Assembly: GCA_943330915.2 (NCBI GenBank)
Contig: CALQJO020000018.1
Location: forward strand, 1-51,115
Length of the DNA stretch: 51,115 nucleotides
Direction: 5' to 3'
Source of the DNA: Rhodoferax sp. OV413
GTDB taxonomy: Bacteria > Pseudomonadota > Gammaproteobacteria > Pseudomonadales > Pseudohongiellaceae
The position numbers were made by a program, and so were the translations under genes. Under the pieces are notes generated by a model. That model had not been told where the DNA came from. It searched no databases and saw only the letters and a program-made list of their open reading frames with translations. Position 1 is the stretch's first letter, and every line of letters begins with the position of its first letter. Below, piece after piece: positions 1-51,115 of this stretch.

Positions 1-507
1 CTGTTGTCTAGTGCTTGACTGCTCATAATATGTCCGGCTAGATACCCATCAGTGGGTTTTAAATTTGGTGGCGGGTGATCTGACCGAACCGCTGCCAGAG
101 TATAAGAAAGTATAAGTCGGCATTGTACCCCAGCATCCAAGGTTCAACAAAGACTGTCACAAACAGAGTGCCAGCTTGCTTGCTTTATCTTGGACAATAA
201 CAAGACCTATCTTGTAATATCTGAAATCAGCCCCCATATGCTTGAAGGCGAATGAAATAATAATCCGCCCCGGCTTTAGTTCCCTGATTGTTGTGACATG
301 GCAAATCAGGAAGTCAATGAAAGGTGAAAACTGACCTGAATTAAGTTTCCGGGGCAGTGAGGGAATGGCAAAGTAATTTGTAACGGTCTCGTTAAGAGAA
401 GGACGGCATTGAAAGGCTGACGTCACCAATACAACTCGCTTACGAATCTAATCAGAATTCGAAAGGGTTTCGCCCGCGAATTCAACTCGGCAAAGGGGGA
501 TTAACCC
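1..507. other. Non-coding leader upstream of ftsH
   Basis: No convincing gene lies here. No forward frame stays open from the left edge. The one long reverse frame (157-429, 90 codons) has no recognisable domain and overlaps a good heat-shock promoter match at 211-239. A perfect 7-base inverted repeat (455-461 with 477-483, with an inner GGG/CCC pairing) forms a hairpin just ahead of the ftsH ribosome-binding site. In many gammaproteobacteria rlmE sits directly before ftsH; it is not present here. Confidence 0.6.
211..239 (+). promoter_or_regulatory. Sigma-32 (heat-shock) type promoter for ftsH
   Basis: The sequence shows CTTGTAA at 211-217, a 14-base spacer and CCCCATAT at 232-239. The RpoH consensus is CTTGAAA, 13-15 bases, CCCCATNT, so only one position of the -35 element differs. 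The next gene is ftsH, a known RpoH-regulated gene in Escherichia coli whose product degrades RpoH. Transcription would start near 246 and leave a leader of about 260 bases. Assignment is by motif and context. Confidence 0.6.
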
Positions 508-2439
508 TTGAATGATATGGCTAAAAATTTATTGCTCTGGATGGTTATTGCGGCAGTGTTGCTGACTGTTTTTAACAACATTAACCAGGAGCCCGTAACC
601 TCGCAGGTCAATTATTCTGATTTTATCCGTGAAGTCAGGTCGGGGCAGGTAACTTCGGTCAATATCGCAGGTGTGACGGTAAATGGCGTGCGCTCTGATA
701 ATACCCGATTTAGCACAAACATCCCGATGATTGGTGACGATCAGTTGATGGATGACCTGTTTAACAACGGAGTTGAAATACGAGCCTCAGAGCCTGAAAG
801 ACAGAGTTTGTGGGAGCAATTGCTGCTTGCCAGTTTCCCGATTCTTATCATCATCGCGCTGTTTTTCTTTTTTATGCGGCAGATGCAGGGCGGAGGCGCA
901 GGCGGCAAGGGCGGCCCGATGTCCTTCGGCAAGAGCAAAGCCAAGTTGCTCGGCGAAGATCAGATCAAGGTCACTTTTGCTGATGTGGCAGGTGTGGATG
1001 AAGCCAAAGAAGACGTTAAAGAATTGGTGGATTTTTTGCGAGAACCGGATAAGTTTCAGCGTTTGGGAGGGCGTATACCCAGAGGTATTCTGATGGTCGG
1101 CCAGCCCGGGACGGGAAAGACCTTGCTGGCCAAGGCCATTGCCGGCGAAGCCAAAGTCCCGTTTTTCTCCATCTCAGGTTCTGATTTTGTCGAGATGTTT
1201 GTGGGCGTGGGAGCATCACGTGTACGTGACATGTTTGACCAGGCCAAGAAGCAGGCGCCCTGTATCATCTTTATAGACGAAATCGACGCAGTAGGGCGTC
1301 ACCGTGGCTCGGGTATGGGTGGTGGTCATGATGAGCGAGAGCAAACACTTAACCAGTTGCTGGTCGAAATGGATGGTTTTGAAGTCAACGACGGCATAAT
1401 TGTCATAGCTGCCACCAACCGACCTGATGTGCTTGATCCTGCGCTGCTGCGACCTGGTCGTTTCGACCGACAGGTTGTGGTAGGGTTGCCGGATATTCGC
1501 GGTCGAGAACAGATTCTTAAAGTACACATGCGGAAAGTGCCGATTGCAGATAACGTTGATGCGAGTGTCATTGCCCGTGGTACACCAGGGTTCTCCGGTG
1601 CAGACCTTGCTAACCTGGTAAATGAGGCCGCACTGTTCGCAGCACGTGGCGGTCGTCGTTTGGTAACTATGGAGGAGTTCGAAAAAGCTAAAGACAAAAT
1701 CATGATGGGTACTGAACGCAAATCCATGGTGATGTCTGAAAAAGAGAAGACCAATACTGCTTATCATGAAGCCGGGCACGCTATTGTCGGCCGCCTGGTG
1801 CCAGAGCACGATCCGGTTTACAAGGTCAGCATTATTCCGCGCGGCCGCGCCTTGGGTGTGACCATGTTTTTGCCAGAAGAGGATCGCTACAGCATCAGTA
1901 AGCTGGCAATCATGAGTCAGATCAGCAGTCTGTATGGTGGGCGAATCGCTGAAGAAATGACTCTGGGCGTTGACGGAGTAACTACAGGTGCTTCCAATGA
2001 TATTCAGCGCGCGACCGAAATGGCGCGTAACATGGTTACCAAGTGGGGTTTGTCTGAGAAACTCGGGCCCTTGATGTATGCGGAAAATGATGGTGAGATT
2101 TTCCTTGGTCGATCTGCGGGCGGGGCGCCAAAGCACCACTCCGGAGAGACTGCAAAAGTGATTGATGAGGAAGTGAAGAGCATCATTGATTTTTGTTACA
2201 GCCGCGCCAGGCGCATGCTGGAAGATAATCGCGACAAGCTCGAAATGATGAAAGATGCGCTGATGGAGTATGAAACCATCGATGCCGAGCAGATCAACGA
2301 CATTATGTCTGGACGTAAACCGCGCCCGCCTGCTGACTGGTCAGACAGTAGCAGTGGTTCGGGATCTTCAAGAAGTGAAACGACCGTTGCTGATGTAATG
2401 CACGATAAACCTATAGGTGGCCCCGCCAGCGAACATTGA
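508..2439 (+). CDS. ftsH: ATP-dependent zinc metalloprotease FtsH
   Basis: Membrane-anchored AAA+ protease that extracts and degrades membrane proteins and short-lived regulators. The 643-residue product has the full family plan: membrane helix at 8-24, small periplasmic domain, second helix at about 105-123, AAA domain with Walker A GQPGTGKT (198-205), Walker B IIFIDEID (253-260) and the second region of homology near 303-320, then the zinc-protease motif HEAGH (420-424). The TTG at 508 is preceded by AAGGGGG at optimal spacing and gives the N-terminus MNDMAKN. The in-frame ATG at 517 would give MAKNLLLW, as in E. coli, but is badly spaced from that site. Walker A has Gln where most FtsH proteins have Pro (GPPGTGKT). 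It is the first gene of a + strand block and is probably heat-inducible. Confidence 0.98.
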
Positions 2440-2471
2440 TTATCAGCTGGTTTGGATGCGGGAGCCTGTCA

Positions 2472-3380
2472 GTGTCCGATGTAGTATCAACATCACTGCT
2501 CAGGCCAGCGGCAGGGCTTAAATTGCCCGATCGCTGGCTTGACTTAACAGTCCCTCGGGTCATGGGTATTCTGAACGTGACCCCTGACTCGTTTTCTGAT
2601 GGCGGCGCATTAGCCGCAGCAGCTTCCCGTCGTTTCAAAATTTCCCTTGATAAAGCGTTGGCAGCTGCAGAGTCAATTGTGCTTGCAGGGGCTGATTTAA
2701 TTGATGTTGGGGGTGAGTCAACCCGGCCAGGCGCTCCCTCTATCAGTGTCGGCGAGGAGCTTGAACGTGTAATCCCCGTCATCTCTGCCATACGTAACAA
2801 TTTTGATGTGCCAATTTCTGTAGATACCAGTTCACCAGCAGTGATTACCGCGGCCGCAAGTGCAGGCGCCAGCATGATAAACGACGTGCGTGCGCTGCAG
2901 ATACCCGGTGCGTTGGAGGCTGTTGCCGCGACAAATTTGGCGGTCTGCCTCATGCACATGCAAGGGCAGCCTCAGTCTATGCAAGACGATCCCTACTATC
3001 AGGATGTCGTTGCAGAAGTATGCGAGTTCTTGTTTTCCCGGAAAGTATGTTCTGAAAAAGCTGGCATCAATTGTGACAGGATTTGTCTGGATCCTGGTTT
3101 TGGATTCGGGAAGACGCTGAGTCATAACTATCAAATGCTGGCGCGGCTTCACGAAATACACGCTCTGGGTTCACCTTTATTGGTTGGAATATCGCGTAAG
3201 TCGATGATCGGGTCCGTCACCGGTGGCGCCCCGGCAGATCGTCTGGCGGGCAGCCTGGCTGCGGCTTTGCTGGCTGCAATTGCAGGAGCGCAGATCATTC
3301 GTGTCCATGATGTAAGGCATACCGTGGATGCATTAAAGGTGTTTTTAGTTGCGAGAAATGCTGGCCAGCCACGCGCGTGA
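2472..3380 (+). CDS. folP: Dihydropteroate synthase
   Basis: Condenses para-aminobenzoate with dihydropterin pyrophosphate in folate synthesis; cytosolic TIM barrel. Family signatures are clear: GILNVTPDSFSDGG near the N-terminus, DVGGESTRPGA, the SVDTSSP strand and DPGFGFGKT. The GTG at 2472 is chosen because GGGAGC lies about 8 bases upstream and the protein then starts MSDVVSTS, about 302 residues, close to the family length. A TTG at 2436 overlapping the ftsH stop by four bases is an alternative that adds 12 residues. The ftsH-folP-glmM order matches E. coli and pseudomonads. Confidence 0.95.
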   Translation: MSDVVSTSLLRPAAGLKLPDRWLDLTVPRVMGILNVTPDSFSDGGALAAAASRRFKISLDKALAAAESIVLAGADLIDVGGESTRPGAPSISVGEELERVIPVISAIRNNFDVPISVDTSSPAVITAAASAGASMINDVRALQIPGALEAVAATNLAVCLMHMQGQPQSMQDDPYYQDVVAEVCEFLFSRKVCSEKAGINCDRICLDPGFGFGKTLSHNYQMLARLHEIHALGSPLLVGISRKSMIGSVTGGAPADRLAGSLAAALLAAIAGAQIIRVHDVRHTVDALKVFLVARNAGQPRA

Positions 3381-3424
3381 AGTGTTTATAATCTGTCCAA
3401 TTAAGGAATTCAGAGGTTAAAAAA

Positions 3425-4792
3425 GTGGGATGTGGAAGCAAATCAGAAAAACGGTTTTTTGGTACTGATGGTATCCGCGGTCACGTGGGAGAGTACCCGA
3501 TTACACCTGATTTTATGCTGAAGCTAGGCTGGGCTGCTGGAAAAGTGTTTGCAAAAACCGGTGGTCAGCGCAGCAAAATATTGATCGGTAAAGATACCCG
3601 TATTTCAGGTTATATGTTTGAGGCTGCTCTCGAGGCTGGCCTGGCTTCAGCCGGCGTTGATATCAATATGCTGGGGCCAATGCCAACACCAGCTATAGCA
3701 TACTTGACCCGAACGTTTGGCGCTCAGGCTGGTATCGTAATCAGTGCGTCACATAACGCATTTCCTGATAACGGCATCAAGTTCTTTGACGGCGATGGAG
3801 CGAAGTTGCCGGATGAAACAGAATTGGCAATAGAAGAGTATCTGAGCAAAGACTTAACGACAGTGAGCTCAGCGGATATCGGCAAGGTGTCACGTATTTC
3901 TGACGCTGCTGGCAGATACATTGAATACTGTAAACGCACAACTCCCGGAAATACGATCTTGCGAGGCTTGAAGGTTGTTATTGATTGTGCGAATGGATCC
4001 ACGTATCACATCGCTGGTAATGTTTTTTCAGAGCTTGGTGCCTCAGTGATGTCGATTGGGGTCTCTCCCAACGGACTAAATATCAACAAAGACTGTGGTT
4101 CTACCTCGCCAATGACTCTTGCCAGGCATGTGCTTGCAGAGCAGGCGGATTTGGGAATCGCATTTGACGGGGATGGTGACAGAGTTATTATGATCGACCA
4201 CCTTGGTAATGTGGTTGATGGGGATGAGTTGCTTTACATCATCGCACGCGATCGTCGTCGGCGGCACTTGGCCTTCGGTGGTGTGGTGGGTACCTTGATG
4301 AGCAATTTGGGCCTTGAATTGGGGCTGGAGGCGCTGGACGTTCCCTTTGTAAGGACAGATGTTGGTGATCGTTACGTGATGGAGTTACTGAAGAAAAAAT
4401 CGTGGTTACTGGGAGGCGAGTCATCAGGACATATTGTTTGTCTGGATGTTGGCACCACCGGTGATGGTATTGTGTCTGCATTGCAGGTGTTGGCGGCAAT
4501 GGTTCAAACAGACTCAAGCTTGTTTGATTTGCGTAGCAAGATGCGCAAAATGCCGCAGACTATGATCAATGTCCGTGTTTCCAATAAATCACTTGTTATG
4601 GACAGCGTGCCGGTCAAGCTGGCTGTCGGGGCTGTTGAAACAAAAATGGCGGGGCGTGGACGAGTGTTGTTGCGTCCCTCCGGAACGGAGCCTGTGGTTC
4701 GTGTAATGGTAGAAGGTGATGATCAAGTGTCGGTTGCAATGTACGCGCAGGAAATCGCCGAGGTGGTAAAGTCGGTAAGCAACACAGACTAA
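3425..4792 (+). CDS. glmM: Phosphoglucosamine mutase
   Basis: Interconverts glucosamine-6-phosphate and glucosamine-1-phosphate on the route to UDP-N-acetylglucosamine. The 455-residue protein has the four hallmark loops of the alpha-D-phosphohexomutases: the phosphoserine loop ISASHN (catalytic Ser109), the magnesium loop DGDGDR (248-253), the sugar-binding GESSGH (331-336) and the phosphate-binding RPSGTEP (417-423). The GTG start is preceded by AGAGGT at suitable spacing. The residue after SASHN is Ala, not the usual Pro. It follows folP by 44 bases and is probably in the same transcript. Confidence 0.97.
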
Positions 4793-4917
4793 AAAGGTTG
4801 GTAAAAAAGTGCTGGTATGCGGCGATCCCGGAACTTGCGCTGACTTGCAAGGCCGGATCAAAGTGGTTATAGTTGCGCCCCCGTGGAAGCTCGGTCTGCG
4901 CAGCAGGACAATAGGGT

Positions 4918-5679
4918 GTGATTATGCGTCGAGCGCTGGTTGCCGCAAATTGGAAAATGCATGGGAACCGCGTCTTTTTAAAAGAACTGGTCTCCGGATT
5001 AATACCTGCATTGTCAGGTGGCGTGAATGGTGTTGATATTGTTGTTTGTCCGCCTTTCCCTTACCTGCAGATGGTTGAAGCTCTGATAAGCGGTGTAGAG
5101 GTAGTGCTAGGCGCCCAGGATATCTCTACTCACGAATGCGGGGCCTACACGGGTGAAGTATCAGGCAGTATGCTGGCAGACTTTCGGGTTCGGTATGTCA
5201 TTGTTGGCCACTCCGAGAGACGCACAATGATGGCGGAAAGCGATAAGGTTGTAGCCGCAAAGTTTGAAGCCGCTCAACGGGATGGTTTGATTCCTGTGTT
5301 GTGCGTAGGCGAGACTCTGGACGAGCGCGATCAGGATATGGCTGAGCAGGTGGTAAGCCGTCAGCTGGCAGCGATAGTAGATAGATGTGGGGTTTCCGGA
5401 TTCAACAGAGCAGTTGTTGCATACGAGCCAGTATGGGCTATCGGAACTGGCCGTTCCGCCAGTCTGCAGCAGGCTCAAGATATGCATTCAGCGATACGCA
5501 GGTTGATAGCGCTGCATAATGAGGAAACTGCGCAATCATTGCAGATTATTTATGGTGGCAGCGTGAGCCCAGAGAATGCGCCGGAATTATTTGCGCAACC
5601 CGATATCGATGGCGGTCTGATAGGTGGTGCATCGTTGAATGCTGATATGTTTGTCCGTATATGTAAAAGTGTGAGTTAA
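4918..5679 (+). CDS. tpiA: Triosephosphate isomerase
   Basis: Interconverts dihydroxyacetone phosphate and glyceraldehyde-3-phosphate. The residues of a working enzyme are visible: Lys13 in ANWKMHG, His98 in VGHSERR, catalytic Glu170 in AYEPVWAIGTG, and the phosphate-gripping YGGSVSPEN and GGLIGGASL segments near the C-terminus. The GTG at 4918 sits 9 bases after AGGA. The ATG at 4924 gives MRRALVAANWK, which matches the usual start in Pseudomonas and 251 residues, so either may be used. The 125 bases between glmM and this gene hold no recognisable gene. Confidence 0.97.
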   Translation: MIMRRALVAANWKMHGNRVFLKELVSGLIPALSGGVNGVDIVVCPPFPYLQMVEALISGVEVVLGAQDISTHECGAYTGEVSGSMLADFRVRYVIVGHSERRTMMAESDKVVAAKFEAAQRDGLIPVLCVGETLDERDQDMAEQVVSRQLAAIVDRCGVSGFNRAVVAYEPVWAIGTGRSASLQQAQDMHSAIRRLIALHNEETAQSLQIIYGGSVSPENAPELFAQPDIDGGLIGGASLNADMFVRICKSVS

Positions 5680-5682
5680 AAT

Positions 5683-6081
5683 ATGGAAACGCTGATTGTT
5701 GTTGTGCACGTGATTGCCGCCATCGCAATTATTGCGTTGGTGTTGCTTCAGCAAGGCAAGGGCGCAGATGCCGGCGCGGCCTTTGGCAGTGGCGCATCCC
5801 AGACGGTCTTTGGTAGTTCTGGCAGTGGCAATTTTCTGACCCGCTCTACGACAATTGCAGCGGTAGTATTCTTTGTTACCAGTCTGACGCTGGCTATTTA
5901 TGCCAAGCAGTACAGCCTGGGTGGTGGTCTGGACAGCGGAGAGCCGTTGGTAAGTCCGGAAGCTCTCAGGGAGATCGAGCAGTCGGACATTCCGCAGCTT
6001 GACGTCGCTCCGACGGCTTCAGATGTGCCTGCTGCTCCTATACTTGAGTCTCCAGTAAGTGGGACTCCTGTAGTTCAGTAA
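5683..6081 (+). CDS. secG: Preprotein translocase subunit SecG
   Basis: Small inner-membrane subunit of the SecYEG translocon. The 132-residue protein shows the family layout: membrane helix at about 3-22, the conserved cytoplasmic loop with LLQQGKGADAGAAFGSG and FGSSGSGNFLTR, a second helix at about 57-74, and a variable Pro/Ser/Val-rich tail. It starts three bases after the tpiA stop, so the two are translated from one message. The tRNA-Leu gene follows directly, the same arrangement as in E. coli. Confidence 0.96.
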   Translation: METLIVVVHVIAAIAIIALVLLQQGKGADAGAAFGSGASQTVFGSSGSGNFLTRSTTIAAVVFFVTSLTLAIYAKQYSLGGGLDSGEPLVSPEALREIEQSDIPQLDVAPTASDVPAAPILESPVSGTPVVQ

Positions 6082-6089
6082 TCGTATTT

Positions 6090-6175
6090 GCCGAAGTGGT
6101 GGAATTGGTAGACACGCTATCTTGAGGGGGTAGTGGCCATTGGTCGTGCGAGTTCAAGTCTCGCCTTCGGCACCA
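6090..6175 (+). tRNA. tRNA-Leu (anticodon GAG)
   Basis: The acceptor stem GCCGAAG (6090-6096) pairs with CTTCGGC (6165-6171), followed by A and an encoded CCA. The anticodon stem CTATC/GGTAG encloses the loop TTGAGGG, so the anticodon is GAG. A long variable arm and the GTTCAAGTC T-loop are present, as expected of a class II leucine tRNA. It lies 8 bases after secG, like leuU in E. coli, and is probably transcribed from the upstream genes. Confidence 0.97.
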
Positions 6176-6227
6176 ATTAGAACGCAGTGATGGTACCATT
6201 GCCGGGGAAATCGAGTTGATTAATGTC

Positions 6228-6256
6228 TTGACGGACTACAGGGGTCAGTCTAGAAT
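6228..6256 (+). promoter_or_regulatory. Sigma-70 promoter for the initiator tRNA
   Basis: TTGACG (6228-6233), a spacer of exactly 17 bases and TAGAAT (6251-6256), each one base from consensus. The bases after the -10 element are GC-rich (ACCGGCCC), the kind of discriminator seen in stable-RNA promoters under growth-rate or stringent control. It lies about 75 bases before the initiator tRNA. Confidence 0.8.
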
Positions 6257-6332
6257 ACCGGCCCTCTCACAGAAGCTTTGCCAGAAGCTGGTGGCGTCAA
6301 AAGTGGCGTTAGATATAGATTTTAAGCTTTAT

Positions 6333-6409
<77 letters not shown>

Positions 6410-6443
6410 AATCTGCGGTCGGGAGTTTGTCCGAGTACCGCTC

Positions 6444-6467
6444 AAAAGCCCCTAGATGGGGCTTTTT
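6444..6467 (+). terminator. Intrinsic terminator after tRNA-fMet
   Basis: AAAAGCCCC, loop TAGAT, GGGGC and TTTTT: a compact GC stem followed by a U-tract, 35 bases after the tRNA 3' end. It ends the tRNA transcript or acts as an attenuator ahead of rimP-nusA. Confidence 0.85.
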
Positions 6468-6603
6468 ATTACGGCTGATGATTGCACGCAAGAGCTCTCA
6501 GCAGGGTCGGAAAAGTTCGTCGGATTTGATTTGTTCAAGGACGAGGCGCCGCCGCAAATTTCCCTCAGGGAGTTTGCCACAAGACAAGCAGTTTGTTTAA
6601 GCG

Positions 6604-6626
6604 GTGGGCCTAGGGCCCACTTTTTA
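6604..6626 (+). terminator. Second intrinsic terminator/attenuator before rimP
   Basis: GTGGGCC, loop TAG, GGCCCAC, then TTTTTA. The perfect 7-base-pair GC-rich stem with U-tract lies 43 bases before the rimP start. Two strong terminators between the tRNA and the nusA operon imply that rimP-nusA-infB has its own promoter between them or depends on controlled read-through. NusA is itself a termination factor known to control its own operon. Confidence 0.8.
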
Positions 6627-6668
6627 TTTGTGTTTTAAAAATCCGCATAGTTTAGGAAAGTAGTTAAC

Positions 6669-7118
6669 GTGGTTGCAACAATAGATAACATCTCAGAGCT
6701 TTTTCGCCCCGCTGTCGCTGCGCTGGGTCTGGAACTCTGGGGCGTAGAGCACCTCGTGCGAGGCCATTCTTCTTTGCTTCGCATCTATATTGATAGTCCG
6801 GATGGCATATCGATAGAGGACTGTGAAAAAGTCAGTCGACAAGTCAGCGCCATTCTGGATGTTGAAGACCCGATTCCTGGCGAGTATACGCTTGAGGTGT
6901 CCTCTCCAGGTTTTGACAGACCTTTGTTCGATTTCGAACAGTTTGGCCGTTTTTTGGGTGAGGTAGTCAGCCTGAGATTGCGCACGCCGCTTGATGGGCG
7001 TCGCAAATTTAAAGGTAAGTTGGAAAAAACTGAAAGCGGTGTGCTTTCTATCGCCGTGGACGGCATTGTGTATGACATTCCCTACCAGCAGGTAGACAAG
7101 GCGAACATCGCGGCCTGA
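6669..7118 (+). CDS. rimP: Ribosome maturation factor RimP
   Basis: Assists assembly of the 30S subunit. The 149-residue protein has the typical start (short helix, then LGLELWGVEHLVRGHSSLLRI), the SIEDCEKVSRQVSAILDVEDPI segment and the YTLEVSSPGFDRPL motif, ending in the small SH3-like domain. The GTG start at 6669 follows AGGAAAG at good spacing. It is the first gene of the rimP-nusA-infB-rbfA-truB operon. Confidence 0.95.
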   Translation: MVATIDNISELFRPAVAALGLELWGVEHLVRGHSSLLRIYIDSPDGISIEDCEKVSRQVSAILDVEDPIPGEYTLEVSSPGFDRPLFDFEQFGRFLGEVVSLRLRTPLDGRRKFKGKLEKTESGVLSIAVDGIVYDIPYQQVDKANIAA

Positions 7119-7177
7119 GAAAGTTATACGGCAGTGTTCTGATGGAACAATGAACCCGTGTGTAAGGTGACATTATT

Positions 7178-8665
7178 ATGATGAGTAAAGAAATTCTGAT
7201 GGTTGCAGACGCGGTCTCCAATGAAAAGGGGGTAGCGCGCGAAGTAATATTTGAAGCCATTGAGTCGGCTCTGGCGACAGCAACCAAAAAATTGTTCGAC
7301 GACGAAGAGGTCAATTTCCGCGTTGTTGTGAATCGCAAGTCAGGGCATTACGAAACCTTCCGTCGTTGGGATGTTGTTGCTGATGAAAATTTTGATGATC
7401 CTGCTCACCAACTGACGCTGGATCAGGCTCAGGCGAAGAACCCGGACATCACCATTGGTGAAGTGTGGGAAGAAAAAATCGAAAACACCGAGTTTGGCCG
7501 TATTGCTGCGCAAACAGCCAAGCAGGTCATTGTGCAAAAAGTGCGGGAGGCTGAGCGAGACCTGGTGGTTGCCGAGTATCGCGACAAAATGGGCAAATTG
7601 GTCTCCGGCACGGTTAAAAAAGTTACCCGCGAGAGCATTCTTGTGGATCTTGGCGGTAATGCTGAAGCGATGCTGCCCAGAGACCAGATGATCCCCCGGG
7701 AAATGTTCCGTACCGGCGATCGTATCCGCGCCTTGCTGCTGGATGTGCGTCAGGAAGCGCGTGGTCCTCAATTGTTCCTGAGCCGCACAGCCTCGGGCAT
7801 GCTGATTGAATTGTTCAAGATTGAAGTGCCGGAGATCGCAGACGGTATTATCGAGATTCGTGCAGCGGCGCGTGATCCGGGCTCAAGAGCAAAAATTGTA
7901 GTCAGTACCAATGACGGACGTATTGATCCGGTAGGTGCATGTGTTGGTATGCGCGGCTCGCGCGTACAAGTAGTTTCAAATGAGCTGGCTAATGAACGCA
8001 TTGACATCATTCTTTGGGATGATAACCCAGCACAATTGGTGATAAACGCCATGGCTCCGGCTGAAGTAGCCTCTATTGTGATGGACGAAGACAGTCACAC
8101 CATGGATGTTGCCGTCGAAGAGGATAATCTGGCACAGGCGATTGGTCGCAGTGGTCAGAACGTGCGTCTGTCGGCTGAGCTGACAGGTTGGGCGATAAAT
8201 GTAATGAGCGTAGAGGATGCCCGCAACAAACAGCAGCAGGAGTCCAGCGGATTTATTTCAGTGTTTATGGACAAACTGGATATTGATGAGGATGTTGCCG
8301 AGTTGCTCGTCAGTGAAGGATTTACCTCACTAGAAGAAGTCGCATATGTACCGATAGATGAGTTGCTCAGTATTGATGGTTTTGATGAAGATATCGCCAA
8401 AGAACTGCGCGATCGTGCACGAGACGCCTTGCTCACTCAGGCAATTGCCTCAGAAGAAGGTTTGTCAGGTGCTCAGCTGGAAGCTGACCTTCTGAATATG
8501 GAAGGTATGGATGACACGCTAGCGATGTCTCTGGCAGGTAAAGGAATCCTCAACATGGAAGACCTGGCAGAGCAGTCAATTGATGATTTGATGGATATTG
8601 ACGGCATGAGCGAAGAGCGTGCCGGCAAATTGATTATGACGGCTCGAGCGCCCTGGTTTGCGTAA
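7178..8665 (+). CDS. nusA: Transcription termination/antitermination factor NusA
   Basis: Binds RNA polymerase and nascent RNA to control pausing, termination and antitermination. The 495-residue product has the N-terminal polymerase-binding domain (1-125), an S1 domain (about 135-200, [22 protein letters not shown]), two KH domains (about 205-345, including VGMRGSRVQ and [11 protein letters not shown]) and two acidic C-terminal repeats (about 370-425 and 445-495) typical of gammaproteobacteria. Two ATG codons begin the gene; MSKEIL from the second matches the E. coli-like N-terminus MNKEIL. Confidence 0.97.
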
Positions 8666-8737
8666 TACCCGGATTAAACAGATGGGCCGGGTGACAGCTA
8701 ACCGGATCAGGCAGCACGAGAAGACAGGAGTAGTTAA

Positions 8738-11329
8738 ATGGCAGATGTAACAGTCGGTGAGTTCGCCAAAGCAATTGGTGTTACCGCGGAACGGCTACTG
8801 GCTCAGATAAAAGAGGCGGGGTTGTCGCATACGCGTGCAGAAGATCCGATTTCAAATGACGACAAGAATACCTTGTTGCAGTTTTTGCGTCGCAGCCATG
8901 GTGCGACGGAGGCTGCCGATGCTGCCCCTAAAAAAATCACCCTGAAACGCAAGACCGTTGAAACATTGAAGACCTCCTCAGGTCAGGGTCGCGGCAAGAC
9001 GGTCAGTGTTGAAGTGCGTAAGAAACGCACGTACGTCAAGCGCAGTGAGTTAACACCGGAGCAGGCAGCCGGTGACGAAGCTTCCGGTATTGAGGAGGAA
9101 TTGCTCGAGCAGGCTACAGAGATCACAAATGGACAGCCGGGTCTGCAACCCACTGAAGATTCCGGCGTAATTGACGCCGGCGGCCCATTTGATTCAGCTC
9201 CTGTTTTCTCCGCGCAGTTATCACTAGAGCCATCAAAAACTGAAGCTCCGGGGACGTCTGAATCTCCTGCAGCACTGTTAGCCCAAACCGCAGCGCTGGC
9301 CAGAGACAAGCCACCACTTTCTCAGACTGTTAAACCAAAAGTCACTGCCAAGCCAGTTCGCAAAGAAGAAGGCGACGAAAAGGACGAGGATAAAAAATCC
9401 AATTTCAGGAAAAAGGCGGCTGTCCCCAAGAAGGCCGTAAAACCGCGTATAGACGAATTCGTGCTTGAAGACGGTGAGTTCGATGAGGGTGGGCGCGGTC
9501 GTCGCGGCGGTCCTCGCAAAAAGGCGCGCCTGAAACAGCACGGCTTCGAAAAACCAACTGAGTTTATAGTGCGTGAGATTGTTATTGGTGAGGCCAATGC
9601 CGTTGGTGATCTTGCCGCCAAAATGTCGGTCAAGTCTGCAGAGTTGATAAAAGCTTTGTTCAAAATGGGTGTGATGGCCACCATCAATCAGGCGCTTGAT
9701 CAAGACATAGCTACCTTGCTGATAGAAGAGTTTGGCAACAAAGCCAAATTCGTATCAGCCGATGCGATTGAAGATACCCTATATGAGTCAATCGCCTACG
9801 CTGGTGGTAAAGAAGCGGTCAGTCGTGCGCCGGTAGTTACCGTCATGGGTCACGTAGACCATGGCAAGACCTCGCTTTTGGATTACATCCGCAAAGCCTC
9901 TGTGGCGGCCGGCGAAGCCGGTGGAATAACCCAGCACATTGGTGCTTATCACGTTGAAACTGACCACGGTATGGTGTGTTTTCTTGACACCCCGGGTCAT
10001 GCGGCGTTCAGCGCCATGCGTTCACGTGGTGCGAAGGCAACCGACGTTGTCATTCTGGTAGTGGCGGCTGATGACGGTGTCAAACCGCAGACCGAAGAAG
10101 CGATTAATCATGCGCGCGCCGCAGGTGTTCCCATGGTGGTTGCAATTACTAAGTGCGACAAACCCAATATCGATCTTGACCGGGTCATGAATGAACTGGC
10201 TCAGCGCAATGTTATCTCCGAAGCATGGGGTGGTGATACCCAGTTTGTGCAGGTATCTGCTCACGCCGGCACCGGCATTGATGAGTTGCTTGAAGCGATT
10301 TTGCTGCAGTCCGAAATGTTGGAATTAAAAGCATTTAGCGATGCCCCTGGCAAGGGCGTTGTAATCGAGTCGCGTCTGGACAAAGGGCGTGGTCCAGTGG
10401 CATCAGTGCTGGTTCAGAACGGTACTCTGAATGTTGGCGATTACGTGCTGGCAGGTTATGAGTATGGTCGGGTAAGGGCACTCATCGACGAGGCTGGCCG
10501 ATCAGTCAAATCTGCTGGTCCATCTATTCCGGTGGAAGTGCTGGGTTTCACCGGCGTCCCTGAGGCAGGAGATGAATTTGTTGTGGTTGCTGATGAGAAA
10601 CAGGCGCGCGAAGTGGCTGATTTCCGTCGTGAGCGTATTAAAAACAAAGCAGCAGCGATGCAGCAAGGCAACAAAATTGAGGCCATGTTTGCCGGTATTG
10701 GCAAAGCGGGCAAAGGTATACTTAACGTCATCATCAAAGCTGATGTTCGTGGCTCCATGGAAGCGATAGTTGGCTCACTGCATAAGCTGGGTACCGATGA
10801 GGTGGAAGTGAACGTAGTGGCTGCAGGTGTAGGTGGAATCTCCGAAACAGACGCGCATCTGGCAGCAACCTCCAAAGCCATGATGATTGGCTTTAATGTG
10901 CGAGCGGACAAGACCGCCCGTGAAGTGGTTGAAAACGAAGGTGTCAACCTGCGTTATTACAACGTCATCTATGATGTGATTGACGATGTCAAAGCCATTC
11001 TAGGTGGCATGTTGTCTCCTGAGATACGTGAGGAAATCCTCGGTATCGCTGAGGTGCGCGATGTGTTCAACTCGCCGAAATTTGGGCAGGTGGCAGGCTG
11101 CATGGTTGTTGAAGGCACTGTTTACCGCAGCAGACCCATCCGTGTACTGCGCGATCACGTAGTGATCTTCCAGGGAGAACTGGAATCTTTGCGACGCTTT
11201 AAAGACGATGCCAGCGAAGTGCGCAATGGCATGGAGTGTGGTATCGGCGTGAAAAACTATAATGATGTGAAGGTTGGCGACAAAATCGAGGTTTATCAGA
11301 CCATTCAGGTGGCTCGTACGCTGCAATGA
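8738..11329 (+). CDS. infB: Translation initiation factor IF-2
   Basis: GTPase that places initiator tRNA on the 30S subunit. Of 863 residues, the first 50 form the conserved N-terminal subdomain, 60-260 is a charged low-complexity linker, and the G domain starts near 360: G1 GHVDHGKT (371-378), G3 DTPGH (417-421), then domains II-IV ([24 protein letters not shown], and the C-terminal fMet-tRNA-binding fold). The G4 motif reads TKCDKP (471-476) in place of the common NKxDKP. The spacing to nusA (72 bases) and rbfA (24 bases) fits one operon. Confidence 0.97.
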
Positions 11330-11353
11330 GCTGTAAAAAATGAGTCGTAAACT

Positions 11354-11827
11354 ATGAGTAACAAAGTGTCACCTCGTGTTCAGCGTGTAGCGGATCAGAT
11401 ACAACGACTGCTTGCTGATCTGATCCGGCTCGAGATTCGTGATCCGCGAGTAGGTATGGTGTCAGTGACAGGTGTGGACGTCAGCCGCGACTTTGCGCAT
11501 GCCAACGTACACATCACAATCATGGGGCGGCATGGCGATGATTTTGGCGCCGGACATGCGTTAAAAGACATGGGCGAGCTTGATCGTAAAGAAATCAAGG
11601 ACAGTCTGGCAGCGTTAAACAAGGCAGCAGGGTATCTTCGCAGTCTGCTTGGCAAGGAAATGAGCCTGCGGGTGATTCCCGCACTGCAGTTTCATTATGA
11701 CGACAGTGTTGCGCGAGGACGGTACCTGTCATCGCTGATAGACAAAGCGATTGCTGAAGACAGCATGCACGAACACATAGATGAAACCGATTCCGAACAG
11801 ATCACGCAGCAGGGGCGCGAAGTTTGA
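11354..11827 (+). CDS. rbfA: Ribosome-binding factor A
   Basis: Cold-adaptation 30S maturation factor with a KH-like fold. The 157-residue protein has the conserved start RVQRVADQIQRLLADLIRLEIRDPRV, the VSVTGVDVSRDFAHANVHI strand pair, and the C-terminal RVIPALQFHYDDSVARG motif. Its stop overlaps the truB start by four bases (TTGA), so translation is probably coupled. Confidence 0.96.
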   Translation: MSNKVSPRVQRVADQIQRLLADLIRLEIRDPRVGMVSVTGVDVSRDFAHANVHITIMGRHGDDFGAGHALKDMGELDRKEIKDSLAALNKAAGYLRSLLGKEMSLRVIPALQFHYDDSVARGRYLSSLIDKAIAEDSMHEHIDETDSEQITQQGREV

Positions 11828-12753
11828 GTTCAGGCAGAAAACAGAAGGGCCGTCAGATTAACGGTATTCTGTTATTGGATAAACCGCAGGGTATGAGTTC
11901 AAACGCGTGCCTGCAACAAGCCAAACATCTGTTTAATGTGTCAAAAGCTGGTCACACAGGGGCATTGGATCCGCTTGCTACTGGGGTGTTGCCTCTGTGT
12001 TTTGGCGAAGCGACCAAGGTGTCGCAGTTTTTGCTGGAAGCGGATAAAGGTTATTTAACCCGGATTCGTCTGGGTGAACGAACTGATACCGCGGATGCCG
12101 AGGGGACTGTGATCAGCGTCCGGTCCGCTGACTCGATTACACGAAACATGGTGCTTGACGCCCTGTCACAATTTCGTGGTGTCATACTTCAGTGCCCGCC
12201 CATGTATTCTGCACTGAAGCACAAGGGGCAGCCGCTGTACAAACTGGCTCGCGCAGGGCTGGAAGTGGAACGCAAACTCAGGCAGGTAACCGTCAGCGAT
12301 CTGATACTGCATGATTTTGAAATCACGCCGGAAGGCACAGAGCTGTCTCTGGAAATTCGTTGCAGCAAAGGTACCTATGTGCGTACTATAGCCGACGATC
12401 TGGGGGAAGCATTAGGCTGCGGTGGCCATGTGCGTGAGTTGCGGCGCTTACAGGCCGGTGTTTTCCGGATCGAAGACTGCATTACACCCGCTGCATTACA
12501 AGCCAGTTTTGCCGAAGGCGGACTGGACGCACTGGATATTTTGTTGCGGCCGGCAGATCAGGCCATAGACCACTTGCCCTGCGTCAGCCTGAGCTCAGAT
12601 CAGGCGCTATGTGTCAGGCGAGGGCAGGCTGTACTGGTGCAACCGTTGCCTGCAGGTGAGTTGGTCAGACTTTACTATAATGAAGAATTTATCGGCATTG
12701 GCAGCATGCTCGACGATGGTCGTGTGGCGCCGCGCCGGTTGATGAGGGAGTAA
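11824..12753 (+). CDS. truB: tRNA pseudouridine(55) synthase TruB
   Basis: Converts U55 in the T-loop of nearly all tRNAs to pseudouridine. The 309-residue protein has the catalytic motif HTGALDPLATG (Asp49), the NGILLLDKPQGMSSN start, the PPMYSALKHKGQPLYKLAR motif, CSKGTYVRTIADDLG and a C-terminal PUA-like extension. The TTG start at 11824 overlaps the rbfA stop by four bases and follows AGGGGC. Confidence 0.96.
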   Translation: MSSGRKQKGRQINGILLLDKPQGMSSNACLQQAKHLFNVSKAGHTGALDPLATGVLPLCFGEATKVSQFLLEADKGYLTRIRLGERTDTADAEGTVISVRSADSITRNMVLDALSQFRGVILQCPPMYSALKHKGQPLYKLARAGLEVERKLRQVTVSDLILHDFEITPEGTELSLEIRCSKGTYVRTIADDLGEALGCGGHVRELRRLQAGVFRIEDCITPAALQASFAEGGLDALDILLRPADQAIDHLPCVSLSSDQALCVRRGQAVLVQPLPAGELVRLYYNEEFIGIGSMLDDGRVAPRRLMRE

Positions 12754-12838
12754 GTCAGGTAACTGTCAATATGCACGGTTACGCTGGGTGACAGGACGTT
12801 ATCAACTTTTAATGCATATTAATCAGGAGTTTTAAGAA

Positions 12839-13108
12839 ATGGCGTTAACAACCGAACAGAAACAAGCAATCGTAGAAGCGTACGGCCGCGGCCAGAACGA
12901 TACTGGCTCACCAGAAGTGCAAGTTGCACTGCTGACCGAAAACATTAATCTGCTGCAGGGTCACTTTCGTGAACACACCCACGATCACCACTCACGTCGT
13001 GGTTTGATCCGCATGGTTAACAGCCGTCGCAAGCTGCTCGATTATCTGAAGCGCAAAGATGCTGATCGTTATGCTGAACTGATCAAGCGTCTGGGCCTGC
13101 GTCGTTAA
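12839..13108 (+). CDS. rpsO: 30S ribosomal protein S15
   Basis: Primary 16S rRNA-binding protein of the 30S platform. The 89-residue product is full length, with the conserved [32 protein letters not shown] and [12 protein letters not shown] segments. A good ribosome-binding site (CAGGAG) precedes the ATG. The 85-base spacer from truB and the rpsO-pnp order match E. coli, where S15 represses its own mRNA through leader structure; no pseudoknot was verified here. Confidence 0.97.
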
Positions 13109-13211
13109 GACGCACACCGATTTCAAGGCGATGAGAAAGTGAGAAGAGACTCTTGGTAAAAGGGATGTTGCTGCAATGCTGCCCGGGTCTCATAAAAAAC
13201 AGGATGAATGT

Positions 13212-15320
13212 ATGTTTAATATTGTTAGAAAGACCTTCCAGTACGGTGCCAATACGGTAGTACTGGAAACCGGCAAGATTGCACGACAAGCGACTGGCGC
13301 AATAGTGATCACCATGGGTGGCACTCAAGTGCTGGCAACTGTTGTTGGCAAGAAGTCTGCAGCCCCGGGCGCAGATTTTTTTCCGCTAACAGTTAATTAT
13401 CAGGAGAAAACCTATGCCGCGGGCAAGATTCCCGGTGGTTTTTTTAAGCGTGAAGGTCGTCCGACAGAAAAAGAGACTCTGGTTTCCCGTCTGATCGATC
13501 GCCCTCTGCGCCCGTTGTTCCCAAAAGGGTTCAAGAATGAAGTGCAGGTAGTCTGTACTGTTATTTCTGCCAGCAAAGATGAAGATCCGGATATCGCGTC
13601 CATGATTGGTGCCTCAGCTGCGCTGGCCATTTCCGGCATCCCGTTTGCCAGCCCGATTGGTGCCGCTCGTGTTGGTTACGACGCGGTAAATGGGTATGTG
13701 CTGAACCCGCGTGTCAGTGAGCTGGCCAGTTCAGCGCTGGACATGGTGGTTGCAGGTACTGACTCAGCGGTGCTGATGGTTGAATCCGAAGCTAAAGAGC
13801 TGACAGAAGATCAGATGCTGGGTGCAGTGTTATTTGCACATGAATCCATGCAGGTTGTGATCAAAGCAATTAACGAACTTAAGGCTGAAGCTGGCAAAGC
13901 GGTTTGGGAATGGCACCCCGAGCCTGTTAATGAGACGCTGCGTGCCGGCCTGGCACTGGCGTTCTCCGACAGTATCGGCAATGCCTACCAAGTGTCAGAT
14001 AAAATGCAGCGTTATGATGCTCTGAGCGCCCTTCTTGAGCAGGCTGTTGCTCAGTTTGCCAACGCTGAACACGGTGTCAGCGCTGATGAAGTGAAAAATG
14101 TGTTTGCATCCATCGAGAAGAAGGTGGTGCGTAACCGCATTATTGACGGTGCACCCCGCATTGACGGTCGAGACACACGCACAGTGCGTCCTATCTCTAT
14201 CGAAATTGGTGTATTACCCAAAGCGCATGGTTCAGCCTTGTTTACCCGTGGCGAAACTCAGGCGTTGGTTGTTACGACACTCGGTGCGATCCGTGATGCA
14301 CAGGTGATTGAAGGACTGGAAGGCTCGAAAAAAGACGCCTTTATGTTCCATTACAACTTCCCCCCCTTCTCCGTGGGCGAAACCGGTTTTATGTCAGGTC
14401 CCAAGCGTCGCGAGATTGGTCACGGTAAACTGGCCAAGCGTGGTGTACAGGCAGTGATGCCAAACGAAGACGCATTTCCATATGCTATTCGTGTTGTGTC
14501 CGAGATTACTGAATCCAATGGCTCCAGCTCGATGGCATCGGTATGTGGCAGCTCGCTGGCACTGATGGATGCAGGGGTTCCGTTGTCAGCCCCGGTGGCG
14601 GGTATTGCCATGGGCCTCATCAAGGAAGGTGACCGCTTCTCTGTCATCACTGATATTTTGGGTGACGAAGACCACCTCGGCGACATGGACTTCAAAGTAG
14701 CGGGAACCGCCAAAGGCGTCACCGCACTGCAGATGGACATCAAGATCCAGGGTATCAACGAAGAGATCATGGAGACTGCGCTGGTCCAGGCTCTGGAAGC
14801 TCGTCTGCATATCCTTGGCGAAATGAACAAAGTGCTGGCTGTGGCGCGACCGACAGTCAATGAAAATGCACCGTCCATGGCGACCATGAAAGTTGATCCT
14901 GACAAAATCCGCGAAGTCATAGGTAAAGGCGGTTCAACAATACGCTCTATTACTGAAGAAAGCGGCGCGTCCATTGACATTGATGATGATGGCAACATCC
15001 GCATTTACGGCGAAGATAAAGACTCACGTGACAAAGCAATTGAACTGATCCAGCGTATTACAGCCGAAGCAGAAGTCGGCCAGTTATACAAAGGCAAAGT
15101 CGCTCGCATCGTCGATTTTGGCGCCTTTATCACCATTCTGCCGGGTAAGGACGGTCTGGTTCACATTTCCCAGATCTCCTCTGACCGTGTGGAGGACATT
15201 AGCCAATATCTACAGGAAGGCCAGGATGTTGTTGTCAAGGTTATGGACCTGGACGCACGTGGTCGTATCAAATTGAGCATTAAAGAAGTGACTGACGAAG
15301 AACGCGCCAGCATGGAGTGA
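13212..15320 (+). CDS. pnp: Polyribonucleotide nucleotidyltransferase (PNPase)
   Basis: 3'-5' phosphorolytic exoribonuclease of the degradosome. The product (702 residues from 13212) has two RNase PH domains separated by a helical domain, a KH domain ([20 protein letters not shown]) and a C-terminal S1 domain ([30 protein letters not shown]). The ATG at 13212 is preferred over the in-frame ATG at 13176: it gives [12 protein letters not shown], matches the family N-terminus, and has AGGA 7 bases upstream. It lies 103 bases after rpsO, as in E. coli. Confidence 0.97.
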
Positions 15321-15369
15321 TGTTTCCAACAGGTGCCTGTTCGCAGGTGCCTGTTTTGACCGTTACGAT

Positions 15370-15400
15370 CGGCAAGTTGAAACGCTTGCCGGCTTTTATT
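15370..15400 (+). terminator. Intrinsic terminator after pnp
   Basis: CGGCAAG (15370-15376), 8-base loop, CTTGCCG (15385-15391), then GCTTTTATT. The perfect 7-base-pair stem and short U-tract sit 50 bases after the pnp stop and before the next gene. A second small palindrome with a repeated CAGGTGCCTGTT lies just upstream (15330-15356). Confidence 0.75.
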
Positions 15401-15420
15401 CAAGATACCTCGTTGAAGGC

Positions 15421-16038
15421 ATGTATATGCCTCGTTTACTCTGCAGCAACTGCCTGCGTCCTTTACCGGTCTGTTATTGTCCACATCTCTCGCAACTGCG
15501 AAATGAGTGGCCGGTTTACATTATTCAGGATCTACGGGAATTTGCCCACGCGATTGGTACTGCCCGCATCGCTGCGTTGTCTTTGTCAAATTGCCATTTG
15601 CTTGTTGTTGATCCGGACAATATCAGTGCGACCTGCATGTCTGTCTTGGAAGAATTACGCGCCTCAAGTCCTGTTTTGATTTATCCCGGAGAGCAATCAA
15701 AGAGCCTGTCAGTATTGGCAGAATTACCAAAGAGGCCTTTGATATTTATTGATGCCAGTTGGCGGAGGAGTCGAAAGATAATGCACCGGCTGCCTTGGTT
15801 GGCACAATTGCCTCGGTACAGTCTGGCTCCAATCATACCTTCGCGTTACCGCATTCGGCAGCAACCTGATACTCAGGCCTTATCTACTTTGGAGGCTATT
15901 GCATATACGTTGGCAGCGATTGAACGCAAGGACAACGCATACCAGAGCCTGATAAGCACGATGGACTGGGTTATCGATCAACAAATCCATTGCATGGGCG
16001 ACGCGGTGTACCACGCTAACTATCAGATAAGAGAGTAA
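15421..16038 (+). CDS. DTW-domain tRNA-uridine aminocarboxypropyltransferase (TapT-like)
   Basis: Family members (E. coli TapT/YfiP) transfer the 3-amino-3-carboxypropyl group of S-adenosylmethionine to a uridine in the tRNA variable loop, giving acp3U. The 205-residue protein has the N-terminal cysteine cluster CSNC...CYC, the segment HAIGTARIAALSLSNC corresponding to the conserved NTG/R region of the family, and the DxTW-type signature as DASWRRSRKI (111-120). The start may be the ATG at 15421 or the one at 15427. It lies alone between the pnp terminator and a pseudogene remnant. Confidence 0.8.
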   Translation: MYMPRLLCSNCLRPLPVCYCPHLSQLRNEWPVYIIQDLREFAHAIGTARIAALSLSNCHLLVVDPDNISATCMSVLEELRASSPVLIYPGEQSKSLSVLAELPKRPLIFIDASWRRSRKIMHRLPWLAQLPRYSLAPIIPSRYRIRQQPDTQALSTLEAIAYTLAAIERKDNAYQSLISTMDWVIDQQIHCMGDAVYHANYQIRE

Positions 16039-16079
16039 CAAACAGCTGTTGTGCGTAAGAAATTATACTGAAGAAAAAG

Positions 16080-16269
16080 AGACCTTTACGCGCAACTGCC
16101 ATAACTGCCTTGATAGCGTGCTGTTGTTACTAAAGATGTGGAAACCCTGCAGCAGACGGAGCGTCTGCGCGAGATGGGTTGCCACTACTTTCAAGGCTAT
16201 TTCTTTGGTCACCCGCAACGGGTATCAGTGAGACAAGAACAGCTTCAATCGTCAAAAACAGCGTTGTGA
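16080..16269 (+). pseudogene. Decayed C-terminal end of an EAL-domain (c-di-GMP phosphodiesterase) gene
   Basis: Two pieces in different frames read like the end of an EAL domain. The first, 16098-16118, gives AITALIA. The second, 16123-16269, gives VVTKDVETLQQ, then TERLREMGCHYFQGYFFGHP and a stop. Intact family members read roughly ALI-x(8)-VVAEGVETxEQ...L+xLGCxxxQGYxFGxP. Here about eight residues and the reading frame are lost between the two pieces, and the catalytic Glu of AEGVET is replaced. No start or upstream EAL half is present, since the TapT-like gene occupies that space. The 3' end overlaps the convergent yeeN-like gene by 25 bases. Confidence 0.7.
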
Positions 16270-16967
16270 TAGACGTTTTGGACGTCATCCAGTTCATTCA
16301 GCATGTCCATAAACTTTTCAAACATCTGCACGTCTTCACCGGTCACCGATGTGGATGATTGCGGGATAAACTGAATCTCATCCACCTCAAACTCAACATC
16401 TTTCATCGCTGAGCGGATTGCTTGTCGCGCTTTGGCGTACTCTGTATGAGGAACAAACACAGTAATGTGACCTTCCTCATTTTCGATGTCGGTAACATCG
16501 ACATCAGCATTTAGCAATGCTTCCAGGATGATGTCTTCATTTGTGCCAGCCACCGACAGGATGGCGCAATGATCAAACATATGGCTGACATTGCCTTGTG
16601 TGCCAATTCTAGATTTGGTTTTGGTAAAACATAAACGTACATCGCCAAAAGTACGGTTGGGGTTGTCTGTCAGGCACTCTACAATGACCATACAGTTGCC
16701 CGGGCCGTAGCCTTCATAACGCGCTGGCGAAAAGTCTTCCCCTCCGCCGCCTTTGGCCTTTTCAATCGCTTTGTCGATGACATGTGAGGGGACCTGATTT
16801 TTTTTGGCGCGCTCCAGCATGCCGCGCAAAGACAAATTGCCATCAGGGTCAGTCCCTCCGCTTTTTGCACACATGTATATTTCGCGTGCGAAACGGCTGT
16901 AGACTTTGGTTTTTGCGGCCGCAGTTTTGGCCATCGACTCTTTGCGGTTCTGGTAAGATCTACCCAT
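16245..16967 (-). CDS. YebC/PmpR-family regulator, YeeN type
   Basis: Members of this family bind DNA or ribosomes; YebC was recently linked to relief of ribosome stalling, and PmpR is a transcriptional repressor. The 240-residue protein starts [20 protein letters not shown] and contains [28 protein letters not shown], then [24 protein letters not shown]. The MGR start and the Tyr-x-Arg-Phe-x-x-Glu-Ile-Tyr segment match E. coli YeeN better than YebC (MAGHSKW). It is transcribed towards the EAL remnant; the next gene is divergent. Confidence 0.88.
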
Positions 16968-17091
16968 TGGTGATGTCCGTCATGGATTAGAGAAAGACCC
17001 GAATCATACACGCAGGCACCTGCCAAAATCCACGTCAGGCCACAATTGGGAAGGTCGGACAATACGGAAAGCTTCACGGGATCCAATCGGA

Positions 17092-17604
17092 ATGACAGCA
17101 ACACAGAAAAGCGCGGCGGTTTGGTTTTTGTTTGGACTCTCCGGTGCAGGAAAGTCATATGTGGGTGACGTCATATCACAACAGACCGGATGGCCTGTTT
17201 ACCACGCCGATATTGATATCACAGCGGAAATGAAGTTGGCGCTGACCGAGGCGCGGCCTTTTACAGATAGCATGAGGGATGAATATTTTTCACAACTGCT
17301 GGAGCACATCAAAGACCGGCAGCAATCTGATAAGCCCTTGATAGTCACTCAAGGTGCCTACAAACAAAAGCATCGGGATTTCTTGCGAAAGCACCTGCCG
17401 CAGCTGACATTTGTCTGGGTAGATGCTCCTCTGTATATGATCATCAAGCGTCTTGAGCAGCGCGGCCAAGGGATTCGTGCTGCCAGTGCGGCAGCATTGT
17501 TCAAGGATTTTGAACCGCCGCGCGACAACAGTTTCCGTCTGATTAACGATGGCGATAAAACACGCGTACTCGAGCAGAGTCGCCAGGTAATGAGCCTGAC
17601 ATGA
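17092..17604 (+). CDS. Small P-loop kinase of unknown substrate (gluconokinase/shikimate-kinase-like)
   Basis: The 170-residue cytosolic protein is a single nucleoside-kinase-type P-loop domain: Walker A GLSGAGKS (15-22), a DVISQQTGWPVYHADI segment that resembles the substrate-binding region of gluconate kinases, the strand LIVTQGAYKQKHRDFLRK, and a lid with KRLEQRGQG. The family cannot be narrowed further by eye; gluconate kinase, adenylylsulfate kinase and related small-molecule kinases share this fold. It is separated from phnD by a strong promoter, so co-regulation with the transporter is not certain. Confidence 0.6.
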   Translation: MTATQKSAAVWFLFGLSGAGKSYVGDVISQQTGWPVYHADIDITAEMKLALTEARPFTDSMRDEYFSQLLEHIKDRQQSDKPLIVTQGAYKQKHRDFLRKHLPQLTFVWVDAPLYMIIKRLEQRGQGIRAASAAALFKDFEPPRDNSFRLINDGDKTRVLEQSRQVMSLT

Positions 17605-17623
17605 TGCATGGCGGGTGTGATGG

Positions 17624-17651
17624 TTGACCCGTTGCGGGCAGGTGTTATGAT
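17624..17651 (+). promoter_or_regulatory. Extended -10 sigma-70 promoter for the phnDCEE operon
   Basis: TTGACC (17624-17629), 16-base spacer, TATGAT (17646-17651), preceded by TG one base upstream (17643-17644) to form an extended -10. The start site would fall near 17658, about 50 bases before phnD. No PhoB box was recognised by eye. Confidence 0.7.
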
Positions 17652-17706
17652 CGGCTTCATTTTTGCAGCCGCCTGAAGGCTGTTCTGGAACGAGTGCAAG
17701 ATCATC

Positions 17707-18684
17707 ATGAGCCATTTGTTTACTGTCAGACACAGGATATCTGCCGGAGCGCTCCTGTTATCCGGCGCCTGCACCATGCTTGTGAGCAATAACGTCAGTG
17801 CGCAGTTATCACCGCGTTATCAGGATATGAACGCTGATCTGGTGGCGGATCAGTCTGATGATTCTGAACGATGGCGCGATCCCTCGATTCTGGTTTTTGC
17901 CTACACTCCGGTTGAAGACCCCGCTTTGTATTCTCGTGTCTGGGATGAGTTCATCGCGCACATTGAAGGCGCCACTGGCAAAGAAGTGCGTTTTTTTCCA
18001 GTGCAATCCAATGCTGCGCAACTGGAAGCCTTGCGTGCAGGTCGTTTGCATATAGCCGGTTTTAATACCGGCTCAACTCCGGTTGCCGTGAATTGCGCCG
18101 GATTTGTGCCTTTTGCAATGATGGCATCGGCAGATCGCAGTTATGGATATGAGATGGAAATCATTACTTTCCCTGACAGCGGTATTCAAAGTGGTGCAGA
18201 TCTGAGAGGCCGACAACTGGCGTTCACGGCGCCAACTTCCAACTCGGGATTTAAGGCACCATCGACGTTGTTACAGAATGAATTTGGTTTGCAGGCAGGG
18301 ACAGACTATCGCACTGTGTTCTCAGGTAGTCATGACAACTCCATACTGGGCGTTGTTAATGGAGACTATGAAGCGGCTGCCGTCGCCAATGAAGTGCTCA
18401 AGCGAATGGAAGGACGAGACGTCGTCAATGCTAGCCAGTACCGTTCAATTTACAAGTCGCTGACTTTTCCGACAACTGCCTACGGTGTTTCGCACAACCT
18501 CACGCCTGAGTTAAGCAGGAAGATTCGCGAGGCGTTTTTCAGTTTCAACTGGGAAGGTAGTGCCTTGCAGCGCGAGTTTGCTGACGCCGGCATGGCACAG
18601 TTTATTCCGATTACCTACCAGGAACACTGGCGGGTCGTCAGAGAAATTGATGAAGCAAACGACACGGTCTACAACTGCGATTGA
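17707..18684 (+). CDS. phnD: Phosphate/phosphite/phosphonate ABC transporter, periplasmic binding protein
   Basis: Captures the ligand in the periplasm and delivers it to the PhnE channel. The 325-residue protein has a signal peptide (about 1-33, ending VSAQ) and the PhnD/PtxB/HtxB core: [15 protein letters not shown], a ligand-binding [35 protein letters not shown], and [17 protein letters not shown]. The TSNSG loop corresponds to the phosphonate-group-binding segment of the family. It heads the set phnD-phnC-phnE-phnE. No C-P lyase, phosphonatase or phosphite dehydrogenase gene lies nearby, so the ligand cannot be fixed. Confidence 0.88.
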
Positions 18685-18706
18685 CCAACAAAAACAAGAG
18701 GAAAGC

Positions 18707-19540
18707 ATGCTGAAATTGACCGGGCTGAGCAAACGGTATGATACGGGTGATCTTGCGCTGAGTGATATCACTCTAGAGGTGCCAGCAGGTCAGGTCATGG
18801 CTCTGATTGGCCCTTCCGGGGCCGGAAAAAGCACATTGATTCGTTGTGTGAACAGATTGGTGGAGCCTACCTCCGGGTCTGTGATGCTTGACGGGCAAGA
18901 CATTACCCGGGTGCGCGGTGCGAAACTGCGTCAGGCGCGTCGTCAGATTGGCATGATTTTCCAAAACCACGCGCTGGTTGAGCGTCTGTCAGTGATGGAA
19001 AACGTGTTGTCCGGGCGATTGGCTTACACTGGCTTCTGGCGCAGTTTTTTGCGCAAATTCCCGTCCTCAGATGTTAAGCAAGCGCTGAATCTGCTCGAGC
19101 GGGTGGGTCTGGAAACGATGTTTGACAAGCGCGGCGATGCATTGTCGGGCGGTCAGAAGCAGCGTGTCGGTATCGCCCGCGCATTGGTGCAAAATCCCAA
19201 GTTACTGCTGGTTGATGAGCCTACCGCCAGTCTCGACCCCAAAACCTCACGACAGATTATGCGCCTGATCTGTGAGCTGTGCCGCGAGCAGCAGCTGGCT
19301 GCAGTGATTAACATTCATGACGTTGTGCTTGCTCAACAGTTTGTTGATCGCGTTGTAGGTCTGCGAGCAGGTAAGCTGGTCTTTGACGGGCCACCTTCAG
19401 GCTTGAACGAAAAGACACTAACGGACATTTATGGTGAAGAGGATTGGTCCGCCGCCGGGACTGACCAGGAAGAATCTGATGAGCCGGTAGCCTCGACAGG
19501 TGAGCTGTTAAAGCCGATTGGTCAAGGCAGTCATCCATGA
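18707..19540 (+). CDS. phnC: Phosphonate-type ABC transporter, ATP-binding protein
   Basis: Powers import through the paired PhnE subunits. The 277-residue protein contains Walker A GPSGAGKS (35-42), the signature [15 protein letters not shown], Walker [13 protein letters not shown] and the switch His in VINIHDV. The ATG at 18707, preceded by AAGAGGA, is the real start; the frame is open further upstream but overlaps phnD. It overlaps phnE1 by four bases (ATGA), which indicates translational coupling. A short Glu-rich tail ([18 protein letters not shown]) extends beyond the core domain. Confidence 0.93.
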
Positions 19541-20379
19541 GTCGCACATTGCCTGACTCAGGTGTTGATGCTCAGCGCCTTGCCTTGTTAAAAGACGGTG
19601 TCTGGAAGCCTTTGCCGTTGATACGTGATGCGCGCTGGCGCTGGGCGTTAAACGCGTCTGTGCTGTTATACATCGTGCTCGCATGGTTGAGTGTTGATGT
19701 TAACTGGGCGCGCGTGGCTCAGGGTATGGACCGGGGTCTGGCCTTTATGGCTTCGTTTCTGCAGCCTGACTTTGTGTCGCGCAGCGGGGAAATTTTTGCC
19801 GGACTCAAAGAAAGCCTGACTATGACGCTGGCGGCAACGGTGATCGGAGTGCTGCTGGCCATTCCTGTGGGACTTGGCGCTGCGCGCAACATATCGCCAT
19901 TGCCGGTGTATTTTGTATGTCGCACCATCATTGCCTTGTCGCGAACCTTTCAGGAAATCATCATCGCCATTTTGTTTGTTGCCATGTTTGGCTTTGGTCC
20001 TCTGGCGGGAGTGGTAACCCTGGCATTTGCAACCATCGGTTTTATGGCAAAGCTGTTGGCTGAGGATATTGAGGATACCCAGCGCGAGCCGCTGGAGGCC
20101 ATTCGCGCAACCGGCGCCAGTTGGTTGCAATGGGTTAATTTTGCGGTGCAGCCGCAAGTGATGCCGCGCCTGATAGGCCTGTCGCTGTACCGTCTGGATA
20201 TCAATTTCAGGGAGTCTGCCGTCATTGGTATCGTCGGCGCCGGCGGCATTGGCGCCACGCTGAATACTTCCATCAACCGCTATGATTACGATACTTCCGC
20301 AGCCATTCTGCTGCTGATTATTGTGATCGTGATGACCAGCGAATACCTGTCCGGGTATGTTCGCAAGTGGACACAATAA
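19537..20379 (+). CDS. phnE: Phosphonate-type ABC transporter permease, first copy
   Basis: Inner-membrane channel subunit. The 280-residue protein has an N-terminal helix near 40-57, about five more membrane segments, and the ATPase-contact EAA loop around [27 protein letters not shown]. The ending [28 protein letters not shown] is typical of PhnE. It overlaps phnC by four bases and touches the next permease by one base. The pair probably forms a heterodimeric channel. Confidence 0.92.
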
Positions 20380-21191
20380 TGCCGCTGATAAAACACGGAG
20401 ATCAGCCAGTCTGGAAAAAGCGTCAACCTTTGCAACAGTATGCTCACTGGGCAGGCTGGATGCTGGGAGGCATGTTGTTTGTCTGGTGCTGGGCGCTGAT
20501 CTCGGAAAATACAATCTGGGAATTTCTTTACGATGCGGACGAGCAGGCTGCCAGTTTGATCGGGCGCATGATTCCGCCCGACTGGAGTATCACCGGCTCG
20601 TTGATGCTGCCCTTGTGGGACACTATCAACATAGCGACCGTCGGGACGGTCATGGGTATTATCATCGCCTTTCCTTTGGCATTTCTGGCAGCACGCAATA
20701 CCACCCCCCATCCAGCGCTGCGCGCAGTTGCACTGGCGATTATTGTCAGTTCCCGATCAATTAATGCGCTGATCTGGGCCATGTTGCTGGTGACCATTGT
20801 CGGGCCGGGAAGTTTTGCGGGTATGTTGGCTATCGCGCTGCGTTCGATAGGATTTGTCGGGAAACTGCTTTATGAGGCGATAGAAGAAATTCACCCGACG
20901 CCGGTCGAGGCCCTGTCTGCTACCGGAGCCGGCCGCGGTCAGGTATTAGCCTGGGCGGTCTGGCCGCAAATCATGCCGGCATTTGCAGGTATTTGCGTTT
21001 ACCGCTGGGATATCAATATCCGCGAAGCGACGACGCTGGGTCTGGTCGGAGCCGGCGGTATCGGACTGCAAATGAATGCCTCTATCAATAATCTGGCATG
21101 GGGAGAGGTGGCCACGGTATTTGTGCTGATTTTTGCAACCGTTGTGGTCTCCGAGTGGGTATCAGCCAAAGTCAGGCGGGCGATGTTGTAA
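20379..21191 (+). CDS. phnE: Phosphonate-type ABC transporter permease, second copy
   Basis: A diverged paralogue of the first permease (270 residues from the ATG at 20379, which shares one base with the preceding stop as TAATG). It shows the same helices and the EAA loop TPVEALSATGAGRGQVLAWAVWPQIMP, followed by YRWDINIREATTLGLVGAGGIGLQMN. A GTG at 20367 in the same frame is less likely. Two consecutive phnE genes occur in several phosphite and phosphonate transport operons. Its end overlaps the convergent sensor-kinase gene by 20 bases. Confidence 0.9.
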   Translation: MPLIKHGDQPVWKKRQPLQQYAHWAGWMLGGMLFVWCWALISENTIWEFLYDADEQAASLIGRMIPPDWSITGSLMLPLWDTINIATVGTVMGIIIAFPLAFLAARNTTPHPALRAVALAIIVSSRSINALIWAMLLVTIVGPGSFAGMLAIALRSIGFVGKLLYEAIEEIHPTPVEALSATGAGRGQVLAWAVWPQIMPAFAGICVYRWDINIREATTLGLVGAGGIGLQMNASINNLAWGEVATVFVLIFATVVVSEWVSAKVRRAML

Positions 21192-22344
21192 CGGGCGGAC
21201 ACTTTTCTGTCAGTAATCTGTTGATGGGCAGACGTATATGCAAAATGAAACCCTGCTCATTTGACCAGTCTACACAGCCACCTGCTTCTTCGATGCGTTC
21301 TTTGATACCTTTGAGTCCGTTGCCGGGCTTTATCGGCCCACCTTGAGTCCCGTTGTCATTGATCCGTAAGTGATAGCAGGTGGCATCGGTATGGAAATCA
21401 ATATGACAACGCGTAGCAGCACTATGACGCAGAACGTTAGTCAGCGCTTCACGAGTGCAGCGTAACAAGGTGTCGGCTATTTGCGTGCCACCTGGCACGC
21501 TGCTCAAATTCAGGTCAACAGTGATACCAGGCACCCCATTGATCAGCTTGTGCATGGCATCGACGAAGTTAACAGGTTCGTCCTCGCGTAACTCGCTGAC
21601 AGCGGTGCGCAGATCGCTCAGCAACAGCTTCCCGAGTGCTAATGCCTGCTCCACTTTCTGCCGGCCCTGCCCATCAGTCATATGTGTTGCAACTTCCAGT
21701 TGTAGAATCTGCGCTGTGAGGTGGTGTCCAAGCAGATCATGCAGATCGCGCGCGATACGCAGTCTTTCCGCCTGGCGCGAGTGTTCAGTGAGCAGTTCCC
21801 GGGTGGCCAACAACTCCCTGTTCAAGGCTGCTGTTTCCTCGCGCAACTCCTGTTCACGTTTGGCTCTGTGTGTTGCGATGACGGCAAACAAGTGAAAGAG
21901 CCCCAGCGTGATAGACCCGGTGATGGTCAGCATCAGGCTGGAGTCGCCCCAGTGAAACAGCTGACTGATAGTGTACAAACTGACGACACCCAGCAGTAAC
22001 CAGCCGGTAGTGCGTATGGGGTAGGTTTCGGTGATCTGCACGATCCAGACGATGCCGAGGATGGCGACAAAACTGATACTGACCAGAAAATACAGTGAGG
22101 CAATTGCCGTAATTTCTATACAAAGCAGAACAAACAATCGGTTGCGTGAATTAAGCGCCCATTCTGATGTAAAGATGAAGTAACAGGTTATGTGCAGCAG
22201 AAACAGGACACTGATTAACGTGAGTTGTGGTGTCCATTGCTGAGCGTTCTGAGCTAACAGATAGACTGACAAAGAACTCACAATCACCAGCACCACCGCG
22301 CCGGTAAAATTCTGGGTTTTGTTACTGCTCCAGAAATCATCCAT
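21172..22344 (-). CDS. Orphan sensor histidine kinase, DesK/NarX (HisKA_3) type
   Basis: Inner-membrane sensor that should autophosphorylate on His202 within ERLRIARDLHDLLGHHLT. The 390-residue protein has about six membrane helices (16-155) without a large periplasmic domain, a coiled-coil linker (160-195), the dimerisation/phosphoacceptor helix, and an ATPase domain with an N box (REALTNVLRHS), a G1 box (RINDNG) and a G2 box (GNGLKGIKERI). DesK-like kinases of this plan sense membrane state or cell-envelope signals. No response-regulator gene is adjacent: the gene runs convergently into phnE, and an FG-GAP lipoprotein lies upstream in the opposite direction. Its partner must lie elsewhere. 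Confidence 0.88.
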   Translation of the reverse strand: MDDFWSSNKTQNFTGAVVLVIVSSLSVYLLAQNAQQWTPQLTLISVLFLLHITCYFIFTSEWALNSRNRLFVLLCIEITAIASLYFLVSISFVAILGIVWIVQITETYPIRTTGWLLLGVVSLYTISQLFHWGDSSLMLTITGSITLGLFHLFAVIATHRAKREQELREETAALNRELLATRELLTEHSRQAERLRIARDLHDLLGHHLTAQILQLEVATHMTDGQGRQKVEQALALGKLLLSDLRTAVSELREDEPVNFVDAMHKLINGVPGITVDLNLSSVPGGTQIADTLLRCTREALTNVLRHSAATRCHIDFHTDATCYHLRINDNGTQGGPIKPGNGLKGIKERIEEAGGCVDWSNEQGFILHIRLPINRLLTEKCPPVTTSPA

Positions 22345-22485
22345 ACTGTTGTCTCCAGAGTGTCATGTTTGATGTCAGTGAGGGTTGTTCGTGTTACCAA
22401 TTGAGTCAGCTTACCACTGTCGATTTCAAGAAAGAAACAGCCTGTTGAGCCGCCCTGGGCTGTGCTTTATGCTCCACCTCACCTT

Positions 22486-23664
22486 ATGACTGCACCTTCT
22501 CCAGACAAGTATCTTTGCTCCCGCTCCTTCCTTGTGCGACTGGCGATTTCTGTTTTTGGCATGCTGTTGTTGACGGCCTGTCAAGCCACTGGTTTCACCA
22601 GAGCGAGCTTTCAGATTGACCCGCTCGCGGCAAGAGTGCCGGGTGGCGGACAGCTTCTGCTGGCTGATATTGGCGGTGATCTGCGGGCTGATGTATTGCT
22701 GATGAACCGCCGCCCGGGTCGGGTTTACTGGTTTGAGAATCCATCCTGGCAGTTCTACCAGATACCTTTGATGGCCGATGAACTGTCTGCAATCGCCGCG
22801 CACAGTCTGTCTGCAGGATCGCCGGCCAGTCTGACGCTGGCAGGTCGCTTTTCGATACCAGGCTCGGGCACACGTGATCAGCTCATCTGGTTGCAGAATC
22901 CCGGGCGAGAGCTTATGCATGGCACCTGGACTGCAACAGACATACGCACGGATGTTACACCTGACGCTTTACTGTGGGCGGACTTGTCGGGTACCGGGAA
23001 TCGGGTGCTGGTTGCATCTCCAGAGCTTGAAGTTTACACGCCTACGCGAGCGCGAGGATGGAGCACGATGTCATTGCTGCTCGAATCCACACCACCTATC
23101 ACCCGGCTGCGCGCCTATGATTTGGATGACGATGGGCGTGAGGAGCTGCTAGCCGCAGGGCCTTTGGGTGTTGATGTCACAGAACTGGCATCACGCGGTC
23201 AGTTTGTTGATGAGTTTTTACTTCTACAGGCATCCGGCTCAGGTGGATTTGTGGATGTGGCTGCAGGACAGTCAGGGCCATCACCTCAGGGGACGGAGGC
23301 AGATTTTGTAGCCGCACTGGGGGCGTACACTCCGCAACTATACGTTTTCCGTCCTGCACCTGAGGTTGTCAGCGGTTGGCGTATGGAAATTGTGCCTGTT
23401 CCGGGTTCAGGTGCGCACGTGCTGCAGATTGCTGATCTCAATCAGGACGGTATTGATGAAATCATTGTCGGGGGTGAAAGCGGTTTGCAGGTTTTCTACC
23501 ATCAGGCAGAAACACCGCGTTGGCAGCGTTATGAGCTGGCTGCCAGTGCGATGTCGGATGTACTGATAGCGGATCTGAATGCCGATGGTTATCCGGACAT
23601 CGTATCGGCACCTGCAGAGCCCGGTGCCTTGTTGCTGTTTCAGAACCGCGGGCGGCGTAATTGA
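22486..23664 (+). CDS. FG-GAP/VCBS-repeat lipoprotein
   Basis: Predicted outer-membrane or periplasmic lipoprotein of about 392 residues. The signal peptide ends in a lipobox, MLLLTAC (Cys32 from the ATG at 22486; an in-frame ATG at 22462 is also possible). The rest is a beta-propeller with short calcium-binding repeats: LLADIGGDLRADVLL, YDLDDDGREELLAAG, IADLNQDGIDEIIVGG and IADLNADGYPDIVSAP. Such propellers usually mediate protein or polysaccharide contacts. No enzyme motif is visible. Its 3' end overlaps the convergent amidohydrolase gene by 25 bases. Confidence 0.75.
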   Translation: MTAPSPDKYLCSRSFLVRLAISVFGMLLLTACQATGFTRASFQIDPLAARVPGGGQLLLADIGGDLRADVLLMNRRPGRVYWFENPSWQFYQIPLMADELSAIAAHSLSAGSPASLTLAGRFSIPGSGTRDQLIWLQNPGRELMHGTWTATDIRTDVTPDALLWADLSGTGNRVLVASPELEVYTPTRARGWSTMSLLLESTPPITRLRAYDLDDDGREELLAAGPLGVDVTELASRGQFVDEFLLLQASGSGGFVDVAAGQSGPSPQGTEADFVAALGAYTPQLYVFRPAPEVVSGWRMEIVPVPGSGAHVLQIADLNQDGIDEIIVGGESGLQVFYHQAETPRWQRYELAASAMSDVLIADLNADGYPDIVSAPAEPGALLLFQNRGRRN

Positions 23665-25004
23665 TTACCCGCTATCCAGACCTGCTCAATGGAGCGGCTG
23701 TTGCGGATGTTTTCCAGCGGGTCCTCGCTGAGTACCAGAAGATCAGCCCACTTTCCGGGCAGCAATGAACCTGTATCGCTCAGGTTCATGCAGGCGGCAG
23801 CATCGGCAGTGGCCGACTTGATGATCTGCATCGGTGTCATCCCTGCATCTTGCATCATCCACATTTCCAGATGCTCAAAATAGCCCTGGAAACGTGCGGG
23901 TGGACCGCTGTCGGTACCCATAGCGATGCGCACGCCGGCGTCGGACAGCAATTTAAGATTGGTCATCGCAATGGGCAGTGCTGCCTTGTATTGCTGCGCC
24001 GCATCATTTTGCGCCATACGTTGCTGGCGCTCGGGTTCTCTGAGTGTGGTCAGCACCTCGGCATCAACGCCGGCCAGAAAAAAAGCGTCAGAGAAAAATT
24101 CCGGCTCACTTTCGTAGATATAGGTTGATACTTCGCGGGTCAGCGTGGGTGTGTAACAGATGTTGCGCTCCATCATCAGTCCGATAAATTCTTCATCGAC
24201 ATGCGAGTCTCGGATGCTGTGAGCAATATGATCCGCTCCGGCGCGCAACAAATCTTTGGTGTCTTGCTGATAAAAGGTATGAACGGACAAGGGGATACGA
24301 TGAACATCCGCTTGAGCACTGACAGCCTGGTAAACCTCCGCCGGCATTTTGGGTGAGCGGCCTAGATTGTCGTCAACGCGTATTTTTATATAGTCTGGAG
24401 TTAATGCTGCGGTTTGATCCACCAGCGTTACCGCCTGCTCGACAGTGGCGGGATTCAGAACTGGCCCAGCCACAAACAGGCGGGCACGATCCAGGTCTGC
24501 GGTGTTCTGGTTATCACGCAGCTGAAAGCCCTCTTCTTCGTCATCTCCCAGACTCACCACAGTGGTTACGCCATAACTGGCGTACAGTGCCAGTTGCCGC
24601 AGCAGGTTCTCTTCACTGTAGTGGCCGGTTTCCAGGCCGCGGACGCCACCTGCGTGACCATGTGCATTGATCAGGCCTGGCATCAGTGTTTTGCCTTCCA
24701 GAGAGATGATGCGCGCACCATCTGGAACCTGGATATCCGTTGAAGCGCCAACAGCAACAATCCGTCCCTGATCCATAATCAAGGTGCCCGGAAAAACAAC
24801 CGGAGCTCCCGTGCCATCAATAATGCGCGCATTGGTCAGCGCCACCGGCTGTGCAAACGCTGCAGAGACCGTAAACAGCCCCGCCAACGACAATATCGCC
24901 AGCAGCGCGTTTTTCTGGCGGCGCAGGCGACAAGACACCAGATGTTGTGGAAAAACGGTTGGCAGAACCAGGGATAACAAACGTGTTTTTAGTATCAACA
25001 GCAT
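23640..25004 (-). CDS. Secreted amidohydrolase (imidazolonepropionase-like)
   Basis: A metal-dependent hydrolase of the amidohydrolase superfamily, exported to the periplasm. The 454-residue product has a hydrophobic signal region ending AAFAQ (about 33-51), the N-terminal beta-sandwich (VALTNARIIDGTGAPV), the metal motif NAHGH (His115, His117), a Lys in DYIKIRVDD, His in SVHTF, GADHIAHS and the Asp of MGTDSGPP, so the metal site looks complete. Members act on dipeptides, cyclic amides or lactones; the substrate cannot be told. The start could be an internal one nearer the signal core. Confidence 0.8.
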   Translation of the reverse strand: MLLILKTRLLSLVLPTVFPQHLVSCRLRRQKNALLAILSLAGLFTVSAAFAQPVALTNARIIDGTGAPVVFPGTLIMDQGRIVAVGASTDIQVPDGARIISLEGKTLMPGLINAHGHAGGVRGLETGHYSEENLLRQLALYASYGVTTVVSLGDDEEEGFQLRDNQNTADLDRARLFVAGPVLNPATVEQAVTLVDQTAALTPDYIKIRVDDNLGRSPKMPAEVYQAVSAQADVHRIPLSVHTFYQQDTKDLLRAGADHIAHSIRDSHVDEEFIGLMMERNICYTPTLTREVSTYIYESEPEFFSDAFFLAGVDAEVLTTLREPERQQRMAQNDAAQQYKAALPIAMTNLKLLSDAGVRIAMGTDSGPPARFQGYFEHLEMWMMQDAGMTPMQIIKSATADAAACMNLSDTGSLLPGKWADLLVLSEDPLENIRNSRSIEQVWIAGNQLRRPRF

Positions 25005-25239
25005 AGGTGTGACCTTTTCCGGCAGCGTTGTCTGGCAACGTTAAGTGTTGGCATTATGTGATTCGATGCTGTGAATGGCAATCATCCCGTCCAGCCCGGC
25101 AGCGGGCAGGCAGCGTGTTTGACTTGTCCGACAAACCTGTAGGTTAATACCGCGTGGGAGTTGTCAGGGTGACTCTGGCTGAATGTAATGGCAAATGACA
25201 TGCCCGTAAGGGTTTCATCGGATAACAAGGAATGAACAA

Positions 25240-25635
25240 ATGCAATTAACTCTGAGCAAAATGGCTTCAATCGGAATGCTGGCGGCCACCCTGCTGGCTG
25301 GCGTCATGATGCAATCGGCAGCGCTGGCAGCGCCTTCCGCCATGGTATCTACCCAGCAATTGGCGCAGGAGACCCGTGTTGATCAGCAGCGTGCACACGT
25401 CAGTGCATTCCTGGATCGTGCCGAGGTGCAGTCGCTGCTTGAGGCAAGGGGCGTTGATGTGGCTGATGCCCAGTCGCGCATTGCCACCCTGACGGCCAGC
25501 GAGCTGGCAACGCTTGCAGCACAGATAGATACACTGCCTGCTGGAGAGGGAGCACTTGAAACGCTGATCTTTGTGCTGGTGGTGTTTATGTTGCTGGATA
25601 TTGCCGGGGTCACCGATATCTTCCCGGGTCTCTGA
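25240..25635 (+). CDS. PA2779-family small secreted protein
   Basis: The 131-residue protein has a signal peptide (1-30, ending AALAAPSA), a charged helical middle (45-105, with QQLAQETRVDQQRAHVSAFL and the ESLLEARGVD-like segment VQSLLEARGVDVADAQSR), and a C-terminal membrane helix ETLIFVLVVFMLLDIAGVTD. This plan matches the PA2779 family of Pseudomonas. AAGGAA precedes the ATG. The next gene begins one base after its stop and encodes a PA2778-family C39-like peptidase, the same pairing as in Pseudomonas. Function unknown. Confidence 0.8.
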   Translation: MQLTLSKMASIGMLAATLLAGVMMQSAALAAPSAMVSTQQLAQETRVDQQRAHVSAFLDRAEVQSLLEARGVDVADAQSRIATLTASELATLAAQIDTLPAGEGALETLIFVLVVFMLLDIAGVTDIFPGL

Positions 25636-25636
25636 T

Positions 25637-26596
25637 ATGCGCTGCTGCTTGCAACACAAGTCTGTGCGCTTGTGTCTGTTTGCACTGCTGGTGTTGTTTG
25701 GCTTGTCAGCGTGTCTGTCTGCACCCCAAACCAGACTGTTGCAGGAACAGCAACCGGCGCGCCTGAGCTCGCGGGAGTTGCTGGCAGATGTCGGCTTTTT
25801 TCCGCAAGAGGCTTATCAATGTGGCCCGGCCGCTCTGGCCACAGTGCTGGATTACAGCCAGCAGCAGGTGACTGCGGATGAGCTGGTATCTCAAGTGTAT
25901 ATTCCTGCCCGTCAGGGTTCTTTGCAGATAGAAATGCTGGCGACAGCCCGCCGTTACAGCAGGCTGCCGTATGTGTTACCCGCCTCTCTGGAGAGTGTGT
26001 TGCAGGAAGTGGCGGCAGGTCTGCCGGTCTTGGTGATGCAAAATCTTGGATTGTCGCGCTGGCCACAATGGCATTATGCGGTGGTAGTCGGATTTGATCT
26101 GACCGATGGCACCCTAACCTTGCGTTCGGGTACTCGCCGCGACTATGTGATGCCGATGGCTGTGTTTGAGCGGACATGGGCGCGCGCTGCACATTGGGCG
26201 GTGGTTATACTGCCGCCAGGACAGATGCCGGTTGACAACAATCAGACCCGCTACTTTCAAATGCTTGCTGATGCGGAACCGAGTTTGCGTGAAGAGTCTG
26301 TGACAGCAGCCTGGAGAGCCGGTGTTCAACGTTGGCCTGCGAGCGACCTGATGTCATTGGGCCTGAGTAATCATCTATACGGGCAGGCGCTGGTCCAGGA
26401 TGCCGCTTCAGTGTTGGAGCAGCTGCTGGCGGTTGATACCTCGTCAGCGGCGGCGCACAACAACCTCGCGTGGTTGATGCTGGAGCTCGGGCAAACTGAA
26501 GAAGCGATGCGCCTGGCCCGCGAGGCTGTGACGCTGGATGCTGGATTTAAACAGACACTGGCGGACATTCAGTCAAAGATATCCAGCGGGAGATAA
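25637..26596 (+). CDS. PA2778-family C39-like cysteine peptidase lipoprotein with TPR repeats
   Basis: A lipoprotein (lipobox FGLSAC, Cys26 from the ATG at 25637) with a papain-fold C39-type domain: catalytic Cys62 in AYQCGPAALATVL, preceded by an oxyanion Gln, and His146 in WHYAVVVGF followed by the Asp of GFDLTDG. The C-terminal third has tetratricopeptide-like repeats (about 215-310, AAHNNLAWLMLELGQTEEA). The length is 319 residues. A start at 25571 is open but would run 65 bases into the upstream gene. The pairing with a small membrane-tethered partner suggests the partner is its substrate or regulator; this is inference. Confidence 0.82.
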   Translation: MRCCLQHKSVRLCLFALLVLFGLSACLSAPQTRLLQEQQPARLSSRELLADVGFFPQEAYQCGPAALATVLDYSQQQVTADELVSQVYIPARQGSLQIEMLATARRYSRLPYVLPASLESVLQEVAAGLPVLVMQNLGLSRWPQWHYAVVVGFDLTDGTLTLRSGTRRDYVMPMAVFERTWARAAHWAVVILPPGQMPVDNNQTRYFQMLADAEPSLREESVTAAWRAGVQRWPASDLMSLGLSNHLYGQALVQDAASVLEQLLAVDTSSAAAHNNLAWLMLELGQTEEAMRLAREAVTLDAGFKQTLADIQSKISSGR

Positions 26597-26685
26597 AAAA
26601 ACCTGCGATTTACCATGCTCGCGATGCCTTACAAAACATGTTATAGAAGGCACCTGCATAAAAATCTGCCATCAAGGGCTTTGTT

Positions 26686-28248
26686 ATGACAATCAAATTC
26701 AAATCACTGTGCCTGCTTCTGATCCTGCATGTTCTGGCTCCAGTGCATGCTCAGGATAATGCGCCGGTAGTGACGACTGCGCAGGGTAAACTGATTGGTG
26801 AGTACTCCAGTCGCAATAACCGTGTCTCAGTCTACAAAGGTATCCCGTTTGCCGCGCCGCCTGTGGGGCAAGCGCGCTGGACTGCCCCACAGCCGGCTCC
26901 TGGCTGGACGGGTGAGCGATTGGCAACTGATTTTGGCCCTGACTGTATGCAGCAGCCCTATCCGGAAGGCTCATTTTTTTACCGCCCGGCACGTGTCAGT
27001 AGCGAAGACTGTCTGTATCTGAACGTGTGGACAGCGGCTGACGAAAATGCCAACAAGCCTGTGATGGTGTGGTTTCACGGTGGGGCACTCACCCGGGGGT
27101 CCGGGGCAATCGATACCTATGACGGCAGCGAACTGGCGCTGAAGGATGTTGTCCTGGTAACTGTCAATTACCGCTTGGGGGTGTTCGGCTACTTTGCCCA
27201 CCCGGAGCTGATCGCAGAGTCTGAGCATTTCTCGGCGGGCAATTACGGCATCCTTGATCAGATACAATCGCTGCGCTGGGTACAGGAGAACATTCGTGCT
27301 TTTGGAGGAGACCCCGCAAATGTCACCATTTTTGGTGAGTCGGCGGGCGCCTGGAGCGTGCATTTTCTGACAGCAAGTCCGCTTGCCAATGGGTTGTTTC
27401 ACAAAGCCATCGCACAAAGCGGCGCGCGTATGGATACGCGGGTGGCGCTGGATCAGCAAACGTCCGCCGGTGCCTCGGCCAGTTCGTCTGGTGCGCGTCT
27501 GGCAGAGTTGATGGGTGCCGCCGATCTGCCAGCAATGCGCGCTGTTCCTGCCAGAGAGCTGCTGGACGCGGCAGCTGAGCACAGTTTCAGATCAGATGGC
27601 ATTGTGGATGGCTGGGTCTTGCCAGAGCAGCCCTTTGTTCAATTCTCCGGAGGGCGTCAGAATAGTGTTCCCATCCTGGTTGGATTTAATGCCGAGGAGG
27701 GCACAACGCTGGGCGCGGGTTCAAATCTGCCCGGTACACCGGAGGCCTATGAACAGCAGGTCAATGCCCTCTATGGCGATTTGGCAGAGATGGTGCTTGA
27801 GGTTTACCCGTCGTCCGACATCCGCAAGTCCAGCCTCGACAGTTTTCGTGATTCTGTGTTTGGCTGGCATATGGTGACCTGGGCTAATCTGACACGGCAT
27901 GTCCAGCAGCCGGCCTATCTGTATTTCTTCACGCACCGGCCACCGGGTCCGATGGCTCAGGAGCTTGGTGCGTACCACGCATCGGAGATCGCCTACGCGT
28001 TTAACACGGTTCATACCTTGAGTAATCAGCCCACCGCGATTGATTATCGGCTGGGTGATGTGATGTCGGATTATTGGGTTAATTTTGCGCATCACGGTGT
28101 GCCGTCGGCGCCGGGTCAGCCTGAATGGAAGCCCTATAGCAACGCTGAGCGCAATTACCTGTTGTTTGGCGCTCAGATCAGTGCCGAACAGAACCTGTTG
28201 CCTGACAATTGGGCGTTGTTTGACCGCGTGATGGATCGTCGTCGTTAA
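26686..28248 (+). CDS. Secreted type-B carboxylesterase
   Basis: An alpha/beta-hydrolase of the cholinesterase/carboxylesterase family, with a signal peptide (1-22, ending VHAQ). The catalytic triad is intact: Ser219 in FGESAGAWS, Glu338 in GFNAEEGT, His431 in GAYHASEIAYAF. The oxyanion motif WFHGGAL (129-135) and the SEDCLYLNVW signature are also present. The length (520) is normal. Likely hydrolyses carboxylic esters in the periplasm or medium; substrate unknown. It is alone on its transcript, with 89 bases upstream and 90 bases downstream. Confidence 0.9.
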   Translation: MTIKFKSLCLLLILHVLAPVHAQDNAPVVTTAQGKLIGEYSSRNNRVSVYKGIPFAAPPVGQARWTAPQPAPGWTGERLATDFGPDCMQQPYPEGSFFYRPARVSSEDCLYLNVWTAADENANKPVMVWFHGGALTRGSGAIDTYDGSELALKDVVLVTVNYRLGVFGYFAHPELIAESEHFSAGNYGILDQIQSLRWVQENIRAFGGDPANVTIFGESAGAWSVHFLTASPLANGLFHKAIAQSGARMDTRVALDQQTSAGASASSSGARLAELMGAADLPAMRAVPARELLDAAAEHSFRSDGIVDGWVLPEQPFVQFSGGRQNSVPILVGFNAEEGTTLGAGSNLPGTPEAYEQQVNALYGDLAEMVLEVYPSSDIRKSSLDSFRDSVFGWHMVTWANLTRHVQQPAYLYFFTHRPPGPMAQELGAYHASEIAYAFNTVHTLSNQPTAIDYRLGDVMSDYWVNFAHHGVPSAPGQPEWKPYSNAERNYLLFGAQISAEQNLLPDNWALFDRVMDRRR

Positions 28249-28338
28249 ACGGGTGCCGAAGGTGCGCTACGGCGATCACCGTCACCATACAAAGTGGCAT
28301 ACCGTTATAAGGTTGCGGGTATCTGAAGGGGGAGCACC

Positions 28339-29208
28339 ATGCGCGTCAAGACTGTTGAAGAAGTTGTCATTGCCCGGCCATCGTCCGACGGAGACGGTGT
28401 AAAACTGTTGAGGGTGTTCGGCGGCAGTGGTGATCCGGCGCGCTTTGATCCGTTCCTGATGATGGATGAATTTGGATCCTTTGATCCGAATGATTACATC
28501 GGAGGTTTTCCTGCACACCCGCATCGGGGATTCGAGACTATCACTTACATGCTTGAAGGACGTATGGAGCATCAGGATCACATGGGTAACGTCGGTGATC
28601 TGAAAAGCGGCGATGTCCAGTGGATGACAGCGGGCTCAGGCATTATCCACTCCGAAATGCCCAAACAGACCCAAGGGCGGATGCGCGGATTTCAGGTGTG
28701 GCTGAATCTGCCTGCATACAGCAAGATGCAATCGCCAGCCTACAGTGATATTCCCTCTTCGCAGATACCGGTGATGCGGTTTCACGATGTGACAGCCAAG
28801 CTGATTGCCGGATCTGCAGTGCTGGATGATCAGGTTCTGCAAGGAACTGTCAATCGCCCGGACACCGAACCGGTGTATCTGGATTTGATGTTTGCAACCG
28901 CTTCAATTGCTCATGACATTGTGTTGGCTGCCGGCACAACAGTCCTGGTTTACGTGTATGAGGGCAGCGTTGCGCTGGGCGATGCAGGGACAACCGTTAA
29001 GCGTGGGCAGTTAGCACGTCTGCAGCGATCAGGTGACACGGTACTGCTGACCGCGCTTGAAGACGACACCCGGGTCGTGCTGCTGTCAGGAAAGCCCTTG
29101 GGTGAGCCGATTGTGCAATACGGGCCTTTTGTGATGAATACCCGTCAGCAGATTGAGCAGGCGCTGGACGACTATCGGCGCGGGACACTCGCTACCCGGT
29201 TCCAATAA
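28339..29208 (+). CDS. Pirin family protein
   Basis: A bicupin protein of 289 residues. The N-terminal cupin carries the iron ligands of pirin: His60 and His62 in AHPHRGFETITY, His104 and Glu106 in GIIHSEMP. Some bacterial pirins act as quercetin dioxygenases and others modulate metabolic enzymes; sequence alone does not choose. A good ribosome-binding site (GGGGGAG) precedes the ATG. Confidence 0.93.
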   Translation: MRVKTVEEVVIARPSSDGDGVKLLRVFGGSGDPARFDPFLMMDEFGSFDPNDYIGGFPAHPHRGFETITYMLEGRMEHQDHMGNVGDLKSGDVQWMTAGSGIIHSEMPKQTQGRMRGFQVWLNLPAYSKMQSPAYSDIPSSQIPVMRFHDVTAKLIAGSAVLDDQVLQGTVNRPDTEPVYLDLMFATASIAHDIVLAAGTTVLVYVYEGSVALGDAGTTVKRGQLARLQRSGDTVLLTALEDDTRVVLLSGKPLGEPIVQYGPFVMNTRQQIEQALDDYRRGTLATRFQ

Positions 29209-29305
29209 GTCATTTAAGGAATATATATAGGATTAAATATTCTTTAATGGAATAAATAGGCCATCAGTATACTTGCCCACTTTATACTTTGAGTTGGGTG
29301 TTGGC

Positions 29306-31084
29306 ATGGATTGGCAAGCTTGGTTGTCATTGGCGCTTACCGTTGGTGTGCTGGTGGTGCTGATCACCACACGCCTTGCAGCACATGTGGTACTGATGGC
29401 GGCGCTGACGCTGTTGAGTGTTGCAGGTGTGTTGACTCCGTCTGAGGCGCTGTCAGGATTTGCAAACAGTGGATTGATTACCGTCGCTGCGATGTTTGCT
29501 GTTGCGGCCGGATTACATGCATCGGGCGGTATCGATTTACTGGTCAATCGATTATTAGGTAAACCTGCCACCACTCGGGGCGCCATTCTGCGTCTGTTGC
29601 TGCCAGTGCTGCCACTGAGCGCATTTCTGAACAATACCCCGGTTGTTGCCACCATGATTCCCGCCGTTAATGCATGGTCACGCAAGACGGGCATTGCGCC
29701 GTCACGCCTGCTGATCCCACTGAGTTACGGCGCAATTCTCGGCGGTACCATCACCATGATTGGTACCAGTACCAATCTTGTGGTTGCCGGTCAGTATGTT
29801 GCAATTACCGGACGGGAGGATTTTGGCATTTTTGCCATTACTCCCGTGGGTCTGGCCGTCGCCTTGGCGGGCGCAGTGTTTATGATTCTGGTGTTGCCGC
29901 GCCTGCTGCCGGATCGCAGCACTCAAAAGCCCTTTGCCAACATGCGCGAGTTTACCGTGGAGGTTGCTGTTGACCCTCATGGCCCTCTGGTTGGACTGAC
30001 TGTGGAGCAGGCAGGTTTGCGGAATCTGGAAAGGCTGTATCTGGTCGAGATCAGTCGCGGTAACAGCGTGGTCACCGCCGCACCGTCTGAAGAACGATTG
30101 CAGGCCTCGGACCGGCTGGTATTCGCAGGCGAAACCGATGCAATCACCGACTTGCTACGCATCAATGGCCTGACGGCTTCGATGGGGAATGCAACGCCGT
30201 TGACTGAAGATCGCGCTGAACGGCGATTAGTGGAGGTGGTGGTGTCTCAGTCGTGCGCGGCGATTGGTGAGACGGTGCGCAGTTCCAAATTTCATGACCG
30301 CTATGGAGCGATTGTGTTGGCGCTTGCCAGAAACGGCGAGCGGATCGAGGGTAACCTTGGCAACATCATCATTCAGCCCGGCGATACCATGTTGTTGGAA
30401 GCTCGGCCTGCGTTTGTGTCGCGCCAGCGCTACAACAAGGACTTTCTGGTCGTTAATGATCTGGAAAAAGACGCCCCGCGCCACGAAAAAGCTGCTCTGG
30501 CGTGGATTATTCTGGGAACGGCAGTCGTGGCTGCCGGTTTTGGATTGATCAGCATGTTAAACGCGGCCTTGTTGGCCGTCGGTGCGATGATGTTAAGCGG
30601 CTGCCTGAGCGTCAGTCAGGCCGAAAAGAGCCTGGATGTGCCCGTGCTGATTACCATCGCAGCGTCTTTTGCGTTGGGTGCTGCCCTGGAAAAAACCGGC
30701 GTTGCGGCAGCCCTGGCTGAGAATCTGGTTGCGCTCAGTGGCGGCCGGCCCTGGCTGTTATTGATCCTGATATACACCGCAGTCACCTTGTTGACAGAGA
30801 CCATCACCAATAATGCAGCAGCGGTGATTATGGTGCCGCTGGCCTTGGCGATTACGCAGCAGGCCGGGTTGAATCCGGAACCCTTTATGCTGGCAATCAT
30901 GATTGCAGCCTCGGCCAGTTTTGCAACTCCGCTGGGGTATCAGACTAATCTGATGGTCTATGGGCCGGGTGGTTATCGTTTCAGCGACTTTCTGCGAGCA
31001 GGCATTCCCATGAATATTGTGGTGGGAGTGACGGCGGTGACAACGCTGCTGCTGTTGTATCCATTATCGCAATCCGCCCCCTGA
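29306..31084 (+). CDS. SLC13/DASS-family permease with two TrkA-C domains
   Basis: Secondary carrier of about 592 residues from the ATG at 29306 (a TTG at 29273 is in frame). Membrane helices at both ends enclose two cytoplasmic RCK_C/TrkA-C domains between about 210 and 380. Family hallmarks are the SxxxNTPVVA-type motif (AFLNNTPVVATMIPAVNAW), GTSTNLVV and, in the second half, TETITNNAAAVIMVPLALAI and SFATPLGYQTNLMVYGPGGY. Substrates of this group include sulfate, dicarboxylates and anions in general. The upstream 97 bases are AT-rich, with the inverted repeat ATTAAA/TTTAAT at 29232-29248. Confidence 0.88.
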   Translation: MDWQAWLSLALTVGVLVVLITTRLAAHVVLMAALTLLSVAGVLTPSEALSGFANSGLITVAAMFAVAAGLHASGGIDLLVNRLLGKPATTRGAILRLLLPVLPLSAFLNNTPVVATMIPAVNAWSRKTGIAPSRLLIPLSYGAILGGTITMIGTSTNLVVAGQYVAITGREDFGIFAITPVGLAVALAGAVFMILVLPRLLPDRSTQKPFANMREFTVEVAVDPHGPLVGLTVEQAGLRNLERLYLVEISRGNSVVTAAPSEERLQASDRLVFAGETDAITDLLRINGLTASMGNATPLTEDRAERRLVEVVVSQSCAAIGETVRSSKFHDRYGAIVLALARNGERIEGNLGNIIIQPGDTMLLEARPAFVSRQRYNKDFLVVNDLEKDAPRHEKAALAWIILGTAVVAAGFGLISMLNAALLAVGAMMLSGCLSVSQAEKSLDVPVLITIAASFALGAALEKTGVAAALAENLVALSGGRPWLLLILIYTAVTLLTETITNNAAAVIMVPLALAITQQAGLNPEPFMLAIMIAASASFATPLGYQTNLMVYGPGGYRFSDFLRAGIPMNIVVGVTAVTTLLLLYPLSQSAP

Positions 31085-31132
31085 TGCATACCATTCAGGG
31101 AGCGGGTAGTTCACTGGGAATTGTCTGGCCTA

Positions 31133-33256
31133 TCAGTCGGGCAGACTAAACACATACACGGCGTTACCGGTCCGTGGCGGTCTGATCTCTGTAGAGACTG
31201 CATTGGGAACCTGCCGGGGGCTGGTGCCGCCATTGCCAGCGGTTACAGCAATATACTGCTTGCCATCGATGCTGAATGTCAGTGGATGGCCCTGAACTGC
31301 GGTTCCCAGGCGTGTCTGCCAGAGGATCTCTCCGGTTTCTGCATCGAAAGCGCGGAAACGACGATCAAGATCGCCGACAAACGCAAGATTGCCTGCGGTT
31401 GACAGCACACCGGTGATGAACGAGGCGCGCTGTTCATAACTCCACAACTCCGCCAGGGTAGTTACGTCATAGGCAGCCAGTTTGCCCAGGTTGCCATCGG
31501 TTTCCGGCATCTCGTAAAAGCGTCGGTTGGAGGCGAGGCCGCCTGAACCAGGTACCAGTTCGACTGCGCGCGCGCGGTTGTCAAGGCAGGTCTGGCTTAG
31601 TGGCGCAATCAGAGAGCCGGTCGGCTGGTGGTAACTCATGGCATGCCAGTTTTTGCCGCCAGCGCTACTTGGGCAGGCGGGAATCCACTCGTCCAGTTGC
31701 GCATTGATAATGTCGTCCCGATAGGTAACCGCCCCGGTTACCGGGTCAATGTGGGTGAACACATTCTGGTACATGGTTTCAGTAAAGCCCAGAAACTCGC
31801 CGGTTGCCCGATCGTTTTTCCACAGAATCCCATGTTTGCCAATTGATAAAACCAGCTGCCTGCCGTCCTGATCAACCAATACACGTTCAAACACTTCATC
31901 GAGGTCAAGCGCTTCGCCCGGCACATGCTGGAAGTGCCAGGCCAGCTTGCCAGTATCAATGTCCAGTGCAATGGTGGCGTTGGTGTACAGACCAGCATCA
32001 TGAATGGACATGTGCCTGCTGGGTGGAGCCCATGGCTTGGCTTGCGCGACGCCCCAGTAGGTCAGCCTCAGCTGCGGGTCGTAACTGCCGGTGATCCAGG
32101 TTTCACCCCCGGCGCGAAACAGATCATCGAGTCCGCCCCAGGTATCACCCCCCGCTTCTCCGTTTTTGGCGATGGTGTTGAATTGCCAGGCCAGCGCGCC
32201 GGTGTCGGCATCATAAGCGCTGACATAACACTCTTCCGGGATGTAAGTGGCGCACCCGGCCAGTCCCACAACAATCTTGTTGTCAGCAATCAGCGGTCCG
32301 CTGGAATTGGCAAAGCCTTTGCTGCTGTCGGCAATGATGGTTTCCCAGACCTGCTGTCCGGTGCGGGCGTCCAGTGCAATCAGCCGTGCATCGGTGGTTG
32401 CCTGAATGACTTTATCCTTGTACAGCGCGATGTTGCGCATATCCTCGCCAGTAGCGGGTCCTGCGGCATGTTCCCAGATCAGTTCGCCTGTGCGCGCATC
32501 CAGCGCCTGCACGACATTGCCGGGATTGATCAGGTACATGATGCCGTTGGCGACAACCGGTGAGGGCTCGGAGTCACCTTCGTGCATGTTCCAGACCCAT
32601 TCCAGTGTCAGGCCACTGACATTGTCGCGGTTAACCTGGTCAAGCTTGCTGTAACTCCATGCCTGGGGATTGCCCCGCCACATCAGCCAGTCGTCGGGTG
32701 AGGGATTGGTCAGATCGTCGTCGCCCAGCGGCTCATAGTTTTCAATACTGCCCGCCACGATCACCCCGGTTGGCGCGTCAGCTGAGGCGGTGCGGGTGCC
32801 TGTATTGGTGTTGCGTGGCATTTCCGCGAGAGTCACAGTCGCGCCGGCAACCAAAGGTGATGTTCCGGCACGAACGCCATTTGTACGCAGCATATGCGCG
32901 GTGATGTTCAGAAAGTCCCCAGGCAAGAGTTGTTGCGAGCCGCCTGGCGGCATGGAATTGGTGATCAAGCTAATCAATGAGCCAATATCCCGGCCAGCCC
33001 AGCGCGTGCCAAAGGCTGCCCCACTGAGTGCCGGCCCGCCGGTCCCACCGGCCATGGTTCGTCCATGACACGCGGAACAGTGCTGGTCGTACGCTGTGGC
33101 ACCGGCAAGCGCCTGATCCTCGGTGTACGTGTGTGTGTCCGGAATCTGTGCCATTAACATCGAGGAAGGTGCGATCAGCAGGCTGCACGCCAACAAAAAT
33201 TGCACAAAATGGTTCTTGGATATCAGCTTGTCAGGGTGACAAATAAACATTGGCAT
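31133..33256 (-). CDS. PQQ-type propeller dehydrogenase with N-terminal cytochrome c domain
   Basis: Periplasmic quinohemoprotein of 707 residues. A signal peptide (about 1-37, ending MLMAQ) leads into a cytochrome c domain with CSACH (60-64) and a likely axial Met102 in NSMPPGG. An eight-bladed PQQ-type propeller follows, with tryptophan-docking repeats such as [35 protein letters not shown] and [10 protein letters not shown]. The ATG at 33256 is the likely start (AAAGGTG upstream on its strand); an 80-codon extension further up is improbable because it would overlap the divergent kinase gene. The substrate is probably an alcohol, aldehyde or sugar. Confidence 0.85.
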
Positions 33257-33304
33257 GATGTGATACACCTTTATTATTGATGCGATTAACTCTAGCTGAT
33301 TCCG

Positions 33305-33334
33305 CCACTTGAGTACACCACTTGAGGATTCAAG
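33305..33334. repeat. CCACTTGAG direct repeats between the propeller and kinase genes
   Basis: CCACTTGAG occurs at 33305-33313 and again at 33318-33326. The second copy also begins the small inverted repeat CTTGA/TCAAG (33321-33334). It lies in the 106-base divergent promoter region. It could be an operator, but chance is not excluded. Confidence 0.35.
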
Positions 33335-33362
33335 GGGGTTGGAATTGCCGGCACGGAAATAC

Positions 33363-36300
33363 ATGTCTATCACCACAACACAAGGTTCAGGCTTCGGGCT
33401 CTTCAGGGCCCATTTCTGCTTCAGGCGGGCGCAGCGAATTCGCATGCTGGTGACCATCCTGTTTTGCTCATGGGTCAGCGTTTTCTTCGTAGGCAAGGGG
33501 CATGCGCTGGATCTGACCAGTTTTGTTGGGGGCCTGGTGCCCGGCCAGGAAATGTTCTGGATTCACGACGCCGACGGCGGGCTCAGCTTTGACGAGGCGC
33601 GACTGCAATTGCAGACCATCGGGCAAGCCGAGACGGGGTCCAGGCACCCTAATCTTGGTTACCGCCGAGGTGCATTGTGGGTAAAACTCGAGCTGACTAA
33701 TCGCCTTAGAGACGAATCTCAGTGGGTCGCTTTCACTAATTTCACCAAACTGGCCCGGATCGATTTCTACTATCAGGACGCCGATGGCGTTTGGCAAACG
33801 CGCGCTGCAGGCAATTCATTACCATTTCGTGACCGTGATCTGATGCACAGGAGCATTAATTTCAAGTTCGCGGTTTTCCCGGGGCAACTTCAGACACTCT
33901 ACTTCAGGGTCGAGAGCGCAGGCTCTCTGCAGTTCCCGCTGGCAGTCGGCAACGAGGAGCATTTTTTTGCCGAGGCTGAGTTCTCACTGTTAGTGGCAGG
34001 TCTTTACTACGGTTTGATGCTGATGATTGGCCTCTACAGTTTTTCCGTATGGTACAGCAGTCGAGAGACGGGGTTTTTGTACTTCGGGATATTGGTGGCG
34101 TGCGGCGGGTTTCATTCGTTTGCGGCGCAAGGTCTGGCGCATCAGTTCCTGTGGCCTGAATCGTCCGGGTGGGCCAGCAACGCTGCCAGTATTTTCAGTT
34201 TGATGGCCTGTGCCGCAGGTATGACCTTTGTTCGAACATTTTTGAGGACACACACTCTGGATGCGCGGCTGGACATTGCGGCCAGGTATTACAGCATTGC
34301 TGCGGGTCTTGCGATTGTTGTTGGGCTAGTCAGTGATGCATATATCACCAACCGTCTGGCCCTGGTGTTTACCTTTGTGTTGGCTGGTCTGGTAACGCTT
34401 AGCGGCTACCTTGCGCACCGCAAAAAGACCCGCGAGGCCAGCTATTTTATGTCAGCCTGGGGCATGCTCTTGCTCGGTGTTTTCCTTGAGGTGGTGCAGC
34501 TCCTGGGTATCAATATGCCTCCGTTGTTGGCCTACAACGCCATACAGCTCTCAGCCCTGGTGGCAATTTCCATGTTGGCACTGGGCCTGAGCGACCGCCT
34601 TAAGGGCATGATAGAAAATTATCGTGTGTCCCAAGAGTCCATCCTGCGTGCAAACCAGCTGAAGATAGATGCCTTGCAGCAGGCTGACCATGTGAAGGAA
34701 GAGTTTGTTGCCAATGTGTCTCATGAGTTGCGCACGCCATTGACGGGCATCATTGGTCTTGCGGAGATCATGCTGACCGACAAGTCAGGCGGCAATCTGA
34801 CTATCAACCAGCGTGAAACCCTGACGCTGATGAAGGTCAGCGCGCAGCGCCTGTCGAGCCTGGTCAATGATGTCATTGATTTTTCTGCCATGAAAAACGG
34901 GCAGTTATCTCTCAATAAACGAGATGTTGATCTGAAGCAGGTATGTTCATTGGTGGTGCGCATGATTCGCCCTCTGCTTGGCGACAAACCCATCAATCTG
35001 GTAGAGACCTATCCAAACTCGAAGGTTCTGGTCGAGGGTGATGCAGACCGCCTTCAGCAGGTACTGTTTAACTTGGTTGCCAATGCCGTTAAGTTCACGC
35101 CCCGCGGCACGGTGACCATCAGTATTGAACTGTTGGAGGACGACGTCAGGGTGTCGGTGCGCGATACCGGCATCGGCATTTCAGCAACGGAGCAGAAGAA
35201 TATCTTCAAGCGTTTTTACCAGGTTGATTCGGTTGAGACGCTGCAGGTCGGTGGCACAGGTCTTGGCTTGTTTATCACGCAACGACTGCTGGAGATGCAT
35301 AACGCCGAAATTGGTTTGCAAAGTACGCCCGGCGTTGGCTCGGTGTTCTACTTTGATTTGCCATTAATGCAGTCAATGCCGGAAGGCGCCCGCGAACGCA
35401 CCGAAACACCTGCAGTTGTCGCCGCCTCGGCGATTGAACCACGTTCACTCATCAGCCTTGATCAGGCTTTGTATAGCAACCCGCTAGCCGAAGAGCGGCG
35501 TAGAGGTGGTCAAGAGGATGATGAGAGCGCAGTGTCCGCCAGCAACCGACGTGAGTGGACCGGTCGTATTCTGGTGGTTGATGATGAGTACCTGAATCTG
35601 CGCATTGTAGAGTCACATCTGTCAGAGTCGTATCAACTGACAACCGCATCGAGTGGTGCGGAGGCGCTTGAAAAGCTTGGTCAGGAAAAGCCGGATCTGA
35701 TTATTCTGGATCTGATGATGCCGGTGATGAGCGGCTATCAGGTCTGCCAGATTGTCCGCCAACGCTACGATGCGGATGAACTGCCGATTGTGATACTGAC
35801 TGCAAAGAACCGGGTCGAAGACATGGTAAAAGGCCTGAGCCTTGGTGCCAACGATTACCTGACCAAACCCTTCAGCAAAGAAGAACTGCGCGTGCGGGTT
35901 GACAAACAGTTTGAGCTGCTGCACCTGCAAGGTGTCAGACGAGATAATCAGCGGCTCAACTGGCAGCTGCAGCGGTATGAGGAAAGTGAGAAACGACTGC
36001 GCGCAAGGGAACAGCACCTGGCCGCGTTATTGGATGTCACGGGTGATCCGCTGCTGGCGGTAGACGAAGTGGGGCAGCTGATTTTTATCAATCACGCTGC
36101 AGGGGATCTTCTGCAAATACAAGCCGGGGATTACGTCCATCAATCCATCAATGTGTTGTCGGATCAGATGTCGGCACTGTCTCCTGCTGTGGCGCAGGCC
36201 ATCCACTTTCCGTTTAATGAGGCTATGATTTCGAGCAAAGGCAAAGCTGACTATCACGACTTCGATTTGCCAGCGGGGAAAGGTCGCTTTTGTCTGTTGA

Positions 36301-36917
36301 CCATGTCTCAGTTAGATCAGGAGTTTTATCTCATTGTGTTTGAGCGTGGCCGCAGTTCGACGATGAGCCCGACGTTGAAACTGTCTGACACTCCCGATGT
36401 ACTGACCTTGCCAGAAATCATTGATGAAATTAATCGCAACGTAGAGCGTGCCCAGTTGTTGGGCGGGTATCTGCAACAGGTCAAACCAGAAGATCTGCAC
36501 AATCATCGTGATTTGGTGGAAGAACTTGGTAGCTTTGATAGTTTGATTAACAAACTGGCTGGAACCATCAGTACACCGATGGATGAAGAAAGCGACTTGC
36601 AATACCGCGAAGCGCTGGTCAAGGTGATGCAGGATTGTCATTACTACTGGCAAAAAGTCACCGGCGAATCAATTATTGAACTGGCAGAGCAGAGCCGCAT
36701 CTGGAGCGTCAGTATCGATAACGGGCGTCTGCGGACACGATCCATGAATCGATATCTGTCGCTGGATAAATTGCCCTCCAATCCGCGCTGGCGCCAGGTC
36801 GCCCGCACAGCCTATTTTGTGCTTTCAAAAGTTTCACAGGATGAAGAGGCGCGCAAGGCATTGGAGACTTCAGCGGCCAGACTGCAGGAAATTGTCGAAC
36901 ACAAGGCGCTGACGTAA
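33363..36917 (+). CDS. Large hybrid histidine kinase (7TMR-DISM sensor, HisKA, HATPase, REC, PAS)
   Basis: A membrane sensor of 1184 residues from the ATG at 33363 (ACGGA upstream; TTG at 33309 and ATG at 33444 are alternatives). Order: signal sequence (about 28-48), 7TMR-DISM extracellular jelly-roll (about 60-195), seven membrane helices (205-410), coiled coil, HisKA with phospho-accepting His454 in [11 protein letters not shown], HATPase with [18 protein letters not shown] and GGTGLGLFI, then a receiver domain with Asp783 in [11 protein letters not shown]. After that come a coiled coil (about 890-940), a PAS domain ([23 protein letters not shown]) and a C-terminal region of about 200 residues that I do not recognise. 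DISM sensors often detect carbohydrates or similar ligands. It is flanked on both sides by PQQ-type cytochromes. Confidence 0.92.
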
Positions 36918-36958
36918 GCACTTGAGCAGCACGGATAACCCATAAAAACGAGCCTTGC

Positions 36959-39211
36959 ATGCAAAAAAAATCCCTCATGCCATTGTTGTTGATCACACTT
37001 GCGGGGCCATTGCTGGCGCAGTATGGCGCGCCCGATGGCCAGTGGCACACCTGGGGTGGTGACCACGGATTCACCCGCTATACAGCGCTTGATCAGATCA
37101 ACGCAAGCAACGTTCAGCAGTTGCAGGTGGTCTGGCGCTGGAAGGCATTGCCACTGGGCAATCGCCCCGACAGCAATTTAAAGGCCACACCGCTGATGGT
37201 GGATGGCGTTTTGTATGTTCCATCCGGTCAGCATCAGGTGGTGGCACTAGACCCTGCCACCGGACAACAGATCTGGCGTTTTGATCCGCATCCCACGTCA
37301 GTCGCCGAGCGCGGCCTGGGACTGGGCAGCCGTGCGCTGGGCTTGTGGCAGTCGGGCGATGAAACCCGTTTATTTCACAACACGCTGGATGGCCGGCTCA
37401 TCTCTATTGACGCACGCACCGGTCTTGCTGATCCGGAATTTGGTGACAATGGCACGGTGATGCTGCGCGAAGGTTTGTATCCGGATGGTTCTGATGCGGA
37501 ATCAGTCGGGTCTTCGTCACCTCCCGCAGTGGTTGGCGACATTGTGGTGGCGCAGGTGGTGGGCACCATCACGGCTCCCAACAAGGAAGCCACGCCGGGT
37601 CATATCCGTGGTTACGATGTGCGCACCGGCGAATTGGTCTGGCGCTTTAACACTGTTCCGCAACCCGGTGAATTCGGGCACCACACCTGGGAAGGCGATT
37701 CCTGGCGCTATACCGGCAACACCGGGGTCTGGTCGATGATGAGTGTGGATACCGAAACCGGTTACATCTATCTGCCGGTTGAAGCGGGTTCCAACGATTT
37801 TTATGGTGGACATCGCACCGGTGACAATCTGTTTTCTCAAAGCCTCGTGTGCCTGAATGGCCTTACCGGAGAGTTGGTCTGGCATTATCAGCTGACCCAT
37901 CACGACCTGTGGGACTATGATCCGCCCTCCGCGCCTATTCTGGGAGATATCACGGTCAATGGCGTGCGTATCAAGACCGTAACACAGTTGACCAAGCAGG
38001 GTATGTCGTTTGTACTTGACAGGGTGACCGGTGAACCAGTCTGGCCCATCGAAGAGCGTGCTGTGCCTCAGAGTGAAGTGCCGGGTGAGCAGACATCCGC
38101 CACTCAACCGTTTCCAAGCTTGCCACCGCCTTATCTGACACAGGGCTATCATGAGGCAGATCTGATTGATTTTACTCCTGAGATCAGAGCCGAGGCTCTG
38201 GCAATAGCCTCCCAATATGTCCGTGGGCCGCTCTACACGCCCCCGACACCGCTGCGCGACGGTGGTACACAGGGCACTTGGGTGAATCCCGGCTATCAGG
38301 GCGGTGCTAACTGGAATGGTGCTGCGTTTGACCCGCAAACCGGCATGATGTTTGTGCCTCTTCGCAATGCACCGATGTCAGCCGCCCTGCAAGAGCCTGA
38401 CCCTGCACGCACCAATTGGAATTACCTGCGTGCGCCTTCGGTTTTTATTCAGGGCCCACGAGGACTGCCGATCGTGCGTCCACCCTGGAGTCTGGTGACA
38501 GCAACCGATATGAACAGGGCGCAGCATACCTGGTCACGCAGTATCGGGCCGGCATCGGACTACATCCGTGATCACCCCGATCTGCAGGGGCTGAATCTTG
38601 ATTTTGACAACATGGGCCATCCGATGATCCGGCCCTCACCGTTGCTGACCTCTGAATTACTCTTTATGGCCGAGGCAGGCAATCTGAGCGGTGATCCGGG
38701 CGGCCCTATGTTCAGAGCCTATGACAAGTCTACGGGTGACGTGCTCGCAGAAATTGAGTTACCCATCAAGGCCAGCGGCGCACCCATGAGCTATTTTCAC
38801 AAAGGGCATCAGTACATCGTGATTGCTGTTGCGACGGCTGAGCAGCCCGCGGAACTGGTGGCACTGGCATTGCCCGGGGCCGCTGTTTCTGCCGCTGAGT
38901 TTCCAACTTCATTGGTCAGTGCAGATCAATCGGATGAGCGGCCATCCACGTTGTCAGCCGTGACGTTGGCCCAGGCAGGCCAGTTGTATGCTGCGCACTG
39001 CGCGGCTTGTCACGGGGCACAAGGGCAAGGCATTCCAGGAGGGTCGGCCCCATCGCTTGGCAATGCTCGTGACCTGCAACAAGTGCGCGCGATGATCAGT
39101 AACGGCGCTGTAGAGATGCCAGCGTTTGCCTTGCGTCTTTCTGCGCAGGACATTGAATTGTTGAGCGAGTTTGTTGTTGGTGGTTTGCCTTCAAACGCTG
39201 CAGTGGAGTAA
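36959..39211 (+). CDS. PQQ-dependent dehydrogenase with C-terminal cytochrome c (quinoprotein glucose dehydrogenase-like)
   Basis: Periplasmic quinohemoprotein of 750 residues: signal peptide (1-20, ending LLAQ); a propeller starting WHTWGGDHGFTRYTALDQINASNV, as in membrane glucose dehydrogenase-like enzymes, with HHTWEGDSW, GELVWHYQLTHHDLWDYDPPSAP and GANWNGAAFDPQTG; then a C-terminal cytochrome c with CAACH (681-685) and a probable axial Met720 in VEMPAF. The HHDLWDYD motif is a hallmark of the GDH group. It follows the hybrid kinase by 41 bases on the same strand and may be co-transcribed. Its heme domain is C-terminal, whereas the propeller protein on the other side has an N-terminal one. 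Confidence 0.9.
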   Translation: MQKKSLMPLLLITLAGPLLAQYGAPDGQWHTWGGDHGFTRYTALDQINASNVQQLQVVWRWKALPLGNRPDSNLKATPLMVDGVLYVPSGQHQVVALDPATGQQIWRFDPHPTSVAERGLGLGSRALGLWQSGDETRLFHNTLDGRLISIDARTGLADPEFGDNGTVMLREGLYPDGSDAESVGSSSPPAVVGDIVVAQVVGTITAPNKEATPGHIRGYDVRTGELVWRFNTVPQPGEFGHHTWEGDSWRYTGNTGVWSMMSVDTETGYIYLPVEAGSNDFYGGHRTGDNLFSQSLVCLNGLTGELVWHYQLTHHDLWDYDPPSAPILGDITVNGVRIKTVTQLTKQGMSFVLDRVTGEPVWPIEERAVPQSEVPGEQTSATQPFPSLPPPYLTQGYHEADLIDFTPEIRAEALAIASQYVRGPLYTPPTPLRDGGTQGTWVNPGYQGGANWNGAAFDPQTGMMFVPLRNAPMSAALQEPDPARTNWNYLRAPSVFIQGPRGLPIVRPPWSLVTATDMNRAQHTWSRSIGPASDYIRDHPDLQGLNLDFDNMGHPMIRPSPLLTSELLFMAEAGNLSGDPGGPMFRAYDKSTGDVLAEIELPIKASGAPMSYFHKGHQYIVIAVATAEQPAELVALALPGAAVSAAEFPTSLVSADQSDERPSTLSAVTLAQAGQLYAAHCAACHGAQGQGIPGGSAPSLGNARDLQQVRAMISNGAVEMPAFALRLSAQDIELLSEFVVGGLPSNAAVE

Positions 39212-39219
39212 ACAGCATC

Positions 39220-39789
39220 ATGAGATCTGATGATCTATGTACCAATCCCTTCATGTTCATGAATTTGCCGCAGATGCAGAGCAATCACCTGCTGCTGCGA
39301 CCACTATCTGCAGAGGATAGTGAGGCCCTGTATCTGGCGGCCAGTGATCCGCTGATCTGGGAGCAGCATCCTGACCCTATGCGGTATCAGCGCGACATTT
39401 TTGAAAAAAATTTTCTGCGTGGGGCATTGGATTGCGGCAGCGCCCTGCTGGTAATGGACAAAAATTCGGGCGAGGTAATTGGTTGTTCGCGGTTTTATGA
39501 ATGGAACGCAGAAGCGCTTGAAGTGGCGATTGGGTATACCTTCATTGTGCGCAGCCACTGGGGCGGGATGATCAATGGCGAACTAAAACAGTTGATGCTT
39601 GATTACGCATTCCGCCATGCGCAAAAAGTATGGTTTCATATCGGCTCAGACAATTGGCGCTCCCGCAAAGGCACTGAAAAAGCAGGCGCGCTTTTTTCTC
39701 ACCATGCCCTGAAAGTCATCAATGGACTATCGCATGAGTATGCGTTTTACAGCATAGACCGCAAACGGTATCTCTCAGGAAAGCGTTGA
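39220..39789 (+). CDS. GNAT-family N-acetyltransferase
   Basis: The 189-residue protein has the RimJ/RimL-like layout: NHLLLRPLSAEDSEALY at the start, GEVIGCSRFYEWN, AIGYTFIVRSHWGGMINGELKQLMLDYAF (helix after the acetyl-CoA loop), and NWRSRKGTEKAGA near the C-terminus. RSHWGG... is in the place of the usual acetyl-CoA pyrophosphate loop. It begins 8 bases after the dehydrogenase stop. The true start may be the ATG at 39220 or a later one (39253, 39259). Acceptor unknown. Confidence 0.8.
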   Translation: MRSDDLCTNPFMFMNLPQMQSNHLLLRPLSAEDSEALYLAASDPLIWEQHPDPMRYQRDIFEKNFLRGALDCGSALLVMDKNSGEVIGCSRFYEWNAEALEVAIGYTFIVRSHWGGMINGELKQLMLDYAFRHAQKVWFHIGSDNWRSRKGTEKAGALFSHHALKVINGLSHEYAFYSIDRKRYLSGKR

Positions 39790-40200
39790 TAACACATACC
39801 CATATCCTCTTAAGCTTCGCAGCGTGCAGGCTGAATGAATGTGGCTGAGTTCTTTGCGGATTTTGCTGGTAAGTAAGTCAAATGCAGGTTTCTCGTTTCG
39901 GGACAGACTGAGTTAATGGGGAGGATATTCTGTGGTACGCTTCCGGTCGGGCAAGCGAGTTCACCGAGGTGGCACCCAGGTCATTGTTGAGTACTAAAAA
40001 TGCTTTTTTGGGTAAGTTGAGCCAGGCGAAACCTACCCACCAGTATTGACCAGGCTCAACAATATTATTTTTGCGGAGATTATACTGGTGCAGTGCATTC
40101 TGGCGCGCTTGAGACAGAAAAGCATAAGGTGATTTTTACCTGGCCACCGATTTTAGCTATGTAACATGCTGGTTAATAATAACTGAGGGAGGTCTACAGA
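39790..40200. other. 411-base non-coding stretch with a long-loop inverted repeat
   Basis: No plausible gene was found on either strand. The clearest structure is the 8-base inverted repeat GTTGAGCC (40017-40024) / GGCTCAAC (40054-40061), separated by 29 bases and followed by AATATTATTTTTG, which is AT-rich and could end a transcript. The 140 bases before the next gene must contain its promoter; a ribosome-binding site GGGAGG lies at 40186-40192. The stretch also marks the boundary between the kinase/dehydrogenase block and the membrane-protein block. Confidence 0.5.
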
Positions 40201-40761
40201 GTGATAAACGAAATGTTAGTCCAATTCGCTGAGTGGCTATACGCTACTGGGGGAAGTCGGGCGATTGAGGAGTCTTTTTATTTATACAACTGGATAGAAA
40301 CAACGCATGTTTTGACAATCATGGTTTGTCTCGGGATGCTGGCTTTTATCGATCTTCGAATGCTTGGTTATGCCTTGCCAAATGTGTCTGCGTCAACTAT
40401 CGCGGACAGGTTGAATGTACCCATGATGATCGGGTTTGCCCTTATGTTCATCACGGGTTTGTTATTGTTTTATGCCAAGCCAACTTACACGAACCAAAGT
40501 ATTTGGTTCCGAATCAAAATGGTGCTGTTGGTGGTCGCATTCTTCAATGCCATCAGGTTTCACCGTCATATGAAAGCATCGGCTTCAACTTGGTGTAATG
40601 AGCCGCGCGCACCCTTTAACTTGCGTGTAAGTGCGGCGTTGTCGCTTGGTCTTTGGGCCGGAGTTGTAACAACAGGGCGCCTTATTGCATACGATTGGTA
40701 TCATTGCTACCGAGATCTTCCGGGCTGGTTGAGCGCTGCTGCGGGATGCGTTGCTGAGTAA
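40201..40761 (+). CDS. DUF6644-like integral membrane protein, first copy
   Basis: A 186-residue protein with four to five membrane helices (about 29-55, 73-90, 103-118, 143-163) and short charged loops. Notable residues are the Glu-Thr-Thr-His at 33-36 (WIETTHVLTIMV) and His121/His123 in FHRHMK, which could bind a metal or heme. The GTG start follows GGGAGG at good spacing. It resembles the next gene in plan (ETTH versus GQSLHLMAL; TTGRLIAYDW versus ATGRWIGFSG at the ends), so both probably belong to one family. No enzymatic role is known. Confidence 0.65.
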   Translation: MINEMLVQFAEWLYATGGSRAIEESFYLYNWIETTHVLTIMVCLGMLAFIDLRMLGYALPNVSASTIADRLNVPMMIGFALMFITGLLLFYAKPTYTNQSIWFRIKMVLLVVAFFNAIRFHRHMKASASTWCNEPRAPFNLRVSAALSLGLWAGVVTTGRLIAYDWYHCYRDLPGWLSAAAGCVAE

Positions 40762-40827
40762 CGTATGACAAAAATTCTGGGCGCCATGCAGGCGTCATGC
40801 TGGTTTTGAGATGAGTCAGGAGTTCCT

Positions 40828-41310
40828 ATGGAGCTATTACCTTTTTTTGAGTGGGCAGAAACAACATTTTTAGGATACATCGGCAAGACCTATGGGGGAG
40901 TCTATGCCACTTTCGGGCAGTCATTGCATTTGATGGCGCTGGCTGTTCTTGGCGGGTCTGTTCTGGTTGCTGATTTGCGTTTGTTAAATGTCATCATGAA
41001 GGACGTACCTTCTGAAATAGTGACAGAGCAGGCGCATAAATGGTTTCGCATAGCGCTAGTTATGATTATCAGCACAGGGATCTTTATGGCGGCGGCAGTT
41101 GCACAGCGGATGTATCACAACGACTTTTTCTGGGCAAAAATGTCAGCTCTTTTGGTTGGTATAATCTTTGTGTTCGCGATAAAACGCCCACTGTTGAAAG
41201 GCTCGCACGCTGACCTTAATCCAATAGTGATAAAAATGGTCGCTTCCGCCTCAATTCTCGTCTGGTTCAGCGTTGCTGCAACTGGGCGATGGATTGGTTT
41301 TTCAGGCTGA
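40828..41310 (+). CDS. DUF6644-like integral membrane protein, second copy
   Basis: The 160-residue protein has four membrane helices (about 26-50, 70-92, 105-118, 133-155). It contains His34 in the first helix (SLHLMALAVLGG, matching the His of the neighbouring paralogue), DLRLLNVIM, and the ending ATGRWIGFSG. AGGAG sits 7 bases before the ATG. It forms a cluster with the paralogue upstream (66-base gap) and the 45-residue membrane peptide downstream (19-base gap), so they probably form one complex. Confidence 0.65.
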   Translation: MELLPFFEWAETTFLGYIGKTYGGVYATFGQSLHLMALAVLGGSVLVADLRLLNVIMKDVPSEIVTEQAHKWFRIALVMIISTGIFMAAAVAQRMYHNDFFWAKMSALLVGIIFVFAIKRPLLKGSHADLNPIVIKMVASASILVWFSVAATGRWIGFSG

Positions 41311-41329
41311 GATTGATGAGGAGTCAATA

Positions 41330-41467
41330 ATGACTGTCAAAAAAGAGTTGGGCATTCAGGAAAAGATTGCCGCCGTTGCCGCGGGAGCTATTATCATCAG
41401 TGCTTTAATGTACTGGGGTTATCAATTTGTAGGTATGCTTGAATTCCTTGAAATGGCATATGAGTAA
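41330..41467 (+). CDS. 45-residue single-pass membrane peptide
   Basis: The ATG at 41330 follows GAGGAG, giving MTVKKELGIQEKIAAVAAGA, a membrane helix IIISALMYWGYQFVGML and a short acidic tail. The ribosome-binding site, the spacing from the DUF6644-like gene and the clear hydrophobic helix support a real gene, although it is easily missed. Such peptides often stabilise membrane complexes; a partner among the two upstream proteins is the simplest idea. Confidence 0.55.
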   Translation: MTVKKELGIQEKIAAVAAGAIIISALMYWGYQFVGMLEFLEMAYE

Positions 41468-41491
41468 GCTTTGGGTTACGTGATGTAAGAC

Positions 41492-41531
41492 TTGTATGCG
41501 CTGGCTCCAAGCTGTTGGCTAGCGCATACAA
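41492..41531. terminator. Strong hairpin between convergent genes
   Basis: TTGTATGCGCT (41492-41502) is perfectly complementary to AGCGCATACAA (41521-41531), with an inner CCAA/TTGG pairing in the loop. It separates the membrane-peptide gene (+) from the periplasmic-protein gene (-). There is no U-tract on either side, so it may be a weak bidirectional terminator, an mRNA stabiliser or a protein-binding palindrome. Confidence 0.5.
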
Positions 41532-41574
41532 AGGCAGATGATGGATAGTCGGTTTGGCTGAACTTAGTGCATGG

Positions 41575-42135
41575 TTAGAATATGCCAAGTTCTATAAGAA
41601 AATAATCATCGCGAAACAGTTCAGTGATCAGTCTGTCCAAGCCCAGCTCTATTGCTGTGCTCACATCCTTGCCTTCTACTGAGGTTCTGCTGACAACCTC
41701 ACTTTGCCATGCATTTCGCCCTTGGTTGATCAGAGTCAGCTCGCATCGTATCAAGACCTCCAGGCCGGTGGCCGTATCCTGGACACTCATCTCAATCAAT
41801 TTGCCTTCAAGAGATAATCGAGCATCACCCTCGGCTAATGACGCGCCAGAGCTTGTAAATGCTCCTACAACAGCTGAATGAACCAGCGCGTGAGGTGCTA
41901 ACACGGTAAGGATTATTGGTTCGCCTCCAATACGCTGAATGCCTTGGGATACTGGTTCGTTGCGATGATCAGTGAATACGTTTATCGCCAGCGGGCCTCC
42001 TCTGATTGCACCAAGATCGACACCAGTCTCGCCTTGATACTGATATTCAAGGTTGATTTGTTCGTCAGCAAATGAATTAAAAGCGGAAAGCGCCAATAGA
42101 GTCGCAAAAACTCCTGACGCAATTTGTTTGTACAT
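41575..42135 (-). CDS. Periplasmic protein of unknown function
   Basis: The 186-residue protein has a clear signal peptide (1-23, ending SFADEQ). The mature part, with INVFTDHRNEPVSQGIQRIGG, a central VHSAVVGAFTSSGASLAEGDARLSLEGKL and a C-terminal helix, resembles YajG-like or flagellar/envelope lipoproteins in style (V.DLG...L.INVF.DxR), but it has no lipobox and I cannot assign a family. GGAGGT precedes the start on its strand. A terminator of the upstream NHL gene (same strand) lies between the two, so it has its own promoter or depends on read-through. Confidence 0.65.
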   Translation of the reverse strand: MYKQIASGVFATLLALSAFNSFADEQINLEYQYQGETGVDLGAIRGGPLAINVFTDHRNEPVSQGIQRIGGEPIILTVLAPHALVHSAVVGAFTSSGASLAEGDARLSLEGKLIEMSVQDTATGLEVLIRCELTLINQGRNAWQSEVVSRTSVEGKDVSTAIELGLDRLITELFRDDYFLIELGIF

Positions 42136-42151
42136 GAGGTTACCTCCAAAA

Positions 42152-42187
42152 TTAAAAAGGCTGCTGAACCTGATGGTGCAGCAGCCT
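42152..42187 (-). terminator. Intrinsic terminator of the PAL-like gene
   Basis: On the minus strand GGCTGCTG pairs with CAGCAGCC across a 12-base loop (42159-42166 with 42179-42186 in + coordinates), followed by TTTTTAATTTT. The stem is perfect over 8 bases. It lies about 35 bases after the stop of the PAL-like gene. Confidence 0.8.
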
Positions 42188-42219
42188 CGATTACAATCAA
42201 CTTTATGTAGCTGGCAAGC

Positions 42220-43410
42220 TTAAAGCCTGTCAGCTGGCCAAGGCACGCCTTGATGTCCCTGTGGCATATCTTTCATGCCCTGGTACACAAATTTTTGCAC
42301 ACGCTTGCCTTCATAAGTTTCCGTTGTATAGATGTTGTTCTGTGAGTCTGTTGCTATGCTGTGTGGAGCATAAAACTGTCCTGGCTGTCGTCCGCCACCG
42401 CCAAAACTAACCAGTACTTCTAGGGACTGACGATCAATTACGTAAACCTTGAAGTTTTGACCATCCGCGAGGTAGATGTACTTTTGCTCCTCATCGTTTG
42501 AGAAAGAAATATCCCAAGTCGAGCCCTGGGCTAATGTCTCAGGTGCAATGACCACTTCCCTGACGTATGTACCATCAGGGCGGAATACCTGAATCCTGTC
42601 GGAACCTCGGTCGCAAACATATACAAAGCCATCTTTAGACGGGATTGCGCAGTGGACCGGGCCACGGAACTGCTGTGGAAGCGGTGCTCCCGGAGTGTAA
42701 TCTACCCGCTCATCCACTGGCGTGTTGCCGTAGGCGCCCCAGTAGCGCTTGAAGGCGCCTGTATTCAGATCAAGCACGGCTACACGTTTGTGGCGATAAC
42801 CATCGGCAAGGTAGACCTCGTTATTTGCTGCATCAATAGCAAGTTCCGCAACTTGGCCGAAGAACGTCGTGCTATTACTGTCAGGGGTGCTTCCCGGTAT
42901 CCCGTGCTGTGCTACAAACTGTCCGTCGCCAGTAAAGACCAAGACGTGGGAGTCACCAGTGCCATTGCCGCCTATCCAAACGTTGCCGTTTGGGGCAATA
43001 GCGATTCCGTGATTGGATTCCGGCCAAGTAAAGCCTTCGCCTGGGCCGCCCCAAGCGTTAACCAGGTTGCCAGCTGGGTCGAATTCGAGGATTGGAGGCG
43101 CAGGCGTGCAGCACTCGCTAACCCCCAGTTTCAGGCCTATTTCAGTTGCCCCGCCAAACATTGATTCTTGGTCTCGATGCACGATGAAGACGTGATCACG
43201 CGCGTCGACTTCTACACCAATAGCCCGACCGATTATCCACTGATTAGGCAAAGGCTTTGGCCAAAAAGGGTCCACTTCGAAGCTTGGAGCGGAGACCATA
43301 GTGCCAGATTGAGCTTCAACCGGGTCTTTCAGCAAGGATTGCCCGGCAGTGAGTGCAGCCACTGCAAGTGCTAGACTTGCTCCCACTGCTATTTTCGTTT
43401 TTATTGTCAT
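42220..43410 (-). CDS. Secreted NHL six-bladed propeller, peptidyl-hydroxyglycine amidating lyase (PAL)-like
   Basis: A 396-residue exported protein (signal region 1-34) built of NHL repeats. Aligned from memory against rat PAL (Arg533, His585, Tyr654, His690, Arg706, Met784, His786), the functional residues match in order: Arg79 in FIVHRD (VIFHRG in PAL), His134 in SNHGIAIAPNGN (PHGLSID), Tyr205 in LADGYRHKR (VSDGYCNSR), His253 in PVHCAIPS, Arg268 in CDRGSDRIQ (ADRENGRIQ) and His350 in APHSIATD (MPHDIVAS). The three zinc histidines, the catalytic Tyr and both Arg are kept; Met784 is replaced by Ala348. A vicinal Cys100-Cys101 is unusual. Eukaryotic PAL cleaves alpha-hydroxyglycine extensions to give amides. 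A PHM-like gene lies 3.5 kb downstream on the opposite strand. Confidence 0.75.
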   Translation of the reverse strand: MTIKTKIAVGASLALAVAALTAGQSLLKDPVEAQSGTMVSAPSFEVDPFWPKPLPNQWIIGRAIGVEVDARDHVFIVHRDQESMFGGATEIGLKLGVSECCTPAPPILEFDPAGNLVNAWGGPGEGFTWPESNHGIAIAPNGNVWIGGNGTGDSHVLVFTGDGQFVAQHGIPGSTPDSNSTTFFGQVAELAIDAANNEVYLADGYRHKRVAVLDLNTGAFKRYWGAYGNTPVDERVDYTPGAPLPQQFRGPVHCAIPSKDGFVYVCDRGSDRIQVFRPDGTYVREVVIAPETLAQGSTWDISFSNDEEQKYIYLADGQNFKVYVIDRQSLEVLVSFGGGGRQPGQFYAPHSIATDSQNNIYTTETYEGKRVQKFVYQGMKDMPQGHQGVPWPADRL

Positions 43411-43464
43411 GTTATCCCCTCCGGGGTTTCAACATTTCGAGCATGGATTTCGAGTGCAGCCGAC

Positions 43465-43496
43465 GTATACTCAGCTCCTCCCCCTCAGTATACTCA
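43465..43496. repeat. GTATACTCA direct repeats in the divergent promoter region
   Basis: GTATACTCA occurs at 43465-43473 and at 43488-43496, 23 bases apart (about two helical turns), between the divergent PAL-like and HupE-like genes. Each core GTATAC is itself a palindrome. The pattern suits a dimeric regulator that controls both genes. Confidence 0.45.
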
Positions 43497-43566
43497 CTGC
43501 GATTAAGGTTTGACCAGAGCCATCCTCAGCATAGTGATCGTGGCTGAATAACTTGAGGCTAAAAAA

Positions 43567-44943
43567 TTGATTTGTAATAACTTAAAACAGCTAAATGCTA
43601 ATTGGTCACGTGTCCGGCTCGTCCTGGTTGCCCTGATTTGCCTTGCCTCTCCTGCGGTTTTGGTTGCAGATGAAATACCTTCCAGAGTCGCGGTGCAAGC
43701 TTTTGTTAAGGCCGATGATGGCCGTTTGAATCTGCTGATGCGTGTGCCAATGGACGCGCTCGTAGAGGCTCAGTTCCCACTGAGAGGCGAGATTGGTTAC
43801 GTAATTTTTTCTGAAGCCACTGGTGCCATGGAGAGCGCTGCAAATAGTGAAATCCTTCCGGGCATACAACTTTTTGAGGGAGATCGCTTTTTACAGTCGC
43901 CGAGCCTTGAGGCTGTCAGAATAGCTTTCCCCTCCGATCGATCGTTTGTGGATTATGATTCGGCCATGGCGAATATCTATAGCCCGCCAATTCCAGACGC
44001 CCAGGATCTTTACTACAGACAAGGTTTCCTGGACATTCACGCGACGTACAGCATCGATTCATCTGAGTCTAGGTTTTCAGTTGATGCCAGGTTAGGTGGG
44101 TTGGGTCTCGAAACGACAACAATACTCAGATATGTATTGCCAGACGGCTCTGAGCGCACTTTCAGTTTTGTTGGGAATCCAGGGCTGGTCTACATGGATC
44201 CCCGCTGGTACCAGGCTGTGCTCAACTTCGTGATTCTAGGGTTCGATCACATTCTTGAGGGGGCGGATCACCTGTTGTTTCTGTTTTGTCTGCTGATTCC
44301 TTTGCGTCGCATTTCAGCGTTAATTCCGGTCATTACTTCGTTTACCATCGCTCACTCGTTGACGCTTATCGCTTCCGCCTTGGGTTGGGTTCCTTCAAGC
44401 ATATGGTTTCCCTCGTTGATCGAAACACTTATTGCGTTGTCTATTGTCTACATGGCCTGCGAGAACATAATCGGTGTCAGGCAGCAGCACCGCTGGATAA
44501 TGACTTTTGCTTTTGGGCTGGTCCATGGTTTTGGTTTTTCCTTCCTGCTGACTGAAAGCATGCAGTTTGCAGGTTCCCACTTGGTGATGTCATTACTGGC
44601 CTTTAACCTCGGGGTTGAGCTTGGACAAATTCTGGTGGTGCTGATCGCTGTGCCGATAGTTTACCTGCTTTTCAGATTCGCTCTGCCAGAGAAGGCAGGT
44701 GTTATCCTGCTATCCGCGATAGTTGGTCACTGGGCGTGGCACTGGATGGAGGAGCGCTGGGTTAACCTGTCCGCTTATGAAATTTCGCTGCCTGCGTTTG
44801 GTTCTGAGTTTCTGGTAGGGTTGTTGCAATGGTCTGCCTTGCTAATTCTGGCTTCTGTCATGCTTTGGATGATGAATTTGCTTTTCTCTAGATACTCGGC
44901 AAGCACGACTGAACGCATAAGCGGTTCTGAAGACAGCAGATAG
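43567..44943 (+). CDS. HupE/UreJ-family permease with N-terminal periplasmic domain
   Basis: The 458-residue protein has a signal-like helix (about 17-35), a periplasmic beta-rich domain (36-205) and seven membrane helices (about 218-445). HupE/UreJ hallmarks are present: GFDHILEGADHLLFL, FTIAHSLTL, GLVHGFGFSF and FNLGVELGQ. The His residues in the first, second and third motifs are the usual metal-coordinating set. HupE/UreJ relatives carry nickel or cobalt; this long form is found in many marine bacteria and the metal is unproved. The TTG at 43567 has GAGG 8 bases upstream. A metal permease next to a copper/zinc enzyme pair is suggestive. Confidence 0.8.
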   Translation: MICNNLKQLNANWSRVRLVLVALICLASPAVLVADEIPSRVAVQAFVKADDGRLNLLMRVPMDALVEAQFPLRGEIGYVIFSEATGAMESAANSEILPGIQLFEGDRFLQSPSLEAVRIAFPSDRSFVDYDSAMANIYSPPIPDAQDLYYRQGFLDIHATYSIDSSESRFSVDARLGGLGLETTTILRYVLPDGSERTFSFVGNPGLVYMDPRWYQAVLNFVILGFDHILEGADHLLFLFCLLIPLRRISALIPVITSFTIAHSLTLIASALGWVPSSIWFPSLIETLIALSIVYMACENIIGVRQQHRWIMTFAFGLVHGFGFSFLLTESMQFAGSHLVMSLLAFNLGVELGQILVVLIAVPIVYLLFRFALPEKAGVILLSAIVGHWAWHWMEERWVNLSAYEISLPAFGSEFLVGLLQWSALLILASVMLWMMNLLFSRYSASTTERISGSEDSR

Positions 44944-45040
44944 AGAGGTTTTTGGGTGCCAGCGTTCCAAAAGCCGCGTTGTTTTGTCACTCGTTGAATT
45001 GTTATGATGCCTAGCTGAAAACGTTGCCGTAGGGCTGTTT

Positions 45041-45058
45041 GATAATGATAATGATAAA
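45041..45058 (+). promoter_or_regulatory. Fur-box-like triple hexamer
   Basis: GATAATGATAATGATAAA is three consecutive GATAAT-type hexamers. The Fur consensus can be written as GATAAT hexamers, the third usually inverted. The site lies 16 bases before the cstA start codon, where a bound repressor would block initiation. Three direct hexamers also fit a simple GATAAT repeat, so this is tentative. Confidence 0.45.
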
Positions 45059-45073
45059 GCGGATAAATACTGT

Positions 45074-46762
45074 ATGACCGGGATAATGATTGTCTTGTTT
45101 GGTATCGCCGGCCTTTGTTTTGGCTGGTTCGTATACTCTAAGTTTATCGCCGAAAAAATCTTCAAACTGGATCCTGATTTCAGAACTCCCGCGCATGAGT
45201 TCAATGATGGAACCGACTTCGTGCCAACCAACAAGTATGTTCTCTGGGGGCATCACTTCACTTCTGTAGCCGGCGCGGCTCCGATCGTCGGCCCTGCGAT
45301 AGCGGTATATTGGGGTTGGGCTCCAGCTCTCTTATGGGTGGTCTTCGGCACGATATTTTTTGCGGGTATCCATGATATGGGTGCCTTGTGGGCGAGCAAC
45401 CGTAACAAAGGAAAGTCAATTGGTGCTCTGTCTGAGAGCGTTATCGGGAAAAGAACCCGATCTTTGTTCCTCATAGTCATCTTCTTGTTGTTGTTAATGG
45501 TCAATGCGGTTTTTGGCGTTATCATCGCTAATGGTTTCGTTGCTACGCCGGGTTCGGTGTTTCCTGCCTGGATGGCAATAGTAGTGGCTCTGATAATAGG
45601 TCAGTTACTGCGGAGAAATTTTAGTCTCATGCTGCTGACCGTGGTCGGCGTTATAGTTTTGTATATATCCATCTGGATGGGAACTTTCATAGAGTGGGAA
45701 CTTCCGTCAAGTTTTATGGGGCTTACACCTGAAGCTAATTGGATAATCATTCTGTTTATTTACGCGGCGATAGCATCAATGCTGCCGGTGTGGATGCTAC
45801 TGCAGCCAAGGGATTTTATTAACGGGATGCAGTTGATAGTGGGTCTGGCACTGCTATACGGCGCAGTCATCTTGTTCATGCCGGACATCACTGCTCCTGC
45901 GTTTAATACACAAACTGCACCAGGTACGCCGAGTATATTCCCACTACTTTTCATCACAGTTGCGTGCGGTGCAATCTCGGGATTCCACGGCATCGTGGCC
46001 TCAGGAACCAGTTCCAAGCAGTTGAATAAAGAGCCAGATGCCCGGTTTGTGGGCTACCTGGGGGCAATAGGTGAGGGCTCCCTTGCGTTGATAACCATTG
46101 TTATCGTTTGCTCCATCGCCTATGCGGTAAGTCCTGAGCAATGGCACGTACTATATAACCAATTTGGTGCCGGCGGCGCTCAGGCCTTCGTTGCTGGCGG
46201 AGCCGTGCTAGTCAACTCGGCATGGGGGCTGTCTGAAGACTTTGCCCAGGTTTTGCTGGCTACTATGCTGGCCTTGTTCGCGGGTACTACGATGGATTCG
46301 GGTGTTCGCTTGCAGCGTTACATTATTCAGGAGTGGGGCGACATCTATGGCATTAAGCTATTCAATTCTGGGGTAGTTGCTACGCTGGTTGCGGTTGCTG
46401 CCTGTTTGCTGCTGGCGTTTGGCGCTGGCGGCTCCTCTGGCGCAGGTGGGATGATAATCTGGCCATTGTTCGGAGCGACGAATCAGATTCTTGCCAGCCT
46501 TACACTGTTGGTAATAACTGTAATGCTGATCAAGATGGGCAGGCCATCGTACTACACTATGATTCCTATGATTTTCATTCTCATCACTTCATTTTTGGGA
46601 GGGATGATTCAATTACTCGCTTTCTACAATGCTGGGAATTACCTGCTGGTGGCGCTGGACTTTATCGTGCTTGTAGTAAGCGTTCTAGTCATGCTGGAAG
46701 CTGCGTCGGTGGTTTCTAAAATTAAGAAAGAGCAGGCCGCAGCCAAACTGGAGCATAGGTAA
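45074..46762 (+). CDS. cstA: CstA-family carrier (peptide/pyruvate transporter)
   Basis: Members import pyruvate or oligopeptides during carbon starvation. The 562-residue protein has about 15 membrane helices and the family motifs: NKYVLWGHHFTSVAGAAPIVGPAIAV near the N-terminus, FAGIHDMGALWASNRNKGKSIG, SGFHGIVASGTSSKQ, FAGTTMDSGVRLQRYI and WPLFGATNQILASLTLL. It is shorter than E. coli CstA (701), like many marine homologues. The start is the ATG at 45074. It follows the HupE-like gene by 130 bases. Confidence 0.9.
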   Translation: MTGIMIVLFGIAGLCFGWFVYSKFIAEKIFKLDPDFRTPAHEFNDGTDFVPTNKYVLWGHHFTSVAGAAPIVGPAIAVYWGWAPALLWVVFGTIFFAGIHDMGALWASNRNKGKSIGALSESVIGKRTRSLFLIVIFLLLLMVNAVFGVIIANGFVATPGSVFPAWMAIVVALIIGQLLRRNFSLMLLTVVGVIVLYISIWMGTFIEWELPSSFMGLTPEANWIIILFIYAAIASMLPVWMLLQPRDFINGMQLIVGLALLYGAVILFMPDITAPAFNTQTAPGTPSIFPLLFITVACGAISGFHGIVASGTSSKQLNKEPDARFVGYLGAIGEGSLALITIVIVCSIAYAVSPEQWHVLYNQFGAGGAQAFVAGGAVLVNSAWGLSEDFAQVLLATMLALFAGTTMDSGVRLQRYIIQEWGDIYGIKLFNSGVVATLVAVAACLLLAFGAGGSSGAGGMIIWPLFGATNQILASLTLLVITVMLIKMGRPSYYTMIPMIFILITSFLGGMIQLLAFYNAGNYLLVALDFIVLVVSVLVMLEAASVVSKIKKEQAAAKLEHR

Positions 46763-46874
46763 TCTGATTTCAACGGGGGAGGCTGGAATTACTTCAGTCT
46801 CACCCCGACGGGCCTGAGTTACAAATAATTGCAAAGGTAAAGCATGCCCGTGTATCTCCCAATTTTTGATTGTC

Positions 46875-46880
46875 TATAAT
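46875..46880 (+). promoter_or_regulatory. Candidate -10 element upstream of the PHM-like gene
   Basis: A perfect TATAAT (46875-46880) lies about 50 bases before the start of the next gene. No good -35 element stands at the usual distance, so an activator or extended contacts may be needed. Upstream, an imperfect stem near 46775-46805 (GGGGGAGGCTG / CAGTCTCACCCC) may end the cstA transcript. Confidence 0.4.
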
Positions 46881-46931
46881 CTGGGGAATTCAAGTTTCTA
46901 GGTGTCCGGGTTTGTTGGCTTTGTGCCCTAA

Positions 46932-48674
46932 ATGAAAAAACTGTTGGCGATACTTATTTGGGTATGTGGATTATCCACAGGTGAACTGTTCGCCAGTTCA
47001 GTGCCAGATTTTGCCTTGATTGACCAATATGGCAGATTTTATCAGCTAAGCCGGTTTGTAGATCAGCGCGTTGTTGTTGTGTTGGCATTTCAAAGAGACT
47101 CCGAATCAGGGCAGTCGGGTTTGGCCGAATTTGTTTCCCTATCAAGAAGATACCAAGGCGCTCCTGTCCAGTTCATGGTGTTGGTTGCTGATTCCGGTGA
47201 GACTAGGGAAAGCCTGAAAGAACTCTCCACTACCCTTGGCACTGAGATTCCTTTTTTACTTGATGAATCTCAGTTGATTGCGGATGCGCTGGAAGTCAGG
47301 TCTGTCGGCGAAGTGCTTGTTATCGAACCTTTGGAGTTGGCGGTTCTGTATCGAGGTGATGTGGGCCTCTTCAGTAATAGTGCGGCGCATCAGGCGCTGG
47401 CTGCGAATTTACCCGGCGTAACGTCTTACCTTCATTATGTTGTTCACTCTATCCTTAGACATGAAAACTTCAACGAGAATCCTGTTGCCTCAGAAGGTCC
47501 GCCATTGGATCTTGATAAGCTGATTCCTCGTAGGACTGTTGAAGTCTCTTACGAAACACAAGTAGCACCTATTCTGATTCAGCGTTGCGTTGGTTGTCAC
47601 CAGCCTGGCGGAATGGCGCCGTGGGCGATGGACAGTCATTTGATGGTTCAAGGCTGGAGTAAGATGATCCGGGAAACCCTGCTTACACGAAGAATGCCTC
47701 CGGGGCAGATTGATCCGGCCTTTGCTTCCAATTACGTCGATGTTCATCACATTACTGATGCGGAGATGTCCCTGTTAATTGCGTGGATTGATAGTGGTGC
47801 GTCGCGCGACGAGAACACGGTCGATCCTCTAAGTGAGGTTATTCCTGATGGTTCGCCGTGGGCTCTTGGCGAGCCTGATCTGATAGTTGATTTTCCCGAA
47901 CAAACTATACCGGCGACAGGTGTTCTCGAATATGTGTTTGTTCCATTGGAGATAGGGTTAACCGAAGATCGCTGGGTATCTGCTTATGAATTTGATGTGG
48001 GTGATAAGTCTGCTTTGCATCATGTAATTCTTTATACGCAAGATTCTCGTCAGCGTCGCCAGAATGCCAGCGGCGGCGGGAGTCGCACCAACTTTGGTGG
48101 TTATGCGCCTGGAAGAGAGTATGTTGTTCTTGATGAGGACACAGGCATTCTTTTGAAGCGTGATATGCGTTTCATGATCCAGTTTCATTACACTGCGGTT
48201 GGTCGTGAGCTTTTGGATAAGTCCAGATTGGGGCTTTATTTCAGGGATACTCCCCCCGAGCGTGAACTTGTCAGGACAGCTCTGATGAACGGGGACTTTG
48301 TAATTCCTCCGGGCGTTCGTGAGTTTCCGGTCAGTGCCAGTACGTTGGTCGCAAAGGATAGTTATTTGTATAGTTTCGCGCCTCATATGCATTTCAGGGG
48401 GAAACATATTCGCTTCTCTGTTCGATATCCGGATGGTAGTCACGAAAATCTGTTGTCGATACCGAATTTTCAGCACAATTGGCAAATGGTTTACCGTCTC
48501 AGAGATCCTGTTTTCCTGCCGGCGGGGACGGAGATTGTTGCAGAAGGCGCATTCGATAATTCACCTTATAACCCAATGAACCCGGACGCTGGGCAGACGG
48601 TTTCGTGGGGGGATCAAGTGTGGGATGAAATGTTTATCACGTGGATGCGAATAGCAGAAGCTCCTCAGCCATAG
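46932..48674 (+). CDS. Secreted copper monooxygenase: thioredoxin-like, heme motif, PHM-like domain
   Basis: A 580-residue exported protein (signal peptide 1-21). Residues 23-160 have a peroxiredoxin/thioredoxin-like fold (PDFALIDQYGRFYQLSRF) but contain no cysteine. A short c-type heme motif CVGCH (219-223, in RCVGCHQPGGMAPW) follows. The C-terminal half (about 310-575) matches copper type II ascorbate-dependent monooxygenases (PHM, DBH): copper ligands His363-His364 (LHHVILY), His419 (QFHY), His485 and His487 (APHMHFRGKH) and Met567 (DEMFITWM). In PHM the same set is HHM, QVHY, HTHH and a Met. The only two cysteines in the mature protein are those of the heme motif, so PHM's disulfides are absent. 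Similar redoxin/heme/monooxygenase fusions occur in other environmental bacteria. Confidence 0.82.
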   Translation: MKKLLAILIWVCGLSTGELFASSVPDFALIDQYGRFYQLSRFVDQRVVVVLAFQRDSESGQSGLAEFVSLSRRYQGAPVQFMVLVADSGETRESLKELSTTLGTEIPFLLDESQLIADALEVRSVGEVLVIEPLELAVLYRGDVGLFSNSAAHQALAANLPGVTSYLHYVVHSILRHENFNENPVASEGPPLDLDKLIPRRTVEVSYETQVAPILIQRCVGCHQPGGMAPWAMDSHLMVQGWSKMIRETLLTRRMPPGQIDPAFASNYVDVHHITDAEMSLLIAWIDSGASRDENTVDPLSEVIPDGSPWALGEPDLIVDFPEQTIPATGVLEYVFVPLEIGLTEDRWVSAYEFDVGDKSALHHVILYTQDSRQRRQNASGGGSRTNFGGYAPGREYVVLDEDTGILLKRDMRFMIQFHYTAVGRELLDKSRLGLYFRDTPPERELVRTALMNGDFVIPPGVREFPVSASTLVAKDSYLYSFAPHMHFRGKHIRFSVRYPDGSHENLLSIPNFQHNWQMVYRLRDPVFLPAGTEIVAEGAFDNSPYNPMNPDAGQTVSWGDQVWDEMFITWMRIAEAPQP

Positions 48675-48715
48675 GCATGGTTTACGATTGGCGCGAATCC
48701 TTTAGGAATTATCGT

Positions 48716-49699
48716 ATGAATGTTGTGTCGCTTGTGGAACTCCTGTCGGATGGTTCGTTCCACTCTGGTGAGATTTTGGGTGCCAAGCTTAGCATTAGTC
48801 GAGCGGCGATCTGGAAGCAAATCCAAACTCTTCGCGACCTTGGCGTTAGCGTTGACGCCGTGAGGGGTAAGGGTTACCGAATTGCGGGTGGCATTCAACT
48901 CCTGAGTAAAAAGCGAATTCTTTCAGGATTGTATCCAGGTATCGCTGAAGCCTTGTCCGGTTTTGAAGTGCATTTTTCCATCGGATCTACCAATTCAGAG
49001 GCTATGGACAAGGCTTCTGCGCATTATTCAACCTATCTTGTTCTGGCGGAGCATCAGTCTAGTGGCAGAGGGCGGCGTGGGCGCGCATGGGTGAGCCCAT
49101 TCGGTCATAACCTCTACTTATCATTGCTCTGGACGTTCACAGGTGGGGTTGGTGAGCTGGAAGGGCTGAGCCTGGTTTGCGCGTTAGCAGTGTTGCGAAC
49201 GCTGAACAAACTTTCCTACAAGGGCATGCGGGTTAAGTGGCCTAATGATGTGTTGTTTAACGGAAAAAAACTGGCTGGCATACTTCTGGAGGTCAATGGT
49301 GATGTTTCAGGGCCTTGCAAGCTGGTCATTGGTATCGGTCTGAATACGTACATGCCTATTTCTGCAGGAAGGGTTATTGATCAGCCTTTTAGTGACTTAA
49401 GATCCGTCAACGGGAATGTTGAGGATCGTAATCATATCGCTTCGGTATTGGTGAGCGAACTTGTTGTGATGATGCGTGAGTTTGAGGTATCCGGGTTTAA
49501 GTCGTTTGTGACCGAGTGGGCGGTCGCCGACGCTTATCACGGACTTGATATAGAGGTCAGTAGCCCCAGGTATTCGCAGGTGGGGATTTGTGCGGGTGTT
49601 GATGAGTCAGGACGCTTGCTGCTGGATACGGCAGAGGGCCGAAAGGTCGTATATGGTGGCGAGGTTATGCCAAGCGTTCGCCCGTTGGGCGCCCTTTAA
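48716..49699 (+). CDS. birA: Biotin operon repressor / biotin-[acetyl-CoA-carboxylase] ligase BirA
   Basis: Attaches biotin to biotin carboxyl carrier protein and represses biotin synthesis. The 327-residue protein has an N-terminal winged helix (1-60, with LSISRAAIWKQIQTLRDLG), then the ligase domain: SIGSTNSEAM, biotinyl-AMP loop GRGRRGRAW (117-125), RVKWPNDV (172-179), NGKKLAGILLE and IGIGLNTY. The ATG at 48716 has AGGA 8 bases upstream and gives MNVVSLVELL; the frame extends upstream to 48641 but overlaps the preceding gene. In many relatives coaX follows; here an unrelated SPOR-like gene follows. Confidence 0.95.
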   Translation: MNVVSLVELLSDGSFHSGEILGAKLSISRAAIWKQIQTLRDLGVSVDAVRGKGYRIAGGIQLLSKKRILSGLYPGIAEALSGFEVHFSIGSTNSEAMDKASAHYSTYLVLAEHQSSGRGRRGRAWVSPFGHNLYLSLLWTFTGGVGELEGLSLVCALAVLRTLNKLSYKGMRVKWPNDVLFNGKKLAGILLEVNGDVSGPCKLVIGIGLNTYMPISAGRVIDQPFSDLRSVNGNVEDRNHIASVLVSELVVMMREFEVSGFKSFVTEWAVADAYHGLDIEVSSPRYSQVGICAGVDESGRLLLDTAEGRKVVYGGEVMPSVRPLGAL

Positions 49700-49725
49700 T
49701 CCTAAGTTGCTCGTGGCGACCGCGT

Positions 49726-50463
49726 ATGAGCGCATATTTAAGAATTGTTCTGGTATTAGTGGCAGTAAATTTTTTGTTGGCGCTTTGGCAAATTTTGATT
49801 CACCCAAATGAAGATAATCGACGAGAAGATTACCCGCTTGTTACATTAGTTCATAAGCGCGAGGTTGGTTCTCTGTCGCTTAAATCTGGGCACGCTGAAA
49901 TGCTGCAAGCTCCAGAGACCGCCGATATCCACGTGGACATTAACTCTGAACTCGAGCCGACAGCGGCTATACTCTGCTTGGAGTTTGGCCAGTTTGAAAG
50001 TGTTACACAGTTCTCCAATTCGCTTGATGGGTTGGCGCTCGAGCACAGTGTCGAAGAGATTCATTTTCGGGATATGGATAATCCTTTTTTCAGGGTACAG
50101 ACTCCTGCCTTTGAAAGCCGCGATGTCGCTTTAATTGCTCTCGAGGGTATTCGTGAGGCAATCGAGCTATCAGATGTCCCTATAGAATCCTATATTGTTC
50201 CAGCAGGCCCCTTAGAAAATGCGATCTCACTGGGTTTGTTCAGTGATCGTGCCAATGCAGTAAATGTCCAACTCACATTGGCTGATCAGGGTATTGATGT
50301 AATGGTAGAGCAGGAAGGGCGTTTAACAAGCCGTTACCTTGTCGCGCTAAAACGTGAGTATTATGATGATTTTAAAGAAGAAATCGACATTATTGTCGAT
50401 GCGCTGATGCTTGAGTTCAGTGCTGCAGAAAATGTATGCGAAACGATTGCACATGCAGAGTAA
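49726..50463 (+). CDS. SPOR-like membrane-anchored protein of the birA-tRNA locus
   Basis: A 245-residue protein with one N-terminal membrane helix (LRIVLVLVAVNFLLALWQIL, residues 5-24), a middle region without known motifs and, near 165-245, a SPOR-like segment: ISLGLFSDRANAVNVQLTLADQGIDVMVE. In Pseudomonas and relatives a SPOR-domain gene follows birA-coaX and precedes the tRNA-Tyr-Gly-Thr-tuf cluster, so the position agrees. The promoter of the tRNA operon overlaps its final codons (50447-50475). Confidence 0.6.
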   Translation: MSAYLRIVLVLVAVNFLLALWQILIHPNEDNRREDYPLVTLVHKREVGSLSLKSGHAEMLQAPETADIHVDINSELEPTAAILCLEFGQFESVTQFSNSLDGLALEHSVEEIHFRDMDNPFFRVQTPAFESRDVALIALEGIREAIELSDVPIESYIVPAGPLENAISLGLFSDRANAVNVQLTLADQGIDVMVEQEGRLTSRYLVALKREYYDDFKEEIDIIVDALMLEFSAAENVCETIAHAE

Positions 50464-50475
50464 TTCCCATAAAAT
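50447..50475 (+). promoter_or_regulatory. Sigma-70 promoter for the tRNA-Tyr-Gly-Thr-tuf operon
   Basis: TTGCAC (50447-50452), a 17-base spacer and TAAAAT (50470-50475), two and one bases from consensus. The following sequence GCCGCCTC is GC-rich, typical of the stringent-control discriminator of tRNA promoters. It starts within the last codons of the SPOR-like gene and would begin transcription near 50482, about 45 bases before tRNA-Tyr. Confidence 0.75.
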
Positions 50476-50525
50476 GCCGCCTCTGCTTTAGAGACCCCGG
50501 GAATGGGATCCGGTATTCTCTTAAT

Positions 50526-50609
50526 GGAGGGGTTCCCGAGTGGCTAAAGGGATCAGACTGTAAATCTGACGCGCGAGCTTCGGTGGTTCGAATCCACCCC
50601 CCTCCACCA
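50526..50609 (+). tRNA. tRNA-Tyr (anticodon GTA)
   Basis: Acceptor GGAGGGG (50526-50532) pairs with CCCCTCC (50599-50605), then A and CCA. The anticodon loop CTGTAAA carries GTA. A long variable arm (class II) and GGTTCGAATCC T-arm are present. The order Tyr-Gly-Thr before tuf is conserved in gammaproteobacteria. Confidence 0.97.
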
Positions 50610-50647
50610 TTAAGAGTTAATTGATATCCATAGAGTTCTGGCAGCAG

Positions 50648-50721
50648 GCGGGTATAGTTCAGCGGTAGAACCCCAGCCTTCCAAGCTGGTTGCGCGGGTT
50701 CGATTCCCGCTACCCGCTCCA
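50648..50721 (+). tRNA. tRNA-Gly (anticodon TCC)
   Basis: Acceptor GCGGGTA (50648-50654) pairs with TACCCGC (50711-50717), then T and CCA. The stem CCAGC/GCTGG encloses loop CTTCCAA, giving anticodon TCC. It corresponds to glyT of E. coli. Confidence 0.97.
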
Positions 50722-50775
50722 GATAAACCTGATTTGTTTTGCGGGGTCTGTGGTTTCAGACAGGCGGAGCGGTTT

Positions 50776-50851
50776 GCTCGCATAGCTCAGTCGGTAGAGT
50801 ACTTCATTGGTAATGAAGAGGTCACCAGTTCGAATCTGGTTGTGAGCACCA
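50776..50851 (+). tRNA. tRNA-Thr (anticodon GGT)
   Basis: Acceptor GCTCGCA (50776-50782) pairs with TGTGAGC (50841-50847, one G-T pair), then A and CCA. The anticodon stem CTTCA/TGAAG holds loop TTGGTAA, anticodon GGT. It corresponds to thrT of E. coli. Confidence 0.97.
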
Positions 50852-50965
50852 GTATTTTGTTTTTTCACTGCGGCGCGGTAGATGTGCGTCGATTAATTCT
50901 GAGGCGCGGCTGTTCAACGGCCGCATCATATAGGCAGCTCGGCTGGAAAATTAGAGGCGGTCACA

Positions 50966-51115
50966 ATGGCTAAGGGTAAATTTGAACGTAAGAAGACGCA
51001 CGTCAACGTCGGCACAATTGGTCACGTTGACCACGGCAAAACCACACTGACAGCGGCTCTGACGCGTGTGTGTGCTGAGACCTGGGGCGGCGAGATGCGC
51101 GCATTCGACCAGATC
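50966..51115 (+). CDS. tuf: Elongation factor Tu, 5' end (cut by window edge)
   Basis: The first 50 codons of EF-Tu: [20 protein letters not shown] with the G1 motif GHVDHGKT and TLTAALTRV, continuing to RAFDQI at the window edge. EF-Tu carries aminoacyl-tRNA to the ribosome. The upstream region (50852-50965) holds no gene; a small GC hairpin (GCGGC/GCCGC near 50906-50924) may act between the tRNA cluster and tuf. The tRNA-tuf operon is normally one transcript. Confidence 0.97.

Follow-up and report, generated by a model that had tools for sequence, protein, structure and literature searches.

The window, that is, the whole stretch of 51,115 nucleotides that was analysed, holds a gene encoding a PAL-type NHL propeller and a separate gene encoding a PHM-type protein, with two genes (HupE-type and CstA-type) placed between them (Table 1). 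The nearest named relatives of the host place it among the Pseudohongiellaceae/OM182 gammaproteobacteria. The coordinates and gene content given for 42220..48674 by an initial annotation of this DNA proved right on re-check. The c-type haem motif, the redoxin-like domain and the many PHM-like genes of the genome (at least 16 matches, some of them fragments or redoxin-only) were absent from that annotation. The N-termini of the PHM and PAL proteins are called signal-like from reading the sequence by eye. The CstA-type carrier matched the NCBIfam pyruvate symporter model below the cut-off of that model, and no Pfam family was found at 0.001 for the 186-aa protein. The DUF6644 pair is also present in the locus of the fetched g1 regions and of the g5 regions G029, G025 and G043.

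Table 1. Genes and residues of the PHM/PAL locus in the window, with the basis of each assignment
Feature	Position	Strand	Basis or remark
Two DUF6644 membrane proteins	40201..41310	+	Pfam
186-aa protein, signal-like start	41575..42135	-	adjoins PAL in many loci
PAL-type NHL propeller, 396 aa	42220..43410	-	signal-like or anchor-like N-terminus; Pfam NHL, phmmer
His350, proposed equivalent of rat PAL His786	42361..42363	-	motif; 98/99 + one gap
Arg268, proposed equivalent of rat PAL Arg706	42607..42609	-	alignment end points, column
His253, proposed equivalent of rat PAL His690	42652..42654	-	MAFFT column, spacing to R268
Tyr205, equivalent of rat PAL Tyr654	42796..42798	-	two-step alignment; 99/99
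His134, equivalent of rat PAL Zn ligand His585	43009..43011	-	two-step alignment; 99/99
Arg79, proposed equivalent of rat PAL Arg533	43174..43176	-	phmmer end point 59 = rat 513; 99/99
HupE/UreJ_2-type membrane protein	43567..44943	+	Pfam HupE_UreJ_2 PF13795, 2.4e-42; divergent from PAL
CstA-type carrier, pyruvate/peptide family	45074..46762	+	Pfam PF02554, 1.7e-139
Redoxin-like + haem c + PHM-type copper monooxygenase core, 580 aa	46932..48674	+	signal-like N-terminus
CVGCH haem c motif (C219, C222, H223)	47586..47600	+	93/93
His363-His364, CuH-type ligands (rat His107/His108)	48018..48023	+	alignment via L173
His419, CuH-type ligand (rat His172)	48186..48188	+	alignment via L173
Ala483 at rat Arg240 position	48378..48380	+	R in 50/93
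His485-x-His487, CuM-type ligands (rat His242/His244)	48384..48392	+	alignment via L173
Met567, CuM-type ligand (rat Met314)	48630..48632	+	alignment via L173
Trp571 at rat Tyr318 position	48642..48644	+	Y in 50/93

By its six predicted ligands (HH, H, HxH and M) the product of 46932-48674 can be placed in the PHM/DBH-type copper monooxygenase superfamily. These ligands had been pointed out in the initial annotation and were recovered here: H363, H364, H419, H485, H487 and M567 are kept in 93/93 sequences, save for one unread X at H363 (the set consists of the window protein and 92 locus proteins, with proteins below 300 bits or 500 aa left out). M255 is also invariant in all 93 and is likely to be the second haem ligand, and a CxxC is found in the redoxin-like domain of 0/93. 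The core of the window protein reached 15.1 bits against PF03712, below the cut-off of 23, with PF01082 absent from the matches listed, and a bridge sequence was therefore needed for the alignment to rat. This bridge is the protein L173:8697-9938 (genome G235), which matches both PF03712 and PF01082 above cut-off and scores 2.8e-7 against rat PHM; in a profile comparison the window PHM family matched a set including L173 with an E value of 6.5e-70. L173 resembles the window PHM in having a haem c motif and a PHM core, but has no redoxin-domain match, and a search of its genome for a PAL of the window family (A1) gave no match at 1e-30. Related PHM copies of the window's own genome reached 29.3 and 29.4 bits against PF03712. 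When the window PHM was compared directly with solved structures by phmmer only thioredoxin-type proteins were returned, and there was no PHM or DBH among the 40 sequences matched in the profile search of the family. Some PHM paralogues elsewhere have altered copper ligands. Candidate PHM-like proteins without haem, picked by motif pattern in six loci, were dropped, as the twelve examined resembled antisense or unrelated ORFs.

The propeller (family A1) matched rat PAL (3fvz) in phmmer with an E value of 2.2e-7 over residues 59-290. In rat PAL, His585, His690 and His786 are the Zn ligands, and Tyr654, Arg533 and Arg706 are the further residues compared. Counterparts for all six residues had been claimed in the initial annotation; the grounds for them now differ from residue to residue. 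Those of His585 and Tyr654 are upheld by a two-step alignment, in which the rat motifs LPHGL (His585) and SDGY654 were aligned to a distant paralogue and the family of this paralogue (A5) to that of the window; the rat alignment covers one piece of the paralogue, and for the second piece it provides end points only. The counterpart of His786 is given by a motif (rat FDMPHDI 782-788 matching FYAPHSI 346-352 in the window), and those proposed for Arg533, Arg706 and His690 rest on end points, alignment column or spacing. His253 is less sure because hhalign puts it one residue off the MAFFT column. R79, H134, Y205, H253, R268 and H350 are kept in 99/99 members of the family (window included), except for two X at 253 and one gap at 350, and the same six are kept in 7/7 more distant homologues. 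With equivalents of His585 and Tyr654 and a proposed one of His786 in place, the window propeller is a candidate PAL (EC 4.3.2.5). In the PDB search, multi-repeat TRIM-NHL proteins scored above rat PAL for both the window PAL and the paralogues, and PAL was not among the matches of a 224-aa piece of the window PAL. The ScyF and ScyD/E family models were also tried for the propellers and were not used, their matches being below cut-off.

In the four one-contig genomes a PHM-like gene lies within 5 kb of 6/9 PAL-type genes, where 0.37 would be expected, a count obtained in 0/5000 shifts. At 10 kb, 2/5000 shifts reached a count of 6 for these nine genes, and the other three, both G071 copies included, have no PHM within this distance. 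A count at 300 bits or more (7/10) had included a distant paralogue (G009, 302 bits) and was for this reason redone with the nine PAL-type genes. A wider comparison found PHM genes within 10 kb of 18/56 PAL-like genes (4.1 expected, 0/2000 shifts). It covered four of six genomes (G007 and G010, in several contigs, were left out), 58 of 65 PAL-like rows (six scoring below 67 bits were dropped, as was one that reached 90.7 bits but contained two stops) and 78 PHM genes, obtained from 89 rows by five merges of split rows and removal of six redoxin or redoxin-haem pieces. Of the 78 loci surveyed, all but two carried a PAL-type ORF scoring above 300 bits. The flanking sequence fell short of 6 kb on one side in 27 of the remaining 76. 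Among these 76, HupE (within 3 kb) was a neighbour of PAL in 48 and PHM in 49. Where HupE adjoins PAL and each flank measures 6 kb or more, 39/40 loci had a PHM within 8 kb, against only 1/9 of the fully flanked loci without HupE. Since HupE is as frequent beside PAL as PHM is, the link is to a locus and not to PHM alone.

The initial annotation had asked whether the two genes co-occur more often than chance. They do, and the outcome named there as a refutation, in which the two genes never co-occur in relatives, is contradicted by their repeated co-location. PHM and PAL are genetically coupled within this bacterial family, and PAL also occurs alone. The presence of both enzymes as neighbours in one conserved neighbourhood of a marine gammaproteobacterial clade suggests a two-step pathway by which a molecule is clipped. 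The frequent adjoining of PAL by a HupE-type membrane protein, together with the altered copper ligands of some paralogues elsewhere, would also fit a copper or redox handling module whose enzyme cores are no longer catalytic; we consider this most improbable, as the ligand positions are invariant in the locus copies.

The substrate pocket differs among the PHM copies. Rat Arg240, Asn316 and Tyr318 presumably anchor the carboxylate of the (glycine) substrate, and this anchor of PHM proper is not found in the window copy, which has A483, I569 and W571 at these positions. R and Y occur together in 50/93 PHM relatives and N at 569 in 0/93. The R/Y-type paralogues probably take glycine-like carboxylate substrates and the A/W type of the window probably takes something else. 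In other lineages, a PAL of this kind has R/Y-type paralogues beside it. The R/Y, G/F and A/W clades all occur in loci with PAL-type genes, and Q/W copies adjoin a PAL-type gene (L176) or PAL-like genes (L174, L175 and L183), so that at least four PHM clades adjoin PAL-type or PAL-like genes. That R/Y-type paralogues near PAL keep the equivalents of rat Arg240 and Tyr318 could point to true alpha-amidation of the organism's own glycine-extended peptides, as signals or bacteriocins. This is very unlikely, given that the window copy is of the A/W type, that no precursor-peptide gene was noticed among the window ORFs of at least 90 aa, and that the hydrolases, TonB receptor and carriers found in other loci have a catabolic look. 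The related locus L104, for example, contains the hydrolase families Amidohydro_3, penicillin-amidase and gamma-glutamyltranspeptidase.

The distribution of the two enzymes was also compared. In genus g1 both orthologues are present in 13/15 genomes, and the exceptions, G002 and G006 (72% complete), have neither, only other PHM paralogues. PAL-like matches without PHM were obtained in 18/144 relatives (E values up to 1e-10, several of them weak) and in 11/349 genomes of the phylum; a looser PHM search in those 11 genomes and G112 gave one match, in the redoxin region only. PHM without PAL was found in G002, G006 and G127 among the relatives and in G395 and G235 in the phylum. PHM matches exceed PAL-like matches in 5/6 genomes. 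These genome-search counts are lower bounds, at most 3, 5 or 9 candidates per genome having been scored, for example. The two genes might be neighbours in one periplasmic catabolic island without acting in sequence, the PHM-like proteins being broad haem-linked copper hydroxylases and the PAL-type protein cleaving another hydroxylated or ureido substrate (ureidoglycolate-like, for instance). That all six residues are kept by propellers of genomes in which no PHM core was found would agree with this, as would the number of PHM matches (at least 13-36 per genome in the six genomes counted) and their many pocket types. The finding that several different PHM clades lie near PAL-type and PAL-like genes argues against it, and we regard this reading as rather unlikely.

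From the homologies, ligands, co-location and locus conservation observed, we infer for the locus a reaction and its substrate, the path of the electrons, an import step and a purpose. We give about an even chance to its being a periplasmic module for two-step oxidative N-dealkylation. The PHM-type dicopper protein would hydroxylate a carbon adjoining an amide or amine nitrogen. In animals ascorbate is the electron source for PHM; here electrons would arrive via the fused c-type haem instead. Haem as electron donor also fits the split version of the system, in which PHM-only genes occur with a separate redoxin-haem gene. The PAL-type zinc propeller would then split the carbinol or carbinolamide, leaving a shortened amide and releasing a small oxo-acid, for example glyoxylate, which may enter the cell via CstA, and hydrolases of the families seen in L104 could open the remaining amide. 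The metal supply by HupE suggested in the initial annotation would follow from its family name, as would the cargo of CstA. The most likely purpose of the module would be to scavenge peptides or dissolved organic nitrogen.

This N-dealkylation reading draws on the invariant copper ligands, the L173 bridge, the rat PAL match, the co-location and the conservation of the HupE locus, as well as on the several PHM clades near PAL, the co-occurrence in g1, the split version and the amide-cleaving families of L104. Against it stand the PAL-only and PHM-only genomes, the excess of PHM, the three PAL-type genes with no PHM nearby, the loci without HupE, the equal frequency of HupE and PHM beside PAL, and the A/W pocket of the window. 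The periplasmic hydroxylate-then-cleave route first proposed for these genes remains the best reading, whereas glycine-extended peptides, one of the substrates then suggested, are not favoured for the window copy, with Ala and Trp in place of Arg240 and Tyr318. Periplasmic, haem-fed N-dealkylation for scavenging is more likely than hormone-style amidation. A bolder proposal, possible though doubtful, is that OM182-clade bacteria run a haem c-driven counterpart of PAM, a set of periplasmic PHM/PAL-type N-dealkylations in which each pocket type is one clade, with peptides, N-acylglycines and similar marine amides as their sources of nitrogen and two-carbon acids. If true, this would detach the PHM/PAL couple from hormone signalling and allow a catabolic origin for PAM to be tested.

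PHM and PAL are known as a couple from the peptide signalling of eukaryotes. A literature search covering titles and abstract openings, with most subscription papers outside its coverage, found no such bacterial pair described among the papers listed, and one paper assigns PHM to eukaryotes and PNGase F, a relative by fold, to bacteria (PMC8812541). With its built-in haem, a conserved bacterial couple could be put to practical study, for instance in Pseudohongiella sp. O18 or LSUCC0112. It would allow tests of how PHM is supplied with electrons without ascorbate, of the role of bacterial PAL-type propellers and of whether marine bacteria carry out oxidative N-dealkylation outside the cytoplasm.

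Animal PAM (rat) has the same two enzyme types, and its copper ligands and PAL H585 and Y654 align with the bacterial pair. The bacterial enzymes differ in being encoded by separate genes and in the fusion of PHM to haem c and a redoxin-like domain, and the window copy lacks the Arg240/Tyr318 pair of rat PHM. Dopamine beta-hydroxylase (DBH, 4zel) is of the same copper monooxygenase superfamily, although L173 scores lower against it (5.7e-5) than against rat PHM, and DBH is not known to have a PAL partner. Separate genes for PHM and PAL are reported for Drosophila (PMC6123673). A bacterial parallel is the demethylation of methylguanidine by MgdH and MgdL, in which, according to PMC12508155, an oxygenase is followed by a dedicated lyase for the hydroxylated N-alkyl intermediate. 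Peptide amidation by PHM and PAL is named there as the only similar activity known to the authors, who state that PAL and MgdL are without sequence homology. MgdH is a 2-oxoglutarate/iron oxygenase (PMC12508155), in contrast to the copper type of the PHM/PAL pair.

The four genes that the initial annotation had placed in 42220-48674 (an NHL propeller on the minus strand, HupE_UreJ_2, CstA and a 580-aa protein) were found where it put them. The propeller is PAL-like and the 580-aa protein PHM-like, after the lyase and hydroxylating halves of the animal peptide-amidating enzyme PAM. The genome of the window comprises 2.89 Mb in 127 contigs. Its propeller is 100% identical over the whole length to record CANHAR010000011, and the next complete matches (77-94% identity) include two Pseudohongiella MAGs and Pseudohongiella sp. 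O18; on these matches we assign the host to Pseudohongiellaceae/OM182. Genes 63-79% identical to the window PAL also occur on contigs titled Chloroflexota, Klebsiella pneumoniae and Gemmatimonadetes (L097, L157 and L158), which are probably mislabelled or mis-binned. Upstream of the locus are genes for two proteins of the PQQ-type dehydrogenase kind that carry c-type cytochrome domains; an amidohydrolase and a carboxylesterase lie too far from it for a link to be claimed.

Coordinates of the features discussed (window unless a locus is named)
Feature	Locus (genome)	Coordinates	Strand	Length
PAL-type propeller	window	42220-43410	-	396 aa
HupE_UreJ_2	window	43567-44943	+	
CstA	window	45074-46762	+	
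PHM-like protein	window	46932-48674	+	580 aa
PQQ-type dehydrogenase protein	window	31133-33496		
PQQ-type dehydrogenase protein	window	36959-39211		
Amidohydrolase	window	23640-25004		
Carboxylesterase	window	26686-28248		
Bridge protein	L173 (G235)	8697-9938		
Split PHM array	L184 (G000, the window genome, contig C21)	7111-10493		
Split PHM array	L181 (G009)	6366-11969		
Altered-ligand paralogue	L182	15385-17118		
Altered-ligand paralogue	L179	17828-19561		
Altered-ligand paralogue	L189	1441-3174		
Redoxin-haem-PHM relative	L170 (G395)	8141-10456		
HpcH/HpaI aldolase family protein	L174	11165-12115		

The PHM-like protein begins with a signal-like segment (read by eye), followed by a redoxin-like domain (AhpC-TSA match, 6.5e-6), a CVGCH motif and a PHM-type core. 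CVGCH and an invariant Met255 are present in 93 of 93 sequences, and a CxxC in the redoxin-like domain in none of them. The window sequence alone scored 15.1 bits against PF03712 (cut-off 23), 21 of 23 family members matched that model at E up to 1, and direct PDB searches did not find PHM; membership was therefore tested through the bridge protein L173, which passed both PF03712 (52.9, cut-off 23) and PF01082 (31.7, cut-off 30). The bridge hit crystal structures of rat PHM over residues 150-408 (2.8e-7) and, more weakly, DBH (5.7e-5); a profile built from it and other short PHM proteins, 15 in all, aligned with the window family at E 6.5e-70. In the bridge and profile alignments the HH, H, HxH and M of the family coincide with the rat copper ligands, numbered from chain 5wm0 and named in agreement with PMC6123673. 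The six ligand positions initially proposed are conserved in the window and in 92 locus proteins, one X excepted. Three paralogues (L182, L179 and L189) have changed ligand positions, HHHRNM or HSRHHM in one MAFFT alignment, and are possibly dead, re-purposed or misaligned. L170 encodes a relative outside the family with weak C-terminal EF-hand matches.

Arg240 and Tyr318 of rat PHM bind the glycine carboxylate. At these positions 93 full-length proteins carry R/Y (50), G/F (31), A/W (11, the window included) or H/Q (1), and R and Y never occur one without the other. In an unrooted tree of 124 core sequences the R/Y, G/F, A/W and Q/W types each fall on one side of a supported branch, the Q/W proteins being a shorter kind that begins with a haem domain. 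Hormone-like amidation is a possible activity of the R/Y paralogues, which occur at 33 of the 47 loci that encode full-length PHM, and is least supported for the window copy; among the copies of readable length in the window genome, R/Y together with a full set of copper ligands is found only in the split array of contig C21. There, as in L181, tandem R/Y-type PHM-only genes surround a separate redoxin-haem c gene, and these arrays are a split form of the fused redoxin-haem-PHM protein.

The window propeller matches rat PAL at 2.2e-7 in a single colinear stretch; TRIM-NHL proteins, by way of repeats, score above rat PAL. Part of a distant paralogue matches rat PAL at 1.1e-15, in an alignment displaying rat His585 and Tyr654, and the distant family matches the window family at E 1.4e-24, with H134 and Y205 falling at those two residues. 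Of the PAL residues initially named, these two are placed by alignment and H350 by motif (FYAPHSI, FDMPHDI at rat 782-788). R79 and R268 are consistent with alignment end points; H253 fits by spacing and a MAFFT column but is one residue off in the profile alignment. All are invariant within the family (99/99, three unread or gap cells excepted). The distant paralogues keep R79, H134, H253 and R268, but Y205 is replaced by H and H350 by E (13/13), so that the name PAL is not justified for them without a test.

Both orthologues occur in 13 of 15 genomes of genus g1, on a single contig in 12 and split over two in G011; the remaining two, G002 and G006 (72% complete), lack both and have only other PHM paralogues. 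Gene maps covered 20 fetched regions from 19 genomes and 78 named loci. In most, HupE is transcribed away from the PAL-type genes, of which there are one to three; its own side, as far as BirA, carries CstA and likewise one to three PHM genes, and beyond PAL comes a 186-aa protein, often followed by another PHM gene. Gene order varies from genus to genus: in g1 CstA stands between PHM and HupE, in many others beyond PHM. Regions L081, L084 and L145 are without a window-type PHM, and a PHM-like gene is present in 49 of the 78 loci, many of whose contigs are short. PAL is flanked by 6 kb or more on each side in 49 loci; of these, PHM lies within 8 kb in 39/40 with HupE and 1/9 without. PAL loci are thus of two kinds, PHM going with the HupE kind.

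In-depth searches of six genomes gave 13-36 PHM-like and 4-29 PAL-like matches in each, so co-location had to be measured against a null. In four one-contig genomes a PHM-like gene lies within 5 kb of 6 of 9 PAL-type genes (0.37 expected), a count reached by 0/5000 circular shifts at 5 kb and 2/5000 at 10 kb; the nine include neighbouring duplicates, forming six loci, four with PHM. In a wider set PHM lies within 10 kb of 18 of 56 PAL-like genes against 4.1 expected (0/2000 shifts as high). The co-occurrence check suggested initially thus gave co-location above chance; G071, with two PAL-type genes and PHM near neither, is an exception. Among the pairs outside the main locus, L176 joins a PAL (65% identical) and PHM to a TonB receptor, an AraC regulator and an alpha/beta hydrolase, and L174 a PAL-like and two PHM genes to an HpcH/HpaI aldolase and a beta-lactamase-type hydrolase. 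The aldolase, secreted-looking, adjoins the PAL-like gene between the two PHM-like genes; its family often acts on pyruvate or glyoxylate.

Genome-wide counts speak against a close coupling of the two enzymes. At a threshold of 1e-10, 144 relatives (window genome included) divide into 67 with both, 3 with PHM only, 18 with PAL-like only, some by weak and distant matches, and 56 with neither. Among 349 phylum genomes besides the window's own, at least 11 have PAL-type and at least two PHM-type matches at 1e-30, none both; PF03712 is matched only in the window's genome and G235. A looser PHM search of the 11 and of G112 turned up a single match, confined to the redoxin part. The PAL proteins examined, from six of the 11 and G112, keep all PAL residues. 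PAL-type propellers therefore predate the PHM link or extend beyond it, and they may have other partners or substrates. At L163-L168 and L172, propellers having the complete residue set occur in proteobacteria that yielded no PHM core.

The reading we favour for the locus is periplasmic oxidative N-dealkylation, the hydroxylate-then-cleave route of the initial annotation, all of whose reaction steps are inferred. The PHM-type core, supplied by the fused haem, would carry out a copper hydroxylation, the propeller would then cleave the product as a lyase, and CstA may import a glyoxylate- or pyruvate-like acid. At L104, the single locus of this kind with annotated outer neighbours, these are Amidohydro_3, Penicil_amidase and G_glu_transpept; many other loci have ORFs of like length, judged by length alone, at these positions.

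No description of a bacterial PHM/PAL pair was found in the literature searched, which is weak evidence as most subscription papers were not covered. Bacterial demethylation by an oxygenase and a lyase is already known, although its proteins are unrelated to PHM and PAL (PMC12508155). In Drosophila, PHM and PAL are known as separate proteins (PMC6123673).
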